This document shows, one piece after another, positions 1 to 64,000 of a DNA stretch of 64,000 nt; positions within the stretch are counted from its first letter, which is position 1; every line of letters starts with the position of its first letter. The position numbers and the translations under genes are program-made. This DNA is from Novosphingobium barchaimii LL02. Lineage in GTDB: Bacteria; Pseudomonadota; Alphaproteobacteria; Sphingomonadales; Sphingomonadaceae. Below the pieces are notes generated by a model that was not told where the DNA came from, made no database searches, and saw only the letters and a program-made list of their open reading frames with translations. The stretch lies in contig NZ_KQ130453.1 in assembly GCF_001046635.1 (NCBI RefSeq), positions 191,001 to 255,000 of the forward strand. Reading direction: 5' to 3'.

Positions 1-214
1 TCAGGCGGTAGGCGGCCAGGGCGCGGTCCGAAAGGCCGACGGCGACGAACTGGTCCCATCCCATGCCGGCGGATTTGAGAAAGATCGTCGCCAGCGGGAT
101 GAGCACGATAAGCGTCAGCCAGCCCAGGCTGAGCCCGAATGTCAGCCCGAAGCCGGGTAACACGGAAGGCTGGCGCCATCGGCGCCGCGCGCCGGCGGCG
201 GAAGAAGCGGTCAT
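1..214 (-). CDS. cysT: Sulfate ABC transporter permease CysT, N-terminal part (cut by window edge)
   Basis: Minus-strand reading frame from ATG at 214 runs open to base 1, giving 71 residues. The N-terminus has a short Arg-rich cytoplasmic stretch, then a hydrophobic segment (about residues 20-45) with the LPGF-like start and LTLIVLIPLA-type first transmembrane helix usual for CysT/CysU permeases of the sulfate/thiosulfate importer. It follows the sulfate-binding protein gene by 41 bp on the same strand, the usual sbp-cysT-cysW-cysA order, so both are probably one transcript. The remaining five helices and the EAA loop lie outside the window. Assignment rests on the start sequence plus context. 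Confidence 0.85.
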   Translation of the reverse strand, partial: MTASSAAGARRRWRQPSVLPGFGLTFGLSLGWLTLIVLIPLATIFLKSAGMGWDQFVAVGLSDRALAAYRL

Positions 215-255
215 CTGCAGGGGCCTGCTCGATTCTTGAAAGGACTGGTTAAGGC

Positions 256-1284
256 TCACTTCTTCGCGGAAATGCGGTCGAATACGCCCCCGTCGTCGAA
301 GAAGGTCTTCTGCGCGGCGCGCCAACCGCCGAAGTCCTTGTCAATGGTCACCATCGGGATCTGGGGGAATGTCGCCTTGAACTGTTCGGCGATCGTGGGG
401 TCACTCGGGCGATAGAAGTTGCGGGCAATGGCGACCTGAGCCTCGGGGGAGTAGAGATATTCGAGGTAAGCCTTCGAAACGTCTTCGGTGCGGTGCTTCT
501 GCGCGTTTTTCGCGACAACGGCGACCGGCGGCTCGGCGAGGATCGAGATGGAAGGGGCCACGACCTCGAACTTGCCCGCGCCCAGCTTCTTTTCGGCCAG
601 CAGCGCCTCGTTCTCCCAGGCGATCAGCACGTCGCCGATGCCGCGTTCAACAAACGTGGTCGTCGCGCCTCGGGCACCGCTGTCAAGAACCGGGACGTGA
701 GTGAACAGGCTGCGCACATAGTCTTCGGCCGCCTTGTCCGATCCGCCCGCCTTGCGGCCATAAGCCCAAGCGGCGAGAAAGTTCCAGCGCGCGCCGCCGC
801 TGGTCTTGGGATTGGGAGTGATGACTTCGACGCCTGGCTTCACCAGATCGGCCCAATCCCGGATACCTTTGGGATTGCCCTTGCGGACCAGAAAAACAAT
901 CGTCGACGTATAGGGCGAGGAATTGTCCGGCAGGGCCTTCTGCCAGTCGGTCGGAAGGAGCTTGGCCCTGTCCGCGATCGCGTCGATATCGTAGGCCAGG
1001 GCCAGGGTGGCGACATCGGCATCAAGGCCGTCGATAATGGCGCGGCTCTGCTTGCCCGAGCCGCCGTGGCTCATGCGGAAGGTCACATCCTTGCCGGTTT
1101 TTTTCTTCCAGTAGGCGGCGAAGGCGGGGTTGATCGCCTCGTACAGTTCGCGTGTCGGATCGTAGCTGACGTTGGTTATCTGCACTTTGTCGGATTGCCC
1201 ACCGCCCCCGCCCGAGCACCCTGGGAGGGCGATTGCGAAGCACAGGCCGAGAGGAACCAGAGCGCGGGATTTCAGCATCATCAT
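256..1284 (-). CDS. sbp: Sulfate ABC transporter periplasmic substrate-binding protein
   Basis: 342-residue protein of the Sbp/CysP family, which captures sulfate in the periplasm and hands it to the CysTW-A importer for assimilation. The N-terminus is a signal sequence ending in a Gly-rich stretch after a Cys ([10 protein letters not shown]), so it may be a lipoprotein. The mature part opens with the family hallmark [11 protein letters not shown], followed by the [11 protein letters not shown] anion-binding loop and the [13 protein letters not shown] segment typical of Sbp. Length fits the family. Three Met codons are stacked at the start; ATG at 1284 was kept. It is the first gene of the operon continuing into cysT; an inverted repeat lies about 110-130 bp upstream. 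Confidence 0.95.
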
Positions 1285-1391
1285 ATCCTGTCCGTAATCT
1301 TCAAGCCGATGACGGCCATCGACCGATCAGCCCGCGCATCGCTGCGTCAGCCGACTGGAGGCGCCACAAACTTAAGGCTGGAAACAGGAAT

Positions 1392-1412
1392 ACTCAACCA
1401 ATTCGGTTGGGT
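1392..1412. promoter_or_regulatory. Inverted repeat upstream of sbp, possible operator
   Basis: Arms ACTCAACC and GGTTGGGT flank AATTC; seven of eight pairs match, and the core CAACC-AATTC-GGTTG is perfect. It is the only strong symmetry in the 200-bp sbp leader and sits 108-128 bp before the start codon. A sulfur-responsive repressor or activator site is possible, but no regulator is identified. Confidence 0.35.
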
Positions 1413-1487
1413 AAATGGTAGTAGAGCAAAGTTTGCCTATCAAGCCTGCAATCAGGAGTTGATGTAGGCCCGCTGCCCTCGGCGCAA

Positions 1488-2696
1488 TCAGGCGATGACG
1501 CCAGACCCTTCATCGGAAAGCTCCCATTCGGGCAGCCGCGTCATACCTGCCATGAAGGTGAGAAGTGGCGGGCAAAGCTGTGCCAGCCGCAGTCCACCCA
1601 GCCGCATCCACGGGCGCTGCAGCGCGTTCTGTAGCAGCATCGCGCGCCCGACCTGCCGCCGTGCCTCATCGGCGATGAGAGCGGGATAACTGCCCGCATC
1701 GCCTGCCAGCACGCAGCGCGCTGCGAGAAAGGCACTTCTTAGTGCTATCGCCATGCCGTCTCCGGTTAGGGAGGCGGTCATTCCCCACTGATCGCCAAGC
1801 CGCAGGACCGCACCGTCCTCCCCATGATGCGCAGGCACGCCGTACGCTAGGTTGGCGATTGTCACCGGGCGCTCGAACAGGGGTTCGGCATCGGCCAGAA
1901 GGTTGCGCAAAGCGGGATTTTCGCCGAGCCAGCGACGTACCCCGTTCCAGTCGCCGCCGATGAAGGGCAGTCGGCTACGGCGCAAGACGAGGCACAGGTT
2001 TGCCCGGCCGTCCTCGACCATCTGCAAACCGGCATAGCCATCTTCGAACAAGGCCAGCACGATCGTTCCGGCCAGACGGCGGGTAGCGGGCGGTGCGAGC
2101 CTGTAGTGCATCTTGAAACCGACGAAGCCGTTAGCCGCGCGTCTCGGCGGCGAATTGTTGCCCTCCCGGATCGGAAGTTTGCCCGTTGCAAGCAGAACAT
2201 GGTGGCCGGTTCGGGAGCCATGACTGGTACGCACGCCGCCGCCGCCGAGTTCCAACACCCGAACGCCGCGTTCGACCTTTACGCCCGCAGCCTCGGCGCG
2301 GCTGAGCAGCACTTCGTCCAGCGCATGGCGACTGAGGCCGAGCGCTTCGAACGGCAGCGGGGCTTCCACTTCCATCTTGCCGTCTAGCAGTCGGATGCGC
2401 TTGATCGGTGCAGCGCCCAGGGCAGCAGGATCGATGCCGAGTTGTCGCAGATGCGCCACCGCCTCGACCGACAGGAACTCGCCGCAGACCTTGTGGTGGG
2501 CACGGCTTTCCCGCTCCAGCAGGAGGACATTGGCCCCGCCGCGCGCCAGTAGGCACGCAGCAGCGCTTCCCGCAAGGCCAGCGCCAAGGACGAGGGCGTC
2601 TGCGATGTCAGTCCTCCATCGCGAAGCGGAAGCTTTCCGCAGCCATGCCCGGTCCGAAGGCCAGCGCCAGGCCGGGGCCGCGCTCCTGCCCCGCAA
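1488..2696 (-). CDS. FAD-dependent oxidoreductase (geranylgeranyl-reductase/monooxygenase type) of the type III PKS cluster
   Basis: Up to 402 residues. A dinucleotide-binding motif VLGAGLAGSAA lies near the start of the conserved part, followed by LLLERE and HHKVCGEFLS, the signature of the FAD-dependent geranylgeranyl reductase-like group; a second FAD motif region (LRLGDQWGMTASLTGDGMA) follows. Such enzymes hydroxylate or reduce the type III PKS product in alkylresorcinol-type clusters (family knowledge; the product here is unknown). The start is a problem: the frame is open from TTG at 2696, inside the upstream PKS gene, but the first 30 residues look like out-of-frame PKS sequence. No ATG/GTG/TTG lies near the true N-terminus; TGGAGG followed by ATC at about 2624 is the only ribosome-site-like context. 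Last gene of the minus-strand operon. Confidence 0.85.
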   Translation of the reverse strand: MRGRSAAPAWRWPSDRAWLRKASASRWRTDIADALVLGAGLAGSAAACLLARGGANVLLLERESRAHHKVCGEFLSVEAVAHLRQLGIDPAALGAAPIKRIRLLDGKMEVEAPLPFEALGLSRHALDEVLLSRAEAAGVKVERGVRVLELGGGGVRTSHGSRTGHHVLLATGKLPIREGNNSPPRRAANGFVGFKMHYRLAPPATRRLAGTIVLALFEDGYAGLQMVEDGRANLCLVLRRSRLPFIGGDWNGVRRWLGENPALRNLLADAEPLFERPVTIANLAYGVPAHHGEDGAVLRLGDQWGMTASLTGDGMAIALRSAFLAARCVLAGDAGSYPALIADEARRQVGRAMLLQNALQRPWMRLGGLRLAQLCPPLLTFMAGMTRLPEWELSDEGSGVIA

Positions 2697-3696
2697 GCAT
2701 CCGCGCCAGGATGAACATCAGCGTGGACGAGGACATGTTGCCGGTATCGTGCAGCACCGCCCGCGACGGTGCCAGCGCATCAGCGCCAAGGCCCAGTCCT
2801 TGCTCGACGGCATCGAGAACGGTGCGCCCGCCAGCGTGAACGGCGAAGAGCGAGAAATCGTCCACCGCCGATCCACGCAGCAGGCCGCCATCGTCGTTGC
2901 GCCCGGTTTCGGCGCTGAGTGCCCGGGCGATCCGGGCAGGCACTTCGCCGCCCAGGTGCATGTCGAACCCTTGATCGCGAATGGCCCAGGTTATCGCATC
3001 GGCGCTGCCCGGGATCGTCGCCGAGCGAAAGTCGCGCAGGGCAATGCCGCCGCGGTCGGCCGTCACCAGCGCGGCCGCAGCGCCGTCGCCGAACAGCAGC
3101 ATCGCAAGCAGGCTGGCGAGGTCGCCGCTGCGCTGGAAGTGGATGGTGCATAGCTCCACCGTTACCACCAGGACCCGCGCTTGCGGCTCGGACCGGACGA
3201 TGTGATGGGCCAGACGGAGCGAGTTGACGGCGGCATAACAGCCCATGAAGCCCACCACAGTGCGCTCCACCCCGGGGTTTAGCCCGGCACCAGCGACAAT
3301 CGCCTGATCGAGGCCGGGCGCCATAAATCCGGTGCACGAGGCGACGATCAGGTGAGTGATGTCCTGGAGCGCAATATCGTCTCCCAGCGCCGCGATGGCA
3401 TCGAGTGCAAGGCGCGGCGCGTCCCGTTCGTACCGGGCCATGCGTTGTCCCGTGGAGGGCCAGGGGCCGGCGCCGTAGAAGCCTTCGACGTCGGTGACGG
3501 TGCCGTCACCCAGCTTCACGGGTTCGAGAAAGGAGTAGCGCCGGGTGATCCCCGACCGTGCGGCCATGCGTTGAAAAACATGGCGGGAACGGGCGTCGGG
3601 CAGGCTGGATGCGACGAAACGAACGAAGGCATCATGCACCTCGAAAGGTGGGTTTGCCGTACCGATCCGATTGATGCAGGCGGTGATCTGGGTCAT
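2608..3696 (-). CDS. Type III polyketide synthase (chalcone/alkylresorcinol synthase family)
   Basis: 362 residues from ATG at 3696, which overlaps the TGA of the beta-ketoacyl synthase gene (ATGA), so translation is probably coupled. The catalytic triad is visible: Cys153 in VVGFMGCYAAVNSL, His287 in FAVHAGG and Asn320 in HDTGNMSSSTLMF. The C-terminal FGPG loop is present. Type III PKSs condense malonyl-CoA onto a starter thioester; bacterial homologues beside a methyltransferase and a flavin enzyme make alkylresorcinols, alkylpyrones or quinones. The adjacent dedicated ACP and KAS suggest the starter could be an ACP-bound fatty chain (inference). A longer open frame extends upstream to 3804, but it reads through the KAS gene and is not used. 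Confidence 0.95.
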   Translation of the reverse strand: MTQITACINRIGTANPPFEVHDAFVRFVASSLPDARSRHVFQRMAARSGITRRYSFLEPVKLGDGTVTDVEGFYGAGPWPSTGQRMARYERDAPRLALDAIAALGDDIALQDITHLIVASCTGFMAPGLDQAIVAGAGLNPGVERTVVGFMGCYAAVNSLRLAHHIVRSEPQARVLVVTVELCTIHFQRSGDLASLLAMLLFGDGAAAALVTADRGGIALRDFRSATIPGSADAITWAIRDQGFDMHLGGEVPARIARALSAETGRNDDGGLLRGSAVDDFSLFAVHAGGRTVLDAVEQGLGLGADALAPSRAVLHDTGNMSSSTLMFILARMLAGQERGPGLALAFGPGMAAESFRFAMED

Positions 3697-4913
3697 GCGC
3701 GGCGTCCTATCAGTACGGCGTTGAGACCGCCAAAGGCGATACTGGCGGAGACGAGCGCTTCGGCCTCGAATGGCTGGGGTTTCAGCACCAGCGGCAGGTC
3801 GCAATCGGGGGCGGGGCCAAGGTGGTTGAGCACGGGTGGCGGGGTGTTTTCGCGCAGGGCCAGAAGGCCGAGCATGAACTCCATCGCTGCGGTTGCGCCG
3901 ATCATGTGGCCATGCGCGGACTTGGTGGCTATCACGCGGTGCCGGGCAAGCGAGGCGCCATAAAGGCGCTGCAGGGCGGCGGTTTCGGCAGGATCGTTAA
4001 GCGCCGTTCCCGTGCCGTGAGACGAATAGAGCGCGGGAGCATCGAGCGCCAAGCCTGCGTCTTCATGCGCGGCGCTTATGGCGGCCGCGATGCCTGCTAC
4101 ATCCGGGGCTGTCATGTGACCGGCGTCGCTTGACAGGCCGTAGCCCGCCAGTTCGCCGTATACAGCCGCGCCGCGAGCCAGGGCGTGGCTTTCGCTTTCC
4201 AGCACCAACACCGCCGCGCCTTCCCCCAGGACCATGCCCTTGCGGTCTTGCGAGAAGGGGCGGCAGGTATCCGGCGCCAGCACGCCCAGCGACCGCCAGC
4301 CGGTCAGCGATCCGAGCGTGAGGCAGGCCTCGGCACCTCCGGCGATAACCACGTCGCTGCGGCCCGCCCGGATCATGTGCATCGCTTCGCCCAGTGCATG
4401 GGCAGAGGACGCACAGGCGCTCGATAGCGTGAAGGCCGGGCCGTGAACGCCCAGCAACATGGAAAGGTGCGCGGCGGGCGCGGCGATCATCGAACTGGGG
4501 ATGGTCTGGGGATGCACTTTCGCCTGGCGTTGACCAAACAGCCGTTCGTAGGCGGTTTCTATCGTCGCATTGCCGCCGCTACCGCAGCCGAGCAGGATCG
4601 CGGTCCGGTGGGCCAGCGAGGTATGTCCGTCAAGGCCGGCATCGGCCACGGCTTCGATCGCCGCTTCCAGCGCAAAGGCAGATAGCGGGTCGAGCCGGCC
4701 AAGACGGCGCAGCCGGTCCGCGTCCACGCCGGGAAAGCGCGCCTCGTCGCCGGGCGGGTCTTGAGCCCATGCCGCGACGCCCGGCGCTTCTGGAGATAGC
4801 AACGCGCGTATAGCGCCGTCACCGCCGCGTGCGCGCCGCCAGTTCTCGGCAACGCCGCGGCCGAGCCCGCTGACGCAGCCCATGCCAGTCACCAGCACAC
4901 GGGGCGCCGTCAT
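3693..4913 (-). CDS. Beta-ketoacyl-ACP synthase (FabF/KAS II-like)
   Basis: 406 residues with the thiolase-fold Cys-His-His site: Cys167 in TLSSACASSAH, His299 in YSSHGTGTALND and His336 in KSAHGHMIGA. It opens with VLVTGMGCVSGLG, typical of FabF-like enzymes. It catalyses decarboxylative Claisen condensation of malonyl-ACP with an acyl group. The start ATG (4913) overlaps the stop of the ACP gene and its own stop overlaps the PKS start, so the three genes form a tightly coupled unit. It is clearly not the housekeeping fabF, which would lie with fabD/fabG/acpP; a role in building or loading the fatty chain for the type III PKS is inferred. Confidence 0.93.
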   Translation of the reverse strand: MTAPRVLVTGMGCVSGLGRGVAENWRRARGGDGAIRALLSPEAPGVAAWAQDPPGDEARFPGVDADRLRRLGRLDPLSAFALEAAIEAVADAGLDGHTSLAHRTAILLGCGSGGNATIETAYERLFGQRQAKVHPQTIPSSMIAAPAAHLSMLLGVHGPAFTLSSACASSAHALGEAMHMIRAGRSDVVIAGGAEACLTLGSLTGWRSLGVLAPDTCRPFSQDRKGMVLGEGAAVLVLESESHALARGAAVYGELAGYGLSSDAGHMTAPDVAGIAAAISAAHEDAGLALDAPALYSSHGTGTALNDPAETAALQRLYGASLARHRVIATKSAHGHMIGATAAMEFMLGLLALRENTPPPVLNHLGPAPDCDLPLVLKPQPFEAEALVSASIAFGGLNAVLIGRRA

Positions 4914-5140
4914 TGCGACGGGGTCACTCCGATGCGGTCGAACAACTGCTGTAGCGTCATGTCGGGGGTCAGTTCCTCGGGCTGGACTTCGATGCCGTAC
5001 TGGTCCTCCAGCTCAAAAAGCATGCTGACGAGGTCGATTGAGGAAATGTCGAGTGTCTCCAGGGTGGCCTGCGGAACCAGGCGTTCTACCGGCAGACCGG
5101 TCTCTTTCGCTATCAATGCGATCAGGTCCTCGTTGGTCAT
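4910..5140 (-). CDS. Acyl carrier protein of the type III PKS cluster
   Basis: 76-residue acidic carrier protein starting at ATG 5140, with GGAGAAG seven bases upstream; an in-frame upstream Met (5164) lacks this ribosome site. The phosphopantetheine attachment Ser is Ser34 in LDISSIDLVSM, where the usual DSL motif is SSI. Four-helix ACP pattern with acidic second helix (FELEDQYGIEV). First gene of the minus-strand operon ACP-KAS-PKS-oxidoreductase, with a four-base overlap to the KAS gene. It presumably carries the growing acyl chain for the neighbouring KAS. Confidence 0.93.
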   Translation of the reverse strand: MTNEDLIALIAKETGLPVERLVPQATLETLDISSIDLVSMLFELEDQYGIEVQPEELTPDMTLQQLFDRIGVTPSQ

Positions 5141-5282
5141 TAGTGCTTCTCCATGCACGGGCATTTACGGGCAGATGCGGCAGAATGGGGCACTGCGGCC
5201 CGTTAAATCCGGCCTGCCGTCAGTAATGCGCAGGAAGCGGCCAAGGGTGCCGGAATGAAAGCCACAGCAATGCGAACGCACT

Positions 5283-5447
5283 TCATCGGGGTACTCCGCT
5301 TTCTGTGTGCCTTACGGGCTTGCGCGCTTTGCGTGGTATCCGCAAGCGTGCTGTATTCGCTTCTTCCCAAAGCTGGATGGTGCCAAGGTGGATACGTGCC
5401 GACGAAACGCGATCACATCCGCCGACGAGTAAAAGGAGGCTGGCCAT
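5283..5447 (-). CDS. Possible small lipoprotein or leader ORF (doubtful)
   Basis: 54-codon frame in the divergent region upstream of the ACP gene. It starts ATG after AGGTG and encodes MASLLLLVGGC then a basic tail, which resembles a short signal peptide with lipobox (VGGC). No family is recognised, and the C-terminus (RKARKPVRH) looks like random GC-rich coding. It could equally be untranslated leader. Confidence 0.2.
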   Translation of the reverse strand: MASLLLLVGGCDRVSSARIHLGTIQLWEEANTARLRIPRKARKPVRHTESGVPR

Positions 5448-5473
5448 AAACACCTGCCATTTAGCCAGCGTCC

Positions 5474-5488
5474 GCGCGGTAACCGCGC
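5474..5488. promoter_or_regulatory. Palindrome GCGCGGTAACCGCGC in the PKS-methyltransferase divergent region
   Basis: Two 7-base arms (GCGCGGT / ACCGCGC) around a single A, ending 4 bp before the methyltransferase start. Placed between the divergent ACP operon and the methyltransferase, it could be an operator controlling one or both, or a hairpin masking the methyltransferase ribosome site. No regulator gene lies nearby. Confidence 0.35.
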
Positions 5489-5492
5489 TGTG

Positions 5493-6191
5493 ATGGATCT
5501 TTCGGTCAGGTCGCATCGAGAAGAGCAGATGGACGCTGCCAATCTCGACGTTGCTGTCTATGGTCAGGTCCTGCACGATCTGGCGCGTGTCAATCGCTGG
5601 ACCTTCACGGCGCGTCCGGTACTAGCGTTTCTTGCGCGTGCGGTCGGGGATGCAGGTGGATTCAGCATGCTGGACGTGGGATTCGGCCACGGAGATACCT
5701 TGCGCGCGGTGGCGCGCTGGGCGACGCGGCGAGGCATCGCAGCAAGACTGGCGGGCGTCGATCTCAACCCGGCGAGCGAGGATCTGGCGCGAGGGGCAAC
5801 GCCCGAGGGGATGGACATATCGTATGCCACCGGGGATTACGCCGACCAAGACGGACCCTTCGACTTCATCGTCAGCAGCCAGGTTGCCCATCATATGAGC
5901 GATGCGCAATTGGACCGTTTCGTCCAACACATGGAGCATACGGCGCGGCGAGGCTGGATGATCGGTGACCTACATCGGCACAGGTTTGCATATCACGGGT
6001 TTCCCTTGCTTGCCCGCGCCATGGGGGTGCACCGCATCGTGCGCGAAGATGGGCAGCTTTCCATCGCGCGGTCGCTGCGGCCGGGCGAATGGCCGGATGC
6101 GTTGGCAAGGGCGGGCCTTGCTCAAGGGACCGCGTGCGTGGAACGGCGCTTTCCTTTCCGCATCTCTGTCGAGCGGACGTACGGTCGGTGA
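5493..6191 (+). CDS. SAM-dependent methyltransferase of the type III PKS cluster
   Basis: 232 residues. A class I methyltransferase: motif I MLDVGFGHGDTLRAVARW, an acidic strand end GVDLNP, then FDFIVSSQVAHHM (motif IV region) and a post-IV segment GWMIGDLHRHRFAYH. Family members in PKS clusters O- or C-methylate phenolic products. It is divergent from the ACP operon with about 350 bp between start codons. ATG 5493 is preferred over ATG 5529 because residues RSHREEQMDAANLD resemble the conserved N-terminus of the family; neither has a strong ribosome site, and GTG 5490 is also possible. Confidence 0.88.
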   Translation: MDLSVRSHREEQMDAANLDVAVYGQVLHDLARVNRWTFTARPVLAFLARAVGDAGGFSMLDVGFGHGDTLRAVARWATRRGIAARLAGVDLNPASEDLARGATPEGMDISYATGDYADQDGPFDFIVSSQVAHHMSDAQLDRFVQHMEHTARRGWMIGDLHRHRFAYHGFPLLARAMGVHRIVREDGQLSIARSLRPGEWPDALARAGLAQGTACVERRFPFRISVERTYGR

Positions 6192-6611
6192 TGACCAGCC
6201 TTGCCCGGCCGATGATGTCAACAAGGCGATCGTCCTTATATGGGGATGCCCACTGGATGGCGTAGATCGCCTGGGCTTCCAAGACGTCGGCTGAGCACGG
6301 CGAACTGGGGCCATATGGCGGGGCTGTGGCAGACTACACACTGGTTGCCCCGTCCGTTGGACATACCAAATCCATTGCTCGTATTTTATAAGAAACGATG
6401 GGCTTGCACGTCCGGATTGGTGTGGACTGACCCCTAGTTCCCAGGTCGCCAGTCCTGTCGCAAGTATCGCGTCTTCACCCGGCCGAGGCACTCGGGGCTA
6501 ACATAGCCTTGAGCCGGACGGGCAGGTTGGGATCTACCATCAATAGCGGAACGCTTGATGTTGGAGGAGCAAGCCAGGCCGCTTTGGGATGAGCCTCGAC
6601 CCCGGCTGGTA
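6192..6611. other. No gene seen
   Basis: About 420 bp between the methyltransferase and the small membrane protein gene. Several short open frames exist on both strands, but none has a credible start, family resemblance or codon pattern. No clear terminator or promoter motif was found. Confidence 0.5.
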
Positions 6612-6863
6612 TTAGGCCGTGGGAGCGATGGTATCGGGAATGCTCTCTGAATCTGCATAAGCGGGCTGCTTGGCCTTACGGCGTTCGGAGTACCGCTTAA
6701 GGGCATAGCCGCCGACTGCCGCTGCCAAGAGCCCAGCCGGGCCCAGACGCCTCAGCACTGTCGTCGCGACAACGCCCAGCACCGCACCGCCGGTTCCATC
6801 TACACCCTGTATGTGCTTGGCCGCCTGGTTGCCGGCGACTGCTCCGATAATGTTGCCAATCAT
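6612..6863 (-). CDS. Small glycine-rich membrane protein, conserved hypothetical
   Basis: 83 residues from ATG 6863, which has AAGGAAA nine bases upstream. The N-terminus MIGNIIGAVAGNQAAK and the central hydrophobic Gly/Ala-rich stretch (about residues 27-58) with a following basic segment (KRYSERRKAK) match a small sphingomonad family found near stress genes; function unknown. The longer open frame to 6941 lacks a ribosome site. Same strand as the next two genes. Confidence 0.75.
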   Translation of the reverse strand: MIGNIIGAVAGNQAAKHIQGVDGTGGAVLGVVATTVLRRLGPAGLLAAAVGGYALKRYSERRKAKQPAYADSESIPDTIAPTA

Positions 6864-6937
6864 ATGAAATTTCCTTTTAATCGAAAACGCAAGGCCCGTC
6901 GGTAGTTGCGAAGAGCCAATGCTTGTACGCTGATCCT

Positions 6938-7297
6938 TCAAGGGGCGCTTTGCTTGACGGCCTCGGCTTGCCTTTTCAGATCATCAGCGCGCTTTTCAGC
7001 TGCGGCCCGAACGCGGTCGGCTTCTTCTTCGAGTTTCTCTGCTGCCACATCCGCCTGTTTTTTGACGCTACCAGCTTGTGCCTTAAGCGCATCGGCCGAT
7101 GCGTTCTTGGCTTTGCGGGACGCAGCATCCGCTTCGTCCTGAACTTTACCAGCTCGTTCGGCCGGACCTGAACCGGTGTATTCGACACCGGCTGCTGTGG
7201 CAGCGGCCTCGTCCTGCTTTTCGCCGGCCTGTTCTTTTGGTCCGCCACAGGCGGCAACGCCCGCGAAGGCGATGAGGAGGAAAAAAGAAGGCTTCAT
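6938..7297 (-). CDS. Small coiled-coil lipoprotein
   Basis: 119 residues. Signal peptide MKPSFFLLIAFAGVAAC with lipobox VAAC (Cys17). The rest is an Ala/Lys/Glu-rich amphipathic helix (about residues 45-117, heptad-like KAQAGSVKKQADVAAEKLEEE), recalling ColE1-type or Lpp-like helical lipoproteins. AAGGAG lies nine bases before ATG. Periplasmic, membrane-anchored; probably envelope stress or structural, but no specific function can be assigned. Confidence 0.8.
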   Translation of the reverse strand: MKPSFFLLIAFAGVAACGGPKEQAGEKQDEAAATAAGVEYTGSGPAERAGKVQDEADAASRKAKNASADALKAQAGSVKKQADVAAEKLEEEADRVRAAAEKRADDLKRQAEAVKQSAP

Positions 7298-7408
7298 GAG
7301 ATCACTCCTTATGAAGCAGGGGCAACGCTGAACATGCAGGCTAGGTTGCAGCCCTTATTGCTGGGAACTTCCTTGAGACTTTGGCAAGTCCGGGGAAGTA
7401 AGGCCGGG

Positions 7409-8293
7409 TTATGGATCTGCGCTCAGATCGCTGCGCATCTGCCCATGGGCCAGAACGGCGAAAAGCCCCGTTCCGCCGATGATATTGCCCAGCAGAGCTG
7501 GCAGAGTGAATTCCAACCAAGCCTCTGAAAACTCGATACTTCCGTTCAGCCACAGGAAGGTCGCTTGGGAAGACCCGGTGACGACGTGCGCGAATCCTCC
7601 CAGTGCGATTACATAGGTGAGCGAGAAAATCACCCAGAACTCACTGCCGCGAGAATTGGGTAGGACCCACGCTATCGCAGCCATGATGAAACCTGCGGGA
7701 ATGCCCAGCGTCAATGTCCGCGTCCAGTGCTGAAGTTCCAGCTTGCCCAGAATGTCGAGCGCGATCAGCCTCTGCTCGTGGGTTATGATAATTTCGCCCG
7801 CCATCAATGCGCTGACCAAGGTCACTCCGACGAGATTACCGGCAAGTACGCATGTCCAAAGCCGCGAAAGGCGGCCAAGATTGCGAAATGTCGGGGAAGT
7901 CGCAACTGGCAGCACCGCAGTGACCGTGCTTTCTGTGAAAAGCTGCAACCTGCCCATGATGACTATGATATAGCCGACAGGATACCCCAAAAAATAGATC
8001 AGCGGCGCCCAGTCGGTATCAGGTAGATGGCTGCGCAGGAACAGCTCGCACATCAGGGAAAGAGCGATCGCAAGGCCGGCGGCAAGGCCGGACAGGCACA
8101 GTGCGAGGGCAGGCCTGGCGAGTTCTTCCTCGCCCTGCAGACGCACGACCTCGTGGACGATCTTGCTGGAACTGGCGCGTCGATCCTCCACATCTCTGGT
8201 TTCCTGGGCATCAAGGCTCGCATCAGGTTCGTGATCGTCCTGTTGCGGCTTGCCGCTGTCATGCGGTGCCGAACCGCCGGATCGTCTGGTCAT
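7409..8293 (-). CDS. Formate/nitrite transporter (FNT) family channel, YfdC-like
   Basis: 294 residues from ATG 8293 (an upstream TTG at 8326 is unlikely). A hydrophilic, charged N-terminus of about 55 residues precedes six hydrophobic segments. FNT features include the GRLQLFTESTVTAVLPV segment and the later NSRGSEFW and GGFAHVVTGS loops, as in the YfdC branch, which lacks the classic formate-channel signature and has no proven substrate. An inner-membrane pentamer is expected. Faces the deaminase gene across a 270-bp divergent region containing two EcfG-like promoter motifs. Confidence 0.88.
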   Translation of the reverse strand: MTRRSGGSAPHDSGKPQQDDHEPDASLDAQETRDVEDRRASSSKIVHEVVRLQGEEELARPALALCLSGLAAGLAIALSLMCELFLRSHLPDTDWAPLIYFLGYPVGYIIVIMGRLQLFTESTVTAVLPVATSPTFRNLGRLSRLWTCVLAGNLVGVTLVSALMAGEIIITHEQRLIALDILGKLELQHWTRTLTLGIPAGFIMAAIAWVLPNSRGSEFWVIFSLTYVIALGGFAHVVTGSSQATFLWLNGSIEFSEAWLEFTLPALLGNIIGGTGLFAVLAHGQMRSDLSADP

Positions 8294-8386
8294 TTTCCCA
8301 CAGCCTCTCTCGTGAAGGTGTCGCAATTGCCGTTCGAGGCAGATGGCCCGTTCTTTCTGGCGGTCGCCTGACTTACCACCTTGAAG

Positions 8387-8411
8387 AGCGCGCCGGTCGA
8401 TCTTGTGTTCC
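8387..8411 (-). promoter_or_regulatory. Possible EcfG-type promoter for the FNT gene
   Basis: On the minus strand, GGAAC (8411-8407), 16 bp, then CGCT (8390-8387). One mismatch to the general stress response consensus GGAAC-N16/17-CGTT of Alphaproteobacteria; about 95 bp before the FNT start. Confidence 0.3.
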
Positions 8412-8500
8412 GGGAACCTCGGGCGCGATGAGAAAGCAAAAGGTGCATCCTTAGCGGACCAGCGGTGCGCAGGAATGTTCCCGTGTTAGTCAGCCCCATC

Positions 8501-8525
8501 GGAACCGCAGGCGCTGCAAAACGTC
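8501..8525 (+). promoter_or_regulatory. Possible EcfG-type promoter for the deaminase gene
   Basis: GGAAC (8501-8505), 16 bp, CGTC (8522-8525), 43 bp before the deaminase ATG. One mismatch to GGAAC-N16/17-CGTT. Confidence 0.4.
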
Positions 8526-8567
8526 AGTTCGGTAGAGAAACGAGATTTCGCAACAGGAGGCCGCCGG

Positions 8568-9062
8568 ATGATAGACGAGGCAGACCATTCATGGATGCGT
8601 CTGGCGATCGAGCTTGCACGGCAAAAGGGCACAAGCCCCCGGGACACCCCGATTGCAGCAGTCGTCGTCATGGAGGGCCGCTTGCTTGCCAGTGCGGTCA
8701 ACGAAACGGAAGAAACCAACGATGCGACTGCCCATGCAGAGATGGTTGCTTTTCGCAAGGGCGGCGCTGCCCATGGTGATATGGATCTGCGAGGGGCAAC
8801 GCTTTACTCGACGCTGCAGCCCTGCGGCATGTGCACGATGGCCTCGATCTGGGCAAAGGTCGGCCGCATCGTCTACGGTGCCGGCCGTGAGGACGTCCAC
8901 TCCATGTATTTCGAGGACCGGCACCTCGACACGATGGACTTCATTCGCGACGCCTGGCGCGACGACCTGACCCTCGAAGGCGGATGCCTGACCGAGGAGT
9001 GCTGCAGGCTGTATTTCCGACCGGACGACGATGTTCCGTTGGAAGATCAGGGCAACATCTGA
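8568..9062 (+). CDS. Zinc-dependent nucleoside/cytidine deaminase family protein
   Basis: 164 residues with the zinc site of the cytidine/guanine/tRNA adenosine deaminase superfamily: His56-Ala-Glu58 and Pro85-Cys86-Gly-Met-Cys89. His and both Cys bind zinc and Glu58 shuttles protons during hydrolytic deamination. A strong AGGAGG precedes ATG 8568. The length and lack of tRNA-binding basic residues favour a base/nucleoside deaminase (guanine deaminase-like) over TadA. Likely stress-controlled, given the upstream EcfG-like motif and neighbours. Confidence 0.9.
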   Translation: MIDEADHSWMRLAIELARQKGTSPRDTPIAAVVVMEGRLLASAVNETEETNDATAHAEMVAFRKGGAAHGDMDLRGATLYSTLQPCGMCTMASIWAKVGRIVYGAGREDVHSMYFEDRHLDTMDFIRDAWRDDLTLEGGCLTEECCRLYFRPDDDVPLEDQGNI

Positions 9063-9191
9063 GCGGCTGCGCGTCATCCTGGCTCAAGAAGCGTTCCAGG
9101 GGCAGGTCCATATAGGCGAGAAAGCCGCGCGGAACGCCGTCTCCGTTCGGCCGTTGATGGACGGGGCGGCCAAAGATTTCGGAAAAATCGA

Positions 9192-10601
9192 ATGACCACA
9201 AAGATATGTGACGTTGCAATCATCGGTGCCGGCACGGCCGGGCTGGCCGCCGAACTTAGTGCGCGCCGTCACGGCGCCAGCACACTGCTGATCGACGAAA
9301 GCTTCAGTGGCACAACCTGCACGAACGTGGGCTGCATGCCTTCCAAACTGCTCATTGCCGCAGCGGCGGCAGCACATGGGGCCCGGCATGCCCGCACGTT
9401 CGGTATCGCCGCCGAGCCGGTGGTCGACGGCGTAGCGGTCCTGAAACGCCTGCGCCTTGAACGCGACCGCTTCATTGCAGGCGTGGATAAATCGATTGGC
9501 AGGATCCCCGATGGGGTGAAATGGAAGGGGCGCGCCCGGTTCACCGGATTGACCACTCTGGAAATCGATGACGGTACCGTGGTTGAAGCCAAGGCTGTGG
9601 TCATTGCGGTGGGAGCTGCGCCCTCGATACCCGCGTTCCTCGACCCGGTACAGGCGGCGGTACTGACCAACGAGACGCTGTTCGACCTGGAGACGCTACC
9701 GATTTCCGTCGCAGTCATCGGAGCGGGGCCATTAGGGCTTGAACTTGCACAGGCCTTGTCACGGCTTGGCGTTGAGACGCGCGTCTTCGATCAAGGGGAT
9801 AGGCTAGCGTCCTTGGACGATAAGGAAGTGAGCGGGCAGCTGGCGCATATCCTTGGCAATGAGTTTCCCATTCACCTGGAAGTGCAGCTTTCGGCGAGGT
9901 TAGATGCGGGCAAGGCTCTCTTGTCCTGGACCGGTAGAAGTGAAGGCTCGGCCAGCTTCGACTACGTACTTGCCGCCAGTGGCCGGCCACCGCGGCTGAA
10001 GGATCTGGGCCTTGAGAGTACGGGGCTGGTACTCGACGAACACGGCGCGCCCAAAGCAGACCCATGCAGCTTGCAATGCGGTGCTGCGCCGATTTTCCTC
10101 GCAGGTGACGCCGCGAACGGCCGCCCGGTATTGCACGAGGCGCAGGCAGAAGGCGCTATCGCCGGCCATAACGCGGCGCGCTATCCTGATGTGCTTCCGG
10201 GAAAGCGGATGGTTCCGCTGTCGATCATGTTCACGGATCCCGCGATGGCGGTGGTCGGCGACATTTCCCGACGCTCGGCCACAATTCTTGGAGCCGCGTC
10301 CTTCGAGGATCAGGGAAGGGCGAAGGTCTTCGCAACAAACCATGGTCTGGCGCACATTCTGGCCGATCCGCTCGACGGTAAGCTCATCGGTGCTGTCATT
10401 GCTGCGCCCGCCGCCGAACACACTGCACATCTTCTCGCGTGGTCGATCCAGCATGGCATGACAGCGAGTCAGATGCTGGCTCTGCCATACTACCATCCGA
10501 CATACGAGGAGGGGCTGAAACCTGCTTTTCGCGCGATCTGCAAGGCAGTCGGTAGTTCAATGCCCATGGAGCGCGACGACGGCTTTCTCGCCGGAGCCTG
10601 A
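9192..10601 (+). CDS. Pyridine nucleotide-disulfide oxidoreductase (dihydrolipoamide dehydrogenase-like)
   Basis: 469 residues. FAD motif AIIGAGTAGLAA (9-20), redox-active pair Cys43-TNVG-Cys48, NAD(P)H motif VIGAGPLGLELA, second FAD segment IFLAGDA, and the C-terminal HPTYEE motif with the catalytic His at about 435. This is the group I architecture of dihydrolipoamide dehydrogenase, mercuric and glutathione reductases. The gene stands alone, without E1/E2 complex genes, so a stand-alone disulfide or quinone reductase in stress defence is likely. GGAAAAA lies upstream of ATG 9192; 129 bp after the deaminase gene. Confidence 0.9.
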   Translation: MTTKICDVAIIGAGTAGLAAELSARRHGASTLLIDESFSGTTCTNVGCMPSKLLIAAAAAAHGARHARTFGIAAEPVVDGVAVLKRLRLERDRFIAGVDKSIGRIPDGVKWKGRARFTGLTTLEIDDGTVVEAKAVVIAVGAAPSIPAFLDPVQAAVLTNETLFDLETLPISVAVIGAGPLGLELAQALSRLGVETRVFDQGDRLASLDDKEVSGQLAHILGNEFPIHLEVQLSARLDAGKALLSWTGRSEGSASFDYVLAASGRPPRLKDLGLESTGLVLDEHGAPKADPCSLQCGAAPIFLAGDAANGRPVLHEAQAEGAIAGHNAARYPDVLPGKRMVPLSIMFTDPAMAVVGDISRRSATILGAASFEDQGRAKVFATNHGLAHILADPLDGKLIGAVIAAPAAEHTAHLLAWSIQHGMTASQMLALPYYHPTYEEGLKPAFRAICKAVGSSMPMERDDGFLAGA

Positions 10602-10664
10602 CTGCAGGACAGATCGGCAAAATCGAGTGACGATGGACCGCCTCAAGTCCTTGCAGCCAGTCAG
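10598..10664. terminator. Imperfect long-range hairpin between convergent genes
   Basis: CTGACTGCAGGAC (10598-10610) can pair imperfectly with the segment at 10647-10664 (GTCCTTGCAGCCAGTCAG) across a 36-base loop. It lies exactly between two convergent gene ends and could serve as a bidirectional terminator; no T-tract. Confidence 0.25.
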
Positions 10665-10667
10665 CCG

Positions 10668-11081
10668 TCAACCGCGTAAGTTGTCGGGTACTACCCCACC
10701 ATTCTCTGCCAGCTTGTCCATAACGGCGCGATGAAGGGCAATGTTCTGCTCGGCAGATCCATCGGCGCCGGCGTGGACGTTCAACTCAGCGCCGAGTTCC
10801 TTGCGGGCAGTGATGCTTGAATCAAGGCCCAACAGCTTCAGAAGATCGACTATCGAAGTCCTGTAGTTGCCCCCGTGATCGTCATTCATCTGGGCCATAG
10901 CCTCCAGCACTGCGCCGACTTCAACGGTCTGGGGGGCAGTGGCCGGGGCGGGCGCTGTAACGGGGGCGGGCTGCGGCACCGGGCTGGCTGTAGGCGCGGG
11001 CGGTGCCGCTGCCGCGGCGGGTGCTGCCTTAGCTACATCGTGATGAAATATCTTTTTCATGATGTTTCCGAAGATGCTCAT
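10668..11081 (-). CDS. DUF3597 domain protein
   Basis: 137 residues. Starts MSIFGNIMKKIFHH, then an Ala/Pro-rich linker (about 18-50), then the DUF3597 domain with YRTSIVDLLKLLGLDSS, ARKELGAELN and the C-terminal ALHRAVMDKLAENGG. Function unknown; homologues are often near LysM or stress genes. AGGAGC precedes the ATG at 11081. Divergent from the DUF4142 lipoprotein gene. Confidence 0.88.
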   Translation of the reverse strand: MSIFGNIMKKIFHHDVAKAAPAAAAAPPAPTASPVPQPAPVTAPAPATAPQTVEVGAVLEAMAQMNDDHGGNYRTSIVDLLKLLGLDSSITARKELGAELNVHAGADGSAEQNIALHRAVMDKLAENGGVVPDNLRG

Positions 11082-11168
11082 GCCATGCTCCTGTCGGGCG
11101 CCGGCGGGGTTCGGCGGCGCGCCTTCGATGTTTTCGATAGTACAACGCTCCGGCGAGAAAGGTGTTGC

Positions 11169-11194
11169 GGAACGTTTGGGGGCGCCTGGCCGTT
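11169..11194 (+). promoter_or_regulatory. EcfG-type general stress promoter
   Basis: Perfect GGAAC (11169-11173), 17 bp, CGTT (11191-11194), about 40 bp upstream of the DUF4142 gene start. This matches the established alphaproteobacterial EcfG consensus and predicts PhyR/NepR/EcfG control. Confidence 0.6.
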
Positions 11195-11233
11195 GAACCG
11201 ATATCTGGAACTTTTCAACTTGGAGCGACGATC

Positions 11234-11794
11234 ATGAAGCAGTCTCTACTGCTCGCAGTGTCATTGGCAGTGCTCGGCCTGGCGGGCTGCAATAAACAGT
11301 CGGACGCGCCAAGCGAGCCGGCTGCAAATGTGGCATCGCCGAGTACTTCTCCTGAGGCAAGCGCGGTCAAGGCCGGAGAAGGCCAGGCTTTCGCAAACAT
11401 AGCTGCTGCCAGCGATGCCTTCGAGATCGAAAGTTCCAAGCTCGCGATCACCAAAGCGACGACGTCGAAAATAAAGTCTTATGCCAACAATATGATCGAG
11501 GCGCATACTGAATCGACAGTAGAACTTAAGGCGGCTGCGGGCGCAACATCGCCGGCAATCACACCGGACGCGGCGCTTACCGCGGCGCAGAAGGCCACGC
11601 TTGACCAATTGGTCGCCAAGTCCGGCGCTGATTTCGACCGTGCCTATGTGGCCTCTCAGACTTCTGCACATGCAGAGGCACTCGATGCGTTAAAGGGCTA
11701 TGCAGCAGGAGGCGAGGTTGCCTCGCTGAAGGCGTTCGCTACGAAGATGATCCCGACCGTAGCAGCGCACCTCAACATGGCGAAAAGCATTTGA
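11234..11794 (+). CDS. DUF4142 family lipoprotein
   Basis: 186 residues from ATG 11234 with GGAGCG upstream. Lipobox LAGC (Cys18) after a hydrophobic signal. The DUF4142 domain is an all-helical, ferritin-like bundle; visible here are FANIAAASDAFEIESSKLA, the conserved Lys/Lys/Tyr/Ala region around KIKSYANNMIEAH, and FDRAYVASQTSAHAEALDA. Periplasmic and membrane-anchored; a stress-protein role is usual but the biochemistry is unknown. The upstream open frame from 11162 runs through the promoter and is not coding. Confidence 0.9.
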   Translation: MKQSLLLAVSLAVLGLAGCNKQSDAPSEPAANVASPSTSPEASAVKAGEGQAFANIAAASDAFEIESSKLAITKATTSKIKSYANNMIEAHTESTVELKAAAGATSPAITPDAALTAAQKATLDQLVAKSGADFDRAYVASQTSAHAEALDALKGYAAGGEVASLKAFATKMIPTVAAHLNMAKSI

Positions 11795-11861
11795 TCGGCG
11801 GTATCAGCGGGCGATCGCGAGGTAAGGTAATTTTGCCCAGGAATAATAGCGGGGGTCTGCA

Positions 11862-12032
11862 TTGAGTACGATTGAACGGGCATTCGAGCTTGCCAGGACT
11901 GGCGATTTCGAAAGTGTCCAAAAAATTCGTGACCAGCTTGCGAAGGAGCATTTTTCACATGTGCGTGAGCATCTTGATGGGTCCTCGATCCGCAAGCAAC
12001 TCATGCAACTTATTCGAATGGCCAGGAAGTAG
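11862..12032 (+). CDS. Conserved 56-residue helical protein
   Basis: Begins TTG (11862) and reads STIERAFELARTGDF then SVQKIRDQLAKE and IRKQLMQLIRMARK before TAG at 12032. The pattern (N-terminal ERAFELARTG repeat-like helix followed by a basic helix) resembles a family of tiny sphingomonad/alphaproteobacterial proteins of unknown function, possibly nucleic-acid-binding. GGGGG lies upstream of the TTG. Third gene of the DUF3597/DUF4142 stress group; no perfect EcfG motif of its own was seen. Confidence 0.65.
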   Translation: MSTIERAFELARTGDFESVQKIRDQLAKEHFSHVREHLDGSSIRKQLMQLIRMARK

Positions 12033-12369
12033 GCTTACGCAGAATCAAGCAACTTCAATTACATGATGAAAATTGTAATCGTCCACAGCTGTAACACAGC
12101 GAGGCTGAAGAACGGCTTTTTTTGAGCGGCAAAACTTCTATGCCTTCAATTCGAAAGGTTGCCCCAGATATCACAACTGAGCCGCGCGAGTGTGCCATCT
12201 GCGGAATTGCACCGCGCCCCGATCGGGGGCGAAGGCTGCGGCGCATCGCTCGAGAAGCAAACACCAATGTTTGAAAGGTTGATCTGGCGCAACCCGGCTA
12301 GCTCAGGGAGGGGCATGCCCTGAACGGAGCAGACCTGGAGCAATTCCGTTAGCCTGACGTGGTTTTTCA

Positions 12370-12567
12370 CTAGCGGCGGCACTTGCCGAGCGGGTGATGG
12401 CGGCCGGGCGATCTATCAATATTCTGGTCGACAACGCAGGTGTCGCGGCGCCTGCCAAAGCACGAGACTATTGTCGACGGCTTCGAGATCCAACCTGGCA
12501 TCAACCATCTGTCCCCAAGATAGCGACTTTCCTGGTTCGGCGTTCGCTCAGTGTCTCCAGCGTATCG
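12370..12567 (+). pseudogene. Remnant of a short-chain dehydrogenase/reductase gene
   Basis: From 12370 one frame reads LAAALAERVMAAG then INILVDNAGVAAP, the SDR NNAG-type motif. After a +1 shift near 12467 the next frame reads TIVDGFEIQPGINHL, the SDR segment usually written DGFE.Q.GTNHLG, then stops at 12521-12523. A third fragment around 12550 reads SLSVSSVS, like the SDR VVxVSS strand. Upstream (Rossmann GxxxGxG) and downstream (YxxxK) parts are missing. A frameshifted, deleted gene fragment. Confidence 0.6.
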
Positions 12568-12591
12568 CTTGGGCCGACAGCCCAAGCGATA
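12563..12591. terminator. Strong hairpin after the TonB receptor gene
   Basis: Perfect 12-base arms TATCGCTTGGGC / GCCCAAGCGATA around CGACA, 21 bp past the stop of the minus-strand receptor gene. No T-tract follows on either strand, so it may be a weak intrinsic terminator or a transcript-protecting hairpin. Confidence 0.5.
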
Positions 12592-12611
12592 TCACGAACG
12601 TGCGTTCGCGT

Positions 12612-14912
12612 TCAGAACTTGCCCGAAAGCGATCCGCCGATGATGCGCGGTTCGTTGAACACGGCCGCCATATAGTTCTCGATCACACCCTTGAGGTTCT
12701 TCTCATTGGTGATGTTGCGTGCGAAAGCGGCGATCTCGTAGCGGCCGCCGGGAGCCGTGTAGCCGATCTTCAGGCCGCCCTCGAAATCCCCGCGCGAGTA
12801 GAACTCGGCGGTCTTGTAGAGCACGAAGTTGGTATACCCCTGCCAGGTCCAGTCGGTCGAGGCGAAGAGCGAGCCGCCGTTGCCGAGGGGAACATCGTAA
12901 CGCGCCGTGATGTTGGCGGTGTACTTGGGGGCGTTGGGCAAGGGATTGCCGTCGATCTGCGCAAAAACGCCGCGACCCGGCACTGTGACGGTGGGGTCCT
13001 GAACCGTGCAAACGACTACGCCATTGAGCGCGCAGACCTGTGCGTAGACGTTCTTGTCTTTAATCTCGGTGTGCAGCAGGCTGAGCCCTGCGGTGAGCGA
13101 GAGGTTGGGGATCGGCCGTGCTTCCAGTTCGGCTTCCAGGCCGTAAGCCTGGGCCTTGTCGGCATTGAACAGCACGCCGTTGCCGTCGCTGTCGTTGCCG
13201 TTGAGCTGGATGTCCTTCACCCGATACGCGAAGCCCGATAGGTTGAAGCGCACGCGGTTGCCAAGGAGGCTGGTCTTGATGCCGGCCTCGCCGGAAAGGA
13301 TCGTCTCCGAATCCGCGGTGGTGAAGTCCGAGTTGAACACGGCCGAGCGACCCTGGATGGTCGGGCCACGAAAGCCGCGCGCTACGCGGGCATAAAGGCT
13401 GACTTCCGGGCTGGCCTCATAGAGCACGCTGACGTCCCAGCTGGGCTGTTCGTCGGAAAGGCGCACATAACGGCGGCCGGTGTAGCTGACCGAGCCGTCG
13501 ACGCGGTCGGCGGTCTTGAGCAGGCGGGTCTTTTTGGTGTCGTTGGTGTAGCGTCCTCCCGCAGTAACCGTCAGGCCCGGCGCGAGTTCGTAGCTCAGCT
13601 GCCCGAACAGACCCCAGCTGGTGTTCTGGTTGCGCAGGCGAACCCAGTTGTTCGGATTATTAGCGGGTGGAGTGAGGAAGAAGGCGCGTTGGTAAAAGTC
13701 GGTGATGTTGCGCTCGTCAAAGTACATTGCGCCGACCTGCCACTTAAAGCGGGTGTCGCCGTTGCTGGACAGGCGCAGTTCCTGGGTCAGTTGGTCGAGA
13801 TCGCGAAGGTTGCCTTGGGATTCGCCGTAGCCGTTGGGCACGCCGGCAACGGGATAGTCCGCAGCCGCGCCGCCGTCGGTATCGCCTCGGCTATAACCCG
13901 AAGTGGTTTCCCAGGCAGTGATCGAGGTGAGCGTGACGCCGCCGAAATCGAGCGCGATGCGATTGGAGGCGCCGTAGGTGTCATACGCCTGCGGGTTGTT
14001 ATCCGCTTCGTCGAGCGCGATTTCGTCGCGCGGTTCGGCGCTGGCGTCGTTTGAACCCTTTTTCAGCGCGGCGCGGTGGAAGATCGTCGAAGTGCCGTCG
14101 TACTTGCGGGCATGGAAGCTGGTGAGCATCGAGAAAGGGCTGCCCTGAGGTGCAAGCAGTAACTGGACGCGGGCATCGCGTTCCTCGAAGCCACCCATGG
14201 CGTTTTTCCTGGGCGACACCGTGCCATCGGCGCTGGGGCCGGTGTAGACGTTGTCTATCCAGTCGTCACGGCGCTGGTAGAGACCCGAAACGCGCACGGC
14301 CAGAGTGTCCGCGACGATCGGCCCGCCCACGCCCGCGTCGACCGAGGCCGAGCCGTATTCGCCGTAGCTGGCATTGAAACGGCCGGTCCAGCGATCGGTG
14401 GAGGGCTTGATGGAATCGAACTTGATGATGCCCGCGGTGGTGTTGCGGCCAAACAGGGACCCCTGCGGGCCGCGCAGCACTTCCACCTGGTCCATATCGT
14501 AGACTGGGTTGGATTTCAGGACGACGTGTTCCAGCACGACGTCGTCCTGGATGATCGAAACCGGCTGAGAGGCGCCGAGGTAGAAGTCGATGTTGCCCAG
14601 GCCCCGGATGTAGAAGCGCGGGAAGATGCGACCCGTAGTGGTTTCGGCATAGAGTCCCGGGACGCGGCCCGAGAGCGCGAGGATATCGTCGCCGCCAGCC
14701 TGCAAATTGCGGAGCTGGTCACCCGCGACCACGCCGACCGAAACCGGAACCTGCTGGAGATTTTCGGTACGGCGCTCAGCCGTTACCACGATATCGCCAA
14801 GGCCGGTATCGGCGGGGGCCGTTTCCTGTGCCAAGGCGGCAGTCGACACGCTCATGGCGGCAAGGCCGCAGGTGAGGTGAAGGGTCTTCTTGGCGAGCGC
14901 TGTAATTAGCAC
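12612..14912 (-). CDS. TonB-dependent outer membrane receptor
   Basis: 766 residues from GTG 14912. Signal peptide of about 28 residues ending ALAQ, TonB-box-like IVVTAERR, then the plug (VPVSVGVVAGDQLR, RFYIRGLG, VEVLRGPQGSLFGRNTTAGIIKF) and a 22-stranded barrel ending in an aromatic residue (GSLSGKF). The plug type is that of the large sphingomonad receptor group for carbohydrates, aromatics or siderophores; the substrate cannot be read. Divergent from another receptor gene with 290 bp between starts, in which no Fur-like box was seen. Confidence 0.9.
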   Translation of the reverse strand: MLITALAKKTLHLTCGLAAMSVSTAALAQETAPADTGLGDIVVTAERRTENLQQVPVSVGVVAGDQLRNLQAGGDDILALSGRVPGLYAETTTGRIFPRFYIRGLGNIDFYLGASQPVSIIQDDVVLEHVVLKSNPVYDMDQVEVLRGPQGSLFGRNTTAGIIKFDSIKPSTDRWTGRFNASYGEYGSASVDAGVGGPIVADTLAVRVSGLYQRRDDWIDNVYTGPSADGTVSPRKNAMGGFEERDARVQLLLAPQGSPFSMLTSFHARKYDGTSTIFHRAALKKGSNDASAEPRDEIALDEADNNPQAYDTYGASNRIALDFGGVTLTSITAWETTSGYSRGDTDGGAAADYPVAGVPNGYGESQGNLRDLDQLTQELRLSSNGDTRFKWQVGAMYFDERNITDFYQRAFFLTPPANNPNNWVRLRNQNTSWGLFGQLSYELAPGLTVTAGGRYTNDTKKTRLLKTADRVDGSVSYTGRRYVRLSDEQPSWDVSVLYEASPEVSLYARVARGFRGPTIQGRSAVFNSDFTTADSETILSGEAGIKTSLLGNRVRFNLSGFAYRVKDIQLNGNDSDGNGVLFNADKAQAYGLEAELEARPIPNLSLTAGLSLLHTEIKDKNVYAQVCALNGVVVCTVQDPTVTVPGRGVFAQIDGNPLPNAPKYTANITARYDVPLGNGGSLFASTDWTWQGYTNFVLYKTAEFYSRGDFEGGLKIGYTAPGGRYEIAAFARNITNEKNLKGVIENYMAAVFNEPRIIGGSLSGKF

Positions 14913-15202
14913 GGAATATTTCCAGTTTGTTGCAAAGTCTGAGGGCCGGGTACGAATGGCCTATGGCATTTCGATGACCGGCGGCCGGGCAGGTTGAACG
15001 CTGACAGGTCACGTGGCTTTGCGGCAACAGGTGCGTGCGGGCGTTCCGTTGAGTTGGGCGGCTTTCGAAGCAGGCTTCGGAAACTTTGCTCTTATATTTC
15101 TGAACTGTAGCGAAAGAGTCATCAACGGGTGGAATAGGCGCGGGCCGGCGCCGCGGGCTCAAAGTCCATGCGGTTCTTTTCAGGTATATGGGGGCGTGAG
15201 TT

Positions 15203-17539
15203 TTGCAGAAATCCGTTGTCGCGTTGGCGATTGCAGCCAGTTTTACAGTATCTGCGCATGCGAAGGCGCAGGATGCCGCGCCCGGCGAGACGGATCACGG
15301 TGAATTTGGCGATATCGTCGTCATCGGCAGCGGCCAGACCCGCTCGGTTTCGACGCTTGTTCCGTCGAATCTAGATGTGCTGCCGCCCGGTACCAGCGTG
15401 CAGAAAGCACTGAACTTCCTTCCCGGTGTAAGCGCACAATCGATCGACGCGCTGGGCGTCAACGAGCAGTCGCTGTCCCTCCAGGTGCGTGGTTTCAGCA
15501 CCACGCACCTCGGCTATACGCTCGACGGCATGCCACTGGGCGACGGCGCCTACAACAATTACAACGGCCTCTCCATCAGCCGCGCCCTTATCTCGGAAAA
15601 CCTGGGGCGTGCCGATTTGGCGACCGGCATCGCCGGCCTTGCCATCGCATCGACCAGCAATCTGGGCGGGGCGCTGATCTATACCAGCAGCGATCCCAAG
15701 CAAGAAATGGGCCTGGCGGCTAGCCAGAGCTTTGGCAGTGAGGATACTCTGCGGACTTTTGTTCGCTTCGATACCGGCGAACACGCCGGTTTCTCGGCCT
15801 ATCTTTCGGGCCAGTACAGCGAACAGGATCTGTTCGTGAACCAGCGTGCCTACAACAGGTCCACCGGCAAGCAGTTCAACGGCAAGCTCAAGTACGCCTT
15901 CGCCGGCGGCACGATTACGGCCTTCGCCGACCTTTCGCGCACTAACCAAGCCGACGATGCCTATCTGTCGAAGGACATGCTGGGCCGTCTCGGCTGGGAC
16001 TGGGCGGGCTATGCACCGGATTGGCAGTCCTACCTCGACCGGGCCTATTGCTCGGTAACGGGTCCCACCGCGCCGACCAAGTGCGTTGACTCGACCGCGC
16101 CGGAAAAGCGCTCCGATGTTACCTTCACGAACGGTCAGATCCTGCGCAAGGATAACCTGTTCTACCTTGCCGGTGATTTCGAGATTGCCAAGTCCCTCAG
16201 CGCACACCTGCAAGTATACCATCACACCAACAAGGGCGCGGGCAACAACTGGATCGTGGGCTGGTCCAAGCAGGGTACGGCGTCCACAGCCGACGACGTG
16301 CCGGTGCAGATCCGCGACACGCGCTACACAATCAACCGCACCGGCGGGCTGGGTAGCCTGACCTGGGATGTCGGTTTCAACCAGTTCCAGGCCGGCTTCT
16401 GGCTGGAGGACAACACCAGCAGCGCCGCGCGTTATATCTGGAGCAATGTCACGGGGCCGTTCGATCTGGCGCAATACCTGAAGGGGCAGCCGGATACGGC
16501 CCAGTGGGTGCAGGAAACCAAGTGGAAGACGCGCCAGTTCTACGTTCAGGACACCGTGAAGCTGTTCGGCGATGCGCTGACCATCGATTTCGGTTTCAAG
16601 GGCACGTATTCACGCTCGGACGCCGAGGCTCTGCCCGGTATCGCCAAGGCGCCGCCGCCGGCGTCGAGCCAGTTCGCGACGGGTTCGCTGACCGCCAAGG
16701 ACTACTTCCTGCCGGAAGTGGGCGTGCACTGGCAGGTGGCGCCCCAGCATGAACTGTTCGCCAGCTATGCCGAGAACATCGCGATGTTCCAGGGCGGGTT
16801 CAAGCTTGGCCCGCAGTCGGTATCGCAGACGGTATGGGACGCGCAGGGCAAGACGCTGAAGCCCGAGACGTCGCGCAGCTTCGAAGGCGGCTATCGCTTT
16901 GTCAGCGGTCCGCTGCAGGTCGCGTTGAGCGGTTACTGGGTGGATTTCCGCAATCGCCTCCTTCAGTATAATCCGTGTCCGACGAACCAGCAGCAGAACC
17001 CGGGGTGTGGCAATTCCTTCCACAACGCCGGCAGCGTCACCAGCAAGGGCGTCGAACTGGGCGTACTGTGGAAGCCGCTGCCGTGGCTGAACTGGTACAA
17101 TTCGGCATCGTACAACAAGTCCACCTATGATGAGGACCTCAACTGGTGCACCACTACCTGCGTGCTCAAAGCCACGGCAGGCAAGCAGCAGGTGGATACG
17201 CCCAAGGAAATGTTTGCCAGCGTGATAACGCTCAAGCAAGCCGGGTTCTCGGCCTCGCTGCAGGGCAAATATACCGGTCGCCGATACTACACTTACACCA
17301 ATGACCAGAGCTTCGGCGGGTACACTACTTTCGATCTGGGCCTCGGTTACGACTTCGGCACGATCGGCGTTCTGAAGGGAGCGAAGCTGTCGCTGAACGT
17401 CACCAACCTGACCAACAAGCGCTATGCGTCGAACTTCGACAACAGCGTTTTCGCGCCGGACGATGCTGCGGGTAGCATCGTGGTGTTTCACTCGTCCGCG
17501 CCGCGGCAGGTCTTTGGAACTATCGGCTTCGCGTTCTAA
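15203..17539 (+). CDS. TonB-dependent outer membrane receptor
   Basis: 778 residues from TTG 15203 with GGGGGCG upstream. Signal peptide to about residue 22 (AHAKA), TonB-box-like DIVVIGSGQ, plug with LQVRGFSTTHLGYTLDGMPLGDG, and a barrel ending GTIGFAF. The plug lacks the LRGPQG motif and instead reads IASTSNLGGALIY, a branch common in oligotrophic Proteobacteria. A Cys pair in two extracellular-loop regions (CSVTGPTAPTKC; CTTTC) suggests disulfide-stabilised loops. Followed at 111 bp by an EEP-family lipoprotein on the same strand, so the two may act on one substrate. Confidence 0.9.
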   Translation: MQKSVVALAIAASFTVSAHAKAQDAAPGETDHGEFGDIVVIGSGQTRSVSTLVPSNLDVLPPGTSVQKALNFLPGVSAQSIDALGVNEQSLSLQVRGFSTTHLGYTLDGMPLGDGAYNNYNGLSISRALISENLGRADLATGIAGLAIASTSNLGGALIYTSSDPKQEMGLAASQSFGSEDTLRTFVRFDTGEHAGFSAYLSGQYSEQDLFVNQRAYNRSTGKQFNGKLKYAFAGGTITAFADLSRTNQADDAYLSKDMLGRLGWDWAGYAPDWQSYLDRAYCSVTGPTAPTKCVDSTAPEKRSDVTFTNGQILRKDNLFYLAGDFEIAKSLSAHLQVYHHTNKGAGNNWIVGWSKQGTASTADDVPVQIRDTRYTINRTGGLGSLTWDVGFNQFQAGFWLEDNTSSAARYIWSNVTGPFDLAQYLKGQPDTAQWVQETKWKTRQFYVQDTVKLFGDALTIDFGFKGTYSRSDAEALPGIAKAPPPASSQFATGSLTAKDYFLPEVGVHWQVAPQHELFASYAENIAMFQGGFKLGPQSVSQTVWDAQGKTLKPETSRSFEGGYRFVSGPLQVALSGYWVDFRNRLLQYNPCPTNQQQNPGCGNSFHNAGSVTSKGVELGVLWKPLPWLNWYNSASYNKSTYDEDLNWCTTTCVLKATAGKQQVDTPKEMFASVITLKQAGFSASLQGKYTGRRYYTYTNDQSFGGYTTFDLGLGYDFGTIGVLKGAKLSLNVTNLTNKRYASNFDNSVFAPDDAAGSIVVFHSSAPRQVFGTIGFAF

Positions 17540-17650
17540 GGCAAGGACCCGCCTTCGCCATTCCGGCTCCTCCTCGCTCATGGCGGCGGGGAGGAAGCGG
17601 GATCGACGCGCGGTCTGTTCCTGCTTTCGATTGCGCGCTAAGCACAGCCC

Positions 17651-18715
17651 GTGATCAATCTCGGAATCATCAGACCTGCGCTGGCGGCATTCTGCCTGCT
17701 TGTCGCCGGTTGCGGTACACCGCCGCCCCTGCGCCATATGGCGCCCGGGCAGGCTCCCCCGGCACGCATCGAAACAGCCGCCGACGGGGTGACCCGGACG
17801 ACCACGCTGTCGGTGCTTACATACAATGTCGAGGGCCTTGGCTGGCCGGCGCGGTCCGGCCGCGCGGATGACCTGCGCCGGATCGGCGAGCATCTGGCCG
17901 CGCTGCGTGCAGCGGGCAAAGCGCCCGACGTTGTCATGTTTCAGGAAGTGTTCAGCGGCGCGGCCAAGAAGGCTGTGCTCGCCACGGGATATCCGGCGAT
18001 CGTTTCCGGCCCCCGGCGCACAGCTCCGCATGTCAGGATGTTCAGCGACAAGCTGCCTGGCCGCGCCAAGATGGGGCGGGGTGAATTGGGAATTCGGCTG
18101 ACCGGCAGCGGATTAGTGATCGCGTCGTCCTATCCGGTCCAGCTCACGCGGGGGCAGGCCTATGGACGCCGGTCCTGCGCCGGTATCGACTGCCTCGCCA
18201 ACAAGGGCGTCATGCTGGCCCGTATCGCGGTCCCCGGCGTACCGGTGCCGGTCGACCTCTATGACACCCACATGAATTCGCGCCTGGCTTCAAAAGCGCC
18301 GCTCTTCCGCAACCTGGAAGCCCATACGCGGCAAGCGAACGAGGCATCCGCCTTCATCGACCGGAGCCACGATGACCGCTTCCCGATCGTTTTTGGCGGC
18401 GATTTCAACATGCGCCATTCGCAGGGGCGGTGGGATAACTTCACCCGTTACCAGCCGATGGAGTTGGTCCATCGCGCCTGCATAGCGCCCGGCTCGGCGT
18501 GCGACGTGCGCATGTCGTGGGACGGTGACGCGCCATGGGTGGATACTCAGGACCTCCAGTTCTTCGAGGCCGGCGAAAACGTCGACATCGCCCCGATCCG
18601 GGTGGAGGCCCTGTTCGACGGCGGTCCCAACGGGCCGGAACTGTCGGACCACGATGGGTTTCTCGTTACCTACCGGCTGAGCTGGCAGGACAAGTCACAT
18701 CTCACCGTCCGGTAG
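17651..18715 (+). CDS. Endonuclease/exonuclease/phosphatase-family lipoprotein (sphingomyelinase-like)
   Basis: 354 residues from GTG 17651. Signal peptide with lipobox VAGC (Cys21). EEP-fold motifs in order: LTYNVEG, VVMFQEVF (metal-binding Glu), YDTHMNSR, VFGGDFNMR (catalytic Asp/Asn) and C-terminal LSDHDGFLV (catalytic His). Such Mg-dependent enzymes cleave phosphodiester or phosphomonoester bonds; export and the layout resemble neutral sphingomyelinases or extracellular phosphatases rather than DNA-repair nucleases. The hydrolytic product could enter through the receptor encoded just upstream (inference). Confidence 0.85.
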   Translation: MINLGIIRPALAAFCLLVAGCGTPPPLRHMAPGQAPPARIETAADGVTRTTTLSVLTYNVEGLGWPARSGRADDLRRIGEHLAALRAAGKAPDVVMFQEVFSGAAKKAVLATGYPAIVSGPRRTAPHVRMFSDKLPGRAKMGRGELGIRLTGSGLVIASSYPVQLTRGQAYGRRSCAGIDCLANKGVMLARIAVPGVPVPVDLYDTHMNSRLASKAPLFRNLEAHTRQANEASAFIDRSHDDRFPIVFGGDFNMRHSQGRWDNFTRYQPMELVHRACIAPGSACDVRMSWDGDAPWVDTQDLQFFEAGENVDIAPIRVEALFDGGPNGPELSDHDGFLVTYRLSWQDKSHLTVR

Positions 18716-18732
18716 CTGAGCAAGCGGTTTGT

Positions 18733-18754
18733 CTTGTGCCATACTTTGCACAAG
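18733..18754. terminator. Hairpin after the EEP lipoprotein gene
   Basis: Arms CTTGTGC / GCACAAG with an 8-base loop, beginning 18 bp after the stop codon. No clear T-tract. Confidence 0.4.
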
Positions 18755-18993
18755 GCCTGGAGACCCTTCTCCTGAATTTCCGGCAGGTCAGAAATAAAGC
18801 CTACGGCATGGTCTTCGCCGCTTATCCGATCGTCGAACAGACAGAAAGGATGCGTGCTCTCGAAGCGGTAGGGGCTGATGGTAAGCCATGATTGACACGC
18901 GTGCCGGGTTTGCGAACCGGAATATTGTCTCGCGTTCACAAGGATGGTCGGGTGGCTACACCATCCCGAGCAGCGACGACTGAGGAGCCATGG

Positions 18994-19419
18994 ATGAAAG
19001 AGTCGCTACCGACCGTTCCCGCTGTTTGCGTATACGCAGGCAAGGATGGTCTTTCGCATCTCGCCGATGTTGAGCTGCCCGCATTGGCACAGGTCACTGA
19101 CGAGGATGGGATGGTTCGTTTCGTCGGCAGCACCGGCGCGACGGTAATGGGATTCGTCGTCGGCACCGGCCGCACCGGCGAGGACTGGCACCGCGCGGGC
19201 ATGGCCGGCCTGTCGATCGTGGTGTCGGGCGGTTGGGAGATCGAGGCGGGCAGCGGCGACCGGCGCCATCTGGAAACCGGGTCGGTATTGCTGATGCTGG
19301 ACACCGAAGGGCAGGGGCATCGCGCGCACCCGCTGGGTGATGGCCGCTGTACGGTGCTGGGCGTCGGGATCGATGAAGCGACGCGCGCTGCCTTTGCCTT
19401 GTTAGTGCCGGCTAGGTGA
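18994..19419 (+). CDS. Small cupin-fold protein
   Basis: 141 residues from ATG 18994, with AGGAG upstream; the open frame starts earlier at 18892 without a ribosome site. The pattern of beta-strands and the segments DWHRAGMAGLSIVVSGGWEIEAG and HLETGSVLLMLDTEGQGHRAH match cupin motifs 1 and 2, with His residues that could bind a metal (HR in the first, GHRAH in the second). Enzymatic or sensory role unknown. Convergent with the siderophore receptor gene; about 280 bp before it contains no gene. Confidence 0.7.
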   Translation: MKESLPTVPAVCVYAGKDGLSHLADVELPALAQVTDEDGMVRFVGSTGATVMGFVVGTGRTGEDWHRAGMAGLSIVVSGGWEIEAGSGDRRHLETGSVLLMLDTEGQGHRAHPLGDGRCTVLGVGIDEATRAAFALLVPAR

Positions 19420-19490
19420 AGTTTTCCAGCCAATCATGAACGCCCTTGCTCCTAGTGACGCAGGGGCAGGGGCGTTCGCAAGGCAAAGGA

Positions 19491-21608
19491 TCAGAAGCGG
19501 TAGCCGACCGTGGCCATGACATTGCGCGGCGCGCCCATGAAGCAGTCGCCGCGGGCAAGGCACGAGGCGTAGTACTTGTTGTTGAGCAGGTTCGTGGCGT
19601 TGAGCGCGAACCGCCAGTTGGCCCAGTTGATCTCAGCCAGAGCATCGACCGTTGTGCGCGAGGGCGTCACCACCGTGTAAAGCTGGTCATCGGGAATGGC
19701 CGGGTTAATGCCGTAGGGATCGATCTGGCCGGTCGACTTGCTCTTGCCGCTATATACGACGCCTGCGCCCAGACGCAGCTGCGCATCGTCTGAAACGCCG
19801 AAGGTCTTGCTCGACCAAATCGACGCCGTGTGGCGCGGCATATAGTCCAGGCTGCTGTTCGTTTCGGATTTGAGCTGGTTATAGCCGTAATTGACCAGCA
19901 GTTCGAAATTGCCGGGCAGGGTATGGCTGGCTTCCACTTCGAAGCCCTTGGTGGTCAGCTCGCCGGACTGGGCGACGACGTCGTTGGGCAGGTAAAGAAC
20001 GCGGTTGCGTTCCTTGATGTGGAACGCGGTGGCAGTGACCAGCGTGTTGCGTTCCGGTTGCCATTTCACGCCGGCTTCGAACTGGGTGCCGGTCTGCGGC
20101 TTGAAGGCATCGCCGTTGCTGTCGGCACCGGCGATCGGCAAGAAGCTTTCGGTATAGCTGAAGAAGGGCGAGAAGCCCGCGCCCACGTCGCCGATGATGC
20201 CGGCGCGGAACGTGGTGGCGTTGTCCTTGGCTCCAGCGGAGGACGTCACCCGGTCGCGACGGGTGCCCAGCACCACCGAGACGCGGTCGAAGAAGCGTAT
20301 CTGGTCCTGGGCGTAGATGCCCAACTGCTTCTGGCTGTCATTGGAGAAGGGGCCGGTTGCCTCATAGGTGAGCAGCGCATCGTAATCGATATCGTACAGG
20401 TCGACGGTCTCGCCAGGGCTATAGGCGGCACGCTTGCCGACCTTATTCCAGCTATAGTCGATGCCGACGAGCAGCTTATGCTCGATGTTGGCGCCGGTGT
20501 TGAAATCGATCTGCAGGTTGTTGTCGGTCGTGAAGACCTTCATCCGCGCATCGGTCGCACTGCCGGACAGACCGATGGTCCGCCCATCGGTGCCGTAGAC
20601 AGAGAACGGATCGGTCGGATAGGTGTAGCTGTCGGCGTAGTGTGTTCTGTAGTCGACCTTGCTGTCGATGTAGCGCGCCTTGACGCTCAGGCGGATGTTG
20701 TCCGAGAACTTGTGGGTGACGGCCCCGCCACCTTGCAGCGAGCGGCCGTTGTAGCGATCCCAGCCGGGTTTGCCGACGAAGGTGTACTGGCCGAGCCGGC
20801 CTTCTGGATAGGCGGTGTTCGGGCTGAAGGTGCCCACGATCGGCAGGAACTGCGAGGTCGAGCCGGTCTTGTCCTTCTGGTAGACGCCGTTCAATACCAC
20901 GTCGGTGTCGGGGGTCGGCTGCCAGCGGATCGACGGCGCGAACATCACGCGGTCGTCCGGCACGTGATCGACATAAGTATCGGCATCGCGGACGCGGCCC
21001 ACGGCGCGAATCGCCAGGTTGTCCGCCAGCGCGAGGTTGATGTCGCCCATGGCCTCCTTGCGGTCATAGCTGCCGTAGACGACGTTCATTTCCCCGCCGG
21101 TCGTGAATTCGGGGGTTTTGGAGACGAGGTTGACGAGGCCGCCGATCGAACCTTGGCCGAACAGCACCGATGCCGGGCCGCGTACGATCTCCACGCGGGA
21201 GAAGTTGTAGGGGTCGGAGGTGATGGTGGCATAATAGCTGAAGATGTCGCGCATGCCGTCGCGGAACTGGAGGGCATCGATGCCACGGATGTTGAAGCCG
21301 TCGACGCGGGTATCGCGCCCGTAAGGATTGGCGAGGACGCCAGCGGCGTATTTCACGGTGTCGCTGATGCTGATCGCACCTTGTGAAAGATACTGTTCCG
21401 AGGTGATGACCGTGAGCGGCTGCGGCACCTGTATAAGCGGAGTTTGCGTCTTTGTACCCGAACTGCCGGCGGTGACGACGATACTGTCCCCTTCTGCGGC
21501 CGCCCCGTCATTGGCGCTGGCCGGCTGTTCTTCCACATGTGCGGAAGCCGCCGTCGATATGGCGAAGAACGCGGCGCCGCAAAGGGCGAAAGTGCGAACG
21601 GAGACCAT
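19491..21608 (-). CDS. TonB-dependent siderophore receptor
   Basis: 705 residues. Signal peptide ending SAHVEE, TonB-box-like SIVVTAG, and the ferric-siderophore plug pattern: VPQPLTVITSEQYL, GRDTRVDGFNIRGID, then FSRVEIVRGPASVLFGQGSIGGLVNLVSK. The barrel ends GYRF. This is the FhuE/FpvA-like TonB-siderophore group without an STN domain. Three Fur-box-like palindromes lie between its start and the divergent gene, the nearest 16-34 bp upstream, so iron repression is very likely. It imports a ferric siderophore, identity unknown. Confidence 0.92.
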   Translation of the reverse strand: MVSVRTFALCGAAFFAISTAASAHVEEQPASANDGAAAEGDSIVVTAGSSGTKTQTPLIQVPQPLTVITSEQYLSQGAISISDTVKYAAGVLANPYGRDTRVDGFNIRGIDALQFRDGMRDIFSYYATITSDPYNFSRVEIVRGPASVLFGQGSIGGLVNLVSKTPEFTTGGEMNVVYGSYDRKEAMGDINLALADNLAIRAVGRVRDADTYVDHVPDDRVMFAPSIRWQPTPDTDVVLNGVYQKDKTGSTSQFLPIVGTFSPNTAYPEGRLGQYTFVGKPGWDRYNGRSLQGGGAVTHKFSDNIRLSVKARYIDSKVDYRTHYADSYTYPTDPFSVYGTDGRTIGLSGSATDARMKVFTTDNNLQIDFNTGANIEHKLLVGIDYSWNKVGKRAAYSPGETVDLYDIDYDALLTYEATGPFSNDSQKQLGIYAQDQIRFFDRVSVVLGTRRDRVTSSAGAKDNATTFRAGIIGDVGAGFSPFFSYTESFLPIAGADSNGDAFKPQTGTQFEAGVKWQPERNTLVTATAFHIKERNRVLYLPNDVVAQSGELTTKGFEVEASHTLPGNFELLVNYGYNQLKSETNSSLDYMPRHTASIWSSKTFGVSDDAQLRLGAGVVYSGKSKSTGQIDPYGINPAIPDDQLYTVVTPSRTTVDALAEINWANWRFALNATNLLNNKYYASCLARGDCFMGAPRNVMATVGYRF

Positions 21609-21623
21609 ACGTTTTCCTTCTTA

Positions 21624-21642
21624 ATTGCGATCAAATCTCAAT
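21624..21642. promoter_or_regulatory. Fur-box-like site A
   Basis: 19-bp ATTGCGATCAAATCTCAAT; seven of nine pairs symmetric. Lies 16-34 bp before the siderophore receptor start. Shares ATTGC-N9-(G/T)CAAT with the two sites below. Confidence 0.45.
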
Positions 21643-21657
21643 AAGGCGCGCAACTAC

Positions 21658-21684
21658 CGATATTGCGACGGATTAGCAATATCG
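21658..21684. promoter_or_regulatory. Fur-box-like site B
   Basis: Perfect 9-base arms CGATATTGC / GCAATATCG around GACGGATTA; core 19-mer ATTGC-N9-GCAAT at 21662-21680. About 50-75 bp before the receptor start. Confidence 0.55.
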
Positions 21685-21836
21685 CCGAAAGAATGGAGAT
21701 TACTGTAGCTCCTGAGCAACACTGACGGCGACAATTTATTAAAATTCCGGCTTCGCGAGGCGGTCTATGAAGGTGACCGACTGCTGTTAAACACCTCGCA
21801 ACCAAGCAGGCATGCCACCAACCAGACTACGTTGAA

Positions 21837-21867
21837 TAAGCTATTGCAAGTCACTCGCAATAGCTTA
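21837..21867. promoter_or_regulatory. Fur-box-like site C
   Basis: Perfect 11-base arms TAAGCTATTGC / GCAATAGCTTA around AAGTCACTC; core ATTGC-N9-GCAAT at 21843-21861. Lies about 140-170 bp before the STN-domain gene, so it probably controls the rightward operon. Confidence 0.6.
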
Positions 21868-22005
21868 CGGGGGCGCTATGTCCGCCTCGAATACCTTGAT
21901 GGTGCGCCGAAGCGCTGCCGCAGTGCCTATCGCGTCGACGGACGTGAAATGCGCATGGTGGCGCTGGGCGCTACGCGCAAGCGGGTGACCAAGTGGGGAA
22001 TATCG

Positions 22006-22434
22006 ATGAGGGTCAGTTTTGAGCGCAGCCGCAGCCGGTTATTGGCATTCGCCTTGCTGGCCGGCACGGCGCTGGGCGGCATGGTTGCGGGGGCCGGTAT
22101 CGCGGCGGCGCAGGATCAGGGCGCACAGCGCGGTTATGACATTCCGCCCGGTTGGCTGGCCGACGTGCCGAACCGGCTCGCCGAGCAGAGCGGTCTGCAG
22201 ATGACCTATGAGGCGGCGCTGACTCAAGGGCATCGTACATTGGGGCTGCGTGGCAGCTTCGCGCCGCGCGACGCGCCCGTGCGGCTGCATTCCGGCACCG
22301 GACTGGCGGCGCGCCGTCACCGGCGCGATGCCGTCAGCTGGTTTGGATGGCTCAGCCTGTCCGCCGTACTGGTCCTGGCTGCCAAAACCAACCGCGAGCG
22401 CATCCTGCGCCTGATTTCAGGAAAGACCGTTTGA
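22006..22434 (+). CDS. Membrane-anchored STN-domain protein (likely truncated receptor fusion)
   Basis: 142 residues from ATG 22006 (GTGGGGA upstream). Residues 1-36: signal peptide ending IAAAQ. Residues 44-110: an STN (secretin/TonB short N-terminal) domain, with YDIPPGWLADVPNRLAEQSG, LQMTYEAALTQG and a GTGLAARR end, as found at the N-terminus of FecA-type transducing receptors. Instead of TonB box, plug and barrel, the protein continues with one hydrophobic segment (about 112-127) and a basic tail. It looks like an internal deletion joining a receptor start to the C-terminus of a membrane protein such as the PepSY-TM proteins that usually follow it. No FecI/FecR genes are nearby. Overlaps the DUF3649 gene by TGATG. 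Confidence 0.7.
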   Translation: MRVSFERSRSRLLAFALLAGTALGGMVAGAGIAAAQDQGAQRGYDIPPGWLADVPNRLAEQSGLQMTYEAALTQGHRTLGLRGSFAPRDAPVRLHSGTGLAARRHRRDAVSWFGWLSLSAVLVLAAKTNRERILRLISGKTV

Positions 22435-22781
22435 TGCCGAGGGACACTTCCGCGGCGGCTCAGGCAGCCTCTCCGCCTCGGGCTGCTGCTGGAGACGCGC
22501 ATCGTCACCGGGTTGAGATGGCGGCGCGCATCTTGGCGGGAACGCTGGGTGCCTATGGGCTGACCGTCCAGCTCACCGTGGTACTCTCGTTCCTCGTTGC
22601 CCGCGCAGGCATGGCGCGGGTGGAGGCGGTGACGGCGGCGACGCTTGCCAGCTTTGCGATTTTCGCAGGCATCTCGATGGCGGCATTCCATACCCGCAGC
22701 GCGGCGCGGGCATGGCTGTGGCTGACGATAACGGCGCCGCCGCTTGCGCCACTGGATTGGGGTTTGGGGCCGGTACGATGA
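22434..22781 (+). CDS. DUF3649 iron-transport-associated membrane protein
   Basis: 115 residues from ATG 22434, overlapping the upstream stop (TGATG). After a 30-residue polar start come three hydrophobic helices with ILAGTLGAYGLTVQLTVVLS and ASFAIFAGISMAAFHTRSA, matching the small DUF3649 family found in iron-regulated operons between PepSY-TM and receptor genes. Inner membrane; exact role unknown. Its stop overlaps the next gene start (ATGA). Confidence 0.75.
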   Translation: MPRDTSAAAQAASPPRAAAGDAHRHRVEMAARILAGTLGAYGLTVQLTVVLSFLVARAGMARVEAVTAATLASFAIFAGISMAAFHTRSAARAWLWLTITAPPLAPLDWGLGPVR

Positions 22782-24829
22782 ATGCATTTTCGCTTATGCT
22801 TGCCGGGTTGGCTGCGGCCACTTCTCCGTTGGACGAGGAACGCCCGGCCCAGCGGCAGGAAGCCCCGCCCGCGATCGTCCCGGCCGGGCCGGATCCGGTC
22901 TATCCGGCCGATTTCTACAAGCCGTTCCAACCTCAGACCGCGCTCGACATGCTGGAGCGCACGCCGGGCTTCCTCCTTAGCGAGGGTACTTCCGTGCGCG
23001 GCTTCGGGGGCGGCGCAGGCAATGTCCTTATCGACGGGCAGCGCCCCACCGTTAAAGGCGGGGGTATCACCGAAGTGCTGCGCCGGATCGCTGCTTCGCG
23101 GGTAGAGCGGGTGGTTCTGCTGCGCGGCAGCGATGCGGCCGAGGCGCAGGGGCAGACCCTTGTTGCCAATGTCGTGCTGCGCGCCGATGCGGGGGGATCG
23201 GGCAATGCTTCGCTCACGCTCACCCATACTGCGGATGGCTTTCTCTCACCTGCGGGCCGGATCAGCCACGCGCGCCGTATCGCAGGCTGGCAGACCAGCG
23301 TGGAGCTTTCTGGCGAACTTACCCGCTACCCTGGCGACGGCACCTACCTTGACCGGGACGCGGACGGCACGCTGACCTCGACGCGGCGAGAACAAACGTC
23401 AGCCAAGGCACCCGAATACGGACTGGCGCTCAGCACCTCGGGCCCGGTCGCAGGCGGCACCCTGACCGCGAACCTGCGGCTCAACAAGGACGGCTATTCC
23501 TCCCGGCGCGGCATAGACATCTTCGACGGCGCGGCGGACGGTTCTTCCCACGGCCGCCGCGATATTGCCTATGACGAGACGGGCCGCAGCGGCGAGCTGG
23601 GTCTGGACTGGACCCGCCGCCTCGGCGCCGGCTGGACAGCCAAGGTCGTCGGCCTCGGCCGGCTGGAGCGATACGTCACCGACGAGGATTACGTCGAGGC
23701 GCCTTATCGTGGCCTCTCGTCCCAGTTGGAAAAGCCGGTGGAACTGGTTGCGCGCGCCACCGTCACCCGGGAAGGCGATCATCCGGTGCGTCCCGAGTTC
23801 GGCGGCGAAGTGGCCTATAACAGTCTGTCGAGCCAGCTGGACTACGCCCAAGACACCGGAGGCGGCCTCATCCCCACTCCGCTCGCCAATGCCGATACGC
23901 GCGTATCGGAGATGCGCGGCGAGGCATTCGCGAACCTCACCGTAAAGCTAGCCGCGCGGCTCAATCTGGAAGCAGGCATGGCGGTGGAATTCTCGCGCAT
24001 CCGGGTGATGGGTGAGGCGGCGCAAGAGCAGAGCCTGTCCTACCTCAAACCCTCGGCGGCGCTCGTATGGTCGCCTTCAGGTAGCACTCAGGTACGATTA
24101 GGTGCGCGTAAAACGGTCGACCAGCTTAATTTCGGGGACTTCGCTGCCTCGGTCAACCAGGCAGACGGGCGTCCCCTCGGCGGCAATTCGGGCTTGCGCC
24201 CCGCCCGCGTAACTCGCGCATTACTGCGCCTTGACCATCGATGGGGCAAGGGCGGCGCCATTGCCGTGGAGGCCTATCGCCAGTGGCATAAGGGGCTTTT
24301 AGGCTACCTCGTACTCCCCTCGGGCGACGAGGCGCTGGGCACGGTCGGCTATGCCCGGCAATGGGGAATTATCGCACAGGGCACTGTGCCTCTCGACAAG
24401 GCGCTCAAAGGCGCGCGCCTGACGGTAGACGGCACCTGGCGCGGTTCGCGGCTGCGCGATCCGGTAACCGGGCGCAGCCGCGCGATGGACGATATCCCCG
24501 CTCTAAGCCTCACGGCCGAGTTTCGCCATGACGTGCCCGCACTCAAGTCCTCATGGGGTATAAACTGGACCGCAGCGGAGCAGGCCGACGTCTTCTACAC
24601 TAGCGAGGTCCTGCGCTGGCGCGACCACGCGTTATGGGGCGCTTACGTCGAGACTACGGCTTTCGCCGGCTTCAAGACGACGCTGACGGCAAAGGCGATC
24701 AATGGGCAGGACGATGCTCGCCGGCGCCGCTTCTTCGCGCCCAGCCGGGCAGGCACCTTAACGGGGAGCGAGTGGCGCAACCAGCAACACGGCGCAATTG
24801 TGTCCTTGGCACTGGCCCGCACATTCTGA
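22778..24829 (+). CDS. TonB-dependent receptor, plug-type outer membrane protein
   Basis: 683 residues from ATG 22778, coupled to the DUF3649 gene. Signal-like start MNAFSLMLAGLAAATS, then a plug: TALDMLERTPGF, VRGFGGGAGNVLIDGQRP, VERVVLLRGSDAAEAQGQTLVANVVL, and a barrel ending ALARTF. This branch (short plug with NVLIDGQRP) is widespread in sphingomonads. The position in the Fur-box-led operon suggests iron-related uptake. Convergent with gcd, 55 bp apart. Confidence 0.85.
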   Translation: MNAFSLMLAGLAAATSPLDEERPAQRQEAPPAIVPAGPDPVYPADFYKPFQPQTALDMLERTPGFLLSEGTSVRGFGGGAGNVLIDGQRPTVKGGGITEVLRRIAASRVERVVLLRGSDAAEAQGQTLVANVVLRADAGGSGNASLTLTHTADGFLSPAGRISHARRIAGWQTSVELSGELTRYPGDGTYLDRDADGTLTSTRREQTSAKAPEYGLALSTSGPVAGGTLTANLRLNKDGYSSRRGIDIFDGAADGSSHGRRDIAYDETGRSGELGLDWTRRLGAGWTAKVVGLGRLERYVTDEDYVEAPYRGLSSQLEKPVELVARATVTREGDHPVRPEFGGEVAYNSLSSQLDYAQDTGGGLIPTPLANADTRVSEMRGEAFANLTVKLAARLNLEAGMAVEFSRIRVMGEAAQEQSLSYLKPSAALVWSPSGSTQVRLGARKTVDQLNFGDFAASVNQADGRPLGGNSGLRPARVTRALLRLDHRWGKGGAIAVEAYRQWHKGLLGYLVLPSGDEALGTVGYARQWGIIAQGTVPLDKALKGARLTVDGTWRGSRLRDPVTGRSRAMDDIPALSLTAEFRHDVPALKSSWGINWTAAEQADVFYTSEVLRWRDHALWGAYVETTAFAGFKTTLTAKAINGQDDARRRRFFAPSRAGTLTGSEWRNQQHGAIVSLALARTF

Positions 24830-24884
24830 GCGTCTGCTGGGCTTGCGATCCGCGCAAGGTTCCGAAGTCGCGACCGCCCCGCCA

Positions 24885-27275
24885 TTAAGGCAGGGCGTAG
24901 GCGATAACTTCGTCGCCGATGGGCGTCTCCATAAAGTGATGGCCGCCCGGCACGATGACGAGGTACTGCTTGCCGTTAACTGAATAGGTCATCGGCGTGG
25001 CCTGTCCTCCGGCGGGCAACACGTCGCTCCACAGCGTCTTGCCGGTCTTGAGGTCGATAGCGCGGATCAGGTTGTCGGTCGCCGCCGCAACGAAGATCAC
25101 TCCGCCCGCCGTCACTACCGAGCCCCCGTTGTTGGGGGTGCCGATGTTGAAAGGCAGCATCGAGGGAATGCCGAAGGGCCCGTTGGTGCGCGCTGTGCCG
25201 AGCGGGCGGTCCCAGATCGTACGGCCGCTCTTCATGTCGATGGCCCGGATACCGCCATAGGGCGGCTGCTTGCACAGCATTCCGGTAAAGGGCAGGCGCC
25301 AACCGGCGTTTACGTCGATGGCGTAGGGCGTGTGCGCCTGTGGATCGCCCGCTCCTTCGGCCCCGCCAATGTTTCCGCGTGCCTGATCGCGCGGGGCCCA
25401 GCCCTTCTTGTTGGCTTCCGCACGGGGGACAAGCCGCACGTAGTTGGGCATGTCGTTATAGTTGGCGACGATTACGCCCCGGCGCGGGTCGATTGCCACG
25501 CCGCCCCAATCGGTTCCGCCGTTATAGCCCGGATATTCGATAGAGCGGCGCTCGCTTTCGGGCGGCGTGAAGAAGCCCTTATAGCTCGCCTTCCTGAACT
25601 GGATGCGACAGACCATCTGGTCGATCGGCGACATGCCCCACATGTCACGCTCGGTCAGGGCGGGCTTGCGCAGGGTATGCCACAAGGACACGCGCTGGGT
25701 CTTTGCGCGTTGGTCCGGCTCGACACCGCCACCAGGTGCCTTCAGTTCGCCGATCGGGGTCAGCGGCTTGCCTGTCCTGCGGTCGAGGACATAGATGTCG
25801 CCCTGCTTCGAAGGCAGCACCAGCGCCGGCGTACCGCGATAGTCGACTAGGCTGGCCTGGGCTCCGAAATCATAGTCCCACACGTCGTTGCGCACGGCCT
25901 GGAACTTCCAGCGCGGCTTGCCGGTGGTGACGTCCAGCGCCACCAGCGAAGTGGCGAATTCCTTCTCCAGCGGACGGCGCAGGCTGGAATAATAGTCCGC
26001 CGCTGCATTGCCCATGGGCAGGTAGACAAGGCCAAGCTGTTCGTCGCCGCTGGCGATGGTCCACATGTTGGGGGTGCCGCGCTCCCAAATCTGGCCGGTC
26101 GGCGGGTAGCCGTTCCATTCCGGGTGCATCATATCCCAAGCCCAGCGCAGCTTGCCGGTGACCGCATCATATCCACGGATCACGCCCGAGGGCGCCCAGC
26201 GGTCCTGCCCGTCGAGTACCTGATGCCCGGTGACCGCCACGCCGCGCACGATGGTGGGGGGCGAATTGATCGAAACATAGCCCGGAGGCGTATTGCCCAT
26301 GCCGATCTTGGTATCGACTTCGCCATTGGCGCCGAAAGCGGTGCAGCGCGCGCCGGTGCGGGCGTCGATGGCGAACAGCCGTGCGTCCAGTGTGCCGAAG
26401 ATCAGGCGCGCGGCACAGGGCTGGCCAGCCGGTGCGTTCGGCACGGCGTAGTAACTCACACCCCGGCATGCGGCGGTGTAGGGAATGGCATCGTCCGAAA
26501 CCTTGGGATCGAAGCGCCAGATCTGCTTGCCGCTCGCCGGATTGAGAGCCAGCACGATGTTCTTGGGCGTGCAGACATAAAGCATGTTGCCGACCTTGAG
26601 CGGGGTGTTTTCACCGCCGTACGTCTTGGCGATCTTGGGCGAGGACGGCATATCACCGGTATGGACCAGCCATGCGCGCTTGAGGTCCTTGACGTTGGCC
26701 GCCGTGATCTGGCCGAGAGGCGAAAAGCGCCGTGCGCTGTCGGAACCGCCGTAGGCAGGCCAGTCGTCCCCGGTAGCGGCCAGTGACGGATCGCCCATTT
26801 CGGCGCCCAGTGCAGGGAGATCGAAGGCGGGAGGCGTGTCCGCCATCTGTGCAAAGGCCAGCGCGGTCACCGCCGTGAGCGCGAGGACGCCGCCGCTTGC
26901 TCCTAGCCCCAGCTTCCATCTTCCGCGCCGGGCCGAAAGCGTTGGCATCACCAGCAGCACCGCGATGAGCAGGACCAGCGGCGCGATCACGCGAGGCACC
27001 AAAGCCCAGTTATTGGGGCCCACTTCGGCAAACGCCCAGATGATGGTCAGGACGAAAATTGCGCAGTAGAGCCATCCGCCAATAATGCGCCGGCGGAACA
27101 GCAGCGCGCCGGATACGATCATGCCCAAACCGGCTAGCAGGTAATAGGCCGAGCCGCCCAGGATCGCCAGCCAGGCCCCGCCGATGGTCAGGACAAGGCC
27201 GATCAATGCGATCACCGCGCCCAGGATCAATGGCGGAAGCGGCCACGCACTGCGGGTCGGGCGGGAAGCATCCAT
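24885..27275 (-). CDS. gcd: Membrane-bound PQQ-dependent glucose dehydrogenase
   Basis: 796 residues, the length of E. coli Gcd. Residues 1-140 hold five hydrophobic segments that anchor it in the inner membrane and bind ubiquinone; the rest is the eight-bladed PQQ propeller, with W-motif repeats and conserved segments DWPAYGGSDSARRFSPL, GGENTPLKVG, GHQVLDG and PPYGGIRAIDMKSG. It oxidises glucose (or quinate/shikimate-type polyols) in the periplasm using externally bound PQQ and feeds electrons to quinone. No pqq biosynthesis genes are in the window. Single gene, with a 127-bp leader next to the amidohydrolase gene end. Confidence 0.93.
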   Translation of the reverse strand: MDASRPTRSAWPLPPLILGAVIALIGLVLTIGGAWLAILGGSAYYLLAGLGMIVSGALLFRRRIIGGWLYCAIFVLTIIWAFAEVGPNNWALVPRVIAPLVLLIAVLLVMPTLSARRGRWKLGLGASGGVLALTAVTALAFAQMADTPPAFDLPALGAEMGDPSLAATGDDWPAYGGSDSARRFSPLGQITAANVKDLKRAWLVHTGDMPSSPKIAKTYGGENTPLKVGNMLYVCTPKNIVLALNPASGKQIWRFDPKVSDDAIPYTAACRGVSYYAVPNAPAGQPCAARLIFGTLDARLFAIDARTGARCTAFGANGEVDTKIGMGNTPPGYVSINSPPTIVRGVAVTGHQVLDGQDRWAPSGVIRGYDAVTGKLRWAWDMMHPEWNGYPPTGQIWERGTPNMWTIASGDEQLGLVYLPMGNAAADYYSSLRRPLEKEFATSLVALDVTTGKPRWKFQAVRNDVWDYDFGAQASLVDYRGTPALVLPSKQGDIYVLDRRTGKPLTPIGELKAPGGGVEPDQRAKTQRVSLWHTLRKPALTERDMWGMSPIDQMVCRIQFRKASYKGFFTPPESERRSIEYPGYNGGTDWGGVAIDPRRGVIVANYNDMPNYVRLVPRAEANKKGWAPRDQARGNIGGAEGAGDPQAHTPYAIDVNAGWRLPFTGMLCKQPPYGGIRAIDMKSGRTIWDRPLGTARTNGPFGIPSMLPFNIGTPNNGGSVVTAGGVIFVAAATDNLIRAIDLKTGKTLWSDVLPAGGQATPMTYSVNGKQYLVIVPGGHHFMETPIGDEVIAYALP

Positions 27276-27402
27276 CGTTTACACTCCAGCAATAATCAGG
27301 GCTGCGCCTCGTGTAAGTTCCGGAGCCGGGCAATGTTCCGCTCTGTCCGAGATTATGGCAACATTCCTAAGCCGTTCAACAGTTTTTCGCGGCTCGTCGG
27401 CC

Positions 27403-28185
27403 TTAGGGGGTCACCAATGCCAGCGCGTCCACCAGTGTCCGGTTGAAGCGGGCCGCCCAGAGTTGCTGTGCATCACCATTGGCAAGAAGATCTTGCCGTA
27501 TTTCGATTTCAGTATAGCGAAGGCTGCGCGTGAAAGCGTGTAGCGGCACCGTGTAGTCCGTATCGTCCATCGCATATGGAACATTGTCGCCGACGTTCAG
27601 ACCGTCTTCGCGCCGCAGTTCCTGTAACAGCGCATAGGCAAAATCTGCTCTTCCTGCGCCATGCAGGATGCCGACATGCCAAGGGCGCGGTGTACCATCC
27701 ATGGTCGGTGTGAAGCTGTGTAGCGATACGATGACGGTTTCGAGGCCTGTCGCTTTGCGCGCATCGATTATCGCAGCGATCTGGGCATGATAGGCCCGGT
27801 GGATGGCGCCGATCCTGGCCATCCGCGCGTCGACCGGCAGACCTTCGTTTCCATGGATGCGGGTTCCGTCCGACACCTCAGGGATGGCATCGACGCGGTC
27901 TGGATCGCGATTGCAGTCGATGACGAGGCGCGAATACGTCTGATGCACGAAGGGCGCATCTAGCATCTTGGCCAGCGCGTGGCCCAGGCCGTACACACCT
28001 ATGTCGATCGCGATATGCCGCCCCATCTCGCCGGGCTCCAGGCCCAGGTTGCCCAGCGCGCGGGGAAGGGCAGAGCCGGCATGGTCGCCAATCAGCAGGA
28101 ACGGGGAGGTGCCTTCTGCGTTGAAGAGACCAACCGGCGCCGGATCTCCCGGACACAACAAGCCATCCGCCGTGCGCCCGGCCAT
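27403..28185 (-). CDS. N-formylglutamate amidohydrolase family protein
   Basis: 260 residues. Conserved segments of the HutG-like N-formylglutamate amidohydrolase family: ISDHAG-like IGDHAGSALPR, HIAIDIGVYGLGHALA, SRLVIDCNRDP, and the IVSLHSFTP metal-site motif. Zinc hydrolases of this family release formate or related groups; the gene is not beside histidine-utilisation genes. It is divergent from a transglutaminase-like gene with only 14 bp between start codons. Confidence 0.88.
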   Translation of the reverse strand: MAGRTADGLLCPGDPAPVGLFNAEGTSPFLLIGDHAGSALPRALGNLGLEPGEMGRHIAIDIGVYGLGHALAKMLDAPFVHQTYSRLVIDCNRDPDRVDAIPEVSDGTRIHGNEGLPVDARMARIGAIHRAYHAQIAAIIDARKATGLETVIVSLHSFTPTMDGTPRPWHVGILHGAGRADFAYALLQELRREDGLNVGDNVPYAMDDTDYTVPLHAFTRSLRYTEIEIRQDLLANGDAQQLWAARFNRTLVDALALVTP

Positions 28186-28194
28186 CAGGACCTG
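28186..28194. promoter_or_regulatory. Palindromic ribosome site shared by two divergent genes
   Basis: CAGGACCTG lies between the ATG at 28185 (minus) and the ATG at 28200 (plus). Each strand presents an AGG-containing ribosome site, adjacent to its own start on the minus strand and about 10 bp from it on the plus strand. There is no room for promoters, so each promoter must lie inside the opposite gene. Confidence 0.4.
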
Positions 28195-28199
28195 CCCCC

Positions 28200-29138
28200 A
28201 TGCCCTTGCTGACGATCCATCATGTCACGGCCTATCGCTACAAGCAGCCTGTATCCCTGGGTGAACATCGGATCATGATGCGCCCGCGCGAAGCCTTTGA
28301 CCAGCGCTTGCTTTCCGCGCGCCTCAGCATCGCCCCCGAGCCCAGCGAACTGCGGTGGGTGCATGACGTGCTGGGCAATTCGGTGGCGATCGCTTTGTTC
28401 GAGCGCCGCGCTTCGCAATTGGTCGTCAGCAGCGAAGTCACGCTCGAGCACGCGCCGCTGGCCCAGAAGCAGGTGGACGTCGAAGCCTATGCCCGGCTTT
28501 TCCCGTTCACCTATTCGTCGGAGGATATGCCTGACCTGCTGCGCTCGATCGAGCGTCAGCATCTGGACCCGGGCAGAGTGGTCGACAACTGGGCGCGCGC
28601 TTTCGTTAGCAATGATGGCAACACCGCCACGATTGGCCTGCTGACCCAGATCGCGACCAGCATTCAGCGCGATTTCACATACGTCCCGCGTCACGAAAAG
28701 GGCACGCAGACTCCGATCGAGACCTTGAAGAAGCGGCAGGGCACCTGCCGCGACTTTGCCGTACTGATGATCGAGGCAGTGCGCGCCCTGGGCTTCGCGG
28801 CGCGTTTTGTCTCGGGCTACGTCTACAACCCGTCGCGGTCGGAAGGCGTGGTCGGCGGCGGCAATACTCACGCGTGGGTGCGGATCTTCCTGCCCGGCTC
28901 GGGCTGGGTCGAATTCGATCCAACCAACGGAATCATCGGAAATCGCGGCCTCATCCGCGTTGCTGTCGCGCGCGATCCGTATCAGGCGCTGCCGCTTTCG
29001 GGCACCTGGTACGGTTTGCCCGCCAGCTTTCTGGGAATGGACGTGACGGTCGACGTTCACCGCGCCGATCCTGCCCAGTTCCCCCTTACCGATCATGGTG
29101 CCATAAACAGCCGGTCTCCCCGCGGCTCAGGAAAGTAA
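28200..29138 (+). CDS. Transglutaminase-like cysteine peptidase family protein
   Basis: 312 residues. N-terminal bacterial transglutaminase-associated domain (MPLLTIHHVTAYRYKQPVSLGEHR, MMRPRE) followed by the core with the papain-like triad: Cys183 in RQGTCRDFAVLM, His224 in GGGNTHAWVRIF and Asp240 in WVEFDPTN. Cytosolic (no signal). Members are thought to be peptidases or amidases of cross-linked or gamma-glutamyl peptides. First of three overlapping or closely spaced plus-strand genes (next at 5 bp). Confidence 0.9.
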   Translation: MPLLTIHHVTAYRYKQPVSLGEHRIMMRPREAFDQRLLSARLSIAPEPSELRWVHDVLGNSVAIALFERRASQLVVSSEVTLEHAPLAQKQVDVEAYARLFPFTYSSEDMPDLLRSIERQHLDPGRVVDNWARAFVSNDGNTATIGLLTQIATSIQRDFTYVPRHEKGTQTPIETLKKRQGTCRDFAVLMIEAVRALGFAARFVSGYVYNPSRSEGVVGGGNTHAWVRIFLPGSGWVEFDPTNGIIGNRGLIRVAVARDPYQALPLSGTWYGLPASFLGMDVTVDVHRADPAQFPLTDHGAINSRSPRGSGK

Positions 29139-29143
29139 TCGTC

Positions 29144-29959
29144 ATGCTGATTCGCTGCGGATACGATATTCGATTTGAAAGCGACACGAAAACCGCGATG
29201 ATGGCTATGCTCAGCCTTCATCCCTCGCGCCATCAGGATTTGCAGACACCGCAGCGCCTGTTCGCCGACCCGGACATCCCGCTTTATCATTTCGAGGACG
29301 GCTTCGGGAACGTAGCGACGCGGTTGGCGATCCCGCCCGGCGGTGTGACCTTGTCGTGCGATTTCGTGATCGAGGACAATGGCGAACCCGACGCCCGCGC
29401 ACCGGACGGGCCGCAAACGCCTGTCGAGGACTTGCCCGATGCGGTCATGCCCTTTCTGTTGGGCAGCCGGTACTGCGAGACGGATCGCCTGATGGACGTA
29501 GCCTGGAGCAATTTCGGACACTTGCCTTCCGCCCGCGACCGGGTGGATGCAATTGTCACTTTTGTGCATAACCACATCGAGTTCGGGTATCACTATGCCC
29601 GGCCGGACAAGACCGCCTGGAACGGCTATCAGGAAAAGCAGGGTGTCTGCCGCGATTTTGCCCACCTTGCCATCACCCTGTGCCGCTGCATGAATATTCC
29701 TGCACGTTACTGCACCGGATACTTGGGCGATATCGGCGTGCCGCCGGTCGATGCGCCGATGGATTTCAGCGCCTGGTTCGATGTCTACATCAATGGGGAG
29801 TGGTACACTCATGACGCACGCCATAATAAGCCACGCATTGGCCGCATTTTGATGGCGCGTGGGCGCGATGCCACCGATGTCGCCTTGACCACGGCCTTTG
29901 GCCCAGCAAATCTGGTGCGTTTCGAAGTGGTGACGGATGAGGTCGAATCCATTGACTGA
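29144..29959 (+). CDS. Second transglutaminase-like family protein
   Basis: 271 residues from ATG 29144 (AGGAAA nearby). Contains the core Cys169 in KQGVCRDFAHLAI and the later DFSAWFDVYINGEWYTHDARHN segment supplying His and Asp. The N-terminal domain differs from the upstream paralogue (YDIRFES, TAMMAMLSLHPSR), so this is a second subfamily, not a recent duplication. Five bp after the first transglutaminase gene and overlapping the peptidase gene by 23 bp; co-translation likely. Confidence 0.88.
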   Translation: MLIRCGYDIRFESDTKTAMMAMLSLHPSRHQDLQTPQRLFADPDIPLYHFEDGFGNVATRLAIPPGGVTLSCDFVIEDNGEPDARAPDGPQTPVEDLPDAVMPFLLGSRYCETDRLMDVAWSNFGHLPSARDRVDAIVTFVHNHIEFGYHYARPDKTAWNGYQEKQGVCRDFAHLAITLCRCMNIPARYCTGYLGDIGVPPVDAPMDFSAWFDVYINGEWYTHDARHNKPRIGRILMARGRDATDVALTTAFGPANLVRFEVVTDEVESID

Positions 29960-31976
29960 TGCATTCGCCAACGTGCTGCTGCGCCCTTGGGACGGGCCAC
30001 TTGGCGCACCACCGTTCGCGGAGGTGCGTCCTGAGGATTTCCTGCCCGCCTTTGAAACCGCGATGGCGTGGCATCGGGAGGAACTGGCCGCCATTTCCGC
30101 GCAGGCCGAGCCGCCGACGTTCGAGAATACAATTGCCGCGCTCGAACGATGCGGGGAAGCGCTGGGGCGGGTACGGCGTCTGTTCTGGACCCTGTCGTCA
30201 GCGCAGGGTACGCCTGCGATCCGCGCCATCGAAACACAGGTTTCCGCGCTGCTCAGCGGCCATTCGACTGCTATTAGCCATGATCCTGCCCTCGCGCAGC
30301 GCGTTGCCGACGTCCATTCCACTCGCCATGAAGCGGGGCTCTATGCGCAGCAGGTTCGCCTGGTCGAAACAAGTCAGGCGGGTTTTCTTCGCGGGGGTGC
30401 GGGCCTGACACCGCCGCAGAAGCATCGGTTCGCCGAGATCGATGCGCGATTGTCCGCGCTGTCTGTACAGTTCGGCCACAATGTTCTGGCTGCCACATCA
30501 GACTGGGTTATGGATCTGGGCGCGGAGGATCTGGCCGGGCTTCCTGCTGGGCTGTGCAACGCAGCGCAAGGGCGCGCGGCGGCCAAGGGCATTTCCGGGC
30601 GCTATCATCTCACGCTGGACAGGACGGATTACGAAAGCTTTCTGAGCTTTTCAGAGCGCCGGGACCTGCGCGAAATCCTGTGGCGCGCCTTTACCGACCG
30701 CTGTGACGGCGGGCCGCATGACAATTGGCCGGTTATTGCCGAAACGCTGGCGCTTCGGGAGGAACGCGCAGTCATGCTGGGCTATGCGGACCATGCGCAG
30801 TATGCGTTGGAAGACAGTATGGCGCATACCCCCGACGCCGCCGCCGACATGCTCACCCAGTTATGGGAGCCTGGCAAGCGCCGCGCCGCGGAAGAGGCGG
30901 TCGAACTGCAGGCCCTGATCAACGCTGAAGATGGCGGTTTCACTATTGCCCCTTGGGACTGGCGTTTCTACGCCGAGAAAGTACGCCGTGCGCGCTATGC
31001 GCTGGACGGAGCTGCGGTGGCGCAGCATCTGCGGCTCGATGCCGTCCGGCAGGCCGCGTTCGACACAGCCGGCCGCCTTTACGGCTTGTCCTTCACGTGT
31101 CGGACCGACATTCCCGGCTATCAGGCCGATGTCTGCGCATGGGAAGTTTGCGATTCTGGCGGGGCGGCCATTGGCTTGCTCTTCACCGATTATCTTGCGC
31201 GGCCCGAGAAACGCGGCGGTGCATGGATGGGCAGCCTGCGCGTACAGGAGACTATGGATGGGCAGGTTCTCCCGGTTGTCTACCTAGTCGCCAATTTCGC
31301 CGCCGCGCCGCCGCCGGATACCGCCTCCACCCGCCTGTCGATCGACGAGGCGCGCACTCTGTTCCATGAATTCGGCCATGCCTTGCACGGCCTGCTCTCA
31401 CGCGTGACCTATCCCAGCCAATCGGGCACTGCGGTCGCGCGGGACTTCGTCGAATTTCCGAGCAAGTTCATGGAAAACTGGATTGTCAGCCGCGAGGTCC
31501 TGTCCGGGTTTGGCGTGCCCGATGCGCTGATCACCGCCATCCGCAACGCAGAAGCCTATGGGCAGGGTTTCGCGACGGTGGAACTGATCGGCTGTTCGCT
31601 GATCGACCTTGCCATACACCGCGCATCTGGTGCCGCAGATGATCCCCGGACCTTCGTCGAAGCGGAATTGCAAGCGCTCGGGATGCCGCAGGAAATCGGT
31701 CTGCGTCACCGCTTCCCCTACTTCACCCATATCTTCGACGGCGGCTACGCCAGCGCGTACTATAGCTATGCTTGGTCCGAAGCGCTGGACGCGGATGCTT
31801 TCGAAGCGTTCGTCGCATCGGGCGATATCTTTGATCCGGCGTTGGCAGATCGTTTCCGCACGGAAATCCTCGGAGTGGGAAATACCCGTGATCCGATGGC
31901 CTCTTTCCAGGCGTTCCTCGGTCGTGCGCCGGATGCGGGCGCGTTGATGCGGGCAAGGCACCTTGTCGACGCCTGA
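29937..31976 (+). CDS. M3 family zinc oligopeptidase (Dcp/OpdA-like)
   Basis: 679 residues. Zinc motif His477-Glu-Phe-Gly-His481 in LFHEFGHALHGLL, with the third ligand Glu in the downstream FVEFPSKFMENW helix, and the C-terminal FTHIFDGGYASAYYSYAWSE substrate-binding loop of the M3 family. Length matches peptidyl-dipeptidase Dcp. Cytosolic. It would finish degradation of peptides released by the upstream transglutaminase-like proteins (inference). ATG 29937 overlaps the previous gene; TTG 29952 is an alternative start. Confidence 0.92.
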   Translation: MRSNPLTDAFANVLLRPWDGPLGAPPFAEVRPEDFLPAFETAMAWHREELAAISAQAEPPTFENTIAALERCGEALGRVRRLFWTLSSAQGTPAIRAIETQVSALLSGHSTAISHDPALAQRVADVHSTRHEAGLYAQQVRLVETSQAGFLRGGAGLTPPQKHRFAEIDARLSALSVQFGHNVLAATSDWVMDLGAEDLAGLPAGLCNAAQGRAAAKGISGRYHLTLDRTDYESFLSFSERRDLREILWRAFTDRCDGGPHDNWPVIAETLALREERAVMLGYADHAQYALEDSMAHTPDAAADMLTQLWEPGKRRAAEEAVELQALINAEDGGFTIAPWDWRFYAEKVRRARYALDGAAVAQHLRLDAVRQAAFDTAGRLYGLSFTCRTDIPGYQADVCAWEVCDSGGAAIGLLFTDYLARPEKRGGAWMGSLRVQETMDGQVLPVVYLVANFAAAPPPDTASTRLSIDEARTLFHEFGHALHGLLSRVTYPSQSGTAVARDFVEFPSKFMENWIVSREVLSGFGVPDALITAIRNAEAYGQGFATVELIGCSLIDLAIHRASGAADDPRTFVEAELQALGMPQEIGLRHRFPYFTHIFDGGYASAYYSYAWSEALDADAFEAFVASGDIFDPALADRFRTEILGVGNTRDPMASFQAFLGRAPDAGALMRARHLVDA

Positions 31977-32010
31977 GATATAGGGGTTATCCCAGGCCAT
32001 ATGTCGACAA

Positions 32011-32163
32011 TCAGCAGTTACGCCGAGCGGACTGTATTCCCTCCCCGTCGCCATTGCGCAGATAGTGGACAAGAAAGGCGCAACACTGGTCAGCCAGGTC
32101 TATGATCCTTGCTCGGGCACGCTCACCGTGGTCCCATACGGCCAATGCGGCCTCGAAAGGCAT
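32011..32163 (-). CDS. Possible 50-residue cysteine-containing protein
   Basis: ATG 32163 to TGA: begins MPFEAALAVWDHGERARARI and continues with ADQCCAFLVHYLRNG. The sequence is amphipathic and more gene-like than its surroundings, with GAGAA just before the start; no family is recognised. It could also be chance. Confidence 0.35.
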   Translation of the reverse strand: MPFEAALAVWDHGERARARIIDLADQCCAFLVHYLRNGDGEGIQSARRNC

Positions 32164-32607
32164 TTCTCGGCGGCTATCTCGTTCGCCGCAAGCTGTCACT
32201 GCACAGCAAAAAGTATTGCATCTCAAGCACACAATTGCCCGGTTTCGGGCTTCGTGTTTGACCATCAGGCGTGCGCGTTTGGTTTGTTCGCCAGCGAATT
32301 CGTCGGGCGCTTTTGCAATCGGATCAAGCAGTTCCGGGGCATCGCCACCGGATATGACAAGGACGCTGCCAACTGTCTCGCGGCCATCAAGCTCATTTGC
32401 GCACGTCTCTGATGCAACGTACGACGAGCCTACGCCCTAGCTTGGCATCCTGTCCCGGAAACCAAGACCACGTCAGTCGCTGCCAAACTGCCTATCTTGC
32501 ACTGCTGCGGTCAGGGCACGGCCGGTCCGCCGGCTCGCGTTGTGCTGGTGCTCGGGCTGCCGATCTGCCACGGCGCCCGCACTGACCAACGGAAGGTGTT
32601 GAAACGC
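32164..32607. other. No convincing gene
   Basis: The region upstream of the DsbA-like gene contains open frames on both strands, but no motif, start or ribosome site supports them. No promoter or terminator pattern was identified. Confidence 0.45.
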
Positions 32608-33285
32608 GTGAGGAAGTTTTCTGTCTGGCACATCGCCCGCATGTGCGGCGCAATTCTCGTTGGCGCGTTTTGCATGCCGGGAGCCCTGTCGACGAAGGCG
32701 CCGGCAAGTACGATGGCATCAGCGCAGGAGCGCACGCGCATGAAGGATGCGCTCGCCAACGATCCAGCACTCCCCAGTATTGCCCCGCAGGGCTATGACG
32801 TGACCATCGTCGTCTTTTCGGATTACCAGTGCCCCTATTGCCGCAAGCTGCACGCGGACCTGAAACAGCTGCTGGCCACGGACCGCAAGGTGCGTGTGGT
32901 ATATCGTGACTGGCCGATCTTCGGTGGTGCCTCGCTTGATGCGGCACGGGCCGGGATGGCGTCCCGCTACCAGGGCAAGTATGCCGCGTTCAATGATGCG
33001 TTGATGAACGGGCCGGTTAAGCTGGACCAGGCCGACATTCGTCAAGCCGCGGTGCGGGCCGGTGTCAACTGGCCGCGCCTTCAGGCGGATCTGGCGCGCA
33101 ACGCCGCCGTCGTTGACGGTGCGCTGCGCAAGACGAACCAGTTGGCCGAGATGATCGGCCTTACCGGAACGCCAGGGCTGGTCATCGGAGACTACCTGAT
33201 CCCCGGCGCGGTCGATGCGGCCACCTTGCGCGGCACCGTTCAAAAGGCGCGCCAGAGCGCCCGGACTGCAGAACCGCGCCGTTGA
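32608..33285 (+). CDS. DsbA-family thiol-disulfide oxidoreductase, membrane-anchored
   Basis: 225 residues if the GTG at 32608 is the start (GGAAGG upstream; TTG 32599 also possible). A hydrophobic segment follows the basic MRKFSVWH start, acting as signal or anchor. Thioredoxin fold with active site Cys75-Pro-Tyr-Cys78 in FSDYQCPYCRKLH, an inserted helical domain, and the cis-Pro loop GLTGTPGLVIGD. Acts in periplasmic disulfide formation or reduction. It stands alone; the downstream eutB gene begins 280 bp later. Confidence 0.88.
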   Translation: MRKFSVWHIARMCGAILVGAFCMPGALSTKAPASTMASAQERTRMKDALANDPALPSIAPQGYDVTIVVFSDYQCPYCRKLHADLKQLLATDRKVRVVYRDWPIFGGASLDAARAGMASRYQGKYAAFNDALMNGPVKLDQADIRQAAVRAGVNWPRLQADLARNAAVVDGALRKTNQLAEMIGLTGTPGLVIGDYLIPGAVDAATLRGTVQKARQSARTAEPRR

Positions 33286-33564
33286 TCGAAGCGGAGGCTA
33301 ACAGTACTTCCTTAGATATCGCATCCCGCTCCAATGCCATCGGTGCACCGGATCGCCACCGCCTATGGCGCCACCGCCGCCGCGGCCTTAGCCAGGCGGT
33401 TTGAAGGCAACATCGAGGAGAGGGCCTTGCTGGGCGTGCGCGGCGCCTATACCATCCGCGTCGGCGACTACCTCACCAGCGCCGACACCGAGGACTGGTG
33501 TGAAACCGGGCCGGTCACGCTGGTGTTGAACCCGAGGACACGCTGCCGTTGGATAGCTGAAACG

Positions 33565-34953
33565 ATGTATAGGATCGACCTTGGCGCCGCCCGACACACG
33601 TTCGCCAGCCTCGCCGCACTGCTTGCTGCGGCCAGTCCCGCGCGGTCCGGTGATGCGCTTGCCGGGCTGGCGGCGCGCAGCAACCTCGAACGCGTCGCTG
33701 CGCGCATGGTGCTGGCGGACCTGCCGCTCGCAGACCTGCTTACCGACGCTCTCGTCCCCTATGAAACGGACGAAGTGACGCGGCTGATTCTCGACGGCCA
33801 TGACGCTGCCGCCTTCGCCGCACTATCGCACCTCACCGTGGGGGAATTTCGAGAATGGCTGCTGACGGATACCACCAGCGGCGCATCTATCGCCGCCGTT
33901 AGCCCCGGCCTGACGCCCGAGATGGTGGCTGCCGTCTCCAAGCTCATGCGCAACCAGGATCTCATCGCGGTGGCGCGCAAGATCGAGGTGGTCACGCGCT
34001 TTCGCAACACGCTGGGCCTCAAGGGACGACTGGCGGTGCGGCTCCAGCCTAACCACCCGACCGACGACCCGCTGGGCATCGCCGCCGCCGTGCTCGACGG
34101 CCTGCTGATGGGCTGCGGAGACGCCGTGATCGGCATCAACCCCGCCAGCGACAGCGTGGATGCCGCCTGCACCTTGCTGCACATGCTCGATCAGGTGCGC
34201 CTTGCCCACGCCATCCCGGCGCAGACCTGCGTGCTAACCCACGTCACCAACACTCTCGCCGCGATCCAGCGCGGCGCGCCGGTCGACCTCGTGTTCCAGT
34301 CGATCGCCGGCAGCGAGGCGGCCAACCGCAGCTTCGGCATCGATCTGGCCATGCTGCGCGAGGCGCACGAGGCAGCCCTGTCGCTGAAGCGCGGTACCGT
34401 GGGACAGAACGTCATGTACTTCGAAACCGGGCAAGGCTCGGCGCTGTCGGCCAATGCCCACCACGGCGTCGACCAGCAGACGATGGAAGTGCGTGCCTAT
34501 GCCGTTGCGCGCGAATTCGCGCCGCTGCTGGTCAACACCGTGGTCGGCTTTATCGGCCCGGAATACCTCTACGACGGCAAGCAGATCATCCGCGCCGGGT
34601 TGGAGGACCACTTCTGCGGCAAGCTGATGGGCCTGCCGATGGGTTGCGACGTTTGCTACACCAACCACGCCGAAGCCGATCAGGACGACATGGACATCCT
34701 GCTGACACTGCTGGGCGTGGCCGGTGTCAACTTCGTAATGGGCGTACCCGGCGCCGACGACGTGATGCTGGGCTACCAGTCCACCAGCTTCCATGACGCG
34801 CTCTACGCCCGTGACACGCTGGGCCTGCGCCCCGCGCCCGAATTCGAAACATGGCTGGACGCAGTAGGCCTTCTCGACGACGCCGGCCGCATCCGCCCCG
34901 TCGATTTCGATCGTGCCCCAGCTTTGCTCGCGCTGCCCGAGGCGATCCGATGA
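33565..34953 (+). CDS. eutB: Ethanolamine ammonia-lyase large subunit
   Basis: 462 residues from ATG 33565, the usual EutB length. Family segments: ASPARSGDALAGLAA, RMVLADLPLADLL, MYFETGQGSALSANAHHGVDQQT, and MGLPMGCDVCYTNHAEADQDDMD. The adenosylcobalamin enzyme converts ethanolamine to acetaldehyde and ammonia. An open frame extends 77 codons upstream (from 33334) with gene-like composition but no resemblance to EutB; it is treated as non-coding or an unknown small gene. The eutC start overlaps its stop (ATGA). Confidence 0.95.
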   Translation: MYRIDLGAARHTFASLAALLAAASPARSGDALAGLAARSNLERVAARMVLADLPLADLLTDALVPYETDEVTRLILDGHDAAAFAALSHLTVGEFREWLLTDTTSGASIAAVSPGLTPEMVAAVSKLMRNQDLIAVARKIEVVTRFRNTLGLKGRLAVRLQPNHPTDDPLGIAAAVLDGLLMGCGDAVIGINPASDSVDAACTLLHMLDQVRLAHAIPAQTCVLTHVTNTLAAIQRGAPVDLVFQSIAGSEAANRSFGIDLAMLREAHEAALSLKRGTVGQNVMYFETGQGSALSANAHHGVDQQTMEVRAYAVAREFAPLLVNTVVGFIGPEYLYDGKQIIRAGLEDHFCGKLMGLPMGCDVCYTNHAEADQDDMDILLTLLGVAGVNFVMGVPGADDVMLGYQSTSFHDALYARDTLGLRPAPEFETWLDAVGLLDDAGRIRPVDFDRAPALLALPEAIR

Positions 34954-35699
34954 GCGACGTGCCCGATGTCCCCTCGTTGCGGCTGCGGCGCGCAACGCCT
35001 GCCCGCATCGGCCTAGGCCGCGCCGGGTCGGGCATACCGACCGCGCCGCTGCTGGAATTCCAGCTGGCCCATGCCCTCGCCCGGGACGCCGTGCAGACCC
35101 CGCTGGACGCCGATGCGCTGGCGGCAACGCTGGTGCGGGCCGGCTTGCCGCCACCGCTTATCCTGGCGACTGGCGCAGGAGACCGCACCACTTATCTTGC
35201 TCGGCCAGACCTTGGCCGCCGCCTCGACCACGCTTCACGCCAGCTGCTGGAAGATACCCCCGCGCCGCCGTGCGATGTCGCGGTGGTGATCGCCGACGGA
35301 CTTTCCGCCCCCGCCGTGGAAAGCCACGCGCCACCTCTCCTGCGCGCGTTGCAGACGCGGCTGGCGAACTGGAACTGGGCGCGCGTCAGTATCGTTCGGC
35401 AGGGCCGCGTCGCAGTGGGGGACGAGATCGGCGCGTTGTTATCGGCAGACCTGGTGCTGGTGCTGATCGGCGAGCGGCCCGGCCTCAGTTCTTCCGACAG
35501 CCTCGGCGCCTATCTAACCTGGGCCCCGGGCCCCGCCCGCTGCGATGCAGAGCGAAACTGCGTGTCCAACATCCGCCCGCCGCACGGCCTGACCCCGGAT
35601 CAGGCGGCAGACAAGCTTGCCTGGCTGATGACCCAGGCCCGCCGCCGCCGCCTCACCGGTACCGCCCTCAAGGATGAGCACACGGCCTTGCCCCCTTGA
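34950..35699 (+). CDS. eutC: Ethanolamine ammonia-lyase small subunit
   Basis: 249 residues, overlapping eutB by ATGA. Contains ARIGLGRAGSGIPTAPLLEFQLAHA, SRQLLEDTP, VVIADGLSA (B12-binding region), IGERPGLSSSDSLGAYLTW and CVSNIRPP, the typical EutC blocks. Forms the (alpha-beta) holoenzyme with EutB. No microcompartment shell genes, acetaldehyde dehydrogenase or permease are next to it, so this is the minimal two-gene nitrogen/carbon scavenging form. Confidence 0.95.
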   Translation: MSDVPDVPSLRLRRATPARIGLGRAGSGIPTAPLLEFQLAHALARDAVQTPLDADALAATLVRAGLPPPLILATGAGDRTTYLARPDLGRRLDHASRQLLEDTPAPPCDVAVVIADGLSAPAVESHAPPLLRALQTRLANWNWARVSIVRQGRVAVGDEIGALLSADLVLVLIGERPGLSSSDSLGAYLTWAPGPARCDAERNCVSNIRPPHGLTPDQAADKLAWLMTQARRRRLTGTALKDEHTALPP

Positions 35700-35860
35700 T
35701 GCGGATCGAGATCGCAACGCCGGGCCACATCTTTCATGCGGGCGTCCTCGACGGCAAGGTCGCAGCTGTCGTGCCGTGCAAGGCCAGCTTCTTACGCTGG
35801 CGGACGAAGTGGAAGGAGGGCCGCTTCGCGCCAAGCGGACCGCCGCGATGCCAAGGGTGA
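35699..35860 (+). CDS. Possible small ORF translationally coupled to eutC
   Basis: 53-codon frame whose ATG overlaps the eutC stop (TGATG), starting MRIEIATPGHIFHAGVLDGK and ending in a basic segment with RWRTKWKEG. The coupling and first 30 residues look coding, but no family is recognised and the C-terminus may be a frameshifted end of a longer gene. Confidence 0.3.
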   Translation: MRIEIATPGHIFHAGVLDGKVAAVVPCKASFLRWRTKWKEGRFAPSGPPRCQG

Positions 35861-36125
35861 CTACGACTGCACCTACCGAGGCGACGAGCATACTGTGGGT
35901 GATCAAGCGCAAGCAGGCGGGATAGCCTGGCACCAGAGTGTATTTGTAGGTCGTCAGCACCTTGGGCGGGGACAGCAGGGGGGGTAAGTGGGCGCCGTCA
36001 CAAAGTATCGGCCCAGTGGCGGGTGCCCGTCGCGGTATCTGTATGCGAGCCTGCGCAACCGTGGGGAGATCACCCGTTTGGCTGATGGGGGGCGGCAGTG
36101 GCACCGAGATCATCGGTCCAGCGCC

Positions 36126-37553
36126 TCAGCAAAGCGCATCGTACAGTTTCGGGGCAAGGTAGAGGCGGTGCGTGGCCCGTGTACAGGCCACATAGAGAAG
36201 GTTGACCTGCTGGTCAGCCTCGATGGCCTTGGTTGCATCCTTGAGGCGGCGTGCCGCGAGGTCGGCCGGATCCTCGAAATCGTCAAGGACGACGACGGTG
36301 TCGAATTCGCGCCCCTTGGCCTTGTGCGCGGTGGAAACGATTAGTGCGGCATCGCTCTCACGCTCGCGGTGCAGCGTGCCCAGGCGTGCCAAGATGCCGG
36401 GCAGGCGCTCGCCGTGACGGTCGACGATGTCGCGCAGGCGGCGTGCTTCGCCATCTCCGCGGTCGGCGGCATGGTCGAACAGCGCCCACGAGGTGAACCG
36501 CGCGACGCCGGGGTCAACAACCTGATGATGCCGGCGCTGGCGTAGCGCGAGGGCGGACGAAAGCTGACGTTGCAGGTCGGTGACGCCGCCGATCAGGTGA
36601 AAGGGCTGCTCGATGGCTGCAAGGCTCTCGAACAGGCGGGCATTGGTACGGGCGAGGATGGCGGTGCCCGGACGCGGTTGTAGCTTGCCAGCGTAGCGCA
36701 GGACCTGTGTTTCGCGGTCGGGGTTGCCGTGCAGCTTATGGCGCGGCGGTCTAGAACTGCGGCGCAGGATGCCGTTGGCCAGTGCAGCGACCTCGGGGCC
36801 AAAGCGCCAGCTTTGCGTCAATGGCATTTCGGCGGCGTCGAATTCGTCCATGGCGTCTACCGCGCCGCGAAAGCGGTAGATCGACTGGTATGGATCGCCG
36901 ACCACGATCGTCGGCAGCGCGGCCTTTTTTGCGATCGAGATGAGCACCGGGTTCAGGTCCTGGGCTTCGTCAAGCAGCAGGTATTTGAACCCGCCCTCAA
37001 TCTGGTGCCACAGTTCGAAAGCCTTGAGATAGGTGTCGTGGGTGATCGGCAGGTCGTGCTTATCGAATTTGAGCAGCTTCTTGACGATCTCGCGAGTCAT
37101 CCCGCGCACGGCCATCCTTTGCGACTTGACGGTGAGGTCGCAGTGGTCGGGGCGAATTTTCGAGCCGGCATCGATCAGAAAATTGTCGATCGTGCGCAGG
37201 ATCGCGGCGCGCACCTGCCAGTCGCTCAGGCCCGGAACCGGATCGATCACGGAAGTGAAGGCACGCAGATGCTCCTGTCGGTAGCGGGGGACCAGTTCCC
37301 CTTTGCGATTGCTTACATCGAGCGCCCGGTGCGCGAAGCTGTGCGCGGTGCGCGTCTCGATGATAGGTGCGAATTTCCGGCCCGCCTCGTTGGCGATGGC
37401 GCGGTTGAAGGCAAGGTAGAGCGCGCGTGCCGGCCAGCGCTTGCCGTAATGGACGAGCGTGGAGGTCTTGCCGCATCCGGCGCCGGCGGTGACTTTGATC
37501 GTATCGGTGGGCGACCGGTCGAGAATGGCTTGCTGCTCAGGCGTTGGTATCAT
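36126..37553 (-). CDS. UvrD/Rep-like DNA helicase (superfamily 1)
   Basis: 475 residues, shorter than UvrD (about 720). Q-motif region TPEQQAIL, Walker A GAGCGKT (24-30), motif Ia AFNRAIANEA, Walker B LLLDEAQD (195-199), motif III GDPYQSIYRFRGA, motif IV-like SWRFGPE, motif V STAHKAKGREF and motif VI VNLLYVACTRA. The large 1B/2B insertions are missing, resembling the compact FBH1-like group. An ATP-driven 3'-5' translocase in repair or recombination is expected; no nuclease domain. Stand-alone gene, with about 265 bp of no recognised gene before it (35861-36125). Confidence 0.9.
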   Translation of the reverse strand: MIPTPEQQAILDRSPTDTIKVTAGAGCGKTSTLVHYGKRWPARALYLAFNRAIANEAGRKFAPIIETRTAHSFAHRALDVSNRKGELVPRYRQEHLRAFTSVIDPVPGLSDWQVRAAILRTIDNFLIDAGSKIRPDHCDLTVKSQRMAVRGMTREIVKKLLKFDKHDLPITHDTYLKAFELWHQIEGGFKYLLLDEAQDLNPVLISIAKKAALPTIVVGDPYQSIYRFRGAVDAMDEFDAAEMPLTQSWRFGPEVAALANGILRRSSRPPRHKLHGNPDRETQVLRYAGKLQPRPGTAILARTNARLFESLAAIEQPFHLIGGVTDLQRQLSSALALRQRRHHQVVDPGVARFTSWALFDHAADRGDGEARRLRDIVDRHGERLPGILARLGTLHRERESDAALIVSTAHKAKGREFDTVVVLDDFEDPADLAARRLKDATKAIEADQQVNLLYVACTRATHRLYLAPKLYDALC

Positions 37554-37765
37554 CGCCGCCTGATCGCGAGGTGGGAGGGAGACGTCAAGCGGCCTCCATC
37601 TGCCCGGGCGTAGTGGCGATTGTCATGGGCTTCATGCGTGCCTAAGCTCGGTTTCGAAAGATGTGAGGGCATTGATGGCGATTGGTCGAGATACATTGCG
37701 TGCGCTGCTTCTAGCGTATTTCACACAGACAACTGGCATATGACCATGGGCACCGGGGTCGGCGA

Positions 37766-39334
37766 ATGACGCTGGAAGCACAGGCAAGAGCGGCGCTCAA
37801 ACGCGGCGACCTGCCGGCTGCCGCGGCTGCTGCGAAGGCGCTTGTCTTAAACAGCCCGGAGCAGCCGGCAGGCTTCTTTCTGCTTGGCGTTGTGGCTGCA
37901 GAGGCCGGGCAAATCGCGAAAGCAGTCCCTTTGATCGAAGCCGCCGTGGAACGCGGTCCAGAGGCAGAACATCTGGCCCAGCTTGCGAGGCTGCTTATTC
38001 TCCTGCGGCGGGATGGCGAGGCTGCCGATGCCGCGCGCCGGGCCATGGAACTTTCGCCCAGTGACGCGCTGACGCTGGATACCATCGGGTGTGTCCTGGC
38101 CCGACTGGGCAATCATGAAATGTCCGTTATTCCGTTTGGCGCAGCAGTGGCGGCCGAGCCGGACAATCTGGATTATCGCTACAATCTGGCTGCTGCCAGC
38201 GGCTTTACCGGACGGGTGGCGGATGCGCGTGCGCATTATGAGACCATCCTGGCAGCAGAGCCCGGGGATGCGCGCGTGCACTATGCGCTCGCCATTCTAT
38301 CTCGGCAGACGGCACGGGCTAACCATGTGTCGCGACTTGAAACGGCTTTGGCCGGTGCGCGGAGGCCCGAGGATGTGCTGCGCATCCGCTATGCCCTTGC
38401 GAAGGAGTTGGAGGACGTCGGCAATACCGCCGATGCTTTTCGGCACCTTTCTGCCGCAAATACCGCGCATAAGCAGGCGATCAGTTATGATTTCGCGCAG
38501 GACGCCGCGATTTTCGACGGAGTTGAGGCAATATTCGGTAACCCGGGCAATGCCCTTGTTACAGGGGTCGGACAGCTAGGCGCTGCGCCCATTTTCGTAG
38601 TGGGCATGCCGCGCACCGGCACCACTTTGGTCGATCGCATATTGTCCTCACACCGGGATGTAGAGGCGGCGGGGGAGCTTCAGGCCATGCCACTGGCGGT
38701 CAAGCAACTGGCGGGGACGCCATCACGCAGCGTCATCGACCCGGCTACGATCGCGGCGAGCGCAGATGTCGATCCTGCCATGATCGGGGAGGCCTATCTG
38801 GCGCGCGCGGCCCACTACCAGCGCTGCCACAAGGTGCGGTTCACGGATAAGTTGCCGGCCAACTTCCTGTACATCGGCCACATTGCCCGGGCGTTGCCCG
38901 ATGCCCGGATCGTCTGCCTGCGCCGGAACCCGGTGGATACAATCTGGAGCAACTACAAGAACCTCTTCGCCAGCCAGTCTGCCTATTACTCCTATTCCTA
39001 CGACCTCATGGATACGGCGCGCTACTATGCCCGCTTCGACCGGCTGATGGCTTTGTGGGAAGAGATTTTACCCGGCCGGGTGTTGCAACTGTCTTATGAA
39101 GCATTGGTCGCCGACCAGGAGGGCCAGACGCGGGGTCTGCTGGAGCATTGCGGGTTGGAGTGGGACGAGGCGTGCCTGTCGTTTCATGAAAACAGCGCGG
39201 CTGTGGCAACGCCCAGCGCGGCGCAGGTCCGCCGGCCGATCAATGCCGATGGCGTGGGGAAATGGCGATCTTATCAGGAGGCACTGGAGCCGGTGCGGGC
39301 TTGGTTGCAGGCACAGAACATCCAGACTGACTAG
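37766..39334 (+). CDS. TPR-repeat sulfotransferase
   Basis: 522 residues. Residues 1-240: tetratricopeptide-like helical repeats (for example LTLDTIGCVLARLGNHEMSV, LDYRYNLAAASGFTG). Residues about 270-520: sulfotransferase fold with the 5'-phosphosulfate loop FVVGMPRTGTTLVDRIL (near 278) and the 3'-phosphate motif RRNPVDTIWSNYKNLF. Transfers sulfate from PAPS to a carbohydrate, lipid or peptide acceptor; the TPR part probably binds the partner. Such TPR-sulfotransferases are common in sphingomonads, with unknown targets. A strong terminator follows. Confidence 0.9.
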   Translation: MTLEAQARAALKRGDLPAAAAAAKALVLNSPEQPAGFFLLGVVAAEAGQIAKAVPLIEAAVERGPEAEHLAQLARLLILLRRDGEAADAARRAMELSPSDALTLDTIGCVLARLGNHEMSVIPFGAAVAAEPDNLDYRYNLAAASGFTGRVADARAHYETILAAEPGDARVHYALAILSRQTARANHVSRLETALAGARRPEDVLRIRYALAKELEDVGNTADAFRHLSAANTAHKQAISYDFAQDAAIFDGVEAIFGNPGNALVTGVGQLGAAPIFVVGMPRTGTTLVDRILSSHRDVEAAGELQAMPLAVKQLAGTPSRSVIDPATIAASADVDPAMIGEAYLARAAHYQRCHKVRFTDKLPANFLYIGHIARALPDARIVCLRRNPVDTIWSNYKNLFASQSAYYSYSYDLMDTARYYARFDRLMALWEEILPGRVLQLSYEALVADQEGQTRGLLEHCGLEWDEACLSFHENSAAVATPSAAQVRRPINADGVGKWRSYQEALEPVRAWLQAQNIQTD

Positions 39335-39359
39335 CAGCGTCTTCCATAACGGAAGAGAA

Positions 39360-39398
39360 GCGCTTTCCCCTTGTCGGGAGAGCGCCTCTCTTCTTTGA
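39360..39398. terminator. Bidirectional intrinsic terminator
   Basis: Stem GCGCTTTCCC (39360-39369) with GGGAGAGCGC (39376-39385), one G-T pair, six-base loop; on the plus strand followed by CTCTCTTCTTT. Lies between the convergent sulfotransferase and receptor genes. Confidence 0.65.
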
Positions 39399-39407
39399 TC
39401 GCAGGTA

Positions 39408-41837
39408 TCAGTACTTGAAGCGGGCTTCGACGCCGAACGTACGCGGGTTCACGATCGTCTGGCGGTAGTAACGCACGGCAACACCGTCATTCACGCCGAT
39501 GCGTGAACGATCCTGTCCGACCGAGGCCACGGCGTATTTGTCGAAGATATTGTTCGCGAACAGGCTGATGCTGTACTTGTCGGTTTCATAGGCAAGCGTT
39601 GCGCGGTGCAGCACGTAGCTTGGAATCTTGTCGCCATAGCCCCGGTCCCAGCCGACCCGCGACACGACGTTGCCGCGGTAGGTTGTGGTCCAGTTGGCGA
39701 TCAGGTTTCCTTCCGTCATCGGCATGGTGTAAGTGACGCCAAGACTGCCGGAGTTCTTCGGTGAGCCGGGGAGGCGGTCACCGTCCAAGGCGTCGAGCTG
39801 GGTGAACTTACGCGGCAGGTTGGGATTAGCGTTCGACCTGTATGGGCCATAATATCCCGGGATCGTGCGGATGGTGATGATACCCGGTACGTCCTCCGTC
39901 AACTTGGCATCGGTGTAGGAATAGGTGCCCTGAATCGACAACTGGGGGACCGGCTTGAACTGGAATGAGGCTTCAAAACCCTGCGATTTGGCGGAGCCGC
40001 CATTCACGGTAATGCCGGTGGCGCCGTTGATGGTTGCGGAGTCTACCTGAATGCCCTGCCATTTGATCTGGTAGACGTCGAAATTGAAGGACAGCTTGCG
40101 GTCGAACAACTGCATTCGCATGCCGATTTCGGCGTTCTTCGTCTTGTCCGGGCCGTACATGAGTTCGTTCGGCAGCGCGCAGGCATTCTGCACTGTACTA
40201 AGGTCTGCCGGGCAGGGGCCGACGCGGTTTGGACCGCCGATACGATAACCTTTGCTGTAAGTGCCGTAGACCATAAGGTCCGGGGTGAAATTGTAGGACG
40301 TATTGAATTTCCAGACCCAGCCGTCCTGCTTGGCCGATCCGCCGGCGGCATCGACATCGTAGGGGCTCAGCGGATCGCCAAGCAGAGGCAGGACGATTCC
40401 GCCCTGGATATTGGACGAATACTTGAAATAGCGCGCGCCGCCGGTGACCTGCCACTGCGGCGTGACGCGGAAGGTGCCTTCGCCGAAGATGGCCTTCTCC
40501 GTCACCTTGGACTTGGTATAGCTGACGTATTCGAGGTCATCAGGGTTGTTTGGAACACCGTAAAAGTCCGAAAGGCCCGGGACGTGCTCGGCGTAGTCGT
40601 TGTGGTATTTCTGTTCGTTGTAGAAGCCGCCCAGAACCCAGCTGAATGGGCCGCCGTGGCGTGAAACCAGGCGAATTTCCTGGTTGAACTGCTTGCGACG
40701 GTTGTCAGTTTCGTTCCAGCTCGAAAACGCCGGGAACAGTTCGTAGTCGTAGTCCAGGTCTAGCAGCAGGTCGGTGTTGTCCGTCTGCGAACGCCCCCGG
40801 ACATTGGTATAGGCGCTTGTCGAGACGAGGTCTGCGATATCCGCGATGTTCGCGTTGATTTCCATGCTGGCAAGGTGAGCGCGGCGGTTGACCGGCTCGG
40901 CATAGCGGCTGGCGTTTTCGTACTTGCCCGTCCCCAGTACGCCGGCGCTGTTGGACTGGGCTCCATCGGTCTTGGTCCGCTGGAAGGCGTAAGTGAAGAT
41001 TACCTTGAGGTCTTCGGTGGTCTGGACGAGCAGTTGGTTGCGCGTGGTGAAGGTCTTCTCGAAGTTGAGATCCTCGCGCTTGTGCAGGTTGGCGGTGTAG
41101 TCCGCGCCGATCGGACGATCGGTGCCGCTGGGTTGGGGCGATGAAACGCCGGGCTGGTTGATGAGCAGCGGATAGTCGATGAAGCCGGGGTCGTAGTAAT
41201 AGCCGGTCGCCGAACGGAAGGCGATGTGATCCTTCACGATCGGAATGTTGATCATCCCGTCGACCTGATAGCCGGGTTTGCTGCCATGGTCCTTGCTATA
41301 GAAGCGGCCATGCATTTCGCCTTCGTATTCATCCACGTTCGGGCGGTTCGGGATATAACGGATCGCGCCTGCCAGCGTACCGAGGCCGTAGAGCGTACCT
41401 TGCGGACCGAGCAGCGTTTCCACGCGCGCGATGTCGAGCAGCTTGAAATCGTAGTAGAGCGGAACTTCACCCAGATAAACGCCAAGCGAGTCGTCGTAGC
41501 TGGCGCCATTGGAGCCCACGTCGGAAGCGTTTAGACCACGCAGCACGATTGATCCGGTTGAACCCGGCCCTGTGTCCGAAATCGTCATGCCGGGGGTGAA
41601 ATCGGCGAGATCGCGCACGTCGTCTATCCGCTGGCGAGCCAGTTCCTCGGAACCGATTGCCTGGATGTTGATCGGTGCATCCATGATCGTCGTGGTGCGG
41701 CGGGTTCCGGTCACGACGATGGCGTTGCCGTCATCGGAGACTGCGGCGTCCTGCGCCATTGCCGGCGTTACGAATGCTGTGCCCGTAAACACGGTCGCCG
41801 ATAACAGCCCCGCTCTCAGTTTTGCGCGATATGACAT
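39408..41837 (-). CDS. TonB-dependent outer membrane receptor
   Basis: 809 residues. GGGGAAAC precedes ATG 41837. Signal peptide ending AMAQ, TonB-box-like IVVTGTRR, plug with DVRDLADFTPGM, SIVLRGLNAS and VETLLGPQGTLYGLGTLAGAIRYIP, barrel ending EARFKY. Resembles the large receptor group beside catabolic genes in sphingomonads, for carbohydrates, terpenoids, steroids or other organics. It is 196 bp downstream of, and on the same strand as, the di-iron hydroxylase gene, so the two are likely expressed together. Substrate unknown. Confidence 0.9.
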   Translation of the reverse strand: MSYRAKLRAGLLSATVFTGTAFVTPAMAQDAAVSDDGNAIVVTGTRRTTTIMDAPINIQAIGSEELARQRIDDVRDLADFTPGMTISDTGPGSTGSIVLRGLNASDVGSNGASYDDSLGVYLGEVPLYYDFKLLDIARVETLLGPQGTLYGLGTLAGAIRYIPNRPNVDEYEGEMHGRFYSKDHGSKPGYQVDGMINIPIVKDHIAFRSATGYYYDPGFIDYPLLINQPGVSSPQPSGTDRPIGADYTANLHKREDLNFEKTFTTRNQLLVQTTEDLKVIFTYAFQRTKTDGAQSNSAGVLGTGKYENASRYAEPVNRRAHLASMEINANIADIADLVSTSAYTNVRGRSQTDNTDLLLDLDYDYELFPAFSSWNETDNRRKQFNQEIRLVSRHGGPFSWVLGGFYNEQKYHNDYAEHVPGLSDFYGVPNNPDDLEYVSYTKSKVTEKAIFGEGTFRVTPQWQVTGGARYFKYSSNIQGGIVLPLLGDPLSPYDVDAAGGSAKQDGWVWKFNTSYNFTPDLMVYGTYSKGYRIGGPNRVGPCPADLSTVQNACALPNELMYGPDKTKNAEIGMRMQLFDRKLSFNFDVYQIKWQGIQVDSATINGATGITVNGGSAKSQGFEASFQFKPVPQLSIQGTYSYTDAKLTEDVPGIITIRTIPGYYGPYRSNANPNLPRKFTQLDALDGDRLPGSPKNSGSLGVTYTMPMTEGNLIANWTTTYRGNVVSRVGWDRGYGDKIPSYVLHRATLAYETDKYSISLFANNIFDKYAVASVGQDRSRIGVNDGVAVRYYRQTIVNPRTFGVEARFKY

Positions 41838-42033
41838 ATGTTTCCCCGTTCATGGTTAAGGTTTTTGCCGCGCCTTGGACTGCTCCTGCCAGAAGCCGCA
41901 GGGCGTTTTGGCTTTTATCGATGCGCCGGCCATCGCTTGACGGATGTCTTGCAGGCGCACTTCTTGCTCTCGAGGTTCTCGGGAACTCGTCGAGATGGTT
42001 ACTCCATTGTTGATTTCGATTGTCCGCTGCGGA

Positions 42034-43050
42034 TCAGTGGGCGGCGGACACGTTATGCATTCGCCTGATCCTTGCGATCAGGGGTTGGAACGGGAACATG
42101 AACTGTTCCGGGATCGACAGTCTCTTGCACTCGTCCTGGCCGACGACGATTGCTTCGCCTTCGCGGTAGGTGCCGAAAACGCGGTCGATGACGATTAACG
42201 AATTGGCGTAGTTGCAACGGGTGCTTTCGTAGTCCGTCGAATGGTGCAGGCTGTGGTGTCTGATCGTTGTGAAAAAGAACGAATAGAATTTGGGTGGATC
42301 GGCGCGAACATTGGCGTGCGCAAAGGTCGACACCACGCTCAAGACGTTGAACGCGCAGAATTTTGCCGAAATAGGAAGATCGAAAAGCGCCAGTACGCTG
42401 AGGCTGATAAGGAACAACTCTATCGGATTGCCCACAGCGCCCTTCGCTGCATTGAGCTGCGTGATGTGATGATGCGGAGCGTGCGTCAGCCAGAACGGGG
42501 TCCAGTTATGCATCAGCCGGTGCATCCAGTACTGGCCGAACTCGATGATGAAGATCACGAGCGCGACCTGCACGATAAACGGCAGCTGCATCGCCCATTG
42601 CGTGGTGATGCCCAGCGATGTCTTGAAAGCGAGCAGGGGATCTTCCGCCAGCGTGGTAGAAACCCAGGAAATAACGGTGGAGCTCAAGACCACGTAGAAC
42701 AGATCCGTGGCAAATTCACTCTTGTTCATGCGCCAGACCGAATGTCGTTCATGAACCAATTCGAGCCCGAGGACGATCAGGGTGGTAAGTGATGAGGCGA
42801 GGATGATGGACCATCCATTGTCGACCCACGACTTCGGTAAATAGGCCCAAAACAGGACGACGACCGCCACGAAGGCAGGTGGGGCCAGGTTGAACAGACG
42901 GTTCTTCAGGGAGGCGCTGCTCTGAGCGTCCGTGATGGGCAGGCGTGAGAAGCCGTAGGCAGAGGCGCGTTTTGCGATGGAATGAGCAGCATCGGTGGCC
43001 GATTGCTCGTCACTCGAAAGAACCGCCTTGTCGACCGTCAGTTGTTCCAT
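42034..43050 (-). CDS. Membrane di-iron hydroxylase (sterol desaturase / fatty acid hydroxylase superfamily)
   Basis: 338 residues from ATG 43050 with GAGGGA upstream; the frame is open further to 43350 but without a start signal. Four or more hydrophobic segments (about 57-72, 82-98, 112-132, 155-172, 208-248) and three His boxes: His177-RLM-His181, HAPHHH (190-195) and His265-His-SLHH (to 270), which bind the two irons. Inner-membrane O2-dependent hydroxylase or desaturase; electron partner not in the window. An operator-like motif identical in layout to those of the guanidine operon lies about 100-125 bp upstream. Confidence 0.88.
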   Translation of the reverse strand: MEQLTVDKAVLSSDEQSATDAAHSIAKRASAYGFSRLPITDAQSSASLKNRLFNLAPPAFVAVVVLFWAYLPKSWVDNGWSIILASSLTTLIVLGLELVHERHSVWRMNKSEFATDLFYVVLSSTVISWVSTTLAEDPLLAFKTSLGITTQWAMQLPFIVQVALVIFIIEFGQYWMHRLMHNWTPFWLTHAPHHHITQLNAAKGAVGNPIELFLISLSVLALFDLPISAKFCAFNVLSVVSTFAHANVRADPPKFYSFFFTTIRHHSLHHSTDYESTRCNYANSLIVIDRVFGTYREGEAIVVGQDECKRLSIPEQFMFPFQPLIARIRRMHNVSAAH

Positions 43051-43148
43051 CGAAAATCCCTCATCCAAACCGGTGGACCGGTTGGCCACTACAGATTCTC
43101 TCCTCCTGTCTTCATCGCTCTGGCCGGCGACATGACATACGGTATGGA

Positions 43149-43174
43149 TATTACCTTTCTCGTCAAGAGTATTA
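43149..43174. promoter_or_regulatory. NikR-like operator motif, di-iron hydroxylase promoter
   Basis: TATTAC, 14 bp, GTATTA: one mismatch to the TATTAC-N14-GTAATA seen before the transporter operon and the second regulator. On the minus strand TTGACG within the spacer could be a -35 box for the hydroxylase gene. A further isolated half-site GGTAATA lies at 43299-43305. Confidence 0.5.
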
Positions 43175-43446
43175 TTGTCACGGAAACGCCTTTTGCCCTT
43201 GCAGTGCTGAAGGTGTGGGAAAACCGCCATGCATTCGCCCCAGCGGGTCCGTTTTTTACGGCGTGCGTTATTCGCTTCAGCAATCGATATCGGGGGATGG
43301 TAATAAATTTGGCGGACTCTCGCCGCCGACTCGTCGCAGGCGCGGGACATGGCATTGTCGCGCTTTGATCCTTCGCCGCTTCACGTGAAGCGATAGGGGC
43401 TCTTGTCTATCGTGTTCGGGCAATCATCGAACTGATTGGTCGCGGC

Positions 43447-43920
43447 CTAATGATCGGTATGGAGGTGGCTGAATGCCGCCAGCAGTTCCACGCTGGCAGG
43501 ATCGCGTCCATTGCGGGCGCACCATACCGCGATGCAGTGGCGCAACGGCGCGGCGCAGGTCCCAATCGCTACGCAGTTGCACGAAGCCCTCGTCGAGTAA
43601 AAGCGCGCGGTCGTTGACGAAATAGAGCGGCGCAAGAAGTGCACCATAGGGGTACGCCTTGTTCTGGCGCAGCATCGCCGTATGCGGGTTGTATCAATGG
43701 ACCTGTGCTCCCGGATCGGTGTTGTTCATGCATGACGAAGAACCGCAGATCCACCGCCTGGGGAAGCTGCCAGGCGCCGGGACATTGGTCTTGAAATCGA
43801 CAGGGGCCGTGCGAACCACGGCATTCCGCTCATCCCATGCCGGCTGTCATAGTCGTCGCACATGATATAGGGGATGGTGCGATACCGGTTTGTGCGGCTG
43901 GCGTAGCGTTGCAGGATTTG
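43447..43920 (-). pseudogene. Degenerate coding remnant, family not recognised
   Basis: Minus-strand pieces in shifting frames look coding: an upstream frame with QILQRYASRTNRYRTIPYIM and CDDYDSRHGM, then another with APVDFKTNVPAPGSFPRR, an in-frame TGA, LLAPLYFVNDRALLLDEGFV and QLRSDWDLRRAVAPL, and a third with AVWCARNGRDPASVELLAA ending at TAG. Two frameshifts plus a stop would be needed to join them. The rest of the 950-bp region between the hydroxylase and the first regulator shows no gene. Confidence 0.3.
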
Positions 43921-43998
43921 TCCGCGTCCGATCGGTTAACCTGGGCGAACGAAATTTTTGAGTTTGAGGATAGTGATGATGGTTGAGAAGGACCTGGC

Positions 43999-44508
43999 TT
44001 GAGCACCGACCCCGGCAGTCTTGCCCGGCTCAGCATGAGCCTTCCAGCCGAGCTGTTTCGCCAGTTGGACGTCATGGTCGAAGAACGCGGCCTGCCTTCC
44101 CGTTCGCAGCTCATCGCGGAACTGATCCGCCATGCCCTTGCAGAGCACGAGGCTAAGACCCGTCCCGAAGAGATGCTCGCGGGGACAATCACGCTCGTCT
44201 ACCGGGGAGATCGGGGCAGGGTGCGCCAGCAGCTCGCCGAGAGCCAGGCCGAGTATCTGAAGGAAGTCATCTCGTCCCAGCACGTCTTTCTCGAGGATGA
44301 TCAGTCGCTGGAGGTTTTGCTGGTGCAGGGGCCGGCGACCAGGTTGAAAGACCTGTGCGACGCACTGCGCAGCATTCGCGGCGTGCATCAGCTTCAGCTG
44401 GTCACCACGACCGCGCTGCTGCCGCCGCTCCACGAGCAGGAAGGCCGTGAGCACGAAGATGCCGTCCGCCCCCGTAGGCAGCAACCGAAGAACGAAATCG
44501 CTGCCTGA
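43999..44508 (+). CDS. NikR-fold ribbon-helix-helix regulator lacking nickel ligands (paralogue 1)
   Basis: 169 residues from TTG 43999 with AAGGACC upstream. Residues 7-50: ribbon-helix-helix DNA-binding domain (LARLSMSLPAELFRQLD, then RSQLIAELIRHAL). Residues 62-137: the ACT-like NikR C-terminal domain (GTITLVYRGDRGRVRQQL, YLKEVISSQHVFLEDDQSLE). Aligned without gaps to E. coli NikR, the nickel ligands His76, His87, His89 and Cys95 become Ala84, His95, Phe97 and Ser103; three of four are lost, so high-affinity square-planar nickel binding is not expected. Ends with a charged tail. Located 200 bp before the transporter operon; probably its repressor, responding to another ligand (inference). 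Confidence 0.85.
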   Translation: MSTDPGSLARLSMSLPAELFRQLDVMVEERGLPSRSQLIAELIRHALAEHEAKTRPEEMLAGTITLVYRGDRGRVRQQLAESQAEYLKEVISSQHVFLEDDQSLEVLLVQGPATRLKDLCDALRSIRGVHQLQLVTTTALLPPLHEQEGREHEDAVRPRRQQPKNEIAA

Positions 44509-44624
44509 TCGGACGCCGGCTTCTCGCGGGGCCGGGACCGCTCTTACCGATGTGATGGCAGAGATATCATCGCCGCGCTTTGTCCCGACCTGCATCGCCT
44601 TTGCCACGCATGATATCGGTTGAG

Positions 44625-44650
44625 TATTACAGACTCTCAAGAGCGTAATA
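44625..44650. promoter_or_regulatory. NikR-like operator before the transporter operon
   Basis: Perfect TATTAC-N14-GTAATA, 62-87 bp before the binding-protein start. TAATAT overlapping the right half could be a -10 element, which would fit repression. The layout parallels the E. coli NikR site GTATGA-N16-TCATAC. Confidence 0.55.
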
Positions 44651-44711
44651 TTTTGTGATGGACAACCTTTCGAATCGCGGCGATGCTGCATTGCGAAAGG
44701 GGACCCGAGTC

Positions 44712-45794
44712 ATGATCGTATCGATCCGTAGAATAGCCAAGGTCGCAATGTTGACCGGAGCGCTTCTCACCGCCGGTTGCTCGCAGACGTCAGGCGATGC
44801 GTCGGCAAAGCGCACTGAATTCAATATCGGATGGTCGATCTATGCCGGGTGGATGCCCTGGCCCTATGCCCAGCAGTCCGGCATCGTGAAGAAGTGGGCC
44901 GATAAGTACGGCATCAAGATCAACATCGTCCAGGTCAACGACTACGTCGAATCGGTCAACCAGTACACCGCTGGCAAGCTGGACGGTGTAACCGTTGCCA
45001 ACATGGATGCCCTCACGATCCCTGCCGCTGGCGGCAAGGATACCAGCGCCATCATCGTCGGTGATTATTCGAACGGCAACGACGGTATCCTGATGAAGGG
45101 CGCGGGCGACCTGAAGGCCATCAAGGGCAAGCAGGTGAATCTCGTCGAGCTTTCGGTGTCCCACTATCTCCTCGCTCGCGGCTTGAGTTCGGTCGGTCTT
45201 TCGATGAGCGACGTGAAGACGATGAACACCGGCGATGCCGATATTGTCGGCGCTTTTGCCAGCCCGGACGTTACCGCAGCGGTTGCCTGGAACCCCCAGC
45301 TTTCCACAATGAAAGCGCAGGCCGGCGCGAAGGAAGTGTTCAGCTCTGCCGACATTCCGGGCGAAATTCTCGACCTGCTGGTAGTCGATACCACCACGCT
45401 CAAGGCCAACCCCAATCTGGGCAAGGCGCTCGCCGGCATCTGGTACGATACCGTGGCGCTGATGAAGCGTCAGGATGCCGAAGGCAAGGCTGCCCGCGCG
45501 GGAATGGCCAAGCTGGCAGGTGCGACGCCTGAGGCTTTCGACAGCCAGCTCACCACCACGTACCTCTACGCCGATCCCAAGGCGGCGGTGGCGGCCACTT
45601 CCGCCCCGGCGCTGGTGACGACGATGACCCGTGTGCGTGACTTCAGCTTTTCCAAGGGTCTGTTCAAGGGCGCTGGTTCGGCTGACGCGGTGGGCATGTC
45701 GTTCCCGGGCGGCAAGACGCTCGGCGATGCGCAGCATGTGACCCTGCGCTTCGACGAAAGCTACATGAAGCTGGCGGCCGACGGAAAGCTCTGA
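44712..45794 (+). CDS. ABC transporter substrate-binding lipoprotein (urea/guanidine operon)
   Basis: 360 residues from ATG 44712 (AAGGGGA upstream; earlier in-frame ATG 44658 lies by the operator). Lipobox LTAGC (Cys20). NMT1/SsuA-like fold: FNIGWSIYAGWMPWPYAQQSGIVKKW, then VNQYTAGKLDGVTVANMD, and the hinge-crossing segment NLVELSVSHYLLARGL. This is the subgroup that accompanies urea-carboxylase genes and captures the N-substrate in the periplasm; Trp/Tyr-rich start suggests cation-pi binding of a guanidinium-like ligand (inference). First gene of a long plus-strand operon ending at 55761. Confidence 0.88.
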   Translation: MIVSIRRIAKVAMLTGALLTAGCSQTSGDASAKRTEFNIGWSIYAGWMPWPYAQQSGIVKKWADKYGIKINIVQVNDYVESVNQYTAGKLDGVTVANMDALTIPAAGGKDTSAIIVGDYSNGNDGILMKGAGDLKAIKGKQVNLVELSVSHYLLARGLSSVGLSMSDVKTMNTGDADIVGAFASPDVTAAVAWNPQLSTMKAQAGAKEVFSSADIPGEILDLLVVDTTTLKANPNLGKALAGIWYDTVALMKRQDAEGKAARAGMAKLAGATPEAFDSQLTTTYLYADPKAAVAATSAPALVTTMTRVRDFSFSKGLFKGAGSADAVGMSFPGGKTLGDAQHVTLRFDESYMKLAADGKL

Positions 45795-45850
45795 CAGCTC
45801 AGGTCCCGCTTTTCGAGAGTGGTCCGCTTCCTAGAAAATGGAATGACGAC

Positions 45851-46666
45851 ATGCATTGGGTGAATCGTCAAATCGGGCGAGGCGACCGTGTTATGCTCGG
45901 CGCGTTGCCGATCCTGGTCCTGGCGGTGCTTTACATCGTCATGGCCGCAAGTCGCCACGCCGCGAACCCGGCAGACAAGATCCTGCCGCTGCCGGGCAGT
46001 ATGGCACAGAGCATGGCCGCGCTGATCTTCCAGCCGGACCAGCTTACCGGGCAATTGCTGTTCTGGGCGGACACGCTGGCGAGCCTGCAGCGACTGGGCA
46101 TTGGCCTTGGCATATCCACGGTCCTGGCGATCGTGATTGGCCTTGCGCTGGGCGCCTTGCCGCCGGTGCGCGCTATTCTGGGGCCGCTGGTGACGGGCAT
46201 TGCGGTCGTCCCGCCAATCGCCTTGCTGCCCATTTTGTTCATCGCGCTGGGACTGGGTGAGACCGCCAAGGTCGCCCTGATCGTTGTGGGTATCGCGCCG
46301 GTCATGGTCCGCGACATCGCGGCCCACGTGGCGGCCCTGCCAAGGGAGCAGATCATCAAGGCGCAGACCCTGGGGGCGAGCAGTTGGCAGGTTATCATCC
46401 GCGTAGCGCTGCCTCAGGCCATGCCGCGACTTCTTCAGGCGATGCGTCTGTCGCTGGGCCCGGCATGGGTGTTCCTGATCTCGGCGGAGGCGATCGCGTC
46501 CGATGTCGGCCTCGGATACCGGATCTTCCTCGTTCGGCGCTACCTCTCGATGGACGTGATCCTGCCTTACGTCGCCTGGATTGCGATCCTGGCGATCGTC
46601 ATGGACGTGACGCTGAATGTCATGAGCCAGCGGCTGTTTCCCTGGGCGCACGGAGAACGTCATTGA
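45851..46666 (+). CDS. ABC transporter permease (urea/guanidine operon)
   Basis: 271 residues with about six hydrophobic segments and the EAA-type cytoplasmic loop QTLGASSWQVIIRVALPQAMP that contacts the ATPase. BPD_transp_1 family, as SsuC/TauC/NrtB. GGAATGAC precedes ATG 45851; 56 bp after the binding-protein gene. Its stop overlaps the ATPase start. Confidence 0.9.
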   Translation: MHWVNRQIGRGDRVMLGALPILVLAVLYIVMAASRHAANPADKILPLPGSMAQSMAALIFQPDQLTGQLLFWADTLASLQRLGIGLGISTVLAIVIGLALGALPPVRAILGPLVTGIAVVPPIALLPILFIALGLGETAKVALIVVGIAPVMVRDIAAHVAALPREQIIKAQTLGASSWQVIIRVALPQAMPRLLQAMRLSLGPAWVFLISAEAIASDVGLGYRIFLVRRYLSMDVILPYVAWIAILAIVMDVTLNVMSQRLFPWAHGERH

Positions 46667-47433
46667 GCACGCTACTCAGCCTTCGCGACGTCTGGGTCGA
46701 ATATGGCGACAGGATCATCATCGAGAAACTCGATCTCGATATCCAGGCCGGCGCTTTCGTCTCGATCATCGGGCCGTCGGGTGCAGGCAAGAGCAGCTTC
46801 CTGCGCCTGATCCTCGGGCAGGAAGCGCCGACACGCGGCACCATCCTGCTCGACGGGGCGCCGTTGATACCGGAATGCGGGCCCGATCGAGGGGTCGTTT
46901 TTCAGCGCTACTCGGTGTTTCCGCACCTGTCGGCGCTGCGGAACACGATCCTCGGGATGGAATGCGCGCAGGCCCCGCTGACCGGGCGCCTGTTCGGCGC
47001 CGCGCGCCGCGCCGCCAAGGACGAAGCAGCCGCGATGCTGACGGCGGTGGGGCTGGGGGACAGCATGCACCTTTTTCCCGCGCAGATGTCCGGCGGCATG
47101 CAGCAACGACTGGCGATTGCCCAGGCGCTGGTGAAGCGGCCCCGTATCCTGCTGCTGGACGAGCCATTCGGCGCGCTCGATCCCGGCATCCGGGCGGATA
47201 TGCATGCGCTTATCCGCGGGTTGTGGCGTGACTATTCACTGACGATCATCATGGTGACGCACGACATTCGCGAAGCCTTTACCCTGGGAACCCGTGTTCT
47301 GGCCCTCGACAAGCGCCGTCACGACCCGCACGCACCCCACCGTTTCGGCGCCACCGCAGTCTACGATCTGCCCATGCGCGATCGAGCCGAAAATTCTCTT
47401 GGCAGCGAAGAAGTATTACCATTGACTGAATAG
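46663..47433 (+). CDS. ABC transporter ATP-binding protein (urea/guanidine operon)
   Basis: 256 residues from TTG 46663, whose last two bases fall in the permease TGA. Walker A GPSGAGKSS, Q-loop VFQRYSVF, signature MSGGMQQRLAIAQAL, Walker B ILLLDEPFGALDP, H-loop VTHDIREA. TauB/SsuB-like. A longer open frame extends back into the permease gene but has no start. The stop codon lies inside the operator of the second regulator (47414-47439). Confidence 0.92.
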   Translation: MSTLLSLRDVWVEYGDRIIIEKLDLDIQAGAFVSIIGPSGAGKSSFLRLILGQEAPTRGTILLDGAPLIPECGPDRGVVFQRYSVFPHLSALRNTILGMECAQAPLTGRLFGAARRAAKDEAAAMLTAVGLGDSMHLFPAQMSGGMQQRLAIAQALVKRPRILLLDEPFGALDPGIRADMHALIRGLWRDYSLTIIMVTHDIREAFTLGTRVLALDKRRHDPHAPHRFGATAVYDLPMRDRAENSLGSEEVLPLTE

Positions 47434-47439
47434 GTAATA
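47414..47439. promoter_or_regulatory. NikR-like operator before the second regulator
   Basis: Perfect TATTAC-N14-GTAATA with extended inner C/G pair (TATTACC/GGTAATA), 18-43 bp before the second regulator start and overlapping the end of the ATPase gene. A promoter here would give the regulator and the enzyme genes a second, autoregulated transcript. Confidence 0.6.
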
Positions 47440-47456
47440 ATTGAGAGACTCTCTCC

Positions 47457-47933
47457 ATGAGCTCCGAATCCGCAAGCCTTGCCAGGCTCAGCATGAGTCT
47501 CCCGGCAGACCTCTTCCGACAACTCGACACGATGGTGGCGGAACGCGGCCTGCCTTCTCGTTCGCAGCTTATCGCCGAGCTGATCCGCCATGCTCTTGCC
47601 GAGCATGAATCGCTCACCCGTCCGGACGAGATGCTCGCCGGTACGATTACCCTGGTTTACCGCAGCGAGCGCGGCCGCGTGCGGCACCTGCTGTCGCAGA
47701 CGCAGGCCACGTATCTCAAGGAGGTCATCTCCTCGCAGCATGTGGTGCTGGAGGATGACCAGTCCCTCGAAGTCCTGCTCGTGCAGGGGCCGGCCGTAAG
47801 GCTGAAAGAGCTTTGCGACGCAATCAGGCGGGTGCGCGGGGTTCAGCAGCTTGAGCTTGTCACCACGACTTCGCTCCTGCCGCCTCTGCACGAACAGGAA
47901 GCCGGCACCTCCAAACCGATCGGAGTGATTTGA
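47457..47933 (+). CDS. NikR-fold ribbon-helix-helix regulator lacking nickel ligands (paralogue 2)
   Basis: 158 residues, very similar to the product at 43999, including identical DNA-binding strand residues (LARLSMSLPA) and the C-terminal VTTT-LLPPLHEQE segment. In NikR numbering: His76 to Ala84, His87 kept as His95, His89 to Val97, Cys95 to Ser103. The identical DNA-contact strand predicts the same operator as paralogue 1, while the ligand-domain differences (Phe97/Val97, Arg/His76) could separate affinities. Stop overlaps the next start (TGATG), so it is co-translated with the enzyme genes. Confidence 0.85.
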   Translation: MSSESASLARLSMSLPADLFRQLDTMVAERGLPSRSQLIAELIRHALAEHESLTRPDEMLAGTITLVYRSERGRVRHLLSQTQATYLKEVISSQHVVLEDDQSLEVLLVQGPAVRLKELCDAIRRVRGVQQLELVTTTSLLPPLHEQEAGTSKPIGVI

Positions 47934-48757
47934 TGACCGAAACTCTGGCTAACCCGCTTGCGGCCCGCGATCACGCGCGGGGCATGGAAGGCACCGTCAC
48001 CGAGAGCATGCCAATCCTGCCTCCGGTGGCGCATGACCTGCCGCCCGAAGTGGCGGCGGCCGACCTGCTTTGGGAAGAAACGATTGCCGCCGGCGGTTAT
48101 GCCACGCGCCGACTATCGCGCGGCGCACGCCTGCGGCTGATCGACGTGAAAGGCGATGCCTGCGCTTCGCTGCTTGTCTTCAATGCGGAAATGCCCGCCG
48201 AAAGGCTCAACTTGGCGGATACCGTCAAGGTGCAGTGGAATGCTTATCTTGGCGCCGGCAAGCTGCTGCTGTCGGACATGGGACGCGTTATGCTCAGCAT
48301 CCTGGAGGACAACGCGGGCACGCATGACACGTTCTGCGGAACATCCAACGCCGCGACCAATGCGGCAAAGTACGGCGATGGCAGCAATAGCGGCGCCTAC
48401 CCCAGCGGGCGCGATCGCTTCCTGCTGGGGGCCGCCAAGCACGGCCTGGGCCGCCGCGACGTTCATCCGTGCGTGACTTTGTTCAAGGGCGCCCGGATCG
48501 AGGCTGACGGCACGATAACACCGCAGATCGGACCGTTCGCGCCCGGACGCAGCGTGGTGCTGCGCGCTGAAATGGATGTCGTCGTAGTGGTCGCGAACTG
48601 CCCGCACGTCCTCGACCCGCGCGAGGACTGGACAGTTACTCCGCTGCGGGCCTCGGCATGGCGCGGTGCGGTGACGCCGTACGACGATCCGGTGCGTACC
48701 GCCACGCCGGAAGGGCTTCGTGCCTTCCAGAATGCTGAAGACTACTTCCGTCGCTGA
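47933..48757 (+). CDS. DUF1989 urea-amidolyase-associated protein 1 (carboxyguanidine deiminase subunit)
   Basis: 274 residues, DUF1989. Segments LWEETIAAGGYATRRLSRGARLRLIDVKGD, HDTFCGTSNAATNAAKYG and VHPCVTLFKG, with Cys and His residues that could form a metal or catalytic site. Family knowledge: paired DUF1989 proteins beside the carboxylase form carboxyguanidine deiminase, which converts carboxyguanidine to allophanate and ammonia. Overlaps the regulator stop (TGATG); UAAP2 gene follows after 16 bp. Confidence 0.9.
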   Translation: MTETLANPLAARDHARGMEGTVTESMPILPPVAHDLPPEVAAADLLWEETIAAGGYATRRLSRGARLRLIDVKGDACASLLVFNAEMPAERLNLADTVKVQWNAYLGAGKLLLSDMGRVMLSILEDNAGTHDTFCGTSNAATNAAKYGDGSNSGAYPSGRDRFLLGAAKHGLGRRDVHPCVTLFKGARIEADGTITPQIGPFAPGRSVVLRAEMDVVVVVANCPHVLDPREDWTVTPLRASAWRGAVTPYDDPVRTATPEGLRAFQNAEDYFRR

Positions 48758-48773
48758 ATAAGGACAGGCTTCA

Positions 48774-49412
48774 ATGACCGCCGATCCCCATCTATCCAGC
48801 CTTGCGGGCGCCGTGATCCACGACGTAGTCGTACCCGCGCGCGCGCCGTGGCTGCACCACATCGCCGCTGGCCAGACACTTCGCATCGTCGACCTCGAAG
48901 GCAACCAGGCCGTCGATTTCCTGCTCTATTCCGCCGAAAACGACGAGGAGCGCTATAGTGCGCAAGACACCGTTTCCGCGCAGGGCAACCTGTTCCTGCG
49001 GGCCGGCACGGCGCTGCTGTCCAACGAGGGGCGGCCGATGATGACGATTGCGGCGACCTCGGTCGATTATCACGACACGATCGGCGGCGCCTGTTCGTGC
49101 GAGTCCAACACCTTGCGTTATGGCCATCACACCAAGGCCGAACATGCCTGTGTGGAGAACTTTCTCGAAGCCAATCTCACCGAAGGCCGGGGCAAGCGGG
49201 ATATTGTCTCCAACATCAACTTCTTTATGAACGTACCGGTGGAGCCGGACGGGTCGCTGGGCATCGTCGACGGTATTTCCGCGCCGGGCCTGACTGTTGA
49301 CCTGCGTGCGGAAATGGACGTCATCGTCGTTGTCTCCAACTGCCCGCAGGTCAACAATCCCTGCAACGGTTTCAATCCCACGCCTGTGCGCATGATCGTC
49401 ACTGCGGCATGA
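48774..49412 (+). CDS. DUF1989 urea-amidolyase-associated protein 2 (carboxyguanidine deiminase subunit)
   Basis: 212 residues, DUF1989. Segments PWLHHIAAGQTLRIVDLEGNQAVDFLLY, DYHDTIGGACSCESNTLRYG and NINFFMNVPVEPDGSLGI; Cys-rich loop GACSC corresponds to the conserved Cys region of the partner. Acts with the upstream subunit. The carboxylase start overlaps its stop (ATGA). Confidence 0.9.
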   Translation: MTADPHLSSLAGAVIHDVVVPARAPWLHHIAAGQTLRIVDLEGNQAVDFLLYSAENDEERYSAQDTVSAQGNLFLRAGTALLSNEGRPMMTIAATSVDYHDTIGGACSCESNTLRYGHHTKAEHACVENFLEANLTEGRGKRDIVSNINFFMNVPVEPDGSLGIVDGISAPGLTVDLRAEMDVIVVVSNCPQVNNPCNGFNPTPVRMIVTAA

Positions 49413-52400
49413 GCTTCGACACGGTTCTGATCGCAAACCGGGGCGCGATTGCCACACGCATCATCCGCACCCTGCGGCGCATGGGCCTCAAATCCGTTGC
49501 CGTCTATTCCGAGGCCGACGAGGACTCAAACCACGTTTCCGAGGCGGATGAGGCTGTCTGTATTGGCGGTGCGCGGGCATCCGACAGCTACCTGAACATC
49601 TCGGCAATCCTGGAGGCTGCTCGCAAGACGGGCGCGGGGGCAATCCATCCGGGCTACGGCTTTCTGGCCGAAAACGTAGAATTCGCCGAGGCCTGCGCGG
49701 CGGCGGGCATTGTCTTCATTGGCCCCACTACGCAGAACATTCGCACATTCGGTTTGAAGCACAGCGCCCGCGCGCTGGCCGCTGCCCACGATGTTCCGCT
49801 CGCCCCGGGCACCGGTTTGCTTACCGATGAAGATGAAGCGGTGCTGGCCGCGCGGCAGATCGGCTTCCCCGTGATGCTGAAGGCGACGGCGGGCGGCGGC
49901 GGCATCGGCATGCGCGTGTGCGAGGACGAGGAAGCCCTGCGCGAAGGGTTCGCCGCTGTCGCCCGGCAGGGTCAGAGCAATTTCGGCGATGCCAGCGTTT
50001 TCCTTGAAAGCTACATCAGGCGCGCCCGTCATATCGAGGTCCAGCTGTTCGGTGACGGCGAGGGCCGGGTCATGGCGCTTGGCGAACGCGACTGCTCGCT
50101 GCAGCGGCGCAACCAGAAGGTAGTTGAGGAAGCACCCGCGCCGCACTTGCCCGAAAGCGTGCGGGCGCAGCTTATCGGCGCTGCGATCCGGCTTGGCGAG
50201 GCGGCGCACTACCGGTCGGCGGGAACGGTCGAGTTCCTCTACGATGCCGACCGGGAGCAGTTCTTCTTCCTGGAAATGAACACCCGTTTGCAGGTGGAGC
50301 ACGGCGTCACCGAGGCGGTGATGGGCATCGATCTGGTCGAATGGATGGTGCGCGGCGCTGCCGGCGACTTCGCCTTCCTCGACGGTGAGGCGCCTGCCCC
50401 GCAAGGCCATTCGGTGCAGATGCGCCTTTACGCCGAAGACCCGTCGCTCGACTATCGGCCGACTTCGGGCACGCTGACGGCACTGGAGTTTCCGCCCGAC
50501 ATTCGCGTCGAGACATGGTGCACTTCGGGCAGCACGGTCAGCGCCTGGTATGATCCCATGCTGGCGAAGCTGATCGTCCATGCGCCTACCCGCGCCGAAG
50601 CGGTCGAGGCTGCTCAGGCGGCGCTCGACCGGAGCCGGGCGGACGGCATCGAGACGAACCTGCGCTGGCTGCGCGACGTGGTGCGCTCTCCGGCATTCGT
50701 CAGCGGCGAGGTTTCGACCCGCGTGCTTGACGCCATCGTCTACGAACCCCGCTCGATCCGGGTGGTGAGCGGAGGTACGGCGACCACCGTGCAGGACTGG
50801 CCTGGCCGCCAGAAACTCTGGGCCGTCGGGGTGCCGCCATCGGGGCCAATGGACGACCAGTCTTTCCGGCTGGGCAACCGGCTGCTCGGCAACCCCGAAG
50901 GCACGGTAGGGCTGGAAGCGACCGTGACGGGACCGACCCTGGCCTTCGTGGCTCCTGCGCGGATCTGCATCATGGGTGCCGATTTCGGCGCGACGCTCGA
51001 CGGCACACCGGTGTCGCGCGGCGTTCCGATCGATGTCGGCGCCGGGCAGACGCTGGCCATGGGCCGCGCGTCGAAAGGGGGGATGCGCGGATACGTGCTG
51101 TTCGCCGGCGGTCTTGATATCGCGCCTTATCTGGGTAGCCGCAGCACCTTCGAACTCGGCCAGTTCGGCGGTCACGCCGCGCGCCGGCTGCTGGCAGGCG
51201 ATACGCTGCATCTGGGCGGGGAGGGCACCGATGACGTCCTGTCGTCTGCGGCCTTGCCGGAAATCTCGACTGACTGGACCTTGCGCGTCCTTTACGGCCC
51301 GCATGGCGCGCCGGATTTCTTCACGGGCGATGACGTCCAATCGTTCCTCGCCGCCGAATGGCGCGTTCACTACAACAGCAACCGCACAGGCGTGCGCCTG
51401 ATCGGTCCCAAGCCGCGCTGGGCCCGCACGGATGGCGGAGAGGCGGGCCTGCACCCGTCCAACATTCACGACAATCCCTATGCCATCGGGGCAGTCGATT
51501 TCACGGGCGACATGCCGATCATCCTGGGGCCCGATGGTCCCTCGCTGGGCGGTTTCGTCTGTCCCTTCGTGGTGATCGCTGCTGACCGCTGGAAGATCGG
51601 ACAACTGACCCCCGGCGATAGGCTGCGCTTCGCGCCGGTGAACATAGCGGATGCGACCGAAGCGGATGCGGCGCAGCGAACGCTGGTCAGCACCGGCGCC
51701 GTGCCCGGGCCGACCCAGGTCCGCGCGGTGGAGACATTGTCGCCCATTCTGGCCGAGATAGCGGAGGGGCCGGGGCGGCCGCGCACCGTCTATCGCCAGC
51801 AGGGCGACCGGAACATCCTGGTCGAATACGGGCCGATCGTGCTGGACATCGAACTGCGCATCCGGGTTCAGGCCCTGATGACGGAGCTGGAGCGGCTGGC
51901 GTTGCCCGGCATCATCGACATCGTGCCCGGTATCCGCTCACTGCAGTTGCATTTCGATGGCGCAGCGATGGACCCGCAATCTGCCCTGGCAACGCTCATG
52001 GACGCCGAGGAGCGCCTGGGCGATCTTGAGGACTTCACGATCCCCTCGCGCATCGTGCATTTGCCGCTCAGCTGGCGCGATCCGGCGACGATCGAGACGA
52101 TCGAGAAATACATGGCGACCGTGCGCGATGATGCGCCGTGGTGCCCGGACAATATCGAGTTCATCCGCCGCATCAACGGACTGGACGATGCCGCCGCCGT
52201 GGAGAACCTGATCTTCGAGGCGAACTATCTCGTCCTCGGTCTGGGCGACGTCTACCTCGGCGCGCCGGTGGCGACCCCAGTTGATCCCAGACATCGCCTT
52301 GTTACCACCAAGTACAACCCGGCCCGTACCTGGACGCCGCCTAACGTCGTGGGCATCGGCGGCGCTTATATGTGCATCTACGGCATGGAAGGGCCGGGCG

Positions 52401-53005
52401 GTTATCAGTTGTTCGGCCGGACCATCCAGGTCTGGAATACGCACCGACAGACTGATGCCTTCACTGAAGGCAAGCCGTGGCTGCTGCGTTTCTTCGACCA
52501 GATCCGCTTCTATGCGGTGAGCCCCGAGGAACTGGCGGACTGGCGCCGTGAGTTTCCGGCCGGGCGCCGTTCGCTCCGCATCGAACCGTCCGAATTTCGC
52601 CTTGCCGACTACCGCGCCTTCCTGGCCGAGAACGCGGAAGGCATCAGTGAATTCCAAAAGCGACGACAGGCCGCCTTCGACGATGAGCGTGCCGAATGGC
52701 AGCGGCGCGGCGAGTTCGACCATGCGGCCGATCTGGGCGAGGTCGATGTGCCCGAGGAGGCCGCGATCGACCTTCCCGATGGTTCGGACCTGGTCGAAGC
52801 CCCTTACGGAGGCAGTGTCACGCGGCTGCTCGTCGCCGCCGGTGACGAGGTCGAGGTGGGCGACAAGATCGCAGTCATTGAGGCGATGAAGATGGAAACT
52901 TCAGTTGAAAGCCCCGGTAGGGGCACGGTCTCGGCACTCTACATGCGAGAGGGGCAGTCGTTGCAACCCGGCGCGCCGATGCTGGCGCTGAGGCGGCACG
53001 CATGA
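49409..53005 (+). CDS. uca: Biotin-dependent urea/guanidine carboxylase
   Basis: 1198 residues, the expected length. Residues 1-450: biotin carboxylase ([16 protein letters not shown], ATP-grasp [34 protein letters not shown]). About 450-1090: carboxyltransferase halves of the KipA/KipI type ([46 protein letters not shown]). C-terminal biotinyl domain with biotin Lys1161 in EAMKMET. ATP- and bicarbonate-dependent carboxylation of urea to allophanate or of guanidine to carboxyguanidine; with DUF1989 partners present, guanidine is the likelier substrate. The specificity residue cannot be placed without alignment. Confidence 0.95.
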   Translation: [1198 protein letters not shown]

Positions 53006-54783
53006 CCGCGTCGGCCCCCATGCTGGACCGCCGCAGCGCGGCCGGGATCGCCGCCGCCGTCAATGCGGGACGGACCAGCGCCGTCGCCGTAGCTGAGGAC
53101 ACTCTGGCCCGCGCCGCCGCCTATGACGCTGTCCAGCCGCAGATATGGATCAGCCGGGCTGCGCGCGAAGACCTTCTCGCCGCTGCCCGCGCGATCGATG
53201 TTCGTGTTGCTGCCGGCGAAACCCTGCCGCTGGCGGGCGTACCCTTCGCGGTGAAGGACAATATCGACGTAGCGGGTTTCGAGACGACGGCTGCGTGCCC
53301 CGCCTTCGCCTATCGGCCCAAGGGTTCCGCCGAGGTGATCGAACGTCTTTTAGCCGCAGGCGCGCTTTGCATTGGCAAGACCAACCTTGACCAGTTCGCC
53401 ACCGGGCTCAACGGTTCGCGCAGTCCATACGGCATTCCCCGCAATGCCTCCAACCTTGCCTATGTCAGCGGGGGGTCCAGTTCGGGATCGTCCGTATCGG
53501 TCGCCGCCGGGTTGGTCGCTTTCGCGCTGGGCACGGATACCGCGGGTTCGGGCCGCGTTCCTGCCGCTTTCAACCATCTGATCGGCCTCAAGCCGACCAA
53601 GGGCCGGTGGAGCACGCGCGGTCTGGTCCCGGCCTGCCGAACGCTGGATTGCATCACTGTCTTCACTGACGACACCGTCGACGCGCGCCTTGTCGATCAG
53701 GTCGTGGCGGGTTTCGATCCTGCCGATCCTTACTCGAAACCGCTGGCCGATATTCCTCTGGGGCAAACCCGCATCGGCGTACCGCGCCGCAGCCAGCGCA
53801 ACTGGTTCGGCGATCCCGAATCCGAATATCTCTACGACCGCGCGCTGGAAAACCTGGCGGCGCGGGCCGAACTGGTGGAGATCGACTATGCCCCGCTGCA
53901 GGAGGCCGCGCAGCTTCTCTACGGCGGCCCTTGGGTGGCGGAGCGGACCGCCGCCATGGCCGGCATTCTGGCAAGCGATCCCGATGCCATCGATCCCGTG
54001 GTCCGCAGCGTCGTCGAGCCGGGGGCCGAGGTGAGCGCGATCGACTTGTTCGCCGGCATCTATCGGCTTGCAGAGATCAAGCGCCACGCGGACGAGCTTT
54101 GGAAGAGCATCGACATGATGGCATTCCCGACGACCGGCGCGACCTACCGGGTTGTGGAAATGCTAGCCGCGCCGGTCGCGCTCAACAGCAATCTTGGGGC
54201 CTATACCAACTTCGTCAACCTTCTGGACATGGCCGCGCTGGCTCTGCCTGCCGGGATACGCGCGAACGGCACCGGCTTCGGGATCACGCTGATCGGCCCG
54301 GCCGACAGCGACCGCGCCCTGCTCGAAGCGGCAGATACCTATCTTGGCGCCGCAGACCTTCCGTCTCCACCACCACTTGATCTTGAGGGAAAGATGCAAA
54401 CAGTGAAACTCGCCGTCGTCGGCGCCCATCTGAAGGACATGCCGCTCCACTGGCAGCTCACCTCGCGCGAGGCGACGTTCGTGGGGGCCTTCGATACCGC
54501 GCCCAGCTATCGGCTCTATGCGATGGCGGACAGCGTTCCCGCCAAACCCGCGCTGGTGCACAGCGAGGATGGCGCCTCGATCAAGGTGGAGGTCTATGAA
54601 ATGGGCGTCGCCGAATTCGGCAGCTTCGTGGTGGACGTTCCCGCACCGCTCGCGATCGGCACCGTAACGCTGGCTGACGGCAGCAGCGTGAAGGGCTTCG
54701 TGTCCGAACCGCGCGCGCTGACCGGCGCCGAGGATATTACCAGCCTTGGAGGATGGCGCGCGTATATCGCGCGCGGGGCTTGA
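53002..54783 (+). CDS. atzF: Allophanate hydrolase
   Basis: 593 residues. Amidase-signature domain with Lys85 (FAVKDNID), cis-Ser159 (VSGGSSSGSS) and nucleophile Ser183 (TDTAGSGRVPA), followed by the C-terminal AtzF/DUR domain from about 470 (KLAVVGAHLKDMPLHWQL). Hydrolyses allophanate to ammonia and CO2, last step of the pathway. Overlaps the carboxylase stop (ATGA). Confidence 0.95.
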   Translation: MTASAPMLDRRSAAGIAAAVNAGRTSAVAVAEDTLARAAAYDAVQPQIWISRAAREDLLAAARAIDVRVAAGETLPLAGVPFAVKDNIDVAGFETTAACPAFAYRPKGSAEVIERLLAAGALCIGKTNLDQFATGLNGSRSPYGIPRNASNLAYVSGGSSSGSSVSVAAGLVAFALGTDTAGSGRVPAAFNHLIGLKPTKGRWSTRGLVPACRTLDCITVFTDDTVDARLVDQVVAGFDPADPYSKPLADIPLGQTRIGVPRRSQRNWFGDPESEYLYDRALENLAARAELVEIDYAPLQEAAQLLYGGPWVAERTAAMAGILASDPDAIDPVVRSVVEPGAEVSAIDLFAGIYRLAEIKRHADELWKSIDMMAFPTTGATYRVVEMLAAPVALNSNLGAYTNFVNLLDMAALALPAGIRANGTGFGITLIGPADSDRALLEAADTYLGAADLPSPPPLDLEGKMQTVKLAVVGAHLKDMPLHWQLTSREATFVGAFDTAPSYRLYAMADSVPAKPALVHSEDGASIKVEVYEMGVAEFGSFVVDVPAPLAIGTVTLADGSSVKGFVSEPRALTGAEDITSLGGWRAYIARGA

Positions 54784-54822
54784 TACAGGCAGCGTAGTTC
54801 AGGAAAACCAGAAGGGGGAAAC

Positions 54823-55761
54823 ATGCGCAAGTTCGAGCTGATGGTTCTGGCAGCGACTGCCGGGATCGCCGCCATTTCAACTGCCGCTCATGCTGAGGGT
54901 GAGCAGGTCATCACGGTGCCGGGCTTCGCGGATTTCCTTGCGGTTGATGGCAAGACGGTCTGGGCCACCAACAAGGGGCGTGTCGAACATTGGTCCCGTC
55001 AGGGCAAGATCGCCGAAGTTGCCATGGATCACCCCTGCGGCGCCATGACCATCGCGCACGGAGCGCTCTGGGTCGCCGATTGCGAGAAGGGCACGCTCAA
55101 CCGGATCGACATACGAACGGCGAAACTGACCGCCACGATCCACACCGGGATCGCCAATCCCAAGGGTGAACTGAACGTCGTGGCCGGCGCCGGGGCGATA
55201 TGGGTCGCCAGCGAAGACAAGGGCGTGATCGCGCGGGTGGACCCTGACAGTAACAGCGTCACCGCCTCTGTTACCGTGGACCCGGGCACCTGGTATCTTG
55301 CATTCGGACACGAATATCTCTGGGCCGTCAGCGCCTCGCAGCAGTCCTTGCAGCGTATCGATCCCAGGACGAACACCGTGGTCGGAAAGACAGGGTTGGG
55401 GAAGGAGCCGGGCTTTCTCGCGGCCGGTGAAGGCGCGGTGTGGGTGCAGGAACAGGGCGATGGCACCGTCGCCCGGATTGATCCCGCGAGCGGCGAGCTG
55501 ACCGGCCGTATCAAGGTCGGCGACAATCTGAAGTGGGGGGATATTGACACCGGCGGCGGCAAGGTCTGGTTGCGCACTACCGATGATCAGGTCTTTGTCG
55601 TGATCGATGCCAGGACGCATGCGATCGAGCAGCGTATGGGCAAAGCAGCCGGAAGCGGTGCGCTGCGTTACACCCGGCCGGGCCTTTGGACATCGGCCCA
55701 TGACGAGCATACCCTGTCCTGGTGGCCAAAATCCATGTTGAAGGCCAAGCCGGGGCGTTAA
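54823..55761 (+). CDS. Secreted YncE-like beta-propeller protein
   Basis: 312 residues with a signal peptide (MRKFELMVLAATAGIAAIS, cleavage near AHA-EGE). Repeated blades of about 40-45 residues with the pattern W-A, D/N-T/G, RID/IDP (for example GALWVADCEKGTLNRID, AIWVASEDKGVIARVDP, YLWAVSASQQSLQRIDP, AVWVQEQGDGTVARIDP). Seven-bladed NHL/YncE fold, periplasmic. A strong GAAGGGGG precedes the ATG and it is only 39 bp after the allophanate hydrolase gene, so it belongs to the operon; a role in periplasmic ligand binding or transporter function is possible but unknown. Confidence 0.75.
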   Translation: MRKFELMVLAATAGIAAISTAAHAEGEQVITVPGFADFLAVDGKTVWATNKGRVEHWSRQGKIAEVAMDHPCGAMTIAHGALWVADCEKGTLNRIDIRTAKLTATIHTGIANPKGELNVVAGAGAIWVASEDKGVIARVDPDSNSVTASVTVDPGTWYLAFGHEYLWAVSASQQSLQRIDPRTNTVVGKTGLGKEPGFLAAGEGAVWVQEQGDGTVARIDPASGELTGRIKVGDNLKWGDIDTGGGKVWLRTTDDQVFVVIDARTHAIEQRMGKAAGSGALRYTRPGLWTSAHDEHTLSWWPKSMLKAKPGR

Positions 55762-55939
55762 CGCCGGCTGCCGCGCGCCCGGCAAGCCTGAAATGTGCGG
55801 GCATAGTGTAAATACCGCTGATTTGTGCATTTCCATCAATTTGACCTATGACTGAACGGTAAGGTCGGATTACTCTCGGCGAAGGTTGGCGGCCGGCTTT
55901 TACGAAAGCGGGAATTCGCCTTGTTGGGATAACGCATGC

Positions 55940-56878
55940 ATGAGCGAACGAACGCCGTTGATCGACGAGAAATTCGCAAAGCGTGTCGATTGGAACCTGC
56001 TGCGCACCTTTGTCGATATCGTCAGGGCCGGCGGTATCGGCGCGGCGGCAAGGCAGCTTAGCAAGCAACAGCCCAGCATAAGTGCCGCGCTCAAGCGGTT
56101 GGAGGATCATGTCGGTGCCACTTTGCTGCACAGGTCTGTCAACGGCGTTGAAATGACGGCCGCCGGCAAGGCGCTTATGGCACTTTGCGAGGACATGCTC
56201 GAGGCGGCCCGGATGGTTCCGCACCAGGTCGCCCAGGCAACGAGGCGCGTCGAGGGGATAGTTCGCATTCAGATCGTGTCGGGCATCGTCTCCGACGAAT
56301 TCGACCAGGCGCTGGCTAGCTTCCACAGGCGCAATCCGAACATTCATATCGAAATTCGCGTTTCGCCCTGGCGGCAGGTGCTCGATGCGCTGGAACATGG
56401 CGAAGTTGAGATAGGCATCGGCTATGACAGCGGCGTGCGGGGAAGCCTGGCCTATGAGCCACTGTTCATGGAGCGTCAGCAACTTTACTGTGCCCGCAGT
56501 CATCCTCTTTTCGGCTATCGCATAAGCCAGCCCAAGGAGTTGAAAGGCGAAGGTTTCGTGCTCACCGGCGGGGACGAGATCGAGGCTATAACGCATTTAC
56601 GTCGCCGTTACGGACTTGGCGCGCAGGTCACCGGCCTGGCCGAGGATATAAATGAGGCCCGGCGTCTGATCGTCTGCGGGGTCGGCATCGGCTTTCTGCC
56701 CGTGCCCGCCGTGCAGGCCGAAGTGGCAAGAGGTGCGCTATGGCCGCTGCTTCACGCGGATTTCGAACCCTCCTACGATATTTTCCTCCTCGCTCGATCC
56801 GAGCCGGCACGCGATACTGCAACACAGCTTTTTATAGACGAAGTGTTTCGGCGCATTCGTGCGCAGCGCAGGTCATAG
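55940..56878 (+). CDS. LysR-type transcriptional regulator
   Basis: 312 residues from ATG 55940. N-terminal winged HTH with WNLLRTFVDIVRAGGIGAAARQLSKQQPSISAALKRLEDHVG, then a substrate-binding domain. Upstream DNA has a GACCT-N14-AGGTC-like symmetry (about 55839-55866), a possible autoregulatory site. Position right after the guanidine operon suggests it may regulate it, but the spacing and separate leader also allow an unrelated role. Confidence 0.88.
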   Translation: MSERTPLIDEKFAKRVDWNLLRTFVDIVRAGGIGAAARQLSKQQPSISAALKRLEDHVGATLLHRSVNGVEMTAAGKALMALCEDMLEAARMVPHQVAQATRRVEGIVRIQIVSGIVSDEFDQALASFHRRNPNIHIEIRVSPWRQVLDALEHGEVEIGIGYDSGVRGSLAYEPLFMERQQLYCARSHPLFGYRISQPKELKGEGFVLTGGDEIEAITHLRRRYGLGAQVTGLAEDINEARRLIVCGVGIGFLPVPAVQAEVARGALWPLLHADFEPSYDIFLLARSEPARDTATQLFIDEVFRRIRAQRRS

Positions 56879-56971
56879 GTCTCATCTATGCATGCCATTG
56901 TGAATTTGCCTCTGCCTTGATGACCGTTCCTTGCCCAGTCTCGGAAATGCCGAACGAGGGGAAGGCCGCAA

Positions 56972-57127
56972 ATGAGCCCGAGAGCGATTTTCCAGTCCAT
57001 CAACAAGAAAAGCCTCGTCACTGGCGCGGCGGTGATCGGCGCCGTCGGGTTGAGGACCATTCTTGGGGGCATCGAAGCCCGGGCGCAGGCCATCGGCGGT
57101 GCGTCGCGTCAAAGGCGTGATCGCTGA
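56972..57127 (+). CDS. Small hydrophobic protein (51 residues)
   Basis: Starts ATG 56972 after GAGGGGAAGG. Reads MSPRAIFQSINKKSLVTGAA, a hydrophobic GAVIGAV-type helix, then a basic C-terminus (RQRRDR). The TGA overlaps the next ATG (TGATG), a strong sign of a real coupled gene. Probably a small membrane protein or unusual signal-anchored peptide; family not recognised. Confidence 0.5.
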   Translation: MSPRAIFQSINKKSLVTGAAVIGAVGLRTILGGIEARAQAIGGASRQRRDR

Positions 57128-57522
57128 TGCGGCCGATGCGTTTCATTGCGAGGGCGTTGCCAGCAAGCGGTGCGGCTTTTATCATGGCTTTTGCGCCCGG
57201 TGCGATGGCTGCCCCGGATGCCGCGTCGAAGCTGGTTTCGTGCGGCAAGGCAAGCTGCCTCCTCGTATCCGGTCGCCGTGAGCATCCAGAATCGCAGGTG
57301 AGCATCAATGGTCATGCGGTTTCGGTCAAAGGGGCGCAGGTCTGGCGGGTAAGTCTGCCGGTAGAAACGGTGCGCGAATGGTCCCCGCCCAGCGCGAGGA
57401 CGATCCAGGTATCGGTTCTCAACCCGGATACGGGTAATGAAACAGTTAGTCGGGCCGGTCTCCCGATCGGTTTGTTGGGTCATGTCACGGATTTTGCAGC
57501 GCTGGTCATCGGCACCCGGTAG
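57127..57522 (+). CDS. Small secreted hypothetical protein
   Basis: 131 residues, coupled to the upstream small gene. Signal peptide ending FAPGAMAAPD; the mature part has SCGKASCLLVSGRR (two Cys, possible disulfide) and predicted beta-strands. Resembles periplasmic sphingomonad proteins of unknown function. The pair is not obviously linked to the LysR gene. Confidence 0.65.
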   Translation: MRPMRFIARALPASGAAFIMAFAPGAMAAPDAASKLVSCGKASCLLVSGRREHPESQVSINGHAVSVKGAQVWRVSLPVETVREWSPPSARTIQVSVLNPDTGNETVSRAGLPIGLLGHVTDFAALVIGTR

Positions 57523-57652
57523 GTTCTCCGCTTAAGCGATTTAATATTCGGATGCCGGTCATCCGATCATCTGATTGTCAACTTCTCAGCCTAGCGCTAT
57601 GAGGGGCCGGTCGCCGCTAGAGCGGCCCTCGATATGTGTTCAGGAGAAGATG

Positions 57653-57985
57653 ATGAAGATTGGTCTCGTGGCCCTGTTGCCGTTCGCCTTCGCCACCGGA
57701 GCGGTGGCCGCCCCCAACGAAAATCCTTTCGCCCAAGACCGTGCTGTCGTCCAGCTTCAGGGACTCGACCTCGCTACCGTTGACGGCCAGCAGCGTCTGT
57801 CCATCCGTATGGACCAGGCTGCCCGTGCCGTTTGCGGAGAACGTCTGTCGAGCGTGCACCTTGCTCTCGAACAGCGCGCGAGCGAGTGCCGTACGGCCGT
57901 GAAGGCGGATATCAAGGCTCGGATCGAGGCCCGTATGGCGGATGCTTCCGGCGTTCCAAAGGTTCAGTTCGCCTCCGCACGCTGA
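57653..57985 (+). CDS. UrcA family protein
   Basis: 110 residues; CAGGAGAAG gives good spacing to ATG 57653 (ATG 57650 is adjacent). Signal peptide to about residue 20 (AVAAPNEN), then the UrcA pattern VQLQGLDLATVDGQQRLSIRMDQAARAVCG...CRTAV with two conserved Cys. A small secreted family typical of Sphingomonadales and relatives; function unknown. Confidence 0.85.
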   Translation: MKIGLVALLPFAFATGAVAAPNENPFAQDRAVVQLQGLDLATVDGQQRLSIRMDQAARAVCGERLSSVHLALEQRASECRTAVKADIKARIEARMADASGVPKVQFASAR

Positions 57986-58107
57986 GCTTCGCCATGTCGG
58001 CACCAGGAAGGGGTGTGGCTTAGCTGCCTCGGTACTTTGATTGCTGATCGCCCGGCGAAGTCGCATGCGGCGACCCGCGGGGCAACATCATCACTGGCGC
58101 CCTGGCC

Positions 58108-61100
58108 TCAAGTTAGAGCCCATTGCCCCAGCGTGACATAGTCGACCTTGCCCGTGCCCAGAACCGGCAGCGCTTCAATGCTGCGGATGTCGCGCGGGAC
58201 CATCAGTTCGGTCACGCCGTTGCTGCGCGCCCATTCCTGGAGGGCCTTCGGATCGGGCGAGGGGGCGGTGGTGAAAAGGATCAACTGCTCACCCTTCCTG
58301 GCATCGGGCCGCGTGACGACGGCATGTTCCGCGCCCGGCCATATGGCCGCTGCATAGCCTTCCACCGCCGGCAGCGAGACCATTTCGCCGCCGATCTTGG
58401 CAAAGCGCTTGGCGCGGCCCCGGATGGTGACGAAACCGTCATCGTCCACGGTGACGATGTCCCCCGTATCATGCCAGCCGCCTTCGGGAGGCTGGAGGCG
58501 CCCAGGATCGCTTGCCAGCAGATAGCCGGCCATGACGTTGGGGCCCCGGATATGCAGGCGCCCGCCTTCGGTGATGCCGGGCACGGTATCGAGGCGTGCC
58601 TCGATTGCCGGCAGCACGCGGCCCACGGTTCCGGCCTTGAAATGCATCGGCGTATTAACCGCGATCACCGGCGCCGCTTCGGTGGCACCGTAGCCTTCGA
58701 GAATGCGCAGGCCGAACTTTTCGGCATAGACGTTGCGCGTTTCGTCACGGACCCGCTCGGCGCCCGCGAAGATGTAGCGTAGCGAATAGAAGTCGTAGCC
58801 ATGGGCCATCCGCGCATAGCCGGCGAGGAACGTGTCGGTGCCGAACATGATCGTGGCATTGGCATCGTAGGCGAGCGCGGGAACGATCCGGTAATGCAGA
58901 GGGCTGGGGTAAAGCACCGTGCGGATGCCGTTCAGAAGCGGCAGCAGGGTGCCCCCGGTCAGGCCGAAGCTGTGGAACACCGGCAAGGCGTTGAGCACTA
59001 CATCGCTGGCGTTGAAGTCGATCCGGGCGGCAAGCTGCGCGCAGTTCGACAGCAGGTTGCGGTGGGTGAGGACGACGCCCTTGGGCGTGCCCTCCGAGCC
59101 GCTGGTGAAGAGGATCACTGCCGGCGCATCGGGAGAAATGCGCAGGCGGCGGTGGCGCCCGGCGATCCGGCTTCGCAGCAGTGCGGTGCGCAGCTTGGCG
59201 CCTGGCGTGATGGTAGCGGCGACATCTTCAAGATAGACGATGCTCAGGCCTTCGTCGCCCAGCGCACCGATCACATCGTCCAGCTTCGCCTGTTCCACGA
59301 AGGCGCGGGCGGTGACGACGGTGCGGATCTGCGCGGTCGCACAGGCGGATTTCAGGTTGGCGAGGCCAGCGGTGAAGTTCAGCATCGCCGCGACCCGGCC
59401 CTGTGCCTGCAGCGCGAAGAAGGCTATGGCCACCCCGTTCACATTGGGCAGCAGCACGCCTACGTTTTCGCCTTGCACAGTGGTGCGGGACAGCTTGCCG
59501 CCCAGCAGGTGCGCAGCGATCAGCAGGCGGTTGTATGTAAGCGGCAGGCGTTTCACGTCCTCGACGATGCCCACTTTGCCGCCATGGATGTCGCGTGCCT
59601 CGCATAAGGCTTCGAACAGAGTGCGATGCGTGTCGGTGGTGTCGAAGATCATCGCGCTCATCTCGTCGTAGAGCCGGCGACCTGCGACTGCCCGGCGTTG
59701 GCGGGCGCTCATCTCAACGGCGTGTTCGCCGGCGATGGAAAAGCGGCGCTGCGGCAGCGCAGTCAGGGTGATCTTCGGGAACCAGCGCTGGCGCACTTTG
59801 CCCTTGAGATACGAAAAAGGCGTGCGCTGCGGTCCGTCGAGACGCAGGGGGATGATCGGGGCGTTGGCCTTGTCGGCCACCATGCCGGGGCCGTCGAATA
59901 CCTTCATCAGCGCGCCGGTGACGGTGATGCGTCCTTCGGGGAAGATCACCAGGGTCCGCCCCTCGCGCACGGCCTTGACCATGGCCTTGGCCGCCATCGG
60001 GTTGGTCGGGTCGACGGGGAAGGCTTCGAACAGGCCGAGGAAGGGTTTCACCCACCATGCTTTGGCGATGTGGGTGTTGATTGCGAATGTCGGCTTGCCG
60101 GGCAGGAACGCGCCCAGCAGCACGCCGTCGAGCAGGCTGAGGTGATTGACCACGACCACCGCGCTCTCACCCGGGCGAGGCAAGTTTTCGAAGCCCGACA
60201 CCTCGACGCGGTAGAGGGCTTTCAGGATGGTGCGGATCACCCATTTGAACAGGGTTTCGGGCAGCAGCCAGATGCTGACAAACGCGACGACAAGCGAGGC
60301 GAAGCCCAGCGCGCCGATCAGGCCGGGCACGTCCATGCCGGATGCCAGCAGGCCAGTGATCGTCAGCACCGCGACCACAGTTACGGCGGCGTTGACGATG
60401 TTGTTCGCGGCGATGATGCGGGAACGTTCCTCGGGAAGGCTCTCGATCTGGAGGATGGCATAAAGGGGGACGATGAACATGCCGCCGGCAAAGGCAATGA
60501 CGGCCAGATCGATCAGGATGCGGATAGCGCCCGGTGTGGCGATGAACTGTTGCACCGAAGCGCCTGCTGTGCGGACGGAAAAGCCGCTGGTGGACAGCCA
60601 CAGGTCGATCAGTCCCAGCGCCAGCGCCAGTGCGGAAACAGGCACGTAGCGGGCGGAAACCTGGCCGCCGAGCAGCTTGTTCACCGCGATCGAGCCGAAT
60701 GCGATCGTCACCGAGAAGATCACCAGGAACAGCGTTGCCACTTCCTGCCGGGCCGCCAGCGTACCGCTGACGAGCGGCGCGAATTCCGATACCAGCACTG
60801 CGCCGGCGGCGAAGAACCAGCTGATGCCCAGTATCGAAAGCCACACCCCCCGGCCATGGCGCGCGGTCTTCAGAATGCTCATCGTACCGCGCCAGACGTT
60901 CCAGTCCACCGGGTGACCGCCTTTGAGCGGAGGAGCAGAGGGAATGGCAAGCGCGGCAATATAGCCGAGCAGCGCGACCCCCATGGCGGCAAGGCCCGCC
61001 TCCCAGGCCGGGATCACCCCTGCCAGAAGCTGTCCGCCGAGGATCGCGAGGAAGGTGCCGGCCTCGATCAAGCCGGTGCCGCCCATGATTTCGTGTTCGC

Positions 61101-61515
61101 CAAGATGCTGCGGCAGGATGGAATACTTGACCGGGCCGAAGATCGTTGAGTGCAGGCCCATCAGGAACAGCGCCGTCATCAGCGCCGGGATCGACTGGAA
61201 CCAGAACCCGGCAAGGCCGATGCCCATGATGCCGACTTCCGCCAGCTTGATCCAGCGTACCAGCCTTGCCTTGTCGATGCGATCCGCCAGTTGCCCCGCC
61301 AGCGCCGAAAACAGGAAGTATGGCGCGATGAACAAGCCAGTGGCCAGGGCTGCCAACATCTCCGCCTTGGCCGGTTCTGCTGCGAAGATGCCGAAGTTCG
61401 CGAGGAACAGCATGGCGAATTTCAGCAGGTTGTCGTTGAAGGCGCCTAGAAACTGGACGACGAACATCGGCGCGAAACGGCGTTTGCCCAGCAGCGAAAG
61501 GTCAGGTGCAGACAC
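58108..61515 (-). CDS. aas: MFS-acyltransferase-acyl-ACP synthetase fusion (Aas/lysophospholipid repair type)
   Basis: 1135 residues if GTG 61515 is the start (GGGGAA upstream); TTG 61530 adds five residues. Residues 1-420: 12-helix MFS transporter (QFLGAFNDNLLKFAM), LplT-like. About 430-640: PlsC-like acyltransferase with His458-x4-Asp463 (VVNHLSLLDGV) and FPEGRI. About 670-1135: AMP-binding acyl-ACP synthetase with LFTSGSEGTPKGV and GYGATEAAP, WHDTGDIV. Together it flips lysophospholipids, activates fatty acids and re-acylates them. Such three-part fusions occur in sphingomonads and other Alphaproteobacteria. Confidence 0.92.
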   Translation of the reverse strand: MSAPDLSLLGKRRFAPMFVVQFLGAFNDNLLKFAMLFLANFGIFAAEPAKAEMLAALATGLFIAPYFLFSALAGQLADRIDKARLVRWIKLAEVGIMGIGLAGFWFQSIPALMTALFLMGLHSTIFGPVKYSILPQHLGEHEIMGGTGLIEAGTFLAILGGQLLAGVIPAWEAGLAAMGVALLGYIAALAIPSAPPLKGGHPVDWNVWRGTMSILKTARHGRGVWLSILGISWFFAAGAVLVSEFAPLVSGTLAARQEVATLFLVIFSVTIAFGSIAVNKLLGGQVSARYVPVSALALALGLIDLWLSTSGFSVRTAGASVQQFIATPGAIRILIDLAVIAFAGGMFIVPLYAILQIESLPEERSRIIAANNIVNAAVTVVAVLTITGLLASGMDVPGLIGALGFASLVVAFVSIWLLPETLFKWVIRTILKALYRVEVSGFENLPRPGESAVVVVNHLSLLDGVLLGAFLPGKPTFAINTHIAKAWWVKPFLGLFEAFPVDPTNPMAAKAMVKAVREGRTLVIFPEGRITVTGALMKVFDGPGMVADKANAPIIPLRLDGPQRTPFSYLKGKVRQRWFPKITLTALPQRRFSIAGEHAVEMSARQRRAVAGRRLYDEMSAMIFDTTDTHRTLFEALCEARDIHGGKVGIVEDVKRLPLTYNRLLIAAHLLGGKLSRTTVQGENVGVLLPNVNGVAIAFFALQAQGRVAAMLNFTAGLANLKSACATAQIRTVVTARAFVEQAKLDDVIGALGDEGLSIVYLEDVAATITPGAKLRTALLRSRIAGRHRRLRISPDAPAVILFTSGSEGTPKGVVLTHRNLLSNCAQLAARIDFNASDVVLNALPVFHSFGLTGGTLLPLLNGIRTVLYPSPLHYRIVPALAYDANATIMFGTDTFLAGYARMAHGYDFYSLRYIFAGAERVRDETRNVYAEKFGLRILEGYGATEAAPVIAVNTPMHFKAGTVGRVLPAIEARLDTVPGITEGGRLHIRGPNVMAGYLLASDPGRLQPPEGGWHDTGDIVTVDDDGFVTIRGRAKRFAKIGGEMVSLPAVEGYAAAIWPGAEHAVVTRPDARKGEQLILFTTAPSPDPKALQEWARSNGVTELMVPRDIRSIEALPVLGTGKVDYVTLGQWALT

Positions 61516-61665
61516 GAATAGATTCCCCAATTGCGCCGACGGTTAGCAGGCAATGGTTAAGCGAAGACCTAGAAATCAGTCACCAAGGAAACGCCTCAGC
61601 CGTGACGGCTTTCGCGCCGGTCCTTCGATTCGAAGACAAGCGTGAGATCGCACATAAATAGACGT

Positions 61666-61697
61666 CGTTCAATTATATAATTGCACAGCGTTCAATT
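61666..61697. repeat. Direct repeat CGTTCAATT and palindrome upstream of aas
   Basis: CGTTCAATT at 61666-61674 and again at 61689-61697 (23-bp period); between them the perfect palindrome CAATTATATAATTG (61670-61683). AT-rich relative to surroundings and about 150-180 bp from the aas start; likely promoter/operator DNA. Confidence 0.35.
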
Positions 61698-61756
61698 TGT
61701 TGCTCAAAACAGTCTGGTGAATTCGTTCGGTGGGTTGCCCCCCCTCAGCCGCGGCG

Positions 61757-62443
61757 CTAGTCCGCGATCTTGCCGAACGGCAGCAGCTTGCGGGACAGGG
61801 CCGCTGCTGCCTTGCCATCATTGGCCCGCAGCGCAGGCAAAATGGCCAACCCTGCGCGCTTCATCAATGTATCGAGCTGCGTGGGTGTCTGTCCGGTGGC
61901 GGCAGCTTCAGCCCAGCGTCGAGCCTGGGTTAGGTCGGTTTCATCCCTGCGGATGCGCATCATGGCGGCAAGGCCGGGGTAAAAGGCGCGCTCGCCGCCC
62001 AGTGCCACGGCGCGGGCCAACGCGGCCTCGCCGACCTGAGCTTTTGCGCCAAGCGCGGTGCGGGCCATGAAGGCGCCCAGCTGGTCGATGGCGTCGAGGT
62101 GCCAGCCGGCGATGCCCATTTGTGCTTCGGGATCGCGAGGGTTCTGGGCTGCCAGTCGTTCGAATATGCCGAGAGACGTACGTGCATCGGAGCGGCTGCG
62201 GGTGAGTTTGGCGCGGTAACCGATGGCAACGCCGCGCTGGAGTGCGGCTTCACGGTCGCCGGGACGCGCCGCCAATATCTTTTCGGACGCAGCGATTGCC
62301 TGGCCGATCAGGGCCAGAGCCTTCGGTTTGTTTGGGGCCTGAAAGGCGGCGGCTGTCAGAAGTTCGCGCGGGGTCTCGGCCATCGCGGTAGCCGGGGCGA
62401 CAGCGACCATTGCGCTCATCGCGAGCATCATAGGGCGGTACAC
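61757..62443 (-). CDS. Periplasmic TPR-like hypothetical protein
   Basis: 228 residues from GTG 62443 with AGGAGAAT immediately upstream. Signal peptide ending ATAMAET, then helical tetratricopeptide-like repeats (ALALIGQAIAASEKILAARPGDREAALQ, ARTSLGIFERLAAQNPRDPEAQ). Probably a periplasmic scaffold; no catalytic motif. 61531-61756 holds only the aas promoter region. Confidence 0.75.
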   Translation of the reverse strand: MYRPMMLAMSAMVAVAPATAMAETPRELLTAAAFQAPNKPKALALIGQAIAASEKILAARPGDREAALQRGVAIGYRAKLTRSRSDARTSLGIFERLAAQNPRDPEAQMGIAGWHLDAIDQLGAFMARTALGAKAQVGEAALARAVALGGERAFYPGLAAMMRIRRDETDLTQARRWAEAAATGQTPTQLDTLMKRAGLAILPALRANDGKAAAALSRKLLPFGKIAD

Positions 62444-62546
62444 ATATTCTCCTGCCGGGTTGGGAAAGGCGGGAGGATGACCGATGATGCGGCTATAGGC
62501 CAGTGCTTATCGTCGTTCAGTGCCCGGTAGCCGAGGGACGGTGATT

Positions 62547-62571
62547 GGCGCCCCGCAGGCTGCGGAGCGCC
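62547..62571. terminator. Hairpin after the HU gene
   Basis: GGCGCCCCGCA / TGCGGAGCGCC with one mismatch and a 3-base loop, 16 bp beyond the HU stop (minus strand). Lacks a T-tract. Confidence 0.4.
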
Positions 62572-62586
62572 AGGTCACCTGAACGA

Positions 62587-62862
62587 TCAGCCGTTCAGCT
62601 TGTCCTTGATCGCCTTGGCGGGCGCGAACGCCAGCTTCTTCGAAGCCTTGATGGTCATGGTCTCGCCGGTGGCGGGATTGCGGCCTTCACGCTCCGGGCT
62701 GTCCTTGATCTTGAACTTGCCGAAACCGTTGAGCGAGATTTCCTCGCCCTTCGCCGCTGCGTTGCCGATTGCGTCGAAAACGGCATCGACGATCTTGCGG
62801 GCGTCGGTCTTGGTGATGCCGGTGTCGGTGGCGATGACGTCGGCGAGATCGCTGTTGTTCAT
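62587..62862 (-). CDS. HU-family histone-like DNA-binding protein
   Basis: 91 residues from ATG 62862 (AGGAAGAA upstream). Helix MNNSDLADVIATDTGITKTDARKIVDAVFDAI, strand GEEISLNGFGKFKIKD, and the beta-arm signature REGRNPATGETMTIKASKK, with Lys/Arg contacts. Nucleoid protein that bends DNA. Stand-alone gene; its ~370-bp upstream region has no gene but contains the hairpin below. Confidence 0.95.
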   Translation of the reverse strand: MNNSDLADVIATDTGITKTDARKIVDAVFDAIGNAAAKGEEISLNGFGKFKIKDSPEREGRNPATGETMTIKASKKLAFAPAKAIKDKLNG

Positions 62863-63198
62863 GATCGTTCTTCCTGTCGAATTGAGTTTATGGGAAATCA
62901 CCCTGGCGGCTTGCGCAGGCACCGTCACTGTCAGGCCATTACCGCTCACCAAAGTACTTCCGCGCTCAGGCATAACGCTCTTTCCGGGCTGGTCCAGCCC
63001 GTCTGAGCATCAAACTGGCTGAAAACAGTGCCTGTAGAGCGGTTTTCCCGAAGATTTGAGCCTCCCGACCGTGATTGAGACGCGAATCACGCTGACCGGA
63101 CGCACTGAAAGGAGCGGACGCGCATTGCGTTACCGTTCGGAAGCATTTGGCTGAAAACGTACTATATGGTCCGGCGACGGGTAGCCAATCCCGATCAG

Positions 63199-63218
63199 GG
63201 CAGCCGCTGGCGGCTGCC
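63199..63218 (+). promoter_or_regulatory. Hairpin before the ribosome site of the oxidoreductase gene
   Basis: GGCAGCCGC / GCGGCTGCC perfect arms around TG, ending six bases before AAGGAGA. Could tune translation or be an upstream terminator; 62863-63198 otherwise shows no gene. Confidence 0.3.
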
Positions 63219-63235
63219 GGATGAAGGAGACGAAT

Positions 63236-64000
63236 ATGACGCTCACCGGACGCGAACTGCGATCGACCCTTGCCGAAGACGGCATCCTCACGATCTCGCT
63301 GGAAAATGTGGTCGTCGGCGATCCGGGCGATGACGAAGTCGTCGTGCGTGTCGAGGCCGCGCCCATCAACCCCAGCGATCTTGGGCTGCTGCTTGGTCCG
63401 GCGGACATATCTTCGCTGACGAGCGGGGCAGGGGGCGGAATTGCCTTCACTGTTCCGCAGGGTCGGCTGGCAGGCGCGATAGGGCGGCTGGGCCAGTCAA
63501 TGGCGGTCGGCAACGAGGGTGCCGGCACGGTGGTCGCCGCAGGGCGAAACGTCAGCCATCTGGAAGGTGAGCGAGTCGGCATGATCGGCGGCGCAATGTA
63601 TGCCGACTATCGCCGCATCGCCGCGCGCGACGTGATCCCGCTGCCCGAAGGCGCGAGCGCAGCGGACGGGGCGTCGATGTTCGTAAACCCGCTTACCGCG
63701 CTGGGCTTCGTGGAAACCGCGCGCAGCGAGGGACACAAGGCGATCGTGCATACCGCTGCCGCATCCAATCTGGGGCAGATGCTGCAGAAGATCTGCCTTG
63801 CCGACGGGGTGCCGCTGGTAAACATCGTACGCTCGGAGGAGCAGGCCCAGATTCTGCGCGAAATCGGTGCCACGCACATCGTCAACAGCAAGGAGCACGA
63901 TTTCATCGCGCAGCTGACCGATGCGCTGGAACAGACGGGGGCGACGATCGCGTTCGATGCCGTCGGGGGCGGCACACTGGGCAACGACATTCTTCAGGCG
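63236..64000 (+). CDS. Zinc-type alcohol dehydrogenase/quinone oxidoreductase family protein, 5' part
   Basis: 255 codons from ATG 63236 (AAGGAGA nine bases upstream), cut by the window end. MDR fold: GroES-like N-terminal domain with VRVEAAPINPSDLGLLLG and VGNEGAGTVVAAGRNV, then Rossmann start IVHTAAASNLGQMLQKIC and ATIAFDAVGG. The catalytic-zinc Cys is replaced (PSDLGLL), pointing to the zinc-free quinone oxidoreductase/trans-2-enoyl reductase side of the family. Substrate unknown. Confidence 0.88.
   Translation, partial: MTLTGRELRSTLAEDGILTISLENVVVGDPGDDEVVVRVEAAPINPSDLGLLLGPADISSLTSGAGGGIAFTVPQGRLAGAIGRLGQSMAVGNEGAGTVVAAGRNVSHLEGERVGMIGGAMYADYRRIAARDVIPLPEGASAADGASMFVNPLTALGFVETARSEGHKAIVHTAAASNLGQMLQKICLADGVPLVNIVRSEEQAQILREIGATHIVNSKEHDFIAQLTDALEQTGATIAFDAVGGGTLGNDILQA

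Follow-up and report, generated by a model that had tools for sequence, protein, structure and literature searches.

What do two NikR-like proteins sense when they stand on either side of a transporter gene set and lack most of the nickel site, and which genes do they control? NikR of E. coli, H. pylori, and P. horikoshii is a nickel-responsive repressor for which nickel serves as the corepressor. A sequence-only reading of the window, the whole stretch of 64,000 nucleotides analysed here, had proposed that two proteins of NikR architecture bracket a guanidine/urea transporter and that their fold was repurposed to sense the pathway substrate or an intermediate. Regulator A (43999..44508, plus strand) has a TTG start and 169 amino acids, and regulator B (47457..47933, plus strand) has an ATG start and 158 amino acids. 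RHH_1 and NikR_C domain matches were obtained for both copies, in agreement with the proposed architecture, and both carry the ribbon residues R, S, S. The bracketing was also found as described: the plus-strand reading frames between A and B encode an ABC substrate-binding protein (44655..45794, start probably at the in-frame ATG 44712) scoring 529 bits against the TIGR03427 cut-off of 334 and, by Pfam match, a permease (45851..46666) and an ATPase (46663..47433).

An AlphaFold2 model of copy B has the NikR fold (mean pLDDT 82.7, pTM 0.64), and the top 13 VIA-align rows in the structure comparison are all NikR; the C-terminal domain is also similar to ACT domains of amino-acid enzymes. Neither copy reaches the cut-off of any of the five listed NCBIfam NikR models (best 102.4 versus 105). 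An outlying relative, L198, passes three of these five models though two ligands are missing, so that passing an NCBIfam cut-off does not by itself prove nickel sensing. The copies had been described as almost identical, and dosage or threshold control had been suggested on that ground. They are paralogues with 78% identity, and a regulator pair occurs in 25 of 76 related loci while 51 have a single copy, so that the suggestion is not supported.

Downstream of copy B, four pathway families score over their cut-offs, all on the plus strand: the DUF1989 proteins UAAP1 (47933..48757, listed as an open reading frame from TTG 47930) and UAAP2 (48774..49412), which form the TIGR03425/TIGR03424 pair and are by family carboxyguanidine deiminase subunits, a TIGR02712 carboxylase (49409..53005), and a TIGR02713 allophanate hydrolase (53002..54783). 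As had been noted, B is translationally coupled to the DUF1989 gene, through a TGATG stop/start overlap at 47931-47935. The carboxylase has aspartate at K. lactis positions 1330 and 1584 (the listed ranges of chain 3va7 and of the full-length 5i8i give a numbering offset of 593), a residue pair that the available part of PMC11410670 gives as the criterion for guanidine carboxylases. The aspartate pair thus decides for guanidine and against urea in the "guanidine/urea" label, and the locus is, judged from its sequence, a guanidine carboxylase pathway. A LysR-type gene lies at 55886, 3' of the locus in the window.

The sequence-only reading held that, of the E. coli NikR ligands His76, His87, His89, and Cys95, only His87 is kept, and this proved correct: the corresponding residues are Ala84/His95/Phe97/Ser103 in A and Ala84/His95/Val97/Ser103 in B. 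All 29 nickel-type rows of the alignment have HHHC, including the E. coli reference, of which L193, from a genome in the same table, is a near-copy. Among 106 distinct relatives of A and B, His89 and Cys95 are found in none, His76 in one, and His87 in all 106; set against the 29 intact sites, this argues that the loss in A and B is not due to chance. Position 79 (E. coli numbering) likewise changes from histidine in nickel NikR to leucine in the NikR-like clade, which has lost the nickel site throughout; the tree of these relatives is a quick tree. In guanidine loci the four ligand positions read Ala-His-Phe/Val-Ser or Gln-His-Gln-Val/Ile. A group of outlying relatives has Tyr/Arg-His-His-Thr and adjoins a type III glutamine-synthetase-like gene and a creatininase-family gene.

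It is very improbable that A and B are still metal sensors, binding nickel or another metal through other residues, as the NikR fold and the kept His87 might suggest and as other ligands could in principle allow. Besides the losses at the ligand positions and at position 79, a Pfam scan found no nickel-related gene among 12 neighbouring proteins, and no nickel-type NikR was detected at E 1e-9 in 147 Sphingomonadales genomes. Furthermore, according to the available part of PMC11410670, the carboxylase route depends on ATP and biotin, and the nickel enzyme is guanidinase.

A candidate DNA target, absent from the earlier reading, was identified as the inverted repeat TATTAC-N14-GTAATA, which stands 5' of the transporter genes, of regulator B, and of a hydroxylase/TonB-receptor cluster. 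The predicted operators, listed without strand, are exact at 44625..44650, 5' of the binding-protein gene, and at 47414..47439, 17 bp before the start codon of B. The third, at 43149..43174, has one mismatch in 12 and precedes minus-strand genes for an FA_hydroxylase-family membrane protein (42034..43050, start inferred, listed as an open reading frame from 43350) and a TonB-dependent receptor (39408..41837), both probable regulon members. In 76 related loci, kept out of 308 relatives, 153 exact sites at spacing 14 were counted in 74 loci; spacings 6-13 and 16-22 gave none, spacing 15 gave three, and everted and scrambled half-sites gave none. The predicted operator lies within 200 bp 5' of the binding-protein gene in 72 of 74 cases, and in ten related genomes (about 39 Mb), from which the regulon was read, none of the 17 exact sites is more than 10 kb from a NikR-like gene. 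Exact sites also occur in Asticcacaulis L002 (protein identity to B 58%) and in two Acinetobacter loci, L003 (34%) and L005 (31%). An exact site is likewise present in L166, a locus that has a riboswitch and whose genome lacks a NikR-like gene. The weight of the operator rests on the 76-locus count, since shuffled sequences reach similar match numbers: 5 of 100 shuffles of the window reach its 7 matches at 3 mismatches, and for the AT-rich L003 the number of matches at 3 mismatches or fewer is unremarkable, as 44 of 200 shuffles reach it. The L003 evidence is limited to its two best-matching places, of which one is exact, and the L003 genes mgdH and mgdL are labelled by annotated product and order. 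An SMR gene of L003 was considered as a guanidine exporter and rejected, its best NCBIfam matches being Qac-type and all under cut-off.

Not every regulator gene has an operator of its own: 45 of 101 NikR-like genes lack one within 200 bp, and 35 of these 45 lie 9-87 bp 3' of the ATPase gene, where they would share the binding-protein promoter. Copy A has an upstream operator in the closest relative that is missing in this strain. The geometry of the predicted dyad (GTATTA-N16-TAATAx) is that of the E. coli NikR site, which the available part of PMC7055735 gives as GTATGA-N16-TCATAC. Across the NikR family, ribbon residue 5 (E. coli numbering) and the half-site change together: Thr5 goes with GTATGA (5 of 28 nickel-type loci scanned, the other 23 having no clear site, and L197), Ser5 with GTATTAC, and Gly5 with GTGTTAC at both loci of genome G696; Ser5 is also present in two of the 29 nickel-type rows, with no clear site there. 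The predicted DNA target and regulon are well supported by sequence comparison, and the pairing of residue 5 with the half-site offers a rule, open to testing, for how ribbon-helix-helix proteins recognise DNA.

The placement of the sites bears on how the proteins may act. In relatives, the site corresponding to 43149 overlaps a conserved TTGACG-type promoter, and at the binding-protein promoter the predicted operator ends 6-9 bp 5' of a conserved -35-like box, a position that would also suit an activator. Of the three kinds of site, two either overlap with a promoter or lie close against a start codon, from which we infer that the bound protein blocks promoters. A and B could be ligand-free autorepressors that damp basal expression, with induction left to another factor such as the LysR-type gene, for loss of a metal site needs no new ligand and such a gene also lies 3' of the locus in 12 of 76 relatives. 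We regard this as quite unlikely: those 12 loci are few, even if some flanks may end before the LysR gene, and a set of ACT-like-domain residues seldom seen in nickel NikRs (Thr65, Arg76, Leu87, Ile91, Gln110, and Pro142) stays fixed, as expected for a working pocket.

The genes behind the operators bear on the nature of the ligand. Ten one-mismatch sites lie outside the gene clusters in the ten genomes, and the five with inspected neighbours all precede FA_hydroxylase genes (the neighbours of G577:C27, G610:C4, G781:C30, G001:C18, and G758:C6 lie outside this inspection). Together with the operator at the TonB-receptor and hydroxylase genes, the creatininase-family gene beside the outlying relatives, and an annotated 2OG-Fe(II) oxygenase gene behind the operator in L003, these sites would fit an effector other than free guanidine, such as an alkylguanidine or another substituted guanidine, or a pathway intermediate such as carboxyguanidine; a TonB receptor and a membrane hydroxylase as regulon members may indicate a substrate larger than guanidine. 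We consider such an effector possible though unlikely, given that what the NikR-like loci seen have in common is the carboxylase pathway, along with its transporter wherever that is present; it overlaps with the explanation that we prefer, a response to guanidine or a close guanidino compound.

We then asked how the regulators are distributed relative to the pathway and to guanidine riboswitches. Among 398 Pseudomonadota, 42 deiminase loci were found, of which 35 have a guanidine riboswitch, one of these together with a NikR-like gene; the remaining seven are riboswitch-free and six of them have a NikR-like gene, a near-exclusion with a Fisher p of 9e-6, uncorrected for kinship. Hence six of seven sampled UAAP1 loci with a NikR-like gene lack a guanidine riboswitch, five of these six belonging to one order. 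The seventh riboswitch-free locus, L130 of G383, has neither. L171 (G595), where both are also absent, was left out of the count as its UAAP1 is under the family cut-off. No Rfam match up to E 1 was obtained in L153, L154, L157, L160, and L162, five of the six NikR-like loci, or in L130, and no match at the Rfam gathering score was found across the whole window, which rules out a guanidine riboswitch there at that threshold. Within 147 Sphingomonadales, the pathway and the NikR-like gene occur in the same nine genomes; a guanidine-I scan of the 147 with stricter filters gave no match over cut-off and three sub-cut-off matches, all in genomes without the pathway. The NikR-like gene goes with the guanidine pathway; of the conservation expected from the earlier reading, the link between regulator and pathway held up and the A/B pairing did not. 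Genome G620 has a NikR-like gene without UAAP1, and G629 has one away from its riboswitch-controlled UAAP1 locus. In G285, the NikR-like gene adjoins a set of transporter, creatininase, and glutamine-synthetase genes, and the deiminase genes are preceded by a guanidine-II riboswitch; with both present, the protein is no riboswitch substitute there and may sense something else.

The regulators might also be local to the guanidine genes and respond to nitrogen status, with glutamine, an ammonium-derived metabolite, or allophanate as an end-product corepressor. Amino acids act on other ACT domains, which the C-terminal domain resembles, outlying relatives stand beside the type III glutamine-synthetase-like gene, and corepression would preserve the sign of NikR. 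We judge this unlikely: other nitrogen genes would be expected in such a regulon, whereas all 17 exact operators in the ten genomes are at this one locus, and guanidine riboswitches fill the same niche at the 35 loci that carry them.

The fixed loss of the nickel site, the pathway link, and the conserved DNA target make a repurposed NikR fold the best reading, and to this extent the original claim stands; its substrate or intermediate as ligand, like the regulatory sign, is something we can only infer. We consider it probable that A and B belong to a nickel-independent offshoot of NikR and act as local transcription factors for guanidine uptake and breakdown, probably as a repressor released by guanidine. 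In this model, a tetramer would bind the predicted operator through ribbon-helix-helix dimers and block the promoters, until guanidine or a close guanidino compound, binding around the retained His87 in the ACT-like domain, releases it from DNA, a reversal of the sign of NikR. Copy B, within the operon, would be self-limiting, copy A would be its paralogue, and the regulator would stand in the place of a riboswitch. More tentatively, protein transcription factors for guanidine may have replaced riboswitches in Sphingomonadales and in the Asticcacaulis and Acinetobacter loci seen, having evolved from a metal sensor as its ligands were lost step by step, from HHHC through the outlying Tyr/Arg-His-His-Thr to the forms of the guanidine loci.

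If they bind guanidine, the NikR-like family would be a protein guanidine sensor of possible use as a biosensor. A metal sensor would then have turned into an organic-cation sensor, with intermediate forms surviving today, and the same regulatory task would be carried out through RNA in most lineages and through protein in others. As a concrete candidate, the family offers a defined predicted DNA target, a promoter ready for reporter assays, and variants that occur in nature. Our literature search, which most subscription papers lie outside, found no description of a NikR-type guanidine regulator or a protein guanidine sensor.

Compared with known systems, A and B differ from NikR in lacking three of the four nickel ligands, in scoring below the NCBIfam NikR cut-offs, in the half-site GTATTAC of their locus in place of GTATGA, and in the tie of their genes to guanidine genes. 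Their predicted sites take the same places as the guanidine-I and guanidine-II riboswitches (RF00442, RF01068), before transporter and carboxylase/deiminase genes, whereas those regulators are RNA and none is present in the window. As in guanidine carboxylase pathway loci, the carboxylase with both aspartates, two DUF1989 subunits, AtzF, and the ABC transporter are all present; here, however, a protein regulator stands instead of the riboswitch, and a TonB receptor and an FA_hydroxylase are added.

NikR-like relatives of the two regulators in the window, copy A (43999-44508, plus strand) and copy B (47457-47933, plus strand), were drawn from species genomes (308 relatives, from which 76 loci were retained), plasmid records, and further genome samples, and a profile search of the genome samples gave a bimodal score distribution. 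In the alignment, the nickel ligand positions (His76, His87, His89, and Cys95 in E. coli numbering, Ec) read HHHC in 29 of 29 nickel-type rows, while across 106 distinct proteins related to copies A and B His87 was always kept, His89 and Cys95 never, and His76 in just one. The loss of all nickel ligands except His87, proposed in a sequence-only reading of the window pair, is thus general among their relatives. A branch with support 95 in a quick tree sets 28 of the 29 nickel-type rows to one side. Three outlying relatives, from the loci L197, L198, and L199, carry Tyr/Arg-His-His-Thr and stand half way to loss; since the L198 protein (L198:8005-8556), with two nickel ligands lost, still exceeds three of the five NCBIfam NikR cut-offs, annotation would name it nickel-responsive. 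Residues Thr65, Arg76, Leu87, Ile91, Gln110, and Pro142 are fixed in the window-type clade and rare in nickel NikRs, and a ligand pocket with these residues probably remains around His95 (Ec His87). Separately, three PLSDB plasmid entries of Acinetobacter baumannii (NZ_CP077849.1, NZ_CP064203.1, and NZ_CP104448.1) are of chromosome size (3.7-4.1 Mb) and are probably mislabelled chromosomes.

The neighbouring genes encode a TIGR03427 binding protein, a permease, an ATPase, two DUF1989 proteins (UAAP1 and UAAP2), a TIGR02712 carboxylase, and an allophanate hydrolase. The aligned carboxylase has Asp in place of Asn1330 of the Kluyveromyces urea amidolyase and also Asp at 1584, and because this Asp pair separates guanidine from urea carboxylases, according to an extract of PMC11410670, the locus is assigned by sequence to a guanidine pathway. 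An Rfam search of the whole 64 kb window returned no family at gathering score. A LysR-type regulator gene lies downstream of the locus (55886-56878) and was found in 12 of the 76 related loci.

A search for UAAP1 (TIGR03425) in 398 Pseudomonadota yielded 42 genomes over the cut-off and one below, and the 43 UAAP1 stretches, of about 11.5 kb each, were searched with Rfam and a NikR-like profile. A guanidine-I or -II riboswitch was present in 35 of the 42 loci, among which genome G285 alone also has a NikR-like gene, and a NikR-like gene was present in six of the seven riboswitch-free loci (Fisher p 9e-6 over 42 loci, kinship ignored); the G383 stretch (about 11.5 kb) contained neither. Five of these six belong to the Sphingomonadales, and the sixth, G577, lies outside that order's sample. 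In G285, the riboswitch precedes deiminase and carboxylase genes, and the NikR-like gene with an operator-like site precedes a transporter, creatininase, and glutamine-synthetase set, so the work appears to be shared there. NikR-like genes of the new or outlying kind occur in nine of the 398 genomes, eight of which have UAAP1, versus 34 of the 389 others. Among 147 Sphingomonadales, UAAP1 was found in nine genomes and a NikR-like gene in those nine only; at 10 of 10 UAAP1 copies the NikR-like match lies upstream at a distance of no more than 200 bp, measured match to match. A guanidine-I search of the same 147 gave no hit at cut-off and three weaker matches, all in pathway-free genomes. In Asticcacaulis (L002) and Acinetobacter (L003 and L005), gene and operator are present and no riboswitch was found. 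A creatininase-family amidohydrolase and type III glutamine-synthetase-like gene pair recurs beside the outlying NikR-like proteins (L198:2872-8556; L199 at about 7470-14700; L197 from 7807), accompanied in L198 and L199 by an ABC transporter, and stands with guanidine genes at L130:6326-8495, where a NikR-like gene is absent; one guess is a gamma-glutamylation route feeding guanidine use.

The predicted operator, an inverted repeat GTATTAC-N14-GTAATA, lies upstream of the binding-protein gene (44625-44650) and of copy B (47414-47439), with a weaker third repeat ahead of the genes for the hydroxylase and the TonB receptor (43149-43174). The exact 12-base motif with spacing 14 occurred 153 times, in 74 of the 76 sphingomonad loci (1.37 Mb); over the 76 loci, its half-sites gave no match at spacings 6-13 and 16-22 and three at 15, and everted and scrambled controls gave none. 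Both loci without it, L068 and L072, are short contigs with the binding-protein gene cut or absent. The operator stands within 200 bp upstream of that gene in 72 of the 74 loci and 17-19 bp ahead of the copy B start codon. Every one of the 17 exact sites detected across ten genomes had a NikR-like gene no more than 10 kb away. Ten of the 26 one-mismatch sites fell outside the gene clusters (nine more than 10 kb away, one at 7.8 kb); a backwards control pattern gave 14 one-mismatch matches in all, which places the outside sites, taken together, at background. FA_hydroxylase-family genes nevertheless follow all five of these ten that were examined, chosen for looking alike (L231-L235, that is L231, L232, L233, L234, and L235, in four genomes), one product having 40% identity over 283 residues to the window-cluster FA_hydroxylase, and the family is likely a further regulon member. 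The window protein, a membrane protein (42034-43050, minus strand), also lies behind an operator at a guanidine locus; a membrane hydroxylase freeing guanidine from alkylguanidines would fit this arrangement. One exact operator-like repeat (L166:308-333) belongs to a genome that lacks a NikR-like gene and sits about 5 kb away from a guanidine locus under riboswitch control; it is either a chance match or a relic.

The best evidence that the NikR-like protein would bind this operator is the pairing of half-site with Ec position 5, a residue of the DNA-contacting ribbon. Of the 29 nickel-type rows, 27 have Thr here and two have Ser. A clear GTATGA-type dyad was seen in five of the 28 nickel-type loci scanned (L186, L187, L188, L191, and L196), all with Thr; the other 23, both Ser loci included, had no clear dyad within the 3.4 kb scanned. 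Outlying L197 combines Thr with GTATGAC, and L198, L199, and the window-type proteins combine Ser with GTATTAC. In G696, both copies have Gly, and GTGTTAC-N14-GTAACAC lies upstream of each. This member of the Sphingomonadales has two guanidine pathway loci (L206 and L207), each with a NikR-like gene and a GTGTTAC-type operator.

The pairing of two copies, from which dosage or threshold control had been proposed, is present in 25 of the 76 related loci and not in the remainder. Copy B forms one clade in the quick tree (25 rows, support 99) and the A copies cluster with single copies from other genera, and ligand position 89 is Phe in 26 of 26 distinct A rows versus Val in 17 of 25 B rows, which argues that A and B are old paralogues, with a possible difference in the pocket. 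Threshold control by two copies is conceivable. The upstream operator found in L006, the closest relative of copy A, is missing at copy A in the window, where the stretch concerned differs or is absent. The interval ahead of copy A (43360-43990) holds an interrupted minus-strand frame and looks like a decayed gene or deletion scar.

Two of the three site types favour repression: at the hydroxylase/TonB cluster the sites overlie a conserved promoter-like pair (TTGACG/TACCGT), and at copy B the site crowds the start codon. The binding-protein-promoter site stops 6-9 bp upstream of TGGACA-N17-RATGYT, a position that would also suit an activator. A catabolic pathway is expected to be substrate-induced, and for this reason a repressor let go by guanidine would be the simplest scheme, with guanidine the likely ligand. 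There is good support for the predicted regulon and DNA target, and on sequence grounds the NikR fold and DNA geometry appear to be kept and the job to be new. The operator is read as NikR's own dyad with a changed half-site: the E. coli dyad, as given in an extract of PMC7055735, is GTATGA-N16-TCATAC, whereas the predicted site here is GTATTA-N16-TAATAx.
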